Assembly: GCA_030595925.1 (NCBI GenBank) | Contig: JAUVLC010000007.1 | Coordinates: 1-40,117 of the forward strand | Source of the DNA: Clostridia bacterium | Lineage (GTDB): Bacteria; CBDUZB01; JAGLHV01 | DNA: 40,117 bases | Direction of reading: 5' to 3' | In this document: positions 1 through 40,117 of the stretch, piece after piece | How the letters are laid out: the number at the start of each line of letters is the position of its first letter | Numbering within the stretch: the stretch's first letter is position 1 | Notes under the pieces: generated by a model | The model's input: the letters and a program-made list of their open reading frames with translations, nothing else | Told to the model about the DNA's origin: nothing | The model's database searches: none | Position numbers and translations under genes: made by a program

Positions 1-3000
1 TCATGATGGGGCGGAGGGGAAATCAAAATCACTCCCGGGGTAGTATAACGAATCCGGGCAATAGCAGGGCTTACCTTGTGACCGGGAAGCTGCCCCCCTT
101 CCCCGGGTTTTGCCCCTTGTGCTATTTTTATTTGCAATTCATCAGCATTTACCAAATAATTTATATTTACACCAAATCTTCCTGAAGCAACCTGTTTTAT
201 TGCACTGCGTTTAGAATCACCATTAGTCAACGACTTAAATCGTGCAGGATCTTCTCCCCCTTCCCCTGTATTGGAACGCGCTCCTAAGCGATTCATAGCA
301 ATAGCAATACTTTCGTGCGCTGCTTTGGAGATAGACCCAAAACTCATTGCTCCGGTAACAAAACGTTTTAGGATTTTTTCTGCCGGCTCTACCTTGTTTA
401 TTGGTATTGTTTTTGTCTTTTTAAATTTAAATAAACTACGTAAAGTAGCAGGATTTTTCGATTGGTCATTTATCGTGAGAGCAAATTTTTTATACTCGGA
501 ATAACTATTTTGTCTGACTGCATTTTGTAAAGCAGAAATACTCTCCGGATTCCATAAATGAAACCTTTCATTTCTTTTCCACTGGTACACCCCTCCGGCA
601 TCCAAAAAAGAAGAAGCTATTGTTTTTCTTTGGGGATAGGCTTTTTCGTGACGTAAAAGAGTTTCTTTTATAATAACATCAAATCCTGCCCCGCCAATAC
701 GGGAAACCGTCCCTGAGAAACACCTGTTAATTATTTCTTCTTTCAAACCCAGAGCTTCAAATATCTGAGCACCCCTATAACTTTGCAAGGTCGATATCCC
801 CATTTTAGAAAGAATTTTAAGAAGTCCCTTAGCAACAGCTTTTCTGTAATTATTCAAAGAAAGAGCAAAATCTAATTCTACCTGCTTTTCCTCTATTAAA
901 TATTTAACCGCTTCATAAGCTAAGTAAGGGTTAATACAATCAGCACCGTATCCAAAGAGAAGAGCAAAATGATGAACTTCACGCGGTTCCGCGCTCTCTA
1001 TTATAATTCCAATTTGAGAACGCAATGCCCTTTTTACTAAATAATGATGTACTGCTCCCAGAGCTAAAAGAATCGGTATTGCCGCATATTCTTTGTTTAC
1101 ACCCCGGTCACTTAAAATAATAAAAGTATATCCCTCATTTATCGCGGTAACTGCCTCTGCGCATATTTTATCCAGGGTTTCTATAAACCCCCTATTATTT
1201 GTCTTCTTAGTGGAAAATAAAACAGAAATTGTTTTTGTTTTAAACCCGTTCTTTTTTATGCTGCGTATTTTTTCTAATTCTTCGTTAATCAAAACAGGGT
1301 TTTTTACTCTTAATTTATGACAATGTGAAGAAGTTTCTACTAAAATATTTTTTTCAGAACCGATATAACTTTCCAGACTCATTACCAAATTTTCTCTTAT
1401 CGGATCAATTGCCGGATTGGTTACCTGGGCAAAAAGTTGCTTAAAATAATTATAAAAAAGCTCCGGTTCTTTGGATAAAATGGCAGGAGGAGTATCATCC
1501 CCCATTGAACCCGTAGGTTCCTGTCCGTTTTCAGCCATAAATTTGATAATAAACTTTAAATCTTCGCGAGTATAGCCAAAAGCCTTTAAAAATGTTACTC
1601 TATCCTGCGTAATTTTTTTGGTGTTTTTGACCACAGGGATGTCGTCAAGATCAAGCATTCGTTTTTTAATCCATTGACTATAAGTATGGCCTGTTGCTAT
1701 TTCTAACTTTATTTCATCATCGTCAACAATCTTTCCTTTTTCCGTATCGATGAAAAACATTTTCCCCGGCTCCAACCTTCCAGATAAAAGAATATCCTCC
1801 GGAACAATGTCCAATACTCCTACTTCCGACGCCATAACCACAAAGTTTTTCTTCGTCACAATATAACGTGCCGGACGCAAACCATTTCTATCCAATACCG
1901 CTCCGATTTTAACTCCATCTGTAAAAGCAATAGCAGCCGGTCCATCCCACGGTTCCATAAAACAGGCATGATATTTATAAAAATCCTTTAACTTTTTATC
2001 CATTAATTTATTTTCCTGCCATGCTCCGGGAACAAGCATCATCATTGCGTGAGGAAGAGATCTATCGGTTAAAGCAAGTAATTCAAAAACATTATCTATT
2101 GTCGCCGAATCACTTCCATCCGGAACAATTATGGGTTTTATTTTTTCAATATCTTCGTTATTCAACACCTCACTTTGCAATAACCCTTCCCTTGCCCGCA
2201 TCCAGTTAATATTTCCCTGCAAGGTATTAATTTCTCCGTTATGGGCTAAAAATCTGAATGGTTGAGCCAGGTCCCAGGTAGGAAAGGTATTAGTGCTGTA
2301 ACGCGCATGTACTAAACAAAGAGCGGTTTTTAAGTTTTTATCTTTAAGATCCAGAAAAAAATTCTCCAATTGATTAGAAATCAATAAACCTTTATAAGAA
2401 AAAGTGCGGGAAGAGATGTTGTTAATATAAAAATATGATTTTTGTTTTAAATTAGAAGCACGGATAATATTTTCTAGCTGTTTCCTAATTATATAAAGAC
2501 GCCTTTCAAAATCTATCTGTTTTTTGACCCTCGGGTCTTTAGCAATAAAAACTTGTTCAATTACCGGTTGCGTCTGACGAGCAACTTTTCCGATACTGGA
2601 ATCATTTACCGGAACCTTACGCCATCCTAAAAATTCCTGTTGTTCCTGTTTGATTATTTTTTTAAAAATATTTTTACAAAATTGCCGTTCTTTTTTATCG
2701 GGGGGGAAAAAAATTAACCCTGTACCGTATTCACCCAAAGGAGGTAAATTAATTCCTATTTTAGACGTTACTTTTTGAAAAAACTGATGAGGAATTTGAA
2801 TAAGAATACCTGCTCCATCCCCTGTTTCCGGATCCGCACCGGTAGCACCACGATGTAAGAGACGATTAAGAGTTTTTAGCCCCAGATGCAACATTTCGTT
2901 AGATTGCTTACCTTTTATGTCACACACAAATCCCACGCCACAGGAATCCTTTTCAAATTGTGGATCATATAGTCCTTGTTTTTTAGGAAAAAATGTATTT

Positions 3001-3005
3001 CTCAT
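1..3005 (-). CDS. gltB: Glutamate synthase large subunit, N-terminal part (runs off window)
   Basis: The minus strand is open from an ATG at 3005 to the window edge, about 1001 codons; family members have about 1500, so the C-terminal part lies outside. After a 21-residue propeptide comes the class II amidotransferase nucleophile Cys22 in DSCGVGF, then [16 protein letters not shown] and [19 protein letters not shown]. The central domain has [22 protein letters not shown] (split here as [10 protein letters not shown] and [12 protein letters not shown]), and the visible end reaches GEGGEDPAR and ISPPPHHD of the FMN-binding synthase domain. It makes two glutamates from glutamine and 2-oxoglutarate, completing the GS-GOGAT route with glnA upstream. 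No frameshift was found on reading through. A purine-rich AAAGAG lies just before the start. No small subunit (gltD) is visible. Confidence 0.97.
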
Positions 3006-3055
3006 TTTTTATCTCTTTCACCATTCTTTAGTAATGTCAAAATGTTTTATTTTTT

Positions 3056-3121
3056 GGTAGTCGCAGGCTTTAGCCTGCGGAAAATCTCTGACGATAACGC
3101 AGGCTTTAGCCTGCGACTACC
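3056..3121. repeat. R1 palindromic repeat
   Basis: A long imperfect palindrome: GGTAGTCGCAGGCTTTAGCC at one end and its inverse ending GCGACTACC at the other, each arm itself containing the small palindrome GCAGGCTTTAGCCTGC. It lies between the Fis-type gene and gltB. About ten related copies occur in gaps of the nitrogen half of the window. Confidence 0.9.
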
Positions 3122-3182
3122 TTCCCATATTTACAGAAAATTTCCCCTTTATCTACAAACTTCTTCTGGGCCGGAGCTATTC

Positions 3183-3572
3183 TCACTTTTTTCTCCATCT
3201 TTCTATTTTAATTCCTAATTTTTTAATTTTAGTTTGTAGAGTATTCCTGTTTATCCCCAAAATTTGTGCCGCCTGCAGTTTATTCCCCCTACATTTTTCT
3301 AAAACATCCTCAATTAAAGGTTTTTCTATTGTAGTTAAAATAAATTTGTAAAGTTCTTTTTCATTACTGCTGATAAAAAAATCTTCCAGCTCTTTAACTG
3401 ATTGTTGGAAAGAAAGTTTTTTTTCTTCCAGTTTGTTTTTATCCTCTACTTCTATTATTTCCCTTCCTTGTTCTCTTCCTATTTTTGTTATACAATACCC
3501 GGAATCATTGAGAGCTTTAATGACTATTAAAGATACCTTTCTTTCTTTATCGTTTATGGAAATATTAATCAT
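3183..3572 (-). CDS. Stand-alone Fis-type helix-turn-helix protein (NtrC tail-like)
   Basis: A 129-residue protein whose last 45 residues form a Fis-family helix-turn-helix: EDVLEKCRGNKLQAAQILGI followed by NRNTLQTKIKKLGI. This nearly copies the DNA-binding tail of the NtrC protein at 25402-26841 (KGNQSKTAQILGINRNTLRNK). The first 80 residues are charged, partly coiled-coil-like, and show neither a receiver nor an AAA+ domain, so it cannot itself activate sigma54 polymerase. It sits between the amidotransferase gene and gltB, so a DNA-binding or architectural role at nitrogen-assimilation promoters is plausible but is inference. It could be an independent Fis homologue or a truncated NtrC descendant. 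Confidence 0.75.
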   Translation of the reverse strand: MINISINDKERKVSLIVIKALNDSGYCITKIGREQGREIIEVEDKNKLEEKKLSFQQSVKELEDFFISSNEKELYKFILTTIEKPLIEDVLEKCRGNKLQAAQILGINRNTLQTKIKKLGIKIERWRKK

Positions 3573-3720
3573 TGTTTTGCCTAAACTTTAAGCATTATAT
3601 ATCAAAAAAAAAACACCTGTCAAAGTATCTTTTTTTTCCTTTCTGTAATCTTTTCCCTTTCTAAAAACCAAAATAATATGAGCTTGTTGCCAAACTCCTA
3701 TTATTGTCATTCCCGCAAAT

Positions 3721-3797
3721 AGACTGTGTCATAGTTCTGATTTTTATGTGGTAGCCGCAGGCTTCCTCCACAGGCGGACAAGAAAGCCTGCGGCTAC
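3721..3797. repeat. R2 end plus R1 palindrome
   Basis: Begins with the R2 terminal sequence AGACTGTGTCATAG, directly after CATTCCCGCAAAT (the R3 core). It continues into an R1 palindrome starting GGTAGCCGCAGGC and ending GCCTGCGGCTACC, whose centre carries the CAGGCGGACAAG segment also seen near 15950. This is a composite of repeats filling the gap between the Fis-type and amidotransferase genes. Confidence 0.8.
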
Positions 3798-3812
3798 CTA
3801 AAACAGGGGTTA

Positions 3813-4529
3813 TTATACACTTTCCTTCTCTATCATTTGAGAAAAATTAAAAAGAATTTTTTTTGTCTGTCTTGTTAATTGTCCTTTTTTTCTATATGTG
3901 TCTATAAGCATTTTTTGTACATCCGTTATTTTAACCGACTGCTTACCGCTCTGCAAATAATACTTCTTTACCCATAATTCAACTATCGCAGGAGTAATTT
4001 CCATATGAAATTGCAAACCATAAGCATTCTTTCCTATCTTAAATGCCTGATTCGGACAAATTTTGGACTTTGCTAACCATAAAGCATCTCGAGGTATATC
4101 AAATTGATCATTATGCCATTGAAATATCTCTAAACTTTTTCCTAAACCTTTAAAAAGTAAATCCTTTTCCCCGTCCCCGGTCAAATTAACTTTATACCAC
4201 CCTATTTCTTTAGCTACACCTTTTCGCACCTTTGCTCCCACTGCCTTAGCCAGAAGTTGTGCTCCTAAACAAATACCTAAAAGAGGAATATTTAAGGCTA
4301 TTACTTTTTTTAAAAACTTATCCTCCTCTTTCAAAAAAGGATATTGCTCCTCTTCATCCACATTCATCGGTCCACCCATAACAATAATTGCTTTTATCTT
4401 TTCAAAATTGTCAGGGAATTTATCTCCTTTTTCCAGCTCAATTGTTCTCATCAATTGTTTACCGGACTGAAAAAATTCACCAATTAACCCCGGGCCTTCT
4501 ATCAAAACGTGTTTTATAATTAAAATCAT
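3813..4529 (-). CDS. Class I glutamine amidotransferase (GATase1 domain protein)
   Basis: A 238-residue GATase1 domain. The visible triad is Cys87 in GICLGAQLLAKA and His175/Glu177 in YGLQFHMEI; VMGGPMNVDEEEQYPFL is the usual upstream loop. Such stand-alone domains resemble the glutaminase half of GMP synthase but have no synthase partner here; the substrate is unknown. It lies between glnA and the Fis-type gene on the same strand, so a role in glutamine use fits the context (inference). No strong ribosome-binding site precedes the ATG at 4529, so the start is somewhat uncertain, although MILIIKHVLIEGPG is a typical N terminus for the family. Confidence 0.85.
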   Translation of the reverse strand: MILIIKHVLIEGPGLIGEFFQSGKQLMRTIELEKGDKFPDNFEKIKAIIVMGGPMNVDEEEQYPFLKEEDKFLKKVIALNIPLLGICLGAQLLAKAVGAKVRKGVAKEIGWYKVNLTGDGEKDLLFKGLGKSLEIFQWHNDQFDIPRDALWLAKSKICPNQAFKIGKNAYGLQFHMEITPAIVELWVKKYYLQSGKQSVKITDVQKMLIDTYRKKGQLTRQTKKILFNFSQMIEKESV

Positions 4530-4576
4530 AATATTTTATTCTTTTTTTAACACATCGCCTTGGTTCCCTAATTTAG

Positions 4577-4723
4577 CAGACCGTGTCCTAATCTTCTTTT
4601 TTGCAACAATTGTAGTTGCCTCATTTATGAGGCTCATCGACAAAATCATTCAGCAGCCCAATAAACTGGGCAACTACATTGATTTTGGCACAGGCTCTAA
4701 AGGTCGCGGCTACCACACAGTCT
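4577..4723. repeat. R2 element (MITE-like)
   Basis: Ends CAGACCGTGTCCTAAT and CACACAGTCT are inverted. Inside are ATTGTAGTTGCCTCATTTAT and the matching GGGCAACTACATTGATTTTG. It fills the gap between glnA and the amidotransferase gene. Closest relatives are at 7053-7194 and 10516-10628. Confidence 0.8.
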
Positions 4724-4757
4724 ATAAACGAAGAACCAAGGGGCATGTCTTTTATTT

Positions 4758-6089
4758 TTAGAGTATGGGAAGTAACTTATCTAATTCATATTTTGTCAAT
4801 TGAATCCGATATTCATCCCATTCTTTTCTTTTCAAAGTTACAAAACGAGAAAATACATGCTCACCTAAAGCTTTTTTTATAAAATCACTCTTTTCCAATA
4901 GGTTAACTGCTTCTCCCAAACTATCCGGCAGAGACGCCACTCCTAAATCTTTTCTCTCTTCCGGAGTTAAGTTGTACAAATTCTTCTCTATTGATTCAGG
5001 TAATTCATAATTTTTCTCAATACCGTCTAAACCGGCATTAAGTAACACCGCAAAGGTCAGATAAGGATTGCAAGCAGGATCCGGAGACCTAAATTCCATT
5101 CTCGTGGCTTGTTCCTTTCCCGGATGATATTCCGGCACCCTGATTAAAGCAGATCTGTTTCTCCGCGACCAGGCAATATAAACCGGTGCTTCATATCCCG
5201 GAACAAGTCTTTTGTAAGAATTTACCCATTGGGCAAATACTGCACTCATTTCCTTGGCATGAACTATTTGTCCGGCAATAAATTTTTTGGCTGTATCGCT
5301 TAAATAATTTTTATCCTTTTTGGAAAAAAAGGAATTTTTATCCCCTTTAAAAAGAGACTGATGAGTATGCATACCACTGCCATTTTCTCCAAATACCGGT
5401 TTAGGCATAAAAGTAGCATACACCCCATGTTTTTGAGCAATTTCTTTAACGATAATACGATAAGTTATTACATTATCAGCCATTTTTATGGCATCATCAT
5501 AACGCATATCAATTTCGTGCTGACTGGGTCCTACTTCATGGTGACTATACTCAATCTGTATTCCCATCGATTCTAAAGCCAATACCGTATCCCGTCTTAA
5601 ATCAGAAGCAACATCTAATGTAGTTAAATCGAAATACCCCCCTTTATCTAAAACCTCAGCTCCCTGATCATTTTTAAAATAGAAAAACTCTAATTCCGGA
5701 CCTACATAAAAATGTTCAAACCCCATATCGGTAGCTCTTTTTAAGGCTTTTTTTAATATATAGCGGGGATCTCCTTCATAAGGTTTTCTATCCGGGGTTA
5801 AAATATCACAAATCATACGGGCCACTGCCTTTTCTTTTGGCCGCCAGGGAAGTAACTCAAAGGTACTTGTATCCGGAAAAGCAATCATATCACTCTCTTC
5901 TATGGATTGATAACCGGTAATGGAAGAACCATCAAAACCCATACCGTTTTCCAGTGCCCCTTCTAACTCATTATCAGTAATGGCAAAACTTTTAACCTGC
6001 CCTAAAATGTCAGTAAACCACAACCTAATAAACTTAACATCATTTTCTTTTACTAATTTCAAAATTTCTTCTTTGCTTCTGCTTCCCAT
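4758..6089 (-). CDS. glnA: Type I glutamine synthetase
   Basis: A 443-residue glutamine synthetase: N-terminal beta-grasp FIRLWFTDILGQVKSFAI, MGFDGSSITGYQSIEESDM, the Glu-rich active-site segments FYVGPELEFF and SHHEVGPSQHEID, the His loop NGSGMHTHQSLF, and the substrate-binding segment RVPEYHPGKEQATRMEFRSP. It condenses ammonium and glutamate with ATP in the cytoplasm. The length matches the shorter GSI-alpha class; KNLYNLTPEER contains a Tyr at the position of the enterobacterial adenylylation site, but no adenylyltransferase is in the window. The start follows AAGGAGG with good spacing. A consensus sigma54 promoter at 6428-6443 gives a leader of more than 300 nt containing a strong hairpin and an R3 repeat. 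Confidence 0.97.
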   Translation of the reverse strand: MGSRSKEEILKLVKENDVKFIRLWFTDILGQVKSFAITDNELEGALENGMGFDGSSITGYQSIEESDMIAFPDTSTFELLPWRPKEKAVARMICDILTPDRKPYEGDPRYILKKALKRATDMGFEHFYVGPELEFFYFKNDQGAEVLDKGGYFDLTTLDVASDLRRDTVLALESMGIQIEYSHHEVGPSQHEIDMRYDDAIKMADNVITYRIIVKEIAQKHGVYATFMPKPVFGENGSGMHTHQSLFKGDKNSFFSKKDKNYLSDTAKKFIAGQIVHAKEMSAVFAQWVNSYKRLVPGYEAPVYIAWSRRNRSALIRVPEYHPGKEQATRMEFRSPDPACNPYLTFAVLLNAGLDGIEKNYELPESIEKNLYNLTPEERKDLGVASLPDSLGEAVNLLEKSDFIKKALGEHVFSRFVTLKRKEWDEYRIQLTKYELDKLLPIL

Positions 6090-6119
6090 TTTTTTTGCCT
6101 CCTTTTTAAATTTTTTTTA

Positions 6120-6328
6120 AGAGTTCTGCAAAATAGTTTTTTATCTTCCTTGTCATTCCTGCTCCCTGCAAAAGCAGGGAATAAACTTGTCCCCGTGAAA
6201 ACGGGGAGCAGAAATCTATTGATATTTTAAGCACCTTATAGATTCCGCATCATCCGCCTGAGGCGGAGCAGAATGACCCGCCTTATAAACTGGCGAACAG
6301 GCAAAATATTGTATTTTGTAGAAGTCTA
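6120..6328. repeat. R3 element (MITE-like)
   Basis: Terminal inverted sequences AGAGTTCTGCAAAATAG and TATTTTGTAGAAGTCT. The body contains GTCATTCCTGCTCCCTGCAA, CCCCGTGAAAACGGGGAGCAG, and the inverted GGCGGAGCAGAATGAC. It lies inside the probable glnA leader, about 30 bases upstream of the start codon. A close relative is at 9498-9704. Confidence 0.85.
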
Positions 6329-6364
6329 ATTTTTTTTGGTTTTATTAACCAATAGTTTCTGAGC

Positions 6365-6411
6365 AGTCAAACGGCTATTTTATTTTGATTCCATAAAATA
6401 GCCGTTTGACT
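6365..6411. other. 18-bp perfect stem-loop in glnA leader
   Basis: Left arm AGTCAAACGGCTATTTTA (6365-6382) and right arm TAAAATAGCCGTTTGACT (6394-6411) pair perfectly around an 11-base loop. No U-run follows on either strand, so it is not a standard terminator. On the minus strand it starts within a few bases of the expected start of transcription from the sigma54 promoter at 6428-6443, placing it at the very 5' end of the glnA leader. Confidence 0.85.
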
Positions 6412-6427
6412 CTCTACTTTAACTTTA

Positions 6428-6443
6428 TGCAATTTGGTTGCCA
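6428..6443 (-). promoter_or_regulatory. Sigma54 (-24/-12) promoter for glnA
   Basis: The minus strand reads TGGCAACCAAATTGCA: the invariant GG and GC dinucleotides are exactly 10 bases apart, with TGGCA and TTGCA both perfect to consensus. The next gene downstream is glnA (start 6089). Consistent with control by the NtrC protein encoded at 25402-26841; no enhancer site was identified by eye. Confidence 0.85.
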
Positions 6444-6633
6444 ATATGCCTGCATTTTAGACAATTAGTAAAAGGAAATACCTATTAATCTCCATTTTCC
6501 ATCTATTTTACATTGATTTCTTATCTTTCACTGCAAAATTAATTTCTTTTCCCTTTTTAAAAGCTTCTGCTTAAAAATTGTGCATCAACTGCTCATTTTT
6601 AAGCTTTTTGTATAAAAAATAGTTTTTTCCATC

Positions 6634-6975
6634 CTAACCAATTGCTTCTTTGCCTTTCTCTCCGGTTCTTATGCGAATACAATTTCCCATATCAAGAACA
6701 AAAATTTTACCATCACCAATTTTACCGCTTCTTGCTCCTTTAATAATGGCTTCAACAGTAGCATCAACAAAATCATCATTAACTGCTATCTCTAACCTTA
6801 GTTTTTTAAGTAGATTTACCTCGTGAATTACCCCTCTATAGGTTTCACTGAATCCTTTCTGTTGACCACATCCTAAAGCATTGGTAACGGTTAACTTAAA
6901 AATCTGAGCATCATATAACGCTTTTTTAACATCCGGTAATTTATGCGGTTGAATCATCGCTATTATCAGTTTCAT
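6634..6975 (-). CDS. glnK: PII signal protein, GlnK type
   Basis: A 113-residue PII protein with a normal-length T-loop ([20 protein letters not shown]), B-loop [14 protein letters not shown] and C-loop [11 protein letters not shown] trimers bind ATP/ADP and 2-oxoglutarate; a copy next to amtB normally plugs the ammonium channel when nitrogen is plentiful. It lies downstream of amtB, separated by a 13-bp hairpin and nested repeats, so it may be read through from that operon. The start follows GAGGAGG with good spacing. The Tyr in SETYRG corresponds to the usual modification site, but no uridylyltransferase is seen here. Confidence 0.95.
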
Positions 6976-7006
6976 TTTTAAACTCCTCCTCTTTTTAATT
7001 TAGTTT

Positions 7007-7240
7007 AGACTTCTGCAAAATAGCCTTTTATCTTTTCTGTCATTCCTGCGAACAGACTGTGTCCTAATTCTGATTTTTTGAAGCAATTGTAGTTGCCTCA
7101 TTTATGAGGCATTATTATTATCCGTTCCGCCCAATCATCCAAGTTAACGATAGACAAGTAAATTGGGCAACTACATTGATTATGACACAGTCTGGAAAGT
7201 AAGAATCCATTGATATTTTAAGCACATTTCACAGAACTCT
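7007..7240. repeat. R3 element interrupted by an R2 element
   Basis: R3 ends AGACTTCTGCAAAATAG (7007) and ACAGAACTCT (7240) enclose an R2 copy at 7053-7194 with ends CAGACTGTGTCCTAAT and ATTATGACACAGTCTGG. R3 body text is split at CATTCCTGCGAA and resumes with AAGAATCCATTGATATTTTA. Together with the hairpin at 7259-7294 it fills the 340-base amtB-glnK gap. Confidence 0.85.
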
Positions 7241-7258
7241 TTAATTTGTTAATTCACC

Positions 7259-7294
7259 GGTTAAGGTTGCCCAATAAATCAGGCAACCTTAACC
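7259..7294. other. 13-bp perfect hairpin after amtB
   Basis: GGTTAAGGTTGCC (7259-7271) pairs with GGCAACCTTAACC (7282-7294) around a 10-base loop, about 20 bases past the amtB stop codon. There is no clear U-run on the minus strand. It may be a processing or attenuation element limiting read-through from amtB into glnK. Confidence 0.7.
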
Positions 7295-7314
7295 ATCGGG
7301 ATTATTCTTTGTTT

Positions 7315-8691
7315 TTATTCCGTACTAAAAATTTGAAAACCGGAATAAGCTTCCATTCCATGTTCGCTAATATCCAATCCTTTTAATTGTTCTTCATCCG
7401 ACGCTCTCAGTCCTACTGTTTTCTTAATTATATAAAAAAGGAGCAAAGCTGTTCCAAAAACCCAGATAAATACTGATAATACACCGATTACCTGGATAAA
7501 GAACTGGGTTAATCCTCCTCCGAAGAAAAGACCGTTAACTGATCCCATCCCACTGGATTCACCATAAGAAGCCTGAGCAAATAATCCCACAGCAAGGGTT
7601 CCGAATGCGCCACAAACCCCGTGCACTGATATTGCCCCTGCAGGATCATCAACATGTAAAACTTTATCAAGAAATTCAACACTAAGCACTACCAATATTC
7701 CGGCTATTGCTCCGATAATTATTGCACTTAAAGGGGATACATTAGCACAACCGGCAGTAATGGCTACTAATCCGGCTAACGCTCCATTTAATGCCATACT
7801 GGTATCGGGTTTTCCAAATCTCTTCCATGCAGTAAACATCGCTGTAATGGCTGCGGCTGCGGCCGCCAAATTAGTAGTTACAGCAATCGTGGCTATACTT
7901 AAATTTGTTCCTGCGGTAGTACTTCCCGCATTAAAACCAAACCAGCCAAACCAGAGGATAAACACACCCAGTGCAGCTAAAGGAATATTATGTCCTGGTA
8001 TAGCATTAGAACCACCATCCTTATTATATTTTCCCAATCTGGGACCAAGGAGTAATGCTCCGGCTAAACCAGCCCAACCACCTACTGAATGAACTACAGT
8101 CGAACCGGCAAAATCCACCATTCCTTTACTACTCAACCAACCGCCTCCCCAAATCCAATGACCAACTACAGGATAAATTACCGCACAGATAAAAACCGAG
8201 TAGACTAAATAAGCAGGAAATTTTGTTCTTTCTGCCACTGCTCCGGAAACAATAGTTGCTGCTGTGGCGGCAAAAACTACCTGAAAAATCCAAAAGGCAT
8301 ACTGCCATAATCCATCCCCTGTTCCCGGATTACCGGCACTTAAGAAAAACCCATCAGTTCCAAAAAAGCCCATTGCACTGGCCCCAAACATTATACCAAA
8401 CCCAACTAACCAATAAGCCAGAGAACCTATACAGAAATCCATCAAATTCTTCATTAAAATATTAGCCGCATTTTTCGCTCTGGTAAAACCCGTTTCTACC
8501 ATAGCAAAACCCGGCTGCATAAAGAAAACCAAAAAAGCCGCTACTAATGTCCAAACCGTATCAATCGCTACAGCGTTAGTGGCTGCTGTCGCCTCTTCTT
8601 CCGCAAAAGCAATTAACGGTAAGATCAACCCTAAATACAAACTACTTTGTATTGTTACTCTAAACACTTTTTTTAACATTTTTTTAAACAT
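7315..8691 (-). CDS. amtB: Ammonium channel AmtB
   Basis: A 458-residue inner-membrane ammonium transporter with a cleavable-looking signal peptide (KKVFRVTIQSSLYLGLILPL ... AFAEEE). Eleven or so hydrophobic spans follow. The twin pore histidines are visible in GSTVVHSVGGWAGLAGAL and AISVHGVCGAFGTLAVGLFA, and QPGFAMVETGFTRAKNAANI is the usual first-helix signature. It imports ammonium for glutamine synthetase. It lies 26 bases downstream of the TorF-like gene and upstream of glnK; AmtB and GlnK-type PII proteins are functional partners. The ATG at 8691 has AGGAGAGG upstream; an in-frame ATG four codons later is a weaker alternative. Confidence 0.97.
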   Translation of the reverse strand: MFKKMLKKVFRVTIQSSLYLGLILPLIAFAEEEATAATNAVAIDTVWTLVAAFLVFFMQPGFAMVETGFTRAKNAANILMKNLMDFCIGSLAYWLVGFGIMFGASAMGFFGTDGFFLSAGNPGTGDGLWQYAFWIFQVVFAATAATIVSGAVAERTKFPAYLVYSVFICAVIYPVVGHWIWGGGWLSSKGMVDFAGSTVVHSVGGWAGLAGALLLGPRLGKYNKDGGSNAIPGHNIPLAALGVFILWFGWFGFNAGSTTAGTNLSIATIAVTTNLAAAAAAITAMFTAWKRFGKPDTSMALNGALAGLVAITAGCANVSPLSAIIIGAIAGILVVLSVEFLDKVLHVDDPAGAISVHGVCGAFGTLAVGLFAQASYGESSGMGSVNGLFFGGGLTQFFIQVIGVLSVFIWVFGTALLLFYIIKKTVGLRASDEEQLKGLDISEHGMEAYSGFQIFSTE

Positions 8692-8717
8692 TTTCCATCC
8701 TCTCCTTTCTTAGTTAA

Positions 8718-9467
8718 TTAAAACCCAAAAGCTACAACTAAACCACCATAAAATTCTTCTTCCTGATTACCATCGGTAACTTCTTCCATATCTCCGAAAG
8801 GCATTGAATAATTAATACTGGGGGTAAAGGAACATTTATCGCTTAAGGGAATTCCTAAGCTTGCTCCCAGGGCAACATCGCCTCCGTCACCCGCAATAAA
8901 AAGTTCACTGTTAGAACCAATATGTCCACTTAAATCAAGTGTAATCGGCCCCTCACCTAAAGCAAGACTATGACTTAAATCCAATACTATATAGCTTCCA
9001 TCTCCGCCTCCGGAATCTTCCTCACTATAATCCTGATACCAGGTTAAACTGGGTGACAACAGGACATCTAATCCTCCACCAAAATAAATTTCCTTACTAA
9101 ATCCATCACCTATAGGAAAATCATAATAAATATGTCCTACCGACAAACTAAATTTATCTGCACTATAAGTATAATCGATGGAATAATCAACCTCATCAGA
9201 AGAACAATAGTCCTCAGCATCCATATCAAAACTCCCCCATACACTGGCGGTAAAACCATACGCACTTATATATAGTCCTGACTGCATTACCGGATCATCA
9301 TCCAGAAGAAACCCTCTCCAAAGATATTTAGAATTTATAGCAACATCTGAACTTACCTCAAAGGCTGAACCGATTAAGACCCCTTCTCCCTCTGCATACA
9401 CACGACTCATTCCAACACCACTAACTAAAAAACAAGCTACTAAAAAAACCATTAATCTTTTAACCAT
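8718..9467 (-). CDS. TorF-like outer-membrane beta-barrel protein
   Basis: A 249-residue protein with an N-terminal signal peptide ending near VYAEGEG, then many alternating hydrophobic/polar beta strands and a terminal Phe (LVVAFGF), the usual outer-membrane assembly signal. DVAINSKYLWRGFLLDDDP near the mature N terminus, and the overall size, match the TorF family of putative porins, often found beside amtB/PII genes. It probably helps small nitrogen compounds cross the outer membrane (family-based inference). It shows the host has an outer membrane. Start: ATG after GGAGGGGG. The operon order PII-torF-amtB places it under the sigma54 promoter at 10112-10127. Confidence 0.8.
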   Translation of the reverse strand: MVKRLMVFLVACFLVSGVGMSRVYAEGEGVLIGSAFEVSSDVAINSKYLWRGFLLDDDPVMQSGLYISAYGFTASVWGSFDMDAEDYCSSDEVDYSIDYTYSADKFSLSVGHIYYDFPIGDGFSKEIYFGGGLDVLLSPSLTWYQDYSEEDSGGGDGSYIVLDLSHSLALGEGPITLDLSGHIGSNSELFIAGDGGDVALGASLGIPLSDKCSFTPSINYSMPFGDMEEVTDGNQEEEFYGGLVVAFGF

Positions 9468-9497
9468 CTATTCCCCCTCCTTTTTTTTTAAAATAAT

Positions 9498-9704
9498 AGA
9501 CTTTTGCAAAATATCTTTTTCTCTTTTTTTGTCATTCCTGCCCCCTGCGGAAGCAAGGCTAAACTTGCCCCGTGAAAACGGGGAGCAGGAATCCATTACA
9601 TTATAGATTCCGCATCATCCTCCGCCTCAGGCGGATTAGGCGGAGCGGAATGACCCGCCTTATGGAATGGCGGATAAACAGAATATTGTATTTTGCAGAA
9701 CTCT
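9498..9704. repeat. R3 element (MITE-like) abutting a stop codon
   Basis: Ends AGACTTTTGCAAAATATC and TATTTTGCAGAACTCT, with GTCATTCCTGCCCCCTGCGG and CCCCGTGAAAACGGGGAGC inside. Its right end touches the stop codon (9705-9707) of the upstream PII gene with no spacer. Confidence 0.85.
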
Positions 9705-10025
9705 TTAAAGTAACGCCTTTTCCTGTCGTTCTCCAGTCCTTATCCGGACAGCATCATCTATTGGTAAAACAATAATTTTACCATCTCCTAATTTCCCTGT
9801 ACCACAAATATCAATCATTACCGCAATTAATTCTTCTACCTGTTCATCTGTCGCATATATTTCGATTTTAGTCTTGGGTAAAATCAGATACGCTTCCGGC
9901 CGGGTAGTTTCTCTTCCAAATCCTTTTACTTCGGTAATAGTCATTCCACCCACACCCGTTTCCCGTAAAGATTCTTCTAATTCCTTCAACTTCTCGGCAC
10001 GGATGATACACTCAATTTTTTTCAT
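9705..10025 (-). CDS. PII-family protein with shortened T-loop
   Basis: A 106-residue PII protein starting MKKIECIIRAEKLKELEESL. The B-loop (GTGKLGDGKIIVLP) and C-loop (AVRIRTGERQ) are intact, so nucleotide binding is expected. The T-loop is short: only about ten residues (ETTRPEAYLI) lie between GFGR and LPKTKIEIY, where GlnB/GlnK proteins have about seventeen, and the usual modified Tyr is missing. Its targets are therefore probably not those of classical GlnB. The ATG at 10025 is preferred because an in-frame GTG four codons earlier overlaps the GGAGG ribosome-binding site. First gene of the torF-amtB operon, about 90 bases downstream of a sigma54 promoter. Confidence 0.9.
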   Translation of the reverse strand: MKKIECIIRAEKLKELEESLRETGVGGMTITEVKGFGRETTRPEAYLILPKTKIEIYATDEQVEELIAVMIDICGTGKLGDGKIIVLPIDDAVRIRTGERQEKALL

Positions 10026-10111
10026 TTTAAATCTCACCTCCCTTTATATTAGAATATCAGGTAAAATATCTAACATCCCCCTTAACCTGAAGCTTCTCTA
10101 TTACTCTCCTA

Positions 10112-10127
10112 CGCAATTATATTGCCA
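10112..10127 (-). promoter_or_regulatory. Sigma54 (-24/-12) promoter for the PII-torF-amtB operon
   Basis: The minus strand reads TGGCAATATAATTGCG, with GG and GC exactly 10 bases apart, matching TGGCA-N6-TTGC. Expected transcription start is near 10100, giving a leader of about 75 nt. The site and the DNA beyond it are duplicated from the nifH promoter region (25024-25039). Confidence 0.85.
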
Positions 10128-10227
10128 AACCATTAAAAACAAAAAAAAACACCCGGATTTAAAACTAAACCCAAGTGGTTTTCTTACTCTCCCGTCATTC
10201 CTGCAAACATAACTCTAATTTTTATGT

Positions 10228-10293
10228 GGTAGCCGCAGGCTTTAGCCTGCGTAATTTCCCCGTCGATAACGCAGGCTAAAGCCTGCGACTACC
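10228..10293. repeat. R1 palindromic repeat
   Basis: GGTAGCCGCAGGCTTTAGCC ... GCCTGCGACTACC palindrome, part of the duplicated segment. Confidence 0.9.
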
Positions 10294-10376
10294 AATAAGG
10301 AAATTGTGACAGGGAATAAAACTTCAACAATAATCTCACAAACTGTTTTCTTTATGCTTTGTTTTTAACACTTTGA

Positions 10377-10418
10377 TTAAATTTTAACATCTTTATCTAT
10401 TTTAATCTTGTTTTTTTC
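10377..10418 (-). pseudogene. Remnant of an ntrC 3' end
   Basis: Thirteen codons plus stop on the minus strand read EKNKIKIDKDVKI, against EKYEIKIDKDVKI at the end of the intact NtrC protein (25402-26841). The next bases diverge. It is only the tail of a duplicated ntrC copy and has no start or function of its own. Confidence 0.8.
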
Positions 10419-10463
10419 TGCCTGTCCTGCGAACAAATTGTGGTACAATTAATATTTTTATGT

Positions 10464-10487
10464 GGTAGCCGCAAGCCTGCGGCTACC
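10464..10487. repeat. Short R1 palindrome
   Basis: GGTAGCCGCAAGCCTGCGGCTACC with terminal inverted arms and no long spacer; a minimal copy of the R1 family. Confidence 0.8.
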
Positions 10488-10515
10488 AAAAACAAGTTTA
10501 TGACATACTCTGTAA

Positions 10516-10628
10516 CAGACTGTGTCGTAACTCTGATTTCTAAAACAATTGTAGTTGCCTCATTTATGAGGCATCATTATTATCCGTTTCGCCCAATAAA
10601 TTGGGCAACTACATTGATTATGACACAC
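10516..10628. repeat. R2 element (MITE-like)
   Basis: CAGACTGTGTCGTAACTCTG at one end and GATTATGACACAC at the other are inverted. ATTGTAGTTGCCTCATTTAT and TTGGGCAACTACATTG form the inner arms. Confidence 0.85.
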
Positions 10629-10669
10629 CATAGAAAACAGGAATTCTTTTTGTTGCTTTCTTTTTACCC

Positions 10670-11503
10670 TTACCCCATAGACCCCATACTGGCAAAGCTA
10701 AAAATCCTGCCAAAATGAATTTCGGGCACCTTGCCACGACACATAAACAGGGTAGAACTAATTATTTCAAATTTGTACTTTTTTAATATTTTCTCTGCCA
10801 TCTTATTTGTGGAGGGAACATCTAAAATTATTTTACTTTCTAACTCCAAATCAGACAAAGCCGAAACAAATAATTTCTCAGCTATTTCTCCCTTTTCACT
10901 TTCTAATTCCCAGGGGCCGATAGTAATAAAATCTCTTATGCCGCCATACATTAAAAATCCAAAAGGCTCAAAACATACTTGAAAATTACGGGAAGATAAA
11001 AACCGGGAAATTAAAAAAAACCTTTCTTCTCTCCATAAAGAAGCATCTAATTCAATGAACCTTGCACTGCCCGGAATAAGTTCGGATAAATTTTCCACAC
11101 TATTAGCAAGTTTTACTACTCTACCCAGCCAACGATTTACCGGCATAATTCTCTTAAAACCAAACCTTTCATACAATTCCTCTGTCTGCTCAGCTGCATT
11201 TAAAAAAATTGGCCCTTTTTTTTCTTTCTTTAAATAATTAATTGCCCGCAATAAAAGCTCTTTACCGATTCCCTTTGCCTGATGCTCCTTAGCTACAATG
11301 AAATTACTTATCCATGCACTTTTACTGTGGCAAAAAGTCATAATAGAACCAATTACCCGAGCATCTTCGGTACAAACAAAACAGCCTCTGGGATTAAATT
11401 TAATAAACATTCGGAACTCACTTAAATCAGATATCCAGCCTTCATCCAGAGTCATTTGTAAAATGGCCGATAAGTCTTCTTCCGTCATATACCTGATCTG
11501 CAT
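10670..11503 (-). CDS. GNAT-family N-acetyltransferase with C-terminal extension
   Basis: A 277-residue protein from the ATG at 11503. The GNAT fold fills residues 1-130: IRYMTEEDLSAILQM, FIVAKEHQAKGIGKELLLRA (the acetyl-CoA pyrophosphate loop) and AEQTEELYERFGFKRI. The second half resembles the tandem acetyltransferase-like domain of YitH-type proteins. Substrate unknown. The 11503 start is chosen because GAGGAAG lies nine bases upstream; extending the frame to 11542 would encode part of an R2 repeat end (CAGACTGTGTCATAAT) as protein. It stands alone between two repeat-filled gaps, so its link to nitrogen metabolism is only positional. Confidence 0.85.
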   Translation of the reverse strand: MQIRYMTEEDLSAILQMTLDEGWISDLSEFRMFIKFNPRGCFVCTEDARVIGSIMTFCHSKSAWISNFIVAKEHQAKGIGKELLLRAINYLKKEKKGPIFLNAAEQTEELYERFGFKRIMPVNRWLGRVVKLANSVENLSELIPGSARFIELDASLWREERFFLISRFLSSRNFQVCFEPFGFLMYGGIRDFITIGPWELESEKGEIAEKLFVSALSDLELESKIILDVPSTNKMAEKILKKYKFEIISSTLFMCRGKVPEIHFGRIFSFASMGSMG

Positions 11504-11523
11504 TCTTATTACTTCCTCGCTGT

Positions 11524-11870
11524 CAGACTGTGTCATAATCAATGTAGTTGCCCGATGAACCTGTAGTGAGTGTAAACGAAGTATTGGGCTAATGAATACC
11601 TTTTCCGACGGGAGTCATAAAGAGATTGTTAAAAAATACAAATTTTGTAGTCGCAAACTTTCCTCCTTACAGACTGGCGGACAAGTAGTTTGCGTGAAAA
11701 CGTGGTAATATTTGGTAATAATCAGCAAAAAAATTCGCCGGCTTCCTCTTCAGGCGGACCCGCCTTACGGACTGGCGGACAGGCAAAAAAGCCGTCGGTT
11801 ACCGTTTTTCAATAATCTCTAAATGTCGCCACTACAATTGTTTTAAAAATCAGAATTGTGACACAATCTG
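11524..11870. repeat. Composite R2 element carrying R1/R3 pieces
   Basis: R2 ends CAGACTGTGTCATAAT (11524) and GAATTGTGACACAATCTG (11870) are inverted and in the opposite internal orientation to 7053-7194 (ATCAATGTAGTTGCCC first, ACAATTGTTTTAAAAATCAG last). The middle holds a degenerate R1 (GTAGTCGCAAACTTTCCTCC) and ACTGGCGGACAGGC blocks. It fills the 400-base gap between the ABC ATPase and acetyltransferase genes; no gene was seen. Confidence 0.75.
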
Positions 11871-11904
11871 TGTGTAGACTATTTTGGTAGTATTGCCTTC
11901 TTTT

Positions 11905-12681
11905 TTATTCATTTACAAGATGGCATAGGGAAATTCTATCCCTTAATAATTCAATTTGCCCCGGCTCAGTTTTATCCTCTTGATGACAATCGCAATATTT
12001 TTTCTCTATTATCATCCGGCAATTGTCTTTTTTAAATATATTCTCCGGAAAATCTATCTGAACAATCCGGCCATTATCTAACACGACAACCCTGTCAGCC
12101 AAGGCAAAGGCTTCTTCAAAACAATGCGTAACATATATAGTAACAATTCCCAACTTCCTCTGGAGTTTGTGAATCTCCGTTCGTAAATATCTGGCAGTAT
12201 TAAAATCCAAACTGTTTAACGGTTCATCAAAAAGCATAATTTTAGGAGACGGAGCAACGGCTCTCGCCAAAGCAACCCTCTGTTTTTCCCCACCACTTAA
12301 ATCTTTGGGATATCGCTCAGCGAGATGTTCCATTTCCATTAATTTCAACAACTCATCTACCCTTGATTCCACTTCATCTTTGAGTTTGCCCTGCACACGA
12401 AGTCCATAGGCTATATTTAATTTAACATTTAGATGAGGAAATAAGATTAAATTTTGAAAAAGATATCCTGTTTTTCTCCGGAAAACAGGAAGTTTATCTA
12501 CCGAAACGTCGTCAAACAACACCGAACCTTCATATTCAGTGAGTCCTGCAATAACATTAAGTAAAGTGGTCTTTCCCGCACCCGTTGGGCCCCAAAGAAC
12601 GAGAAATTCTTTATCAAATATTTCCAGGTTTATTTCCTGACATATAAAATTTTTAATGTTTTTTAATTTAATATTAGGCAT
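11905..12681 (-). CDS. ABC transporter ATP-binding protein (NitT/TauT or molybdate type)
   Basis: A 258-residue importer ATPase: Walker A GPTGAGKTT (31-39), Q-loop YLFQNLILFPHLN, signature LSGGEKQR (127-134), Walker B KIMLFDEP and switch His in YVTHCFEEA. It energises the permease encoded just upstream (8-base overlap), and the lipoprotein gene is before that. The C-terminal tail carries an unusual CDCHQED segment. Sequence style fits both NitT/TauT and molybdate/sulfate importers. The position directly after the nif genes suggests import of something nitrogenase needs, but the substrate cannot be read from sequence. Confidence 0.92.
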   Translation of the reverse strand: MPNIKLKNIKNFICQEINLEIFDKEFLVLWGPTGAGKTTLLNVIAGLTEYEGSVLFDDVSVDKLPVFRRKTGYLFQNLILFPHLNVKLNIAYGLRVQGKLKDEVESRVDELLKLMEMEHLAERYPKDLSGGEKQRVALARAVAPSPKIMLFDEPLNSLDFNTARYLRTEIHKLQRKLGIVTIYVTHCFEEAFALADRVVVLDNGRIVQIDFPENIFKKDNCRMIIEKKYCDCHQEDKTEPGQIELLRDRISLCHLVNE

Positions 12682-13435
12682 ACTGTCTCCATTTATGGGT
12701 CAATTTGTATTCAAGATAAATAAAAAACCTCTCAAAGATTAAACACATTAATGCTAAAACAATCAGGCATACGATAATTATGTCTATTCGCAGCAAACTC
12801 TCTGCCCTCATCAATAAAGCCCCAATACCGGTGGGAATAGCCACCATTTCAGCAGCAATTATAACTCTCCAGGCCATCCCGGCTTCTAATCTTAAACCTG
12901 TAAATATGTTAGGTAATGCCAATGGTATAACTATTGTGGTTAAAATCTTCCATTCCGATGCCCCAAGACTTTGTGCTGCTTTAATAAATTCTTTATCTAC
13001 CCCTTTAATACCGGTAATTGTATTATAGAGCACAGGAAAAAATGAACAAATAAAAATGATTAATATCGGTAATATTTCACCTATTCCAAACCAGAGCATT
13101 AAAATCGGCAGCCAACCAAGAGCGGGTATAGGATAAAACAGACTAAGTATGGGATGGGCTATTTTATCTATCAACCTTTCATATCCCATTAGAATTCCTA
13201 TTGCTATACCGGCTGTAGAACCGGCAAAAAGGCCAATTAGAACTCTAAAGAGACTGCTCAAAAAATTATCTCCTAAGACCCCGTTAGCTGTTAAATGATA
13301 AAATTCCTGAATCACGACAGTAAAAGGGGGAAAAAAGAAATGTCCGGGAACAAATTTTAACCGGACAATAATTTCCCAGATTAATAAAAAAACCAATACC
13401 GGAATTAAATTATAAACAAACTTTATTTTTTTCAT
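12674..13435 (-). CDS. ABC transporter permease (NitT/TauT family)
   Basis: A 253-residue inner-membrane protein with about six hydrophobic spans and the binding-protein-dependent permease EAA loop (AAQSLGASEWKILTTIVIPL). LLIWEIIVRLKFVPGHFFFP near the N terminus and SLFYPIPALGWLPILMLWFG are typical of SsuC/TauC-like permeases. It overlaps the lipoprotein gene by an ATGA junction and the ATPase gene by eight bases, so the three are translationally coupled. Confidence 0.93.
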   Translation of the reverse strand: MKKIKFVYNLIPVLVFLLIWEIIVRLKFVPGHFFFPPFTVVIQEFYHLTANGVLGDNFLSSLFRVLIGLFAGSTAGIAIGILMGYERLIDKIAHPILSLFYPIPALGWLPILMLWFGIGEILPILIIFICSFFPVLYNTITGIKGVDKEFIKAAQSLGASEWKILTTIVIPLALPNIFTGLRLEAGMAWRVIIAAEMVAIPTGIGALLMRAESLLRIDIIIVCLIVLALMCLIFERFFIYLEYKLTHKWRQYA

Positions 13436-14445
13436 TCGAGAAACCTCAAATCAATAAAATCTTCCGCCTTAAATGATTCTTTGATATATTCTAATTCAAC
13501 ACAAGTATCTATCCCCTTCTGTATCTCCTGTGGATTAATATCAATAGTATTAACCAACCTTGTAGTCAAAGATTTCAAAATAGAACCTGGAGTAATTATA
13601 AGCTTGGAAGTCATATCTATCGCTTTAACCGGAAATATCTTTTTCCCGGCAATCTGTAATCCTTTGGCAACAATCTCCGCAGCTTCTTGGGGATGTTCAT
13701 TAATAAATTGTGTCGCTCGCTTTGTAACCCTTACCAATTTTTCAACTATAACAGGATGTTCATCTAAAAGTTCTTCTCTAACAACCAGGACACTACCCTG
13801 CATATCAGGACAAATGTCTTCAGCCGTTAAAAATACTTTAAGCCCTAATTCCTCTGCCATACTCGGAAACTGTTCACAGATAAAAGCCGCGTCCAATTGC
13901 CCCATTTTAAGCGCAAGAAGCAGTCTTTGTGGATTCATCCTTCTAACTTTTTTTAGTATTTGTTTTTTATCTAAATGATATTTTTCGAGCATCTTATGTA
14001 AAAGCAAATCAAGGGGACTGCCTTCACTGGTGCACCCGATACGAATTCCGGGCTCTTTCAAATCATCAATAGTTTTTACTTTAGCCGGATTAACTACAAA
14101 ACCATAACCGTATTTATGAACTCCGGCGACAATCTTTATCGGTACATTAGCATTAGCCCTGGCATTTATTGCCGGGATTAAACAAATATAAGCAGCATCA
14201 ATATCACCGTTTGACAGAGCAGCAGCAAGAGCCATGCCGGTTATATAATTTTCATAACTGGTAACAGTTAATCCCTCTTCTTTATACCACCCCTTTTGAT
14301 TTGCTATATGGGCACCGGCAGAATGGGTAGTAAATTCTACAGCTATTCGAATAGGCTTTCCGGTTGTTTTACTCTTTTTATTACAACCGGATATTGCTGC
14401 TAAAAACATTCCTCCTAAAATTACGAACAAAATGATTTTTTTCAT
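13432..14445 (-). CDS. ABC transporter substrate-binding lipoprotein (NMT1/SsuA-like)
   Basis: A 337-residue exported lipoprotein: signal peptide MKKIILFVILGGMFLAAISG with lipobox Cys21 (AISGC). The mature part has the NMT1/THI5/SsuA-type periplasmic-binding fold: PIRIAVEFTTHSAGAHIANQ, KGWYKEEGLTV, GDIDAAYICLIPAINARANA, and LKMGQLDAAFICEQFPSMAE. It delivers ligand to the permease/ATPase downstream. Ligands for this family include sulfonates, nitrate, thiamine precursors and aromatic acids, so the annotation should stay general. Start: ATG after CAGGAAT. Its operon follows the DUF364-type gene after an R1 palindrome. Confidence 0.92.
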   Translation of the reverse strand: MKKIILFVILGGMFLAAISGCNKKSKTTGKPIRIAVEFTTHSAGAHIANQKGWYKEEGLTVTSYENYITGMALAAALSNGDIDAAYICLIPAINARANANVPIKIVAGVHKYGYGFVVNPAKVKTIDDLKEPGIRIGCTSEGSPLDLLLHKMLEKYHLDKKQILKKVRRMNPQRLLLALKMGQLDAAFICEQFPSMAEELGLKVFLTAEDICPDMQGSVLVVREELLDEHPVIVEKLVRVTKRATQFINEHPQEAAEIVAKGLQIAGKKIFPVKAIDMTSKLIITPGSILKSLTTRLVNTIDINPQEIQKGIDTCVELEYIKESFKAEDFIDLRFLE

Positions 14446-14494
14446 TATTTTATTCCTGTAAAAATTAAAGTGATGTAAAAAATATTTTATTTTT

Positions 14495-14565
14495 GGTAGC
14501 CGCAGGCTTTAGCCTGCGTTTTTCTGTGTCTCTTCTCTCTACGCAGGCTAAAGCCTGCGGCTACC
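14495..14565. repeat. R1 palindromic repeat
   Basis: GGTAGCCGCAGGCTTTAGCC ... AGGCTAAAGCCTGCGGCTACC palindrome between the DUF364-type gene and the ABC lipoprotein gene; a close copy is at 15427-15497. Confidence 0.9.
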
Positions 14566-14657
14566 ATATTCCCATAATTACCATTATTCTTCCCCACATT
14601 ATGAAAAAATTCTTTTTTATTTATAATACTTTTCTGAGTTTTTTTACAACTTTTTAC

Positions 14658-15374
14658 CTACAAACCTTCCGGACAATATCTTTTCAGATTCAAAAGATAC
14701 ACCGCACCGGCACAGGTTACGCCGTAAAAAACAGTCGGTTTATCTTTTACTATAAATTGCTTGTAAGTTTCATTAACAAAGGTCGACCCTGTGACAAATA
14801 TTAAATTGCACCATTCTATATTTTTCTCTGTATTTTCAGGAGGTTCGACGATTATGCTATTAATCTTTTTTCCAATGTTGTCCTTATCCCTATCCGTTAC
14901 GCGAATTTCAAACTCTTCATTCAATGCTTCTACAAAACGAGGTTGTAAACCTGCCTGGAATATCTTCGGATTTTTAAACTCATTTTTTATAAATTGAACT
15001 ATTTTTTTTCGACACTCAACCGGTCCACAATCCCGACAATGGTCTGTTTTATCAATTAAACCCAAAGACTTTAAGACCGCATTAATAGTTGAAATAAAAA
15101 TTGCCCATCTGAAATTGTTATTCAATTCCATATTCATTATTTCATAAAAAGACCCCTCATAATTACCAAACATATCTGTAAAAGCCACACCGTGAGCACC
15201 ATTAAAATCAGCCTGCATTAACCTCTCCCGCCCCTTTTGAATCGGATAATCATTATGCTCAGGATTTCCTATCGCTTCCTCAGATGATAGTACTTTTGTT
15301 TTTATTTGCACCAGGGCATCTTTTATTTTATAATCCCTGATAATTCTGTTCATTTCTTTTTTAAGTGTTATCAT
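14658..15374 (-). CDS. DUF364/DUF4213-type putative metal-chelation protein
   Basis: About 238 residues from the ATG at 15374, chosen because AAGGAAAGAAGG precedes it; a longer TTG start at 15410 would run through this ribosome-binding site. The N-terminal part includes YPIQKGRERLMQADFNGAHG and AFTDMFGNYEGSF. The C-terminal Rossmann-like part has LIFVTGSTFVNETYKQFI and PTVFYGVTCAGAVYLLNLKR, the style of the DUF364 heavy-metal-chelation family. HCRDCGPVECRKK (three Cys in nine residues) in the middle suggests a metal or Fe-S site. Placed between the nif genes and the ABC importer, it could act in metal or cofactor handling for nitrogenase (inference). Confidence 0.7.
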   Translation of the reverse strand: MITLKKEMNRIIRDYKIKDALVQIKTKVLSSEEAIGNPEHNDYPIQKGRERLMQADFNGAHGVAFTDMFGNYEGSFYEIMNMELNNNFRWAIFISTINAVLKSLGLIDKTDHCRDCGPVECRKKIVQFIKNEFKNPKIFQAGLQPRFVEALNEEFEIRVTDRDKDNIGKKINSIIVEPPENTEKNIEWCNLIFVTGSTFVNETYKQFIVKDKPTVFYGVTCAGAVYLLNLKRYCPEGL

Positions 15375-15426
15375 TTTACAAATAACCTTCTTTCCTTTTA
15401 GTAATGTCAAAAATATTTTGTTTTTT

Positions 15427-15497
15427 GGTAGTCGCAGGCTTTAGCCTGCGTTTTTCTGCGCCTCTTTTCTCTACGCAGGCTAAAGCCTGCGGCTACC
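15427..15497. repeat. R1 palindromic repeat
   Basis: GGTAGTCGCAGGCTTTAGCC ... GCCTGCGGCTACC palindrome between the ferredoxin and DUF364-type genes. Confidence 0.9.
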
Positions 15498-15566
15498 ATC
15501 TTGCTGCAATTACCATTTTCATGCGTTATTACTATTAACTATACTATCAGCAGAAATTTATCTGAT

Positions 15567-15869
15567 TCATGCAATCAAGTGATTTTCTGCAAGTTTTCCT
15601 TCCTCAAGAGCATCAAGAATTTCATCAATAACCTCTTCTGTTACTTCTCCGTACCAGTAATTATCAGGATAAATTATCATTACCGGACCTTTCTCGCATT
15701 GCTTCAGGCATCCTGTACTGGACACCATTGCATCTATTCCCCTATCAATGATTTCTTCCTCCAGGTATTGCAGAAGACCCGGGGCTCCCTTCTTGTTACA
15801 TATTCCCTGGGGTTCACCCGTAAGTCTAAACGAATTACAGACAAAAAAATGATATTTAGGTTTGTTCAT
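15567..15869 (-). CDS. Thioredoxin-like [2Fe-2S] ferredoxin
   Basis: A 100-residue protein of the thioredoxin-fold [2Fe-2S] ferredoxin family. Cys11 and Cys24 (FFVCNSFRLTGEPQGICNKK) and Cys54 and Cys58 (SSTGCLKQCEKGP) are the four cluster ligands in the family spacing. PVMIIYPDNYWYG is the typical strand after the ligands. Such ferredoxins occur in nif clusters of anaerobes and may pass electrons in cofactor assembly or to nitrogenase; direct function is inferred from position after nifB. Start: ATG after GAGGAGG. Confidence 0.92.
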   Translation of the reverse strand: MNKPKYHFFVCNSFRLTGEPQGICNKKGAPGLLQYLEEEIIDRGIDAMVSSTGCLKQCEKGPVMIIYPDNYWYGEVTEEVIDEILDALEEGKLAENHLIA

Positions 15870-15923
15870 TCTTATTCCTCCTCGTATAATATGTTTTTGT
15901 TAAGTCCTTATATTTTATTTTTT

Positions 15924-15966
15924 GGTAGTCGCAGGCTTTCTTGTCCGCCTGTGGAGGAAGCCTGCG
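15924..15966. repeat. Half R1 palindrome with insert
   Basis: GGTAGTCGCAGGCTTTCTTG ... GTGGAGGAAGCCTGCG: one R1 arm whose centre is replaced by TCTTGTCCGCCTGTGGAGGA, as at 3750-3797. Confidence 0.75.
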
Positions 15967-16065
15967 TTTTTCTATAATAATTTCTTCTAAATCAAAATCC
16001 AACGAACTTTTAAACGCATACTCTTTCCAATTATCAATTAACCCTTTTCTTGCGAACTGTGTCAT
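15967..16065 (-). pseudogene. Possible gene remnant between ferredoxin and nifB
   Basis: The minus strand encodes GLIDNWKEYAFKSSLDFDLE then EIIIEK before running into the half R1 repeat at 15966; the start side is an R2 end (ATGACACAGTTCGCAAGAA). The amphipathic stretch looks protein-like but is bounded on both sides by repeats, has no ribosome-binding site and is too short to name. It may be what is left of a lost nif-operon gene. Confidence 0.3.
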
Positions 16066-16077
16066 AATTCTACTTTT

Positions 16078-16147
16078 GGTAGCCGCAGGCTAAAGCCTGC
16101 GTTTTTTTGTGCCTTTTTCTCTACGCAGGCTAAAGCCTGCGGCTACC
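16078..16147. repeat. R1 palindromic repeat
   Basis: GGTAGCCGCAGGCTAAAGCC ... AAAGCCTGCGGCTACC palindrome directly downstream of nifB. With 15924-15966 it accounts for most of the 367-base gap. Confidence 0.9.
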
Positions 16148-16236
16148 TGCTTTCCACAATTACCATTATTCTTCCACATATTATGAAAAAATCATCTTTT
16201 ATTTATGACTCTTATTTTGCTTTTGTTGATCAATTC

Positions 16237-17109
16237 CTATGCTTCAACAAAAACTTTCTGACTATATTTCTTTAAAATTTTATAGCATTCTCTATTATCT
16301 TTCCCTAACAAACCCACCGCATCTGCCCTACATCTTACACAATGACGCATTTGATTAATATATTTACTTGCCTTTTCTCTAATCTCCAGAACGGACTCCG
16401 GAACGGGTTCTTTAATATTTTCAAAAACAGTTCCTTCGGTTGTATAATATGGAATACAATTCATAATATCCGCACCCAATTTAGACGTTCTTTCAGCCAC
16501 CTTTTCAAGATGGTGATCGTTAATACCGGGGATTATTACCGAATTAACCTTTACCGCAATCCCTTTTTCTTTGAGAGAACTAATTGCCTTAAGTTGATTA
16601 TCCAATAATATCTCAAATCCTTTGTCCGGGTTATATATTTTTTTCTGATATCGAATCCATGAATATATCTTAACCCCAACCTCAAAATCAACAGCATTTA
16701 CAGTAATCGTCACGTGACTTACATTAAGTTCTGCAATTCTTTTCACATAAGGATTAATATTAAGTCCGTTTGTAGACAAACACAGAATTATATCCGGATA
16801 TTTTTCCCTGACCAGTTCCAGAGTTTTCATTGTTTCTTCTGTATTAGCAAAAGGGTCCCCCGGACCGGCAATCCCTACCACTGAAATAGCAGGATTTTTC
16901 TCAATCACATATTCAAGATAATGAAGAGCTTGATACGGAGAGAGTAGAGCACTGGTAACCCCCGGACGACTTTCATTAACACAATCATATTTCCTGTTAC
17001 AAAAATTACACTGGATATTACAATCCGGTGCTACAGGGAGGTGAACTCTTCCGAAAAGATGCTTAGCTTTATCGTTAAAACAAGGATGATTTGATGTGTT
17101 AATAGTCAT
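16237..17109 (-). CDS. nifB: FeMo-cofactor radical SAM protein NifB (no NifX domain)
   Basis: A 290-residue radical SAM protein. The CxxxCxxC cluster motif is Cys30/Cys34/Cys37 in APDCNIQCNFCNRKYDC, followed by NESRPGVTSALLSPYQAL, the NifB signature. GIAGPGDPFANTEETM and LCLSTNGLN are further family motifs; MRHCVRCRADAVGLLGKD near the C terminus supplies extra Fe-S Cys. It builds the NifB-co precursor of FeMo-co and passes it to NifEN, encoded upstream. The protein ends after the SAM domain and lacks the fused NifX-like domain of proteobacterial NifB, like archaeal and many anaerobe forms. Start after GGGGAGG. Confidence 0.95.
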   Translation of the reverse strand: MTINTSNHPCFNDKAKHLFGRVHLPVAPDCNIQCNFCNRKYDCVNESRPGVTSALLSPYQALHYLEYVIEKNPAISVVGIAGPGDPFANTEETMKTLELVREKYPDIILCLSTNGLNINPYVKRIAELNVSHVTITVNAVDFEVGVKIYSWIRYQKKIYNPDKGFEILLDNQLKAISSLKEKGIAVKVNSVIIPGINDHHLEKVAERTSKLGADIMNCIPYYTTEGTVFENIKEPVPESVLEIREKASKYINQMRHCVRCRADAVGLLGKDNRECYKILKKYSQKVFVEA

Positions 17110-17153
17110 TTTTAATTCCTCCCCTTTTTTACCTTTATTGTCATTCCTGCGAA

Positions 17154-17283
17154 CAGACTGTGTCGTAATCCCCTTTTTGGTAGTCGCAGGCTTTAGCCTG
17201 CGGAATTTCTCCGTCGAGAACGCAGGCCAAAAGGCTTGCAGCTACCACATAACCACATAAAAAATGGAATTGTGACACAGTCT
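17154..17283. repeat. R2 element containing R1, nested in R3
   Basis: R2 ends CAGACTGTGTCGTAAT and ATTGTGACACAGTCT enclose an R1 palindrome (17179-17246). The flanks are split R3: CATTCCTGCGAA on the left and GCGGAATGACCCTCCTTACA to TTTTGCAAAACTCTTTTA on the right, the latter touching the nifN stop codon at 17351. Confidence 0.85.
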
Positions 17284-17350
17284 CCAAGTGCGGAATGACC
17301 CTCCTTACAGACTGGAGGACAGGCAGAATGTGTCCTTTTGCAAAACTCTT

Positions 17351-18706
17351 TTACATATATGAATATCCGACAGGTGATGTTTCCTGCTTTTTCTCAATAA
17401 CCGCATTTAAGATTCTATCGAACAACTGTTGTGTCCCTCCATAGCCCAAATGCAGAATTCTTTGACCGCCTAGTCTATCATGTATCGGAAAACCAATCCT
17501 TATCAGAGGTATACCCATTTTTCTTGCTAAATAATATCCCTTGCTGTTACCCAACATAAAATCAAGTCCTATTTTAGCGGATTCTTCCCCTATCTGTTCA
17601 AAATCATATCCCTCCCGAATTATTATCTCTTTGCCGTAGGCAGAAGCAATCTCAGGTAGAACCTTTTTTAGTGTCCCCGTTTTCTCTCCGGTAGCACAAA
17701 AAACAGGAACCGCTCCTATTTCAAACAAAAACGAAGCAACAGCAATAACCAAATCTTCTTCCCCGTAAACAAGGACTTTTTTACCGAATATATATTTATG
17801 CCCATCTACATAGGCATCAATAAGTCTTGCGCGTGCAGACTGGTATTTGCAAGGTATTTCTTTACCACTAATTTTTTTTAGATTATTAAAAAATAAATCA
17901 GTTAATTTTATCCCTATGGGTAAACCCAACGAAAAACGCGGCACAGAAAAATTATCTTCCAAAAACACGCTTGCCGTTTTTCTTGTTTCCAGGCTATGTC
18001 CTAATTCAATTGTCCCTAAGGAATCTCCCAAAGACGCTATTTGTTCAACTGTCGTTCCACCTTGTTGTATTTTTTGATATTCTTCCCAGGGACCACCATC
18101 TAATGTTTCGGAATAATCAGGCAGAATTACCGGGCCAAGATCAAAGTCAGATACAATTTCTTTTAAATATCTTATGTCCGCCGAGGAAACTAATCCCGGA
18201 AAAATTCCAATTTGTTTAAGTTTTTTTTCCTTCCTGGCTATTGTCGAAACAACAGCAAGCACTGCAGTGTGAAAACCTTCCATATGTGTCCCGATATAAC
18301 TTGGTGTCGAAATGTGAACAATTTCCGGTAAACGTTCAGATTTATGTTTCAAAAAAAATTCGCGTAGTATCATCTCAACATCGTCACCAATCGTTTCAGT
18401 CAAACAGGTAGTAGCCACCCCGATAAGTTTTGGTTGATATTGTTTACAAATATTTTCAAGGCCGCTTATTAAACTTTGTTTTCCTCCGAATATTGCCTCT
18501 TTTTCGGAAAAATTGGAAGAAGCAATATCAACCGGCTCTTTAAAGTGATTAATAAGATAACGGCGAATATAAGTTGAACACCCCTGCGATCCATGCAAAA
18601 AGGGCATTGCTCCTTCAATACCGCGTAACACAAGACTGGCTCCCAGCGGTGCACATAATTTACACGAATTTCTAGTGGCTGTATAAAGATTCTCTGCCGT
18701 CTTCAT
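17351..18706 (-). CDS. nifN: Nitrogenase cofactor scaffold NifN
   Basis: A 451-residue NifK-like scaffold subunit. Cys15/Cys18 (RNSCKLCAPLGASL) and Cys43 (FLHGSQGCSTYI) lie where NifK binds the P-cluster. IGVATTCLTETIGDDVEMIL and LGYGGTQQLFDRILNAVIEK are family motifs. With NifE it forms the scaffold on which NifB-co matures to FeMo-co. It overlaps nifE by the ATGA junction at 18703-18706, with GAGGTG as ribosome-binding site. NifN rather than NifK because a complete nifK sits upstream and this gene is paired with nifE. Confidence 0.93.
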   Translation of the reverse strand: MKTAENLYTATRNSCKLCAPLGASLVLRGIEGAMPFLHGSQGCSTYIRRYLINHFKEPVDIASSNFSEKEAIFGGKQSLISGLENICKQYQPKLIGVATTCLTETIGDDVEMILREFFLKHKSERLPEIVHISTPSYIGTHMEGFHTAVLAVVSTIARKEKKLKQIGIFPGLVSSADIRYLKEIVSDFDLGPVILPDYSETLDGGPWEEYQKIQQGGTTVEQIASLGDSLGTIELGHSLETRKTASVFLEDNFSVPRFSLGLPIGIKLTDLFFNNLKKISGKEIPCKYQSARARLIDAYVDGHKYIFGKKVLVYGEEDLVIAVASFLFEIGAVPVFCATGEKTGTLKKVLPEIASAYGKEIIIREGYDFEQIGEESAKIGLDFMLGNSKGYYLARKMGIPLIRIGFPIHDRLGGQRILHLGYGGTQQLFDRILNAVIEKKQETSPVGYSYM

Positions 18707-20061
18707 TTTTCACCTCGTTTTTCTCTCCGTGGCATAAACTGCCAAACCGGACTCATCACCGATGCATAAACCTCTTGGGCAAAATTAAGCATCCCGTCAA
18801 AACCTGCCAGTGCAATCTGACGTTGATGATTATGATCACAATAGCCAATACCCAGTTTATACGCTAACGGCCGTTCTTTAACGCCGCCAATAAAAACATC
18901 AACATCTTTTTCCATTATAAACCGGGATAATTCCAGGGGATTAGCATCATCAACAATTATCGTTCCCTCCCCACACATCTTTTTCAACCGCTGATAATCC
19001 TCTTGATTACCTGTTTGCGAACCCACTACAGCGCTTTCTATTCCCAAATAATTAAGTGCCTTAATTAAAGAAAAAGCTTTAAATGCTCCTCCCACATAAA
19101 TCGCAGCTTTCTTCCCTTTCAGTTTCTCTTTATATTGGTTAAGAATAGGCATTAAGCGACAAATTTCATTATTGGTCAATTCATAAGTTCGTTGAAATAT
19201 ATCTTTTTTCCCAAAAAAGTCTGCAACCTTATTTAATGCTTCCACCATATCTTCAATACCAAAATAGGAAACACGAATAAACGGTATTCCATATTCTTTT
19301 TCCATCATTTTTGCCAAAGGAAGCATCGAACCTGAACATTGCACAACATTAAGTTTTGCTCCGTGTGCTTTCTGTATATCTGCAATTCTTCCGTCACCGG
19401 TTATTGTAGCAACCACCTCAATCCCCATACGGCGATAATAGTCTTTTATTATCCATGTTTCACCTGCAATATTGAAATCGCCCAATATGTTGATGCTATA
19501 CTTGCCGATATTATCTATCGTTCCTGTTCCAACCAGAGAAGCTAAAGCTGTACATGCAGCACGATACCCGTCTTTTTTTGTTCCCTTAAATCCCTCAGAA
19601 TGAACGGAAAGAACCGGAATATTTTTTTCCTTACTCACTTTTCGGCAAACTTCATCTATATCGTCTCCGATAATTCCGATAATACAGGTTGCATATACAA
19701 ATGCTGCCTTAGGTTTATATCTATCTATAAGCTCACCTAACGCCTTATAAAGCTTCTTCTCCCCGCCAAAAATAACATTTTTCTCTTGAAGATCTGTGGA
19801 AAAACTCAAACGATGCAGTTCGGGCCCTGATGATAATGCCCCCCTGATATCCCAGGTATAAGCGGCACAACCAATAGGTCCGTGTACTAGATGCAATGCA
19901 TCAACTATGGGGTATAACACTACACGAGAACCACAAAAAACACACGCCCGTTGACTAACCGAACCGGAAACACTATGTCTCTCGCACTTCATATTAAAAG
20001 GTTGATTACCTTTGAGATATATCTGCTCTTTTCTCTCTTCCAGTATTTGTATATTCTTCAT
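18703..20061 (-). CDS. nifE: Nitrogenase cofactor scaffold NifE
   Basis: A 452-residue NifD-like subunit. Cys40/Cys43 (SQRACVFCGSRVVL) and Cys65 (LVHGPIGCAAYTWDIRGALS) are the cluster-binding positions; YATCIIGIIGDDIDEVC follows. SFSTDLQEKNVIFGGEKKLY is the NifE form of the switch-like loop. RACVFCG replaces the RGC-YAG of NifD, separating it from the catalytic subunit. It partners NifN in FeMo-co maturation. It starts 19 bases after the nifK stop and overlaps nifN. Confidence 0.95.
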   Translation of the reverse strand: MKNIQILEERKEQIYLKGNQPFNMKCERHSVSGSVSQRACVFCGSRVVLYPIVDALHLVHGPIGCAAYTWDIRGALSSGPELHRLSFSTDLQEKNVIFGGEKKLYKALGELIDRYKPKAAFVYATCIIGIIGDDIDEVCRKVSKEKNIPVLSVHSEGFKGTKKDGYRAACTALASLVGTGTIDNIGKYSINILGDFNIAGETWIIKDYYRRMGIEVVATITGDGRIADIQKAHGAKLNVVQCSGSMLPLAKMMEKEYGIPFIRVSYFGIEDMVEALNKVADFFGKKDIFQRTYELTNNEICRLMPILNQYKEKLKGKKAAIYVGGAFKAFSLIKALNYLGIESAVVGSQTGNQEDYQRLKKMCGEGTIIVDDANPLELSRFIMEKDVDVFIGGVKERPLAYKLGIGYCDHNHQRQIALAGFDGMLNFAQEVYASVMSPVWQFMPRREKRGEK

Positions 20062-20080
20062 TTTATCCCCAAAACACCTC

Positions 20081-21463
20081 TTACATTACCAATTCAAAAC
20101 TTTCTTCAAGTGAATCTCTATCCTGCCTATCCATAAGTGCTGCTAAAATCTTCTCCAGAATTCTCATTCCCCCGGTATACCCCACGGTTGGGAAATAGCT
20201 GTGGCCAATTCTATCCAATATCGGAAATCCCATTCTTATAAACGGTATATCTTCATCCCTGGCAATATACTTCCCGTATGTATTTCCTATAAGTAAGTCA
20301 ACCGGCTCGTTTTTTATCCACTGGTGCAACAGAAACATATCAGCAGTAGCACCGTTTTTTACATTAGCTTCAGGCACCTTACATTCAAGTATCTTTCTTA
20401 TTCTTTTTTCAAATTGTTTTCCGGATGTGCCGCTAATGATATGAATAGGTTTCATATCAAGGTCTACAAGAAATTCCGTAAGTGCAATCAAATGATCCGG
20501 GTCGCCGAATAAGGCAACTTTTTTGTTGTAAAAGTACTGCTGCATATCAGTAATAATATCAACCAATCTTCCTCTTTCCTCAGTAATTGAATCCGGCACA
20601 TTAACACCCGCAGCTCTACTACAGGCAGTGACAAATCTATCTGTTGCTGAAAGGCCTAAGGGTATATCCACAACTCTGTATCTTACCTTACATTTTTTTT
20701 CCAGTTCCTTTGCCGGAGCTTCTGAGGCAAAACGACCCAAGGCCAGGGTAAATTTACTGTCCCCCGTACTTTTCAATTCAGGAATAGTAACACCTCCTTT
20801 AGGATAAAAACTATGCTTTCCTCTCTGCGGAGCATCAAGAACATCGGATGTATCGGGGAAAAGTACAATCTTTACCCCTATATTTTTTGCTAACTTTTTT
20901 ATCTCCCGCATATCCGAAGGTTCAACCCACCCGGAAATAATATTAATCTGATTTTTTTTCTCTCCTGTTGATTCTGAAAAATGTTTAACCATACTTTTTA
21001 CCATATTAGAAAAACCGGTAATATGAGAACCAACATAGCCTGGGGTATTTGTGTGGATAACATACTTCCCCTCAGGAACTTTCCCGTCATCTTTTGCTTT
21101 CCGGCAAATTTGATTTACATCGTCACCTATCGTTTCAGAAAGGCAGGTAGTGTGTACCGCAATTATATCCGGATTATAAATAGTAAAAATATTATTGATC
21201 GCCTGAAGGAGATTGGACTGGCCGCCAAAAACCGAAGACCCTTCAGTAAAGGAACTGGTTGCCGCCATTATGGGCTCTTTATAATGCCGGGTAAGTGTAC
21301 TGCGATGATAGGCACAACATCCCTGAGACCCGTGGCTATGCGGCAGACAACCGTGTATACCCAATGCTGCATACATTGCTCCGATAGGCTGGCAGGCTTT
21401 TGCCGGATTTACGGTAAGAGATTTTCTTTCTTTAATTTCAACTGGTGTATGTCTTAAAAGCAT
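20081..21463 (-). CDS. nifK: Nitrogenase MoFe protein beta chain
   Basis: A 460-residue beta subunit. P-cluster cysteines are visible at Cys24 (NPAKACQPIGAMYAALGI), Cys49 (HSHGSQGCCAYHRSTLTRHY) and Cys107 (AVHTTCLSETIGDDVNQ). It lacks the N-terminal extension of Azotobacter NifK (about 520 residues), as is usual in anaerobe-type nitrogenases. FPILDRIGHSYFPTVGYTGG is the C-terminal family motif. It pairs with NifD in the catalytic heterotetramer. Start: ATG after AAAGGAGG, 20 bases downstream of nifD. Confidence 0.97.
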   Translation of the reverse strand: MLLRHTPVEIKERKSLTVNPAKACQPIGAMYAALGIHGCLPHSHGSQGCCAYHRSTLTRHYKEPIMAATSSFTEGSSVFGGQSNLLQAINNIFTIYNPDIIAVHTTCLSETIGDDVNQICRKAKDDGKVPEGKYVIHTNTPGYVGSHITGFSNMVKSMVKHFSESTGEKKNQINIISGWVEPSDMREIKKLAKNIGVKIVLFPDTSDVLDAPQRGKHSFYPKGGVTIPELKSTGDSKFTLALGRFASEAPAKELEKKCKVRYRVVDIPLGLSATDRFVTACSRAAGVNVPDSITEERGRLVDIITDMQQYFYNKKVALFGDPDHLIALTEFLVDLDMKPIHIISGTSGKQFEKRIRKILECKVPEANVKNGATADMFLLHQWIKNEPVDLLIGNTYGKYIARDEDIPFIRMGFPILDRIGHSYFPTVGYTGGMRILEKILAALMDRQDRDSLEESFELVM

Positions 21464-21483
21464 GTTATTTCCTCCTTTTAATC

Positions 21484-23103
21484 TTATTCAACAACAAATG
21501 TAGCAGTAATTTCCGGTTCGTTTTCCCACGGAGCTTTAATCATCCGCCATACTTTTGTGTTTACCGTTCGATCCATTTCCCTATAGAAATTAATCGCCCC
21601 TTTAAAAGCTGCAAATGGGCCGCCATAATCGTAACTATGCAATTGTTTCATAGGAATACCTCTTTTCTGCACAGTATATTTTTCTTTAATACCTGCACAA
21701 AATACTGCCGGTTTGTATTTATCAATCAGTTTTTCCGTTTCATATTGACTGATATCGTCAATAACCACCGAATTTGGCTCCATCTCAGACATCATCCCTT
21801 CGTATTTACTTATTTCCATACCTTTTTTCTTAAGTGCATCCAATTCCTGCTCAGTTTTTCTTAAACGATATCTCTTCGGATCCTTTTCTACTACAACTTC
21901 CTCGATATTTCTACTGTCGGCATCAACCTTAATCTGAGGTAAAACCTTCCGTCCCTCATAATCATCCCTGTGGGCAAACTCATATCCGGCAGCAACTGTC
22001 TTCATTCCGATTTCGCTAAAAAGATACTGATAATGATGAGCACGAGAGCCCCCTACAAAAATCATGGCCAGTTTTCCCCTGGTCCGTGGCTCTACATCTT
22101 TACGAGCTTCTAAAACAGCAGGCATTTCCTCCCCGATTACTTTTTCCACCTGTTTAATAAGTTCTTTATCCCCAAAATACTGGGCAATCTTCCTCAAAGA
22201 TTTTGCGGTAGCCTCTGCTCCGATAAAATTTATTTTTAGCCATGGTATTCCGAATTTCTTTTCCATCATTTTCGCTACATAATTAATTGACCGGTGACAC
22301 ATAATAAGATTAAGATCTGCAGTGTGCGAGTTGGCAAAGTGATCAACACTTGAGTTTCCGCTATAAGTCGAAATTAAGGTAAGACCGCATCGTTTGAATA
22401 AATCCTCAATTAAAAAAGCATCACCACCGATATTATATTCCCCCAGTAAATTAATTTTAAACTTCCCTTCTTTTACTGTATCATCAAGGCCGACGACATG
22501 TTTAAAAATCTGATTATTAGCAATATGGTGACCGGCTGACTGACTCACCCCTTTATACCCTTCGCAAGAGAAACCAAAGATATTAATACCGAGTTTTTCT
22601 TTCATTTCCCGGGCAACAGCGTGAATATCATCACCGATTAGACCAACCGGACAGGTAGCAAATATTCCTATCATTTTAGGATGAAAAATATCGTAAGCTT
22701 CCTGAATAGCTTCTCTGAGTTTCTTCTCTCCGCCAAAGACAATATTATCATCCTGCATATCCGTTGAGAAACAATAGGGCATAAAATTGTCCCCGTCGGG
22801 ACCGGGCCTTGTCTGATTACGCCGTGTAGCCCAACTATAAAAACCACAACCGATAGGACCGTGAGTAAGATTTATAATATCCCGCGTAGGACCCAGTACT
22901 ACCCCTTTACATCCGGCATAACAGCAACCGCGTTGAGTAATAATTCCGGGAACAGTTCTTATGTTAGCCTGGATTTCCTGTTCTGTCTTCGGATCATTAA
23001 GAACTATAGATTTACTTCTTTTCCGAGCAACCTTCGAAGGATATTTTTTAAGTATATCCTCTTGTATTCCACATGGTTCTGGTAATTTTGTATCACTTTT
23101 CAT
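21484..23103 (-). CDS. nifD: Nitrogenase MoFe protein alpha chain
   Basis: A 539-residue alpha subunit. P-cluster cysteines: RGCCYAGCKGVVLGPTRDII, THGPIGCGFYSW and IFATCPVGLIGDDI. FeMo-co ligands: Cys in LNLIMCHRSINYVAKMMEKK and His in KQLHSYDYGGPFAAFKGAIN. It reduces N2 at FeMo-co with electrons from NifH. Compared with Azotobacter-type NifD it has an extra charged segment after EFAHRDDYEGRKVLPQIKVD, as in clostridial, chlorobial and methanogen forms. The ATG at 23103 is chosen, with GGGAGAAG upstream; an in-frame TTG at 23121 overlaps the nifI2 stop and is unlikely. Confidence 0.97.
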   Translation of the reverse strand: MKSDTKLPEPCGIQEDILKKYPSKVARKRSKSIVLNDPKTEQEIQANIRTVPGIITQRGCCYAGCKGVVLGPTRDIINLTHGPIGCGFYSWATRRNQTRPGPDGDNFMPYCFSTDMQDDNIVFGGEKKLREAIQEAYDIFHPKMIGIFATCPVGLIGDDIHAVAREMKEKLGINIFGFSCEGYKGVSQSAGHHIANNQIFKHVVGLDDTVKEGKFKINLLGEYNIGGDAFLIEDLFKRCGLTLISTYSGNSSVDHFANSHTADLNLIMCHRSINYVAKMMEKKFGIPWLKINFIGAEATAKSLRKIAQYFGDKELIKQVEKVIGEEMPAVLEARKDVEPRTRGKLAMIFVGGSRAHHYQYLFSEIGMKTVAAGYEFAHRDDYEGRKVLPQIKVDADSRNIEEVVVEKDPKRYRLRKTEQELDALKKKGMEISKYEGMMSEMEPNSVVIDDISQYETEKLIDKYKPAVFCAGIKEKYTVQKRGIPMKQLHSYDYGGPFAAFKGAINFYREMDRTVNTKVWRMIKAPWENEPEITATFVVE

Positions 23104-23113
23104 AATCTTCTCC

Positions 23114-23491
23114 CTAATCAAGAATTTTATTTCCCGTTTCGCCTGTCCTTACCCTTACCGCATCCATAACCGGTGACACAAATATCTTTCCGTCTCCTGC
23201 ATTCCCGGTTTGATTTACCTCAATTATTGTTTTAACCACTATATCAACTTTATCATCAGGCAAAACAACAAAAAGAAGTCTTTTAGCTACCAATCTGGGA
23301 CCCTGTCCGAGTTGACTTATTGCCTCCTGGTATCCATCTCCGGCACCGTGAAGTATCCTGTAATCAACCAGTCCTTTCCCTCTGCCCAAAACCTTCCCGG
23401 TAGCAGTGAAAGATGCTAAGCCTAATTCTGAAAGTGCTTTTTTAGTACTATTAATCTTATTTATACGTATTATTGCCATTACTTCTTTCAT
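23114..23491 (-). CDS. nifI2: Nitrogenase switch-off PII protein NifI2
   Basis: A 125-residue PII-family protein with the long NifI2-type T-loop: GRGKGLVDYRILHGAGDGYQ, EAISQLGQGPRLVAKR, then LLFVVLPDDKVD. B-loop GNAGDGKIFVSP and C-loop VRVRTGETG are intact. With NifI1 it binds NifDK and blocks its contact with NifH when ammonium or low 2-oxoglutarate is sensed (established for methanogen NifI proteins). It ends 10 bases before nifD. Start after AAAGGAGA. Confidence 0.95.
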   Translation of the reverse strand: MKEVMAIIRINKINSTKKALSELGLASFTATGKVLGRGKGLVDYRILHGAGDGYQEAISQLGQGPRLVAKRLLFVVLPDDKVDIVVKTIIEVNQTGNAGDGKIFVSPVMDAVRVRTGETGNKILD

Positions 23492-23659
23492 TGTCTTCTC
23501 CTTTTACCTTTCTTTTTAACTTGTAACTCCCCGTAGCTTGTGGAGTTACCTTATTGGGTCCCCCCCTTTGAAAAAGGGGGATAGGGGGATTTTGAAATAA
23601 TCCAACATTTTCATACCCTGTAGCTTGATAAAAATTCATATAAATCAACATGGAACCGA
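23492..23659. other. nifI1-nifI2 spacer with C/G-run inverted repeat
   Basis: The 168-base gap contains TCCCCCCCTTTGAAAAAGGGGG then ATAGGGGGAT, an inverted-repeat block of the type dispersed in many bacterial genomes, plus AACTCCCCGTAGCTTGTGGAG, another small palindrome. No gene was seen. Confidence 0.6.
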
Positions 23660-23986
23660 TTATTCTTCTTTAACCCCGGAGCTTATTGTATACACCTCAA
23701 GTACAGGGGAAAGAAATATCTTACCGTCGCCAAAGGCTCCGGAATCTCCTGTTTTTGCGTTCTCGCTTATCGTTTTAATTACAAAATCCTTATCCTTATC
23801 AGGTATTACCGTAATCAACAACTCTTTTGGAAGTTCATCGTAAGTAACTTCCCCCACCTTTAACCCCCGTTGCTTACCCCTGCCAAATACTGATATTTTG
23901 GTTACTGCAGGATATCCGGCATCAAGCAATCCGGCAAGAACTGCATCTGTCTTTTCTGGTCTAACTATTGCCCGTATCATTAACAT
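23660..23986 (-). CDS. nifI1: Nitrogenase switch-off PII protein NifI1
   Basis: A 108-residue PII-family protein with the NifI1-type T-loop FGRGKQRGLKVGEVTYDELP and strand KELLITVIPDKDKDFVIKTI; the B-loop region reads GDSGAFGDGKIFLSP. Partner of NifI2 in ammonium switch-off of nitrogenase. Its place between nifH and nifD is diagnostic. Start: ATG after GGAGGG, with a second in-frame ATG two codons later. Confidence 0.95.
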   Translation of the reverse strand: MLMIRAIVRPEKTDAVLAGLLDAGYPAVTKISVFGRGKQRGLKVGEVTYDELPKELLITVIPDKDKDFVIKTISENAKTGDSGAFGDGKIFLSPVLEVYTISSGVKEE

Positions 23987-24012
23987 TTACTACCCTCCTA
24001 TTATTTTATTAA

Positions 24013-24148
24013 TTGAAACTTCTGCAAAACAACCTTTTTCCTTTTATTGCCTGCTTGTCCGCCAGTCCTTAAGACGGGTCATTCCCCTTCTTTTCTGTCA
24101 TTCCTGTTCTTCTCTGTCATTCCTGCGAAAGCAGGAATCCATTACATT
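24013..24148. repeat. Degenerate R3 repeat after nifH
   Basis: AACTTCTGCAAAACAACC (an R3 end), GTCCGCCAGTCCTTAAGACG, two copies of CTGTCATTCCTG, and the hairpin ATTCCTGCGAAAGCAGGAAT. It touches the nifH stop codon (24149-24151) with almost no spacer. The hairpin may stabilise the nifH transcript 3' end, which often needs to be more abundant than nifDK (inference). Confidence 0.7.
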
Positions 24149-25009
<861 letters not shown>

Positions 25010-25023
25010 TCACTTTTATAACA

Positions 25024-25039
25024 CGCAACTTCTTTGCCA
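25024..25039 (-). promoter_or_regulatory. Sigma54 (-24/-12) promoter for nifH operon
   Basis: The minus strand reads TGGCAAAGAAGTTGCG; GG and GC are exactly 10 bases apart. It lies between the ntrC terminator and nifH. Consistent with activation by the adjacent NtrC-type protein; no separate NifA gene is in the window and no clear TGT-N10-ACA enhancer was found. Confidence 0.88.
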
Positions 25040-25056
25040 AATTATTTAAACAATAA

Positions 25057-25094
25057 AAAACCACTTAAGTTTTAAACTAAACCTAAGTGGTTTT
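25057..25094 (-). terminator. Intrinsic terminator of ntrC
   Basis: AAAACCACTT (25057-25066) pairs with AAGTGGTTTT (25085-25094), extended by inner AAGTTTTAAACT pairing. On the minus strand the stem is followed by a run of T. It lies between ntrC and the nifH promoter, insulating the two transcripts. Confidence 0.75.
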
Positions 25095-25157
25095 CTCACT
25101 TTTCTCCCATTCCTGCGAACATAACTCTAATTTTTCTGTGGTATCTTATTTTTCTGT

Positions 25158-25311
25158 GGTAGCCGCAGGCTTTAGCCTGCGTTCTCATCGGAGATTTTCC
25201 TCTGTCTTACTTTTCTGTCATTCCCCAACAATAATATTTCTCTGTGGTAGCCGCAGGCTTTAGCCTGCGTAATTTCCCCGTCGATAACGCAGGCTAAAGT
25301 CTGCGACTACC
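25158..25311. repeat. R1 repeats downstream of ntrC
   Basis: A half copy GGTAGCCGCAGGCTTTAGCC at 25158-25182 and a full palindrome at 25246-25311 (ending AAAGTCTGCGACTACC), separated by a CATTCCCCAACA spacer. This is the main part of the 428-base ntrC-nifH gap and belongs to the segment duplicated at 10112-10419. Confidence 0.85.
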
Positions 25312-25401
25312 AATAAGGAAATTGTGACAGGGCATAAAACTTCAACAATAATCTCACAAACTGTTTTTTTTATTCTTTATGCTTTATTTTTAACACTTTG
25401 A

Positions 25402-26841
25402 TTAAATTTTAACATCTTTATCTATTTTAATCTCGTATTTTTCTATCTTGTTACGCAACGTATTCCTATTTATTCCTAAAATTTGAGCTGTCTTTGATTG
25501 ATTACCTTTGGCTTCTTTAAGAGCACGAATTATTAATCCCTTTTCTACAATGCTCATAATTTCTTCTTTATATTCCCCGGGGTTATTTAAAATTTCGCTA
25601 TAAAGCTCATCTAACAATTTCTCCAAACGCTTCTCACTTTTTTTTCCTTTTATTTCTATTAAGTTTCCTTCTTTTAAATCAAGTGACAACTCACCGGGTA
25701 AAATATGCACCCCTTTACAAAGAACACACGCTCTTTTGATTACATTTTCCAATTCCCTCACATTTCCCGGCCAACTATAGTTAGTGAGCATTTTCATTGT
25801 TTTCGAATTTATATCTCTAATATCTTTTTCTAATTCGCTGTTAAACTTTTTTAAAAAATACCGGGCTAAAAGAGGAATATCTTTTTTTCGATTTTCCAAA
25901 GATGGTAAATTTATAGCAACTACATTTAGCCGATAATACAAATCTTTTCTAAATTTGCTCTTTTCAATTGCTTTTTCTAAATCCGTATTGGTAGCAACAA
26001 TCAGTCTTATATCTATCTTTATTGTTTCATTTCCCCCTAAGCGGGTAATTTCTTTTTCCTGTAATACCCTTAAGATTTTTGCCTGGGTAGCAACCGCCAT
26101 ATCCCCAATTTCATCTAAAAATATAGTTCCACCATTACATTGTTCAAATTTCCCAATTCGGCGAACCTGAGCATCAGTAAAAGCACCTTTTTCATAGCCA
26201 AACAATTCACTTTCCAATAATGCCTCCGGAATTGCCGCGCAATTTATGGCTAAAAACGGTTGATTATTTCTTTTTGAATGCTGGTAAATAGCTCTGGCAA
26301 TTAATTCTTTTCCTGTCCCGCTCTCCCCTCGCAATAAAACCGTAACATCTTTTTCTGCCACCTGCCCTACCAATTTATAAACTTCCTGCATTTGAACAGA
26401 ATTACCAATAATATATTCTGTGCCAACATCTATTTCCTCTTCTTTTTTCTCAAAAGACACACTGCTTTTCATTAATTGATTTGTCTGTAAGCCTTTTTCT
26501 ACCAATTCCCACATTTTAGGAATATCAAAAGGCTTTAAAACATAATCAAAAGCACCAAATTTCATTGCTTCAATGGCAGTCTTGGTTGTTCCGTAAGCAG
26601 TCATCATAATGACCAACATTTTAGGATTAATTTTTTTAATTTTCTGCAAAGTATCTAACCCGCTCATCCCCGCCATTCTGACATCCATTAAGACCAAGTC
26701 TATTTCTTCCCGTTGAATTATATCTATAGCCTCCTCACCTTTCTTTGCTTCCAAAACTTTAATTCCTTTTTCTTCCAATGTTCTGCGTAAGGAATAGCGA
26801 ATACTCCTTTCGTCATCAACAACTAAGATGGTATCCTTCAT
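25402..26841 (-). CDS. NtrC-type sigma54-dependent response regulator
   Basis: A 479-residue activator. Receiver domain 1-120 with phosphoacceptor Asp53 (LVLMDVRMAG) and Lys103 (VLKPF). AAA+ domain with Walker A GESGTGKE (172-179), the sigma54-contacting GAFTDA (219-224) and Walker B GGTIFLDEIGD. Fis-type HTH at the C terminus (KGNQSKTAQILGINRNTLRN). It should activate the sigma54 promoters found at 25024, 10112 and 6428. No histidine kinase gene is nearby. With no GAF domain it is NtrC- rather than NifA-like. ATG after AAGGAGA. Its last 13 codons and downstream DNA are duplicated at 10377-10419. Confidence 0.93.
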   Translation of the reverse strand: MKDTILVVDDERSIRYSLRRTLEEKGIKVLEAKKGEEAIDIIQREEIDLVLMDVRMAGMSGLDTLQKIKKINPKMLVIMMTAYGTTKTAIEAMKFGAFDYVLKPFDIPKMWELVEKGLQTNQLMKSSVSFEKKEEEIDVGTEYIIGNSVQMQEVYKLVGQVAEKDVTVLLRGESGTGKELIARAIYQHSKRNNQPFLAINCAAIPEALLESELFGYEKGAFTDAQVRRIGKFEQCNGGTIFLDEIGDMAVATQAKILRVLQEKEITRLGGNETIKIDIRLIVATNTDLEKAIEKSKFRKDLYYRLNVVAINLPSLENRKKDIPLLARYFLKKFNSELEKDIRDINSKTMKMLTNYSWPGNVRELENVIKRACVLCKGVHILPGELSLDLKEGNLIEIKGKKSEKRLEKLLDELYSEILNNPGEYKEEIMSIVEKGLIIRALKEAKGNQSKTAQILGINRNTLRNKIEKYEIKIDKDVKI

Positions 26842-26987
26842 TTTTTCATTCTCCTTATTTTAAATAGTTATTAAGTTTTACAAAATAGTTTTTGGGGCTT
26901 TGCCATCTGGACATCTAAGTACATTGTAACAAATATAGAGAAAAATTTTTCCTATGCGTTTGCTGAATCCATTAAATAATCGAGTAT

Positions 26988-27063
26988 ATCTAACAATTGA
27001 GTTCAGCTGTTTTACGGAACAACGAAGCCGCATAGTAAAATCCGCTGAAGCGAGTTGTTATGC
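26988..27063 (-). other. Integron attC-like recombination site
   Basis: Read in the gene direction (minus strand) it starts GCATAACAACTCGCTTCAGC just past the RloC stop codon and ends GCTGAACTCAATTGTTAGAT. The outer boxes TAACAA/TTGTTA and inner boxes TTCAGC/GCTGAA pair, with an unpaired 5-base spacer between them, as in attC sites; the last seven bases GTTAGAT fit the core GTTRRRY. An inner TTTTAC/GTAAAA stem forms the variable terminal region. Orientation relative to the gene is that of a cassette. No integrase is in the window. Confidence 0.6.
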
Positions 27064-27067
27064 TTTT

Positions 27068-29422
27068 TTATACTTTTGCTTCACCTATACTTTTCAATAG
27101 TGAGTTGTATTGATCGGAATCTTTTTCTTTAATTTTAGTTAAAACATAATTTGCAAGTTTTTTAATTTCCGGTATTTCAATCGGCTTCATGCTTCTGTCA
27201 AAATGCTCTTCAAGATGTGATAGTTCATTATAGATTCTATTTGTTAAAATGGCAGAAGTTTTATCATCACCAAAAAACAATGTAACTTTTTCATATGTTG
27301 TTTTATTGTCTGGATATTTATAAAACAAATATGCCTCTAAAAATTTTCTAAGATTGTTTCCAAAATTATAATAATACCCATATTCTTGATTCTTCACTTT
27401 AGATGAACATTTATATATCTGATGAAACAGATAATTAAATTCGGTAGTATAATTTTTTAAGTGGTCAGGCATTAATTGAATATAGCTTTTTTTTTCACTT
27501 CCCTCTATAATAAAATATTCGGTATTATTTCTAGGTTTGCTCAGACATTTCAAATATTTTAAAAAATCCAAATTATGGGTTGATACAAACAATTGTTTGT
27601 ACTTATATACATTCGAATTGTCAGTGTTTTTATTGGGCTTAGCTATTATACTTTCAATCAAACTAAAAACAAAGAATATATGGTTGATATCTAGGCTGGA
27701 AACAGGGTCATCTATCCAAATAATAAGCTCTTTATCTTTTGTTTCGACATCATCGAGTTTTGCCATAAAATAGCATAAGGATACAAGATTACATTCGCCT
27801 TCGCTCAAATTATAAGCAACTTCATTTTCTCTTTTGATTACAAACTTTAAACCTGAATCGTCTTCCTCTGGAACTAACCTTAATCCTTTGTGTCCAAAAA
27901 AATGATTAAGGTATTCATTTATTTTTTTTGCCCCTTTTCGCTCATCCTTTAATTGAGTTAAAAGATTTTCTATTTCAGATTCGATGTATTTTATTTGATT
28001 TTCAATTTCTTCTTTTTCTTTAATAAGTTTTTTTTCTTCACCATCCAACTTTCTTATATTTAGCAGTTCGTTATTATAGCCAATGGCTTTTATGAATTTT
28101 GCAACTTCATTTAATCGGAGATCTTTTCTGGCTGAATCCTGGTCATCTTTTAGGGTTTTTGTCTTATTATTGTTTTTATCTATGACCTTATTGAAATCTT
28201 CATGCAAATTTTCAATTGTTTTAGAATTGTCGTCAATATTACGCAATACCCTTGTTTTAAATATATCGTTTTCTCTGGCTTCTAATTCATTTATTAATTC
28301 ATCAAGATTTGAATCGTATTGTTTTATTGTCGCATCCCAATCTGTTTTATTTCTATCAAATTGGTCGCTTATCGTAGAATAGAATTGATTTTTATTAAGC
28401 TTTACCAATTCTTTTATACTGTTTTTTTCTTGCTGAATATTAGAGAGATGATTTTCAATTTGTTTCCGCAGTTCTTCGGATTCCTTGCTGAAATGAGTAT
28501 CCAACTTTCCCCATAAATCATCTGGTAATTCCGAGCCGCAAAAAGCACAGGTTTTTCTTTTGTCTCTGTGGTGTGGCATTCCCTGCCTTACCCATTCTTG
28601 TAAAACAGCATCATTTAATAATTCCTGAATGGACTTTTTGGGTTTTATTTCCTTTAATAAGATTTCTTTACTTCTTTCGAAAAAAGAATTGAATTTTGGA
28701 GAATATACAGGTAATAAAGGAGTATCTTCTTTGGCTTTTTCATTTAGAAGCTTTTTCTTGAAATCAATTTCTTTATCCGTTAAAAGCTGTTCCGGTTTCT
28801 CCTCAATATCTTGCTTTATATCGATGATATTATAATTAACATCAGAATATATCGAATTTTGCTTTATTTCATCATTAGCTTTACGCCGTAATTTCTCATT
28901 AAGATCATTTTCTCGGTTGTCTTTTTCTTCTTTCTTCTTTTCGCACCTTTCTTTTTTGATTTTTAAATCATAGCGAAGCCCTTTTTTCTTTTCTTCGTTT
29001 CCAAGGATATCATTTTTCTCTTTGATTTCTTTTTTCATTTCAACATTTTTATCACCTATTATGGCAAATGGCTTTATGCTGCCGTCGTCTTCATCCATTA
29101 ACCATTCTAAATTATCTTTTACGAAATCTTTATTATAAACTCGTATGTGGTATGGATTATTGCCCAGATTATCTTGATTCAACGTCTTATTTCCCGTGTG
29201 TGAAAGTTCAAATTTTGAATCAGGATATTTTTTATGCAAAAGTCCTTTTTCAAAACTTCTGAGAATGCGCGATAATGTAGTTTTGCCGGAATAATTACGG
29301 CCATATACGATATTCACTTTCTTGAACTCAACTATATTATTCCCGTTATCTCGAACTGATTTGTCCCAGTCAAAATCGGTAAAAACAGCAAAATCTTTGA
29401 TGGATTTTATCTTCTTAATCAA
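27068..29422 (-). CDS. RloC-like anticodon nuclease (AAA_13 ATPase with zinc-hook motif)
   Basis: A 784-residue ABC/SMC-like ATPase: Walker A GRNYSGKTT (41-49), long charged coiled coil with CAFC at 292-295 (zinc hook as in RloC/Rad50), second coiled coil, signature NLSEGECNL (near 540), Walker B LIIWIDDPVSSLD (near 570) and STHN (614). The C-terminal region has Arg692-x3-Glu696 (NNLRKFLEAYL) and His736 (NELSHLEEH), matching the Arg-Glu-His tRNase triad described for PrrC/RloC. RloC cuts tRNA anticodon loops when host DNA is under attack. Start is TTG at 29422 with GGAGG ten bases upstream. Its upstream partner gene is truncated. Could be another AAA_13 protein if the triad is not catalytic. 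Confidence 0.7.
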   Translation of the reverse strand: MIKKIKSIKDFAVFTDFDWDKSVRDNGNNIVEFKKVNIVYGRNYSGKTTLSRILRSFEKGLLHKKYPDSKFELSHTGNKTLNQDNLGNNPYHIRVYNKDFVKDNLEWLMDEDDGSIKPFAIIGDKNVEMKKEIKEKNDILGNEEKKKGLRYDLKIKKERCEKKKEEKDNRENDLNEKLRRKANDEIKQNSIYSDVNYNIIDIKQDIEEKPEQLLTDKEIDFKKKLLNEKAKEDTPLLPVYSPKFNSFFERSKEILLKEIKPKKSIQELLNDAVLQEWVRQGMPHHRDKRKTCAFCGSELPDDLWGKLDTHFSKESEELRKQIENHLSNIQQEKNSIKELVKLNKNQFYSTISDQFDRNKTDWDATIKQYDSNLDELINELEARENDIFKTRVLRNIDDNSKTIENLHEDFNKVIDKNNNKTKTLKDDQDSARKDLRLNEVAKFIKAIGYNNELLNIRKLDGEEKKLIKEKEEIENQIKYIESEIENLLTQLKDERKGAKKINEYLNHFFGHKGLRLVPEEDDSGLKFVIKRENEVAYNLSEGECNLVSLCYFMAKLDDVETKDKELIIWIDDPVSSLDINHIFFVFSLIESIIAKPNKNTDNSNVYKYKQLFVSTHNLDFLKYLKCLSKPRNNTEYFIIEGSEKKSYIQLMPDHLKNYTTEFNYLFHQIYKCSSKVKNQEYGYYYNFGNNLRKFLEAYLFYKYPDNKTTYEKVTLFFGDDKTSAILTNRIYNELSHLEEHFDRSMKPIEIPEIKKLANYVLTKIKEKDSDQYNSLLKSIGEAKV

Positions 29423-29520
29423 AACTGAATTGCCTCCATATTTTCAAACTCAATAATATTTACTCTTCTTTTTCCAATCATAAGCTCGTGAAGTCTTGAG
29501 TCTTGAGGAACACTGTCTAA
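29419..29520 (-). pseudogene. Truncated 3' end of the gene formerly coupled to rloC
   Basis: 33 codons read LDSVPQDSRLHELMIGKRRV then NIIEFENMEAIQF and stop; the stop TGA overlaps the TTG start of the RloC-like gene (TTGA), a translational-coupling arrangement. Upstream the frame runs directly into the tail of a transposase remnant (29530-29690). I do not recognise the family. Confidence 0.55.
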
Positions 29521-29529
29521 AGTTTTAAT

Positions 29530-29690
29530 TTATTGAAGTATCTGTTTTTCAAGCTCTCTTTCCCCACACAAAATCCTGTCTTTTTCTTTTGTTATACTTA
29601 CCTGTCCGCCAATCCTTAAGGAAGATTGCACCGAATTCCTTCAAATATTTACTCGCCAAATACACTTCTCGTTCTTTTATCCATAATTTA
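29530..29690 (-). mobile_element. Decayed Y1-transposase tail (type B)
   Basis: The minus strand encodes SITKEKDRILCGERELEKQI LQ-stop in the same form as at 39934-40117 (SITKEKGRILCREKGLEKQI). The upstream part is frameshifted and carries a CCTGTCCGCCAATCCTTAAG block belonging to the R3 repeats, so one repeat has entered another. Confidence 0.6.
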
Positions 29691-29729
29691 AAACTTTAAG
29701 CAATATTCCCCAAGCCCCTTGGAAAGAAA

Positions 29730-30677
29730 TCAATTATTAGTTTTTCGGGGAAAAATCAATCCATGAGCATTATTAAATGACACAGCATATCTTTCTAATC
29801 CTCTAACACCACCTTCATCTATATGAAAAAGAAACGCAAGCCAACCATTGATATGGCTAACCAATTTTGGCTTATCCTCTTCCTTAACTTTATTTCTTAA
29901 AAGTTGGTATATTTTAGCCCGAAGAACTCTTTTTTCCTTTTTACCAATACCAACCCCTTCATCACTAATTATTAATCCTGTAACTTTTTTTCTTGTACTT
30001 TTCCCCATAAAGCGAGTTTTTCTATCATTCAAAGTAAATCCTTCCTCATAAATTATTCTTTCAACAAACTTTTTAATCCTTAATAGCCTTAAAAAACTTA
30101 ATGAGGAAAATGTAAAATCATCAGCATAACGTGTGTATGTCACATTATGCTTCCCTACATAACCAGCAAGCCGTCTATCAAGCCGAATACAGATTATGTT
30201 TGAAATGATTGGAGAGGTAACCCCTCCTTGAGGTAAAACCCCTCCACATGTGCACAATGATGTTAATATATGAGCAACATGATCGTTATAACCAATGGTT
30301 TTAAAAACTGTATAAACCATAGGATATTTTATTGACGGAAAGAAATCGTCTAGATCCATGCAAAGAATATATTGATTATCTTTATGCGCTAAAGCATTTT
30401 CACGAATTCCTCTTTTTTCTCGAAAACCCATTGCCACGTCAGACAATTGAACTTTCCGCAAAATATTAGACATAATCCATGATTGAACCGCTTTCATTTC
30501 CTTATTTGGACAATGGATTGTTCTTTGCCCTCCATTTTTCTTATCAATTGAAAAAGAAACATAATAATAATTATTAAATTTAGAAAGTCTATATAGCAAT
30601 TCCTTTGACAAATGCAAATGATCTGATAAATCCTGCAAATTATTTATAATAGGCAATCCAAATAATTGTAATCTCAT
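29730..30677 (-). CDS. Retron-type reverse transcriptase
   Basis: About 315 residues. RT motifs in order: IDKKNGGQRTIHCPNKEMK, the retron hallmark NAxxH (RENALAHKDNQYILCMDLDD), LPQGGVTSPIISN, catalytic YADD (TRYADDFTFSS) and the second retron hallmark VTG (KKVTGLIISD). It should copy a structured ncRNA into msDNA that holds a toxic effector in check. The ATG at 30677 is used; a GTG at 30701 with a weak GAG upstream would add eight residues. It follows a NDT-like effector gene by about 107-130 bases, an interval holding a long hairpin. Small compared with group II intron RTs and without maturase or endonuclease domains. Confidence 0.9.
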   Translation of the reverse strand: MRLQLFGLPIINNLQDLSDHLHLSKELLYRLSKFNNYYYVSFSIDKKNGGQRTIHCPNKEMKAVQSWIMSNILRKVQLSDVAMGFREKRGIRENALAHKDNQYILCMDLDDFFPSIKYPMVYTVFKTIGYNDHVAHILTSLCTCGGVLPQGGVTSPIISNIICIRLDRRLAGYVGKHNVTYTRYADDFTFSSLSFLRLLRIKKFVERIIYEEGFTLNDRKTRFMGKSTRKKVTGLIISDEGVGIGKKEKRVLRAKIYQLLRNKVKEEDKPKLVSHINGWLAFLFHIDEGGVRGLERYAVSFNNAHGLIFPRKTNN

Positions 30678-30728
30678 AATTTTTATCAAGAAGAGAGACA
30701 CTAAAACTTACTCTAAAGCACACTAATT

Positions 30729-30769
30729 AACTGTGGGATCAATTTGCAAAGCAAATTAATCGCACAGTT
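30729..30769 (-). ncRNA. Candidate retron msd hairpin
   Basis: AACTGTG (30729-30735) and CACAGTT (30763-30769) pair, and apart from one C-C mismatch the pairing continues through AATTTGC/GCAAATT to a 3-base loop, about 18 base pairs in all. It sits in the effector-RT spacer. The flanking a1/a2 inverted repeats expected for msr-msd were not found, so only the hairpin is certain. Confidence 0.35.
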
Positions 30770-30808
30770 AAATATAAATATCGGATTGGTTTCCGTCAGG
30801 GATAGCGA

Positions 30809-31738
30809 TTAAGCACCATCCACAAGCTGAAGCATCCGCGCATCAGCCGAACTAAGAATTTGTGTCCCTCTTCTTTTTGTTTTCCTCATTGTATGATTTA
30901 AAACAGCAACTCTTAATTTATCTATAACCTTGGTTACTCTTCGTCTATATTTTAAAATACCCTGTATTCTTCTTAGCCCTTCCTTTGTTAACTCATATCT
31001 TGCTGAACGAAGCAAAAGCTCTTTATTCCGCAACAAGATATTTAATGAGGCATTAGTGATTGCCCACACCGTCTCTTCTGTCTCGTTTCCAATAGAACTA
31101 ATCATTTTAATTATATCAGCCTTTTTCATTGGCTGCATAACATAAACGGTAGCAAGCAGAAAGAATTGGGCATAAATTAAATTCTTAATTGAATTATTGG
31201 GTTTTACTTGTTTAGCTATTTTTCTAACACATCCACTCACTTTCTCTCTCAGTTTCTCTAAATTGTCTTCGCTTGTATTTTTAAAATTATAATAAATTAC
31301 AGCGCTATCAGTTTTTTTTCTTAACATCATCACAGGACCTAACATTATGAAACTTTTTTCCTTTTTATATTTTTGATCAACAATAACAACTAATCTATTT
31401 TTTAACACCTCATGATTTGCAAAAGCTCCTAACTCGGCTATTGAACCAGCGCTTTCAAGAACTATAACAATAGCATGAACACTCAATGCTAATAAATTCT
31501 CAAGATGTAATAAGTCTATTTCATTCCTTCCTTGAAATAATTCATCAAATAACTCTTCTGGATAAAAAATTCCCAAGTTAGGGTTGTACCAAAAATCAAG
31601 TAATTTCTTTCGCAAAGAATCTCTAAGGCTATTTTGAATGTCCTGACCACTTCCTATTAAGAAAACATTTAATTGCCTTTCTATTAAGGCAGGATAAATA
31701 TATTTATTTATTATTTGTGCAATATCGCGATAAATCAT
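30809..31738 (-). CDS. Retron effector: nucleoside deoxyribosyltransferase-like domain plus winged helix
   Basis: A 309-residue two-domain protein. Residues 1-165 resemble nucleoside 2-deoxyribosyltransferases: NVFLIGSGQDIQNSLRDSLR, DLLHLENLLALSVHAIVIVL, and ESAGSIAELGAFANHE, with Glu95 and Glu102 as likely active-site acids. Residues 180-309 look like a winged-helix DNA-binding domain (MKKADIIKMISS, ARYELTKEGLRRIQGIL). This architecture is the effector of type II-A retrons such as Ec86/Eco1, where the enzyme is released or activated when msDNA is disturbed. It overlaps the DUF2130 gene by an ATGA junction, and the RT gene follows, giving strong support for the assignment. Confidence 0.85.
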   Translation of the reverse strand: MIYRDIAQIINKYIYPALIERQLNVFLIGSGQDIQNSLRDSLRKKLLDFWYNPNLGIFYPEELFDELFQGRNEIDLLHLENLLALSVHAIVIVLESAGSIAELGAFANHEVLKNRLVVIVDQKYKKEKSFIMLGPVMMLRKKTDSAVIYYNFKNTSEDNLEKLREKVSGCVRKIAKQVKPNNSIKNLIYAQFFLLATVYVMQPMKKADIIKMISSIGNETEETVWAITNASLNILLRNKELLLRSARYELTKEGLRRIQGILKYRRRVTKVIDKLRVAVLNHTMRKTKRRGTQILSSADARMLQLVDGA

Positions 31739-33117
31739 ACTTGCTTCTTTTCTTCCCTTTCTAATGGCAGTTTTAAAATTTTAACAGCCGGCAAAGTAGC
31801 ACCCACTATTCCCTCAAGGTCTCCATGCATACCAGCAATATTTAAAACTACTCTTTCAATTTGCTTTTCTCTTTTAGCCCAGATGTTTGCCATTGCCCTT
31901 TTTTCTGAATCTAAGTCTCTTTTCATAGCCACAAAGCTTTCCATAATGGCTTGCACACGGTTTCTGAAGTCCGAACCGGTCAAGTAATTGTAAACAATTT
32001 CTTGTTTCTCTTCTTTTCCAGTCTGAATTTCTTTTGTTTTGGTAACCTGGGTCAATATCATTCTCAACGCTAATGCTAAACTAAGTGCAGATGGAATATC
32101 TGTAACCCAAAGTCCTTCTATTTGCCGAAAATGATGGAATCCCTTGGGTAATGCTTCAGAAACAATAACCGCCAAATCTGCCTTCGCTTCCCGCTGATCG
32201 TCTTTTAACTTTTGAATCCAGCCATCACTCCAAGCTTTTGTTCTTTTTGTTTCCCATAGGATTTTACCACATAAACAGCCTGATTGAGTTTTAACAGTCT
32301 GCAAAACATCTGCCCCGCGAACGCCTTTGGAAATAGGTCCAATCTCATCAAAGGGAAAATCATCTTTCAATAGCTGTTCCACCTCCACTTCAAGAACCTC
32401 TCCCTGTGTCTGTTGTGATCTTTGCTCTGCTTTACGCTTAAGTTCCTCAATCTGCCTGCACATATCTGCCAATTGCTTATCCTTTTCAGCATCTTTGAGT
32501 CTATGGCTTTCTTCTAATTTCCGTGCAGCTTTCTCTGCAATTTTTTGTCTCTCAGCATCAAGCTTGCGAGCAAGTTCTAATTCCATACCTTTTTCTTTGT
32601 CTTCTAATTCCCGCTGTCTTTTTCTCAATTCAAGCTCTTGCTGCTCTGCTTTTTCTAATCTTTCTGATTTTGTCTTTATTTGTCCCTTAAGATCAGCAAG
32701 TTCAATTTTTTGAGTTTCCTGTGCTTCTTCCCGTGCTTTTTCTTCAATTACCCTTTTTTCTATTAACCACTTTTCTTTTAACCTATATGCCTGCTCTTCT
32801 AATTGCTTCTCAAGACTCTCTTCTTTTTCCTTCAACTGCCGTTCTCTCTTGCGAAATTCAAGCTCTTGTTTTTGTATTTTTTTAATCTTTTTAGATTTTT
32901 CAAATAATTGCTCTTTTAAATCTGTTAATTCTAAATTAACTGATTCCTTTGCTTTTTTCTTAGCTTTCGCTTCAATCTTCTTTCTCTCTTCTTTGATCCG
33001 TCCTTCAATTTCTTTTTCATATTTAGATTTTATTGCTATCTCAATGTCTTGAGAAATCGCCTCTGACAATTTGATTATTGTCCCACAATTTGGACATGTT
33101 ATATTTTCTTGTGCCAT
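31735..33117 (-). CDS. DUF2130-family coiled-coil nuclease-like protein
   Basis: A 460-residue protein. A small CPNC knuckle (Cys8, Cys11) is followed by a charged coiled coil (about 30-235) built of two related 77-residue-spaced blocks. The DUF2130 domain follows: GEVLEVEVEQLL, DDFPFDEIGPISKGVRGADV, GKILWETKRTKAWSDGW and KLKDDQREAKADLAVIVSEA. Asp270 and Glu289-x-Lys291 are arranged as in PD-(D/E)xK nucleases, so DNA cleavage is possible (inference). It starts two bases after the OLD gene and overlaps the NDT effector gene by ATGA, so it is translated as part of the same unit. DUF2130 is not a recognised retron component as far as I know. Confidence 0.85.
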   Translation of the reverse strand: MAQENITCPNCGTIIKLSEAISQDIEIAIKSKYEKEIEGRIKEERKKIEAKAKKKAKESVNLELTDLKEQLFEKSKKIKKIQKQELEFRKRERQLKEKEESLEKQLEEQAYRLKEKWLIEKRVIEEKAREEAQETQKIELADLKGQIKTKSERLEKAEQQELELRKRQRELEDKEKGMELELARKLDAERQKIAEKAARKLEESHRLKDAEKDKQLADMCRQIEELKRKAEQRSQQTQGEVLEVEVEQLLKDDFPFDEIGPISKGVRGADVLQTVKTQSGCLCGKILWETKRTKAWSDGWIQKLKDDQREAKADLAVIVSEALPKGFHHFRQIEGLWVTDIPSALSLALALRMILTQVTKTKEIQTGKEEKQEIVYNYLTGSDFRNRVQAIMESFVAMKRDLDSEKRAMANIWAKREKQIERVVLNIAGMHGDLEGIVGATLPAVKILKLPLEREEKKQV

Positions 33118-33119
33118 AA

Positions 33120-34985
33120 TTAATCCTTTTTACCTGCAATATTTTCTATAATATTTTCTAATTCATTATTAGATGCTGTCTTCCATTCTTCCTCTGTCAT
33201 CTCTTCAAAAATATCCACATTTCCTTTTACTTTTAAATTTATATTAAGTTCGCTCTTTTTTTCTTTCAAATAACGAATGACATCTTTGTTGTAAGGAAAG
33301 ACATTAAAATCAATAACCTTTTCGCCAAGGCTATATTTTCTCTCAATTGCTCGAGGATGATAATAACTTTCAATGTACTTTTTATTAAGGATAAAACAAC
33401 AGGCTTTATCTTTTTTCTCAAAATGCTTTTTTAGTTGCTCGTTCTCCTTAATTAAAGCATCAAAAGATGCCTTTTGTTTCTCATCGCACTCATCCTCATC
33501 GTAAATATTACCATCTAATAATAAAAATAAATTTCTTTTGGCTTGTGAAAAATAATCTATATCAACAAAATTAGCTATTGTTTGACCACCCCCAAATAAA
33601 AACAATATCTTTTCTTTACATGGAAACGCATCAAAATTTATATTTTTTAGTTTATTAGCGGCTATTTTAAAGAATTCTATATCGTCTTTTCCTTCTAAAA
33701 AAACTATAGTCTCAAAATGATCTCTAAGATTATAAGAAGGCTTTATCCCCAACTCTTCTATTATCTCCGTTATTAAGGAAGATTCATCCTTTTGCTTATA
33801 AATAGACTGGCTTTCTTTCTTGCATAATATAACATTACACGTTTTTGTTGCACCAGCGAATATCGGAGAATGTGTTGTTATCAATATTTGACTATCACCC
33901 GATATTTCTACTAAAGAGTCTAATAAGTCATGCTGAGCTGAAGGGTGTAAAAATGTTTCAGGTTCTTCAATAGCATAAATAACATCTTCTTTATTCTTTT
34001 TTGCAGCTAAATACCTAAACCTACCCACCATAAATAACCTGCGGTATCCCGCACCTTTATTTTCCATTGGTATAGCAGCCGTATCCTTACTAAACTTTAA
34101 TTTGACCGTTACATCTTTTATTGCATCAACCCACTTAAAATGGGGCTCTATCTCTATTTTCTCTAAATCTGATACGTGCATTTGCATATATTTTTTAATT
34201 TCACCAGCCTCTTCCTGAATTTTCTTTGTGGTATCTTCCTCTATGCTCTTCAATTTTGAATCTTTTTGTTCTCTTTCTTGGTTAAAAAACTCCACTGTTT
34301 CCGTTTTCAAGCTAGTATTAAATTTTGTATCTGTACTTATTGCGTGCTCAGCCGGAAAAAACTCTATTTCAGGTAATAAATCATCTACTTTAGTATCCTC
34401 TTTCCAAACAATTTCTTTCTCAAAATTATTATCTTCTAAATGTTTTTTTATATATTTTGCTTTTTCTAATTTTGCATTTCGTCCTGGCTGATCCGGTGGT
34501 ATTTCAATTTTTAATTTATTTAATATCTTATTCAAATCTTTATCGTTTTTATCACTTAAATTTCTATATGCTTTATCTTTAAAATCAACTGTATATATTT
34601 CACATTTAGAAGGCTTTTTGTCAGCTTTATCCCATATCTTCCGCACTATCACTTTGTTATTCTCTTGAATTATTGAATCAACCTCTTCTTCTATTCCAAT
34701 TTCTTTTTTTCTATTTCGTTTTATATAATCAGAAAGCTTATTTCTTAGCGCATGGTCTTTAAAATAACAAATAATCTCGATAGCTTCTTCTGAATGCCTA
34801 TTGATGTTAAAATCCTTACTTTCTATTTGATAATTTTTACAATCTAAAAAAGCAGCTATTGCATGCAAAACAATAGATTTTCCTGAATCATTTTTGCCAA
34901 CAAAAGTAGTTAAGTTTGAAATACTAATCTCTTGTTTTTCTCTTATTCCTCTAAAATTTTTAATTATGATTTTATCTAATTTCAT
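33120..34985 (-). CDS. OLD-family ATP-dependent nuclease (AAA plus TOPRIM)
   Basis: A 621-residue overcoming-lysogenization-defect protein. ABC-type ATPase: Walker A GKNDSGKS (30-37), signature-like NKGAGYRRLF (about 309-318), Walker B YAIEEPETFLHP (337-348), ITTHSP (369-374). TOPRIM nuclease: Glu431 (FLEGKDDIEFF) and Asp491 (LLLDGN). OLD proteins act in phage defence, alone, with UvrD-like helicases (Gabija) or as effectors of some retrons (Eco8). No helicase gene is adjacent. First of four closely packed genes with DUF2130, NDT effector and RT. Very AT-rich (8 G/C in bases 34501-34560). Start after GGAGGGGGG. Confidence 0.9.
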   Translation of the reverse strand: MKLDKIIIKNFRGIREKQEISISNLTTFVGKNDSGKSIVLHAIAAFLDCKNYQIESKDFNINRHSEEAIEIICYFKDHALRNKLSDYIKRNRKKEIGIEEEVDSIIQENNKVIVRKIWDKADKKPSKCEIYTVDFKDKAYRNLSDKNDKDLNKILNKLKIEIPPDQPGRNAKLEKAKYIKKHLEDNNFEKEIVWKEDTKVDDLLPEIEFFPAEHAISTDTKFNTSLKTETVEFFNQEREQKDSKLKSIEEDTTKKIQEEAGEIKKYMQMHVSDLEKIEIEPHFKWVDAIKDVTVKLKFSKDTAAIPMENKGAGYRRLFMVGRFRYLAAKKNKEDVIYAIEEPETFLHPSAQHDLLDSLVEISGDSQILITTHSPIFAGATKTCNVILCKKESQSIYKQKDESSLITEIIEELGIKPSYNLRDHFETIVFLEGKDDIEFFKIAANKLKNINFDAFPCKEKILFLFGGGQTIANFVDIDYFSQAKRNLFLLLDGNIYDEDECDEKQKASFDALIKENEQLKKHFEKKDKACCFILNKKYIESYYHPRAIERKYSLGEKVIDFNVFPYNKDVIRYLKEKKSELNINLKVKGNVDIFEEMTEEEWKTASNNELENIIENIAGKKD

Positions 34986-35028
34986 TTAATTGCCCCCCCT
35001 CCAAAAAAAACTTCTTTGATTTACCTTA

Positions 35029-35682
35029 TTAGCTCCCAACGCCCGTCACCGGATGGGTCGAAAAATCACCTGGCATTTCGTCAAGTAGTTCCTTTGTTCG
35101 AAAAGTGAGAGTCACCATTCCTGTTGTCCAGCGTTGCGTCCAATATTCGCCTTTAAGTTTGTGAACTGGAGCCCCGATGATATTAAACAGTATCGTGCCG
35201 TCATGTGGCGTACTTCTTTCGCGCAAAGAGGATTTGGGTTTGCTCGTGTACGAGTAGCAGAGCCGCCGAACCTGGGCATCCTTGTCGATACAAAATCCTT
35301 CAAGGTAACTATGGCTTTCCATTTCCCCTGTTCGCATGACGCAACTCATTCGCCCAAAGCTCTGCTTGATCGTCAAAATCGTCGGAATAAGACCAGGCGT
35401 CTTCCCCTCATCATCCTTCCAGTTCGTTTGAATGTGGCCTTGCCAAGTGCCGTTTAGATCGGGAAACGGGATAAGCCATCCTTTAAGACAATTCCATCGC
35501 CAAAGCCAGGTTGTAAAAACGAGGTAGGCTATACCATCCGCCGTGACAACAATCGGAATGAGTCGGATCACGTCAAGGAAATTCCGAAGGTCAAATCCCT
35601 GAACCAGTGCGGCCAAGAAAAGTACAATCACGGAGAAACCGGCAAGCAAGGAAAGAAAGGGCTTCATGTTCAAATTCTTCAT
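35029..35682 (-). CDS. CBASS effector, Cap15-like (two TM helices plus beta-barrel)
   Basis: A 217-residue membrane protein. Two hydrophobic helices (about 8-28, FLSLLAGFSVIVLFLAALVQ; about 35-61, DVIRLIPIVVTADGIAYLVF) precede a soluble beta-rich domain opening with FPDLNGTWQGHIQTNW. This layout and the ATGA overlap with a CD-NTase gene match Cap15, whose barrel binds a cyclic nucleotide and triggers inner-membrane disruption and cell death. The nucleotide made here is not readable from sequence. Its base composition is clearly higher in GC than the adjacent OLD gene. Confidence 0.85.
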   Translation of the reverse strand: MKNLNMKPFLSLLAGFSVIVLFLAALVQGFDLRNFLDVIRLIPIVVTADGIAYLVFTTWLWRWNCLKGWLIPFPDLNGTWQGHIQTNWKDDEGKTPGLIPTILTIKQSFGRMSCVMRTGEMESHSYLEGFCIDKDAQVRRLCYSYTSKPKSSLRERSTPHDGTILFNIIGAPVHKLKGEYWTQRWTTGMVTLTFRTKELLDEMPGDFSTHPVTGVGS

Positions 35683-36578
35683 AACTGCCCCCCAAGTCCG
35701 TCATAATTCCATACCTCATACGCGAAAGCATTTGCCTGCTCACGAGTCCCTTTTTGTGTCTCGAGAAAGAGCCATTTCAATCCACTGACTTCAACCCATT
35801 TCGCACATGCTTCTTGTGTATTTGTATTCTCGTAGAGATACACAAGCACGGCTTTCACGTCGGCTAAGTATGTGTGGTTTCCGAAGCGATCATCGGGGAT
35901 GTTGTAAGCAAGACACTCAAGGAAGAAGCCGGGAACATCGGCGACTCCGATTCCCTGCCCAATCATTTCATTAGAAAGTGCTTTTAGCACGCGCACAATG
36001 GATTTGAAGCGGGTATCAGTGTCATTGTTTTTACCAACACCGTTTTCGTAATGTTGTTCCGGCCAATTGATGACACGGTGGTTCTCCTTATCTGTCCGCA
36101 ATCCCACGCCTTCAAGATAGGTACCGTCCACTTGGTAACGGCGATGCTCAAAGAAGGCGGCTACGTCTGCTTCGACATGGTGAGTCGTTTCGTGAACATC
36201 GAAAGCCTTGTTTCCCCGTTTTACGGCGGAGCGTCCAAAGTATTTGACAAGAGCTTCTTCGACTTCGTTTTTGTATTGGTTGTAATAATAGGTGGCGTCC
36301 AAGAATCTAAGCTTTTCCTGCGTCAAGCCTTCAGGAAACGGGTCGTGAAAAAATGTGTCCGTGCAAAGTACTCCGATGTCAACATCGCTGTCTTTGCGAA
36401 CATTCGTATTATTCCGATAGGAGCCTTGGACAAAGATGGAAACACCACGGACTCGGAGCTTGTCGCTTGCCTTGATTGCGTTTCGGATCGCGGACACAGC
36501 ATTGTCGCAGCGATCTTTCTCCGTCTTGCCGGGTGGCTTCGCCCATTCCCTGAATTGTGATTCCCAATCTCGTAACAT
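35679..36578 (-). CDS. CBASS cyclic nucleotide synthase (CD-NTase)
   Basis: A 299-residue SMODS nucleotidyltransferase. Gly52-Ser53 (FVQGSYRNNTNV) and Asp65-x-Asp67 (RKDSDVDIGV) form the nucleotide and metal site, with the third acid Asp138 (HHVEADVAAFFEHR). HETTHH precedes it. After phage sensing it should make a cyclic di- or trinucleotide that activates the Cap15-like effector encoded next (ATGA overlap). No Cap2/Cap3, HORMA or TRIP13 genes are adjacent, so this is the short two-gene (type I) form. It has 27 G/C in bases 35701-35760, much more than its neighbours, which points to a separate transfer. Confidence 0.92.
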   Translation of the reverse strand: MLRDWESQFREWAKPPGKTEKDRCDNAVSAIRNAIKASDKLRVRGVSIFVQGSYRNNTNVRKDSDVDIGVLCTDTFFHDPFPEGLTQEKLRFLDATYYYNQYKNEVEEALVKYFGRSAVKRGNKAFDVHETTHHVEADVAAFFEHRRYQVDGTYLEGVGLRTDKENHRVINWPEQHYENGVGKNNDTDTRFKSIVRVLKALSNEMIGQGIGVADVPGFFLECLAYNIPDDRFGNHTYLADVKAVLVYLYENTNTQEACAKWVEVSGLKWLFLETQKGTREQANAFAYEVWNYDGLGGQL

Positions 36579-36667
36579 AGTTACCCTGTCATCTTTTCGT
36601 GTTTATTACAGCGAACAATCAATATACAAATTTTTTTTATACGGCTTGTACTGCTTGCGAGACGTTG

Positions 36668-36830
36668 TTAATTAGTTAAAATATCATTAAAAATACTTTT
36701 TGCCCCTGCATCCAATCCCTAATAATTTTCCTAACTTCTCACCGAATTCTTTCAAATATATACTCGCCAAATACACTTCTCGTTCCTTCTATTCCTACTG
36801 TAAAACTTTAAGCAACTTTCCCTATGTTTA
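36668..36830 (-). mobile_element. Fused Y1-transposase tail remnants (A end joined to B)
   Basis: The minus strand opens with the type B fragment (KCIWRVYI-type, frameshifted; ESGEKLGKLLGIG is recognisable) and jumps at GGATGCAGGGGCAAAAAGTA into the end of the type A fragment, stopping at the TTAATTAG motif. It marks recombination between two related tails. Confidence 0.6.
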
Positions 36831-36937
36831 TCCTTTATTAAAAACATACAACTCAAATTCTTTATTTTTTCCACATAACGACCAAGCTCACCTGATATAT
36901 GAGGCTTAGGGGACGTTGTGAGGCTTAGGGGACGTTG

Positions 36938-37226
36938 TTAAATAGTTAAAATGTCATTAAAAATACTCTTTGCCCCTACATCCTTCTCTATTATTTTCTT
37001 CCCTCGATTATATACTATTTTATACTGGCACTGCTCTTGTTTAATTCTAAGCCTATTTCAATACCCTGCTCCCTAAAATACCTTTACCCCATGTATGACA
37101 TCAAAGCTCCGGCTTTAACTGTTTTTTCACCCCTTCTATTTCCCTTTAATTCTACGACCTCAACTACTAATTTTTTGGCTATCAGATTGACTAAGTCTTT
37201 AAACAAAGATATGTCAATAATTATTT
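36938..37226 (-). mobile_element. Y1-transposase C-terminal domain pseudogene (type A, longest copy)
   Basis: The minus strand reads ISLFKDLVNLIAKKLVVEVV, ELKGNRRGEKTVKAGALMSY, MG-stop-RYFREQGIEIGLEL, NKSSASIK-stop-YIIEGRK-stop, then after a frameshift IIEKDVGAKSIFNDILTI. The layout (RGEKxxKAGALxSYxG, YxREQGIEIGxELNKSSxSI, RGKKIIEKD) is that of the C-terminal DNA-binding region of long REP-associated/IS200-like Y1 transposases. Two in-frame stops and one frameshift make it dead. The terminal motif GGGGACGTTGTTAAATAGTT follows the stop. Confidence 0.65.
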
Positions 37227-37261
37227 AACTATTTAACAACGTTCCCCTATCCCCTCCCATA

Positions 37262-37513
37262 TTAGTTAATATCCCCTAACCCACAAACTTTGTCATATAA
37301 ATTCTCTAATTCAACTATTCCCATATCCAGAATCGGCTCATACATAAAAGAATTCAAATGTATATTTTCTGGTGTCATTATGTTTACACTCTCTAAAGTC
37401 TTTATCACATTAATATGACTTTTGATTTTACCAAATTCATCTTTATATCTTTGAAATAGTTTTCCGGTCTGACTACTATCAATGGGATTTTTGTCACTAA
37501 CTTTAGGGACGAC
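37262..37513 (-). pseudogene. Orphan 3' gene fragment between transposase tails
   Basis: 84 codons without a stop or credible start: VVPKVSDKNPIDSSQTGKLF, QRYKDEFGKIKSHINVIKTL, ESVNIMTPENIHLNSFMYEP, ILDMGIVELENLYDKVCGLG, DIN-stop. It looks like the real C terminus of a helical protein. Both sides are transposase-tail sequence, so the 5' part has been lost. Family not recognised. Confidence 0.5.
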
Positions 37514-37534
37514 TTAGGGGACGTTGTTAAGTAG

Positions 37535-37690
37535 TTAAATAGTTAAAATGTCATTAAGAATACTTTTTGTCCCTGCATCCTTCTCTATTATTTTCTTCCC
37601 TCAATTATATGCTATACTTGTACTGTCACTGTTCTTGTTTAATTCTAAGCCTATTACAATGCCCTGCTCCCTAAAATACCTACCCCATGG
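37535..37690 (-). mobile_element. Decayed Y1-transposase tail (type A)
   Basis: The minus strand encodes YFREQGIVIGLELNKNSDST, SIAYN-stop, GKKIIEKDAGTKSILNDILT I-stop, a near copy of the 36938-37226 tail but lacking its upstream half. The stop is followed by AACTACTTAACAACGTCCCC. Confidence 0.6.
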
Positions 37691-37773
37691 AGGATTTTAG
37701 GATTTTAGGGGACGTTGCGTACTTTAGGAACTAATTATTATTTGGGAAAACTTGGGTGACGTTGCTTAAAGTT

Positions 37774-37945
37774 TTACAGTTGTTGAAGTATCTGCTTTTC
37801 AAGTCCTTTTTCCCTACACAAAATCCTTCCTTTTTCTTTTGTTATACTTATCGCCCCTGATCCAATACCTAATAATTTCCCTAACTTCTCGTATGGTCAT
37901 TTCACATATTTATTCGCCAAACACACTTTCCTTTTCTTCTATCAA
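37774..37945 (-). mobile_element. Decayed Y1-transposase tail (type B)
   Basis: The minus strand contains EKLGKVLGIGSGAISITKEK and the ending EKQILQQL-stop, with upstream frame damage. The stop is followed by TTTAAGCAACGTCACCC. Between the tails at 36668-37945 I see no other gene, so the 1.5-kb gap between the AIPR and CD-NTase genes is entirely remnants. Confidence 0.55.
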
Positions 37946-38068
37946 GACTTTACCTCCCCCCTTTTTCCCATAACACTACTGTTTAGGCAAAACAGGGATA
38001 CATAGTACATAACCGACAAATTAAACAAATACTAAAAAATAGCATCACTTTTTAATTCTAAATCACGA

Positions 38069-38105
38069 AACACCCTGTTGTGTCGCTTGCAACAGGTTAT
38101 TATGC
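38069..38105. other. Hairpin downstream of the AIPR gene
   Basis: ACCCTGTTG and CAACAGGTT pair around TGTCGCTTG, followed by ATTATGC. On the minus strand it lies about 50 bases past the AIPR stop and begins GCATAATAACC. It recalls the outer box of the attC-like site at 26988-27063, but the GTTRRRY core is absent. It may simply be a transcript-end hairpin. Confidence 0.4.
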
Positions 38106-38153
38106 TGTTTATTCCTGTTTTATTTAAAGTTACCAGATAGACTAAAGACAATG

Positions 38154-39851
38154 TTAAATTGTATAATTTTGATATAGCATTTTACTTAATTCATTATCAA
38201 AAGAAGACGATTTTAAAGTATTATTTATATCGATTTTCAAGGATTCATTATTGTTAAATAAGTTTACTATTTGCTCAAATGCTTTATTTATAAAGCTATC
38301 CAATAAGTGATTAGAATTCTTTAATTGATTAAGCTCTCTTTTTAGAGAATCAACATCGTTCCAATTATCATTTTTACGCCAAATAAATGATGCAACTCTT
38401 GCAATGTGGAATTGGGCGTTTTTTGCTATATATCTCTCCAAATCATTTTCGCTATTTATAAAATCTGAACTATTAATTTGCTTAGAGGTATAGTGCTTTA
38501 TTAAATATGTTATTATAAAAGCTTCAACATTTGAAGTTTTAAAAATACTTTCATAATAATCACTCCATATTTTATATTTTCTACTCCTTGAATCTGAAGG
38601 TCTTTTCAATGCTATAGTAAGATACGAAGTTGCAACAATTTCATTCGGAAAAATCTTTTCAGAATCAATTGATAAGTTGAAATATTGTCTTGGTTTTCTT
38701 TCATAATGATAATCATAGATTTTGAATGCTATTTCTAAATCTCTTTGAATTTTATCATTCGCTCTTAAATTTCTATTTGTGATCTTATTTTGATTATTAG
38801 TTGTTAAAACAACTTTATCAACCAAATTTAAATCTGATGTTTCAAATACTTTAAGAATTACATTTACATCATCTTGTAATATACCCTCTTTTTCAGCAAG
38901 AGCAAGTGATGTCGATGTTTGACAACCATTTACAATTTGCATATTTTCTATTTTAACATGTGGATTATCGGGGTCAGTTACTGGATCAACTTTATCACAA
39001 ACAATAGTAATTCCATTATTTAAGAACCAAAACAGATAACTTGAATCCTCATCAGAACTTGTTTCTTTAATGTCCTTATTTACAGAGCCTAAATTTCCAA
39101 GATATTTTCTAATGTTCAAATCAAAGACAAATCCTTTAGTGTCTTCATTTACAATTCTTGCAATTTCTTTAGCGGTCGTTGTACAAATAATCCCTTTTAA
39201 TCCATGCGAATGGTATTTAATTAATGATGGGGAATTTGTATCATATTTTATTGTAATATTCGCATTTATCTTTTTATTTTTTTTCTCTTGGGAATTTATT
39301 AAGTCAACTATCTCTATAGCTCCAATAGATTCAAAAGAAAACTTAGAAAATGTATCATTATCCAATTCTTCAATAATAGATTTTATTTCTTGATTACACT
39401 CATCTGAAATTTCAGAAGATAAACCATTGGTGATATAGGCTACTTTGACTACAATATTTGATGGACCAATTGCAGCAATTAATTCTTTGCACTCTTTTAT
39501 TTTATCTTTGAACTTCTTGTTCGAAAGTGTATTAATATCAGCTTTCTTTTTTTTAAAAATCCAATGTAACCCATTTTTTATTTGAATAATAGAATTCGAT
39601 GAAAAAGAATATTCTTTTTTAACTTGTGAAATAAAAATGGTGCCTTCACCTTGGCTTTCTTCTATAGAAATACAATCAATTTGTTTGTCTTGTCCACCAT
39701 CAACATCATCATTTAAATCAAAGGCATGAATGCTTTGATCTGAGAATAAACAGTGTCCAAATATTTGAAAAGCTTTACATTTATTATTCAAAGCTAAATG
39801 TGAATCAATTTTATCTATCTGGTCCTCTACAATTTGTTGTCTTATATCCAT
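38154..39851 (-). CDS. AIPR-family abortive infection protein
   Basis: A 565-residue protein of the AIPR (abortive infection phage resistance) family. The core is recognised from NIRKYLGNLGSVNKDIKETS, LFWFLNNGITIVCDK, IENMQIVNGCQTSTSLALAE and TTNNQNKITNRNLRANDKIQ. The N-terminal 100 residues carry QDKQIDCISIE with Asp59 and ISQVKKEY with Gln76-x-Lys78, a PD-(D/E)xK-like nuclease arrangement with Gln in place of the usual acid. Phage defence is the family role; the target is unknown. It stands alone, bounded on both sides by transposase tails. Start after GAGGAG. Confidence 0.85.
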   Translation of the reverse strand: MDIRQQIVEDQIDKIDSHLALNNKCKAFQIFGHCLFSDQSIHAFDLNDDVDGGQDKQIDCISIEESQGEGTIFISQVKKEYSFSSNSIIQIKNGLHWIFKKKKADINTLSNKKFKDKIKECKELIAAIGPSNIVVKVAYITNGLSSEISDECNQEIKSIIEELDNDTFSKFSFESIGAIEIVDLINSQEKKNKKINANITIKYDTNSPSLIKYHSHGLKGIICTTTAKEIARIVNEDTKGFVFDLNIRKYLGNLGSVNKDIKETSSDEDSSYLFWFLNNGITIVCDKVDPVTDPDNPHVKIENMQIVNGCQTSTSLALAEKEGILQDDVNVILKVFETSDLNLVDKVVLTTNNQNKITNRNLRANDKIQRDLEIAFKIYDYHYERKPRQYFNLSIDSEKIFPNEIVATSYLTIALKRPSDSRSRKYKIWSDYYESIFKTSNVEAFIITYLIKHYTSKQINSSDFINSENDLERYIAKNAQFHIARVASFIWRKNDNWNDVDSLKRELNQLKNSNHLLDSFINKAFEQIVNLFNNNESLKIDINNTLKSSSFDNELSKMLYQNYTI

Positions 39852-39933
39852 TCAAGCTCCTCATATCTTGCTTATTCAAAATTGATTAATATTTTTTAGG
39901 AACATATAGGGAACGTTGCTTAAAGTTTTAAAG

Positions 39934-40117
39934 TTATTGAAGTATCTGTTTTTCAAGCCCTTTTTCCCTACACAAAATCCTTCCTTTTTCTTTTGTTATA
40001 CTTATCGCTCCTAATCCAATCCCTAATAATTTCCCTAACTTCTCACCGGATTCTTTCAAATATTCACTCGGTAAAACACACTTCTCGTTCTTTTTAAAAT
40101 TTTAAACAATTATATGT
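39934..40117 (-). mobile_element. Y1-transposase tail (type B), best-preserved copy, runs to window end
   Basis: The minus strand reads without a stop KNEKCVLPSEYLKESGEKLG, KLLGIGLGAISITKEKGRIL, CREKGLEKQILQ-stop. EKLGKLLGIGxGAIS is helix-turn-helix-like and corresponds to the tail domain of Y1 transposases. The stop is followed by TTTAAGCAACGTTCCC. The 5' part lies outside the window or is missing. Confidence 0.6.

Follow-up and report, generated by a model that had tools for sequence, protein, structure and literature searches.

A mosaic promoter segment in front of both nifH and glnB-torF-amtB in a Clostridia bacterium

Introduction

In the 40,117-nucleotide stretch of DNA analysed here (the window; contig JAUVLC010000007.1), the ammonium operon glnB-torF-amtB is preceded by the last codons of an ntrC gene of which nothing else is present, and the same segment is found again between a complete ntrC and nifH. 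How did one promoter segment come to stand in front of both operons? The original prediction offered two answers, that a whole ntrC copy had been lost before glnB or that a promoter cassette had been duplicated, and suggested that the unique DNA of the segment could hold a shared enhancer or a small RNA. We compared the genome containing the window (G000) with two others (G001 and G002), which are the three genomes of this phylum included here and belong to one genus.

Results

All genes of the two loci lie on the minus strand. The ammonium operon begins with glnB, encoding P-II (9705-10037; PF00543), followed by a torF-like porin gene (8718-9467; PF09694 above its cut-off, TIGR02001 below its own) and the ammonium transporter gene amtB (7315-8691; PF00909, TIGR00836). 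At the second locus, nifH (24149-24973; TIGR01287 above cut-off) follows a gene for a response regulator and sigma54 activator (25402-26841) with Response_reg, Sigma54_activat and HTH_8 domains. Since this protein reaches 504.7 bits against the NtrC equivalog TIGR01818, below the curated cut-off of 558.6, we call it NtrC-family only, despite its receiver, AAA+ and Fis domains. The relatives that one scan of genome contigs gave for it are at most 56% identical (51% over the full length), and none was recognisable as belonging to this phylum. Upstream of ntrC lie an AAA_13 gene (27068-29422, minus strand) and a retron St85-family reverse transcriptase (29730-30701, minus strand; NF038233 above cut-off), which together may form a defence locus.

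The two copies of the segment, A before glnB (10112-10419) and B between ntrC and nifH (25024-25444), are collinear direct repeats. On the minus strand both show a single order: the ntrC 3' end, unique DNA, the R1 palindrome, a terminator hairpin, a sigma54 site and the operon. In copy A the ntrC 3' end is a truncated tail of 13 codons plus stop (10377-10419), with no gene behind it and followed by repeat DNA, and matches the ntrC 3' end at 41/43 positions (95%). The unique DNA (10295-10376 in A, 25313-25401 in B, both minus strand) is identical at 80/82 positions (98%), apart from a 7-bp indel deleted in A; together with the tail it is 97% identical. R1 (10223-10294 and 25240-25312) is identical at 70/72 positions (97%) and its flank at 33/35 (94%), while the terminator plus sigma54 block falls to 55/73 (75%). 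The copies measure 308 and 421 bp because B carries one additional R1-type insertion (25137-25236, about 100 bp), seen as a gap in the alignment of copy A. The predicted common order of elements was thus confirmed by the alignment, and what the copies share is not R1 alone, as the flanking unique DNA and the ntrC tail are common to both; the unique DNA, predicted at about 120 bases, comes to some 82-89 bp. A promoter segment is therefore common to the nifH and glnB-torF-amtB operons.

R1 belongs to a dispersed repeat family. When a 331-bp segment was searched against its own genome, the only extended matches were copies A and B, the remaining 85 or so hits consisting of R1 and its flank. Another genomic copy of R1 reaches 96% over 68 bp, so that the identity of R1 by itself is uninformative on copying. 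For a 26-mer at the ntrC stop and 3' UTR, the window holds exactly two occurrences, and chance would give 0.

Searching the window for TGGCA-N6-TTGC without mismatch gave only three sites, each preceding a nitrogen operon (glnA, glnB or nifH); with up to one mismatch, 11 were found against 8 expected, which is no rarer than chance. The site of glnB-torF-amtB, TGGCAATATAATTGC (10113-10127, minus strand), is kept in G002 as TGGCAATATAGTTGC, and that of nifH is TGGCAAAGAAGTTGC (25025-25039, minus strand); both have the GG and GC elements at the correct spacing, and they differ in the spacer. The glnA site (6429-6443, minus strand), also a perfect match to the pattern and conserved in G002, stands without the shared segment. 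Given these differences, the sites do not establish the common sigma54 control predicted for nifH and glnB-torF-amtB. Just downstream of it, at 6331-6410, an inverted repeat (CGGCTATTTTA...TAAAATAGCCG) kept in G002 may form a leader structure; upstream of it, at 6524-6620, a block nearly invariant in both species is a second enhancer candidate, unlike the island described below for nifH and glnB. Two rpoN-like genes (PF04552 above cut-off) were found in G000, and no rpoN match in the G001 and G002 assemblies.

The hairpins of copy A (10150-10178, minus strand; -14.9 kcal/mol with flank) and of copy B after ntrC (25061-25090, minus strand; -19.5 kcal/mol with flank) and their counterpart in G002 differ in their stem bases, yet all three fold and all are followed by T runs. 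They fit terminators for ntrC and for the GNAT gene that would insulate the promoters downstream.

On G002 contig C106, the end of an ABC permease gene, an ATPase gene and a GNAT gene are followed by glnB-torF-amtB, a gene order matching that of G000. The G002 spacer between GNAT and glnB contains an island of 48-62 bp, a terminator and a sigma54 site; R1 is absent from it. The island (10347-10394 in the window, minus strand) is 94% identical over 48 bp to G002:C106:1897-1944, which precedes the glnB orthologue there, and 92% over 62 bp (E 1.6e-18). Under neutrality, 45 of 48 bases would be kept with a probability of about 0.003, before correction for choosing the best stretch. It corresponds to the end of ntrC and the DNA that follows, around the ntrC stop, and in G002 about 134 bp separate it from the sigma54 core downstream of it; in G000 the distance is greater because R1 has inserted.

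Upstream of the island the reading frame is not kept in G002, which makes an enhancer a better fit than coding sequence, and the island appears to be the best enhancer candidate in the segment. The suggestion of an enhancer in the unique DNA is supported insofar as G002 keeps part of that DNA, which is compatible with a cis-regulatory element; for the suggested small RNA, no match to Rfam was found in the window at gathering thresholds. No motif common to the island and the block kept before glnA stood out from what shuffled sequences give. A NifA-type TGT-N10-ACA noticed by eye in the island, with one mismatch, was dropped, as such a motif is expected often by chance.

The same G002 spacer bears on whether a second full ntrC formerly preceded glnB and was lost except for its tail. 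Copy A does keep 13 ntrC codons and the stop, as such a loss would leave. However, in G002 only about 60 bp separate the GNAT stop from the island, with no ntrC-like coding recognisable beyond the last six codons, and no ntrC orthologue lies beside glnB in the three genomes. We consider the former presence of an ntrC gene at this place unlikely, and the loss proposed originally was not borne out, nor does the segment require it as an explanation.

Neither the G001 nor the G002 assembly, fragmented into about 400 contigs, yielded an orthologue of nifH or ntrC, and hence an ntrC-nifH copy. Given this fragmentation, and since nifD and nifK run off contig ends, the absence most likely represents an assembly gap and not a loss. 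In the G001 assembly (94% complete) no glnB, torF, amtB or GNAT gene was found. An old duplication is consequently deduced solely from the G002 glnB copy and the G000 nifH copy.

We then placed the divergence between copies A and B on the scale of that between species. Differences amount to 4/125 in the unique DNA plus tail and 18/73 in the terminator plus sigma54 block (Fisher p = 7e-6), and the changepoint between the two classes, at 10161, was reached by 0 of 5000 permutations. At fourfold sites of four orthologous genes, G000 and G002 differ at 86/384 positions (77.6% identical). The unique DNA of A and B is far closer than this (p = 6e-8), so its copying postdates the G000/G002 split, and the terminator plus sigma54 block has diverged to the fourfold level (p = 0.65). 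Both differences within the ntrC tail alter an amino acid, as expected for unused coding DNA. The three terminator copies differ from one another at 14, 17 and 10 of 60 positions, which does not single out a closest pair.

Given these two identity classes, the repeat cannot have arisen by one copying with even change thereafter, and the prediction of one copying event for the whole cassette was not supported. In a variant of it, all 308 bp would have been duplicated recently and in one step, from ntrC-nifH to glnB, after which the terminator and sigma54 part changed faster. It would account for the collinearity of the copies and the high identity of their unique DNA. Against it, the terminator, sigma54 site and island are already in place at the G002 glnB locus. 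Selection, moreover, should have had the opposite effect: the promoter part would be expected to be the more constrained, yet it is the most diverged. Such a duplication is disfavoured, and we regard it as improbable.

The direct repeats bracket about 15 kb, from nifH through the GNAT gene, on one strand, with exact runs of up to 57 bp. In G001 we found fdx-nifB-nifN-nifE-nifK and in G002 nifD-nifK-nifE, in the same order as in G000 and 94-97% identical; judging from this collinearity, nif is not a recent arrival in this genus. That the repeats are scars left when single-crossover integration or a tandem duplication put the nif block between ntrC and glnB is suggested by their bracketing position but very unlikely, since with nif throughout the three congeners the insertion would predate the genus, whereas the 97% identical part of the repeat is recent, and no ntrC-glnB junction lacking nif was found. 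Within this region, NifD (21484-23121) has 545 aa against a 466-position model, the match being split around residue 390 in some families; an ABC transporter beside nif (11905-14445) is similar to systems of the sulfonate/SaoAPX type, its scores for molybdate transporters being below cut-off.

Discussion

The reading that we favour, and hold to be rather probable, is that of an old shared promoter module, present before the split from G002, and a recent copying from R1 to the ntrC tail, most simply by gene conversion from ntrC-nifH to glnB. A module of island, terminator and sigma54 site would have fronted both nifH and glnB-torF-amtB before G000 and G002 separated. R1 would then have inserted into one copy, and later conversion would have run from about the R1 flank through the ntrC tail; it would have brought in R1 and 13 ntrC codons, each copy retaining its own diverged terminator and sigma54 part. 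The pair shows one feature expected of gene conversion, namely a sharp change of identity inside paralogues that are closer than species divergence predicts. Repeat elements have moved in the G000 lineage elsewhere too, as seen from repeat DNA absent from G002 in the glnA leader, between sigma54 site and gene (6110-6331), and in the amtB-glnB2 spacer (6985-7240). As to direction, 25 bp of ntrC coding sequence in copy A (10395-10419) are missing from the G002 glnB copy, which fits copy B as the donor. Conversion of these 25 bp, beyond the homology visible in G002, needs homology that was formerly present or another copying mechanism.

Sigma54 RNA polymerase would start both operons, with an NtrC-type activator bound to the island, most likely the adjacent NtrC-family protein, and the terminator would shield each promoter against read-through from the upstream gene. 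Near-identical control DNA may in this way hold the nitrogen-fixation and ammonium-uptake genes under similar control. One can go further and suppose that an enhancer at the ntrC stop and 3' UTR serves nifH, that conversion homogenises the copy of the ammonium operon and so couples fixation to uptake, and that the repeats could drop nif; we offer this larger scheme as a speculative possibility and not as a probable one. Short direct repeats in E. coli are described as recombining and deleting the DNA between them even without RecA (PMC5426353), and by analogy recombination between the present repeats could in principle delete the nif block; our literature search gave no direct precedent for nif excision by repeats or for promoter duplication. 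If the island is indeed an enhancer, the locus would show how, in a bacterium of a barely sampled phylum, one signal is wired to both nitrogen fixation and ammonium uptake, and would be a bacterial case of regulatory DNA homogenised between operons by gene conversion.

The elements of this locus have counterparts in well-described systems. R1 resembles REP-type palindromes (PMC8266576, PMC12306157) in being short, extragenic and present in many copies, in a genome that contains Y1 transposase genes, and differs from them in that it adjoins none of the six Y1_Tnp loci of G000 that we tested, so that these loci gave no link to a mobiliser. As in the NtrC/sigma54 promoters of Proteobacteria (glnA, glnK-amtB, nif), P-II-amtB and nif operons with -24/-12 sites occur together with an NtrC-type activator gene nearby, and a candidate enhancer lies at least about 130 bp upstream; here, in contrast, two promoters share a homologous module, and the candidate enhancer could not be assigned a known NtrC or NifA consensus site. 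Gene conversion and concerted evolution of E. coli rRNA operons (PMC8022953) likewise yield copies within a genome that are closer than species divergence predicts, with a sharp tract boundary, although the tract in our case is a short intergenic regulatory region and not a multicopy gene. The processes are thus of known kinds, and this locus is a clean example of them.

Follow-up and report, generated by a model that had tools for sequence, protein, structure and literature searches.

A lone attC site directly after an RloC-like gene next to a defence island in a Clostridia bacterium

The stretch of DNA analysed here (the window, 40,117 nucleotides from a Clostridia bacterium) carries on its minus strand a gene for an RloC-like protein, followed after 4 nt by an attC site. 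The features on which the argument depends are listed below in window coordinates.

26985 to 27063, minus strand: attC site, in the order R''-L''-loop-L'-R' (74.6 bits with model R1, whose training set includes the site; 52.2 bits with R2, built without it; 31.2 bits with the foreign-only model R3)
27057 to 27063, minus strand: R'' box GCATAAC, read from the sequence
27044 to 27049, minus strand: L'' arm TTCAGC, read from the sequence, its partner being 27002 to 27007
27041, minus strand: extrahelical (unpaired) A, T on the opposite strand, from alignment A1 and the pair table
27002 to 27007, minus strand: L' arm GCTGAA, read from the sequence
26988 to 26994, minus strand: R' box GTTAGAT, read from the sequence, with crossover expected after the G, as known for attC sites and as seen at the L020/L022 boundary described below
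27068 to 29422, minus strand: RloC-like gene (AAA_13, PDC-S06) of 784 codons, the presumed cassette gene, with zinc hook CAFC and HEPN motif RIYNELSH
29490 to 29720, minus strand: dispersed repeat lying 5' of the gene, in the place at which one would look for a preceding attC or attI (39 genome matches; no R2 attC match)

Downstream follows, after 143 nt, a gene for an NtrC-type regulator. On the other side, a defence island occupies positions 29730 to 39851 of the minus strand and contains a retron type II-A reverse transcriptase with its effector, a CBASS cyclase with a Cap15-type effector, AAA_15 and DUF2130 genes, and an AbiU/AIPR protein.

The paired boxes proposed in a preliminary description of this DNA are all present on the minus strand: the outer boxes TAACAA (27060 to 27055) and TTGTTA (26996 to 26991), and the inner boxes TTCAGC (27049 to 27044) and GCTGAA (27007 to 27002). 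The proposed GTTAGAT end, fitting GTTRRRY, likewise lies at 26994 to 26988 and has a matching R'' box in GCATAAC, with which four R pairs form. In attC sites the R'' consensus is RYYYAAC and the crossover point falls after the G of GTT in the R' box; the third base of GCATAAC is off that consensus. The L'' and L' arms form an imperfect stem with an extrahelical A; the L stem contains one G.A mismatch and is separated from a TTTT/AAAA stem by the unpaired A. Side and orientation are also as had been suggested for a cassette, the RloC-like ORF ending before the site on the same strand. The element is a genuine attC, as the following analyses confirm.

The protein encoded by the gene matches Pfam AAA_13 and the PADLOC model PDC-S06 (984 bits, and PrrC with 42.6 bits). 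It combines the ABC ATPase, zinc hook and C-terminal HEPN motif RX4-6H that define RloC, in the motifs GRNYSGKTT, CAFC, LSEGE and RIYNELSH, the HEPN motif having the RX6H form. A sequence search of the PDB gave nothing at E 0.01, and no relative of the gene appeared in a scan of viral contigs. RloC and PrrC are treated as HEPN nucleases in the available part of PMC3710099, and it is the ABC ATPase, the hook and the C-terminal HEPN RX4-6H motif that the window protein shares with these anticodon nucleases. That part of the paper does not place RloC in integrons and describes an 'integron cassette HEPN' (PDB 3jrt) as a separate family. The window protein is a predicted anticodon nuclease. The best reading of the gene from its motifs is an RloC-like RNase, which would be expected to cleave tRNA on infection.

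Candidate sites were collected with the loose pattern TAACAAN{40,70}GTTRGRY, which served for this purpose only and showed no excess in the genome (27 matches versus 32 for the reversed control). From the 27, six were chosen by visual inspection because their arms paired, and the window site was among them. Model R1 is a covariance model from six own-genome sites, the window site among them, and gave 15 genome-wide matches with E below 1e-4. Because the sites of alignment A1 were picked for their paired arms, covariation counts from A1 are partly circular, and R2 and R3 were built to escape this circularity. All three models were made in the present analysis and are not IntegronFinder's, and their E-values are rough. 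R2 is a leave-one-out model of 34 attCs (13 from the same genome, 4 from congener G001 and 17 from Marinobacter and Halomonas, all aligned with R1) from which the window site was excluded. Its score at the window site corresponds to E 1.6e-9 over 227,446 bases and 1.8e-8 over the whole genome, and places the site 11th among the 22 R2 matches listed at E up to 1 in the whole genome. R3 was trained on 38 foreign sites from Marinobacter, Halomonas and genome G385, some of them adjoining a Halomonas IntI of 398.9 bits, and matched the window site at E 2e-4 over 211,791 bases; these sites had been collected with R2, which biases R3 towards sites resembling those of the window genome. All 18 R3 matches listed at E up to 5 fell on sites that R1 or R2 had already called. 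Across the 34 sites, in an alignment that was itself fitted to the model, 96.6% of cells were paired and 115 double-sided changes were counted, compared with 33.6 in shuffles. The folding energy, by comparison, was no better than that of dinucleotide shuffles (z -0.84 for the coding strand with flanks, z -1.22 for the other strand), and Rfam gave no match within the window. The support for an attC thus comes from sequence and structure combined in a model, not from energy or motif counts.

The genome contains at least 16 attC sites besides that of the window. Five form an array on one strand of contig C50 (20671, 21108, 22730, 23075 and 28651, by R1), where the surrounding ORFs include an MjaI-type endonuclease fragment, an SNF2 helicase and a RhuM protein; two more lie on contig C159 (12973 and 13991, by R1), and the sites on other contigs are single. 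Own-genome sites have boxes and stem pairing in common and differ in inner sequence. At 17 of 21 of them an ORF of 50 aa or more on the same strand ends between -6 and +10 nt from the attC, a set that includes weak sites (R2 E up to 0.078) and a C49 site with a deleted inner hairpin, and from which a weak R2 match at C155:3048 (E 0.57) was excluded. The same arrangement occurred at 718 of 30,000 random positions (2.4%) and at none of the 21 sites when mirrored or placed on the opposite strand. Congener G001 also has attC matches; G002 has none at E 0.05. The preliminary description had named, as the outcome that would speak against an attC, the lack of both a covariance match and similar sites elsewhere in the genome; both are present, the former from R2 and R3 and the latter including the five-site array.

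Two restriction-modification gene pairs were also seen, at L122:4108-4181 (contig C157) and L123:8034-8068 (contig C49), with an attC 0 to 1 nt after the endonuclease ORF; it is the C49 attC that has lost its inner hairpin.

A search for an integron integrase, which had also been proposed, found no TIGR02249 match over the cut-off in the 193 contigs of the genome. The best match below the cut-off was a XerC-like ORF after a topA-like ORF, and another was a 174-aa integrase adjoining a ParA-like gene on contig C159. Two congeners likewise gave none (three genomes in all, of one genus in the phylum-level group), and among 18 genomes with homologues of the RloC-like protein the profile matched in one, Halomonas, with 398.9 bits, which served as a control. 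Because the assembly is split into 193 contigs, absence of an integrase from the genome is likely rather than certain. With no integrase detected in the genome or in either congener, the window locus is not a complete integron, with intI and attI beside an array, and is instead a single attC without integrase. Two or more close attCs without an integrase, known as a CALIN, occur on C50 and C159; the window contig has one full attC. CALINs and single attCs, as treated in the available part of the IntegronFinder 2.0 paper (PMC9024848), share with the window site the boxes, the stem with an unpaired base, the orientation, the place after an ORF, the lack of an integrase near it and clusters elsewhere in the genome. 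The window site differs in standing alone in its contig, and would therefore be omitted by the IntegronFinder 2.0 default, which needs two attCs for a CALIN.

In the window, R2 identified no attC or attI 5' of the RloC-like gene that could mark the left end of the presumed cassette. The congeners yielded no orthologous locus that could represent an empty site; what matched there, more weakly, were the regulator gene and the repeats. Half an attC, GGTGAGCTTGGTCGTTA, corresponding to the 3' half, is located at 36876 to 36892 on the minus strand, upstream of the CBASS genes, with a weak R2 score of 15.2 bits; the pattern for such halves gave 1 match versus 0.05 expected and was drawn up after seeing this match. 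The half site hints at array decay.

The dispersed repeat is about 213 bp long and has inverted ends. Its copies in the window (29490 to 29720, 36740 to 36822, 37767 to 37952 and 39910 to 40094, minus strand) lie upstream of the RloC-like gene, of the CBASS pair and of AbiU, oriented with the gene, and same-strand copies are also clustered on C157, C49 and C110. Its origin may lie in a transposase-derived element that has decayed.

Homologous genes elsewhere do move as cassettes. In Marinobacter nauticus (locus L020) and Halomonas halocynthiae (locus L022), a homologue about 46% identical to the window protein lies between two attCs. The DNA of the two loci is 94.4% identical over exactly positions 4961 to 7465 in both, a 2.5-kb cassette, and has no match outside this segment at 1e-3. 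The identity begins at the C-GTTAGG of the preceding site, which supplies the 5' boundary, and stops where the gene's own attC ends, thus running from crossover to crossover. Among the training sites of R2 are L020:4893 and two that occur in L022 as well; R2 scores at these loci are therefore not independent, whereas the identity boundary is. The RloC gene thus travels as a precisely bounded integron cassette in Marinobacter and Halomonas, both of them marine bacteria. Furthermore, genome G385 encodes a divergent AAA_13 protein, 24% identical to that of the window, that also lies between attCs: three consecutive cassettes at L129:5228-10455, each ending in an attC, contain a DUF3732 protein, a 211-aa ORF and the AAA_13 protein, which has a CEFC hook. 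By R2, attCs flank the homologue on both sides in 3 of 32 loci and not in 29, several of the loci being cut short (window excluded; 19 from the homologue set, five from the class sample besides Halomonas, and eight from plasmids). Among the eight plasmid and five class-sample homologues, Halomonas aside, the scan found attCs in G385 only. A tree of 27 proteins places Alloalcanivorax, where the model calls no attC, as the sister of the cassette pair, and the window protein falls outside the Marinobacter/Halomonas pair at a position that the tree does not settle. This placement suggests that the association of RloC with attC may have arisen more than once.

Taken together, these results lead us to interpret the window element, with a probability of about 0.88, as the attC belonging to an integron cassette with one gene, that of the predicted RloC-like anti-phage RNase. 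A different history, in which a true attC was left by another, lost cassette and the RloC-like gene came otherwise and abuts it by chance, would account for the missing attC or attI 5' of the gene, for the dispersed repeat in its place and for homologues that mostly lie outside integrons. We regard it as improbable, because 4 nt separate the stop codon from the same-strand attC, an arrangement of the kind seen at 17 of 21 sites versus 2.4% of random positions, and because a homologue has been shown to be a cassette elsewhere.

Two other explanations deny that the element is an attC at all, and both appear very unlikely. Other dispersed repeats abound in the genome, and the element could be an attC-resembling member of a palindromic family of MITE or REP type; against this, the sites share boxes and pairing and not inner sequence, show double-sided changes of stem pairs, stand at gene ends in one orientation, and match attCs from an integron that bears an integrase. 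Were the element a hairpin formed by chance, or an ordinary terminator of transcription behind the gene, this would agree with a folding energy no better than shuffles, but hardly with E-values of 1.8e-8 and 2e-4 from models that did not contain the site.

If the cassette reading is correct, the non-coding strand (the plus strand of the window) would fold into the R/L-box hairpin, as in established attC biology, an integron integrase acting in trans would cut after the G of GTTAGAT, and gene and attC would move together as a circle. The window copy may be able to recombine. Integrases from outside can use CALINs, as stated in the part of PMC9668308 available. This copy presumably arrived as a cassette, either at a secondary chromosomal site or within an array of which it is the last survivor. 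Both routes, hypothetical as they are, fit the locus. Insertion of cassettes into chromosomes at attG sites (Loot et al. 2024, as cited in the accessible part of PMC12901181) would leave a lone cassette in the chromosome, as seen here, but the left junction at the window locus is not identifiable and attG is hypothetical in this case.

Integron-borne defence genes are already published, and the window case is not new in kind. Defence cassettes in Vibrio chromosomal integrons were reported by Darracq et al. 2025 and Getz et al., as described in the available part of PMC12409362, and PMC13064858, as far as available, follows up this work. The window gene resembles these in being an anti-phage gene in an integron cassette, and differs in belonging to another family, another bacterial lineage and a genome without integrase. 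According to the same part of PMC12409362, systems of more than two genes are absent from integrons, with which a single gene of 2.4 kb is consistent. Among the papers listed by literature searches, no title or abstract opening reported an RloC cassette; we do not claim a first report. The suggestion in the preliminary description that an anticodon nuclease in a cassette would link integrons to defence-island assembly is supported, an RloC-like cassette existing independently in Marinobacter and Halomonas, with two qualifications: no integron integrase was detected in the window genome, and defence cassettes as such were known. The evidence does not extend to assembly of the rest of the island by integrons. 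A large RNase gene of the RloC type nevertheless joins the genes carried by integrons, one RloC cassette is common to two genera with exact boundaries, and a lone attC of the sort omitted by default integron surveys can flag a mobile defence gene. In a more speculative reading, less likely than not, integron cassettes might have repeatedly delivered defence genes to this genome, in a lineage without a detectable integrase (the RloC-like gene and the restriction-modification systems of C157 and C49, each ending at an attC or its remnant); part of the defence repertoire would then have been built by an integrase that worked in trans or later disappeared, with the attCs decaying afterwards.

Several other repeated sequences were observed. 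At the end of contig C155 (L006, about 3043 to 3238), an attC-like 5' half continues as tandem TTCCGG..CTTCTACCA sequence close to the contig terminus; this may be the end of a mobile element. Contigs C187, C185 and C97 (L007, L008 and L009) close with nearly the same sequence over about 140 bases, where a repeat or mobile element probably interrupted the assembly. Within the window, positions 25147 to 25312 contain palindromic GCAGGCTTTAGCCTGCG repeats, which are present at many places in the genome and its congeners.
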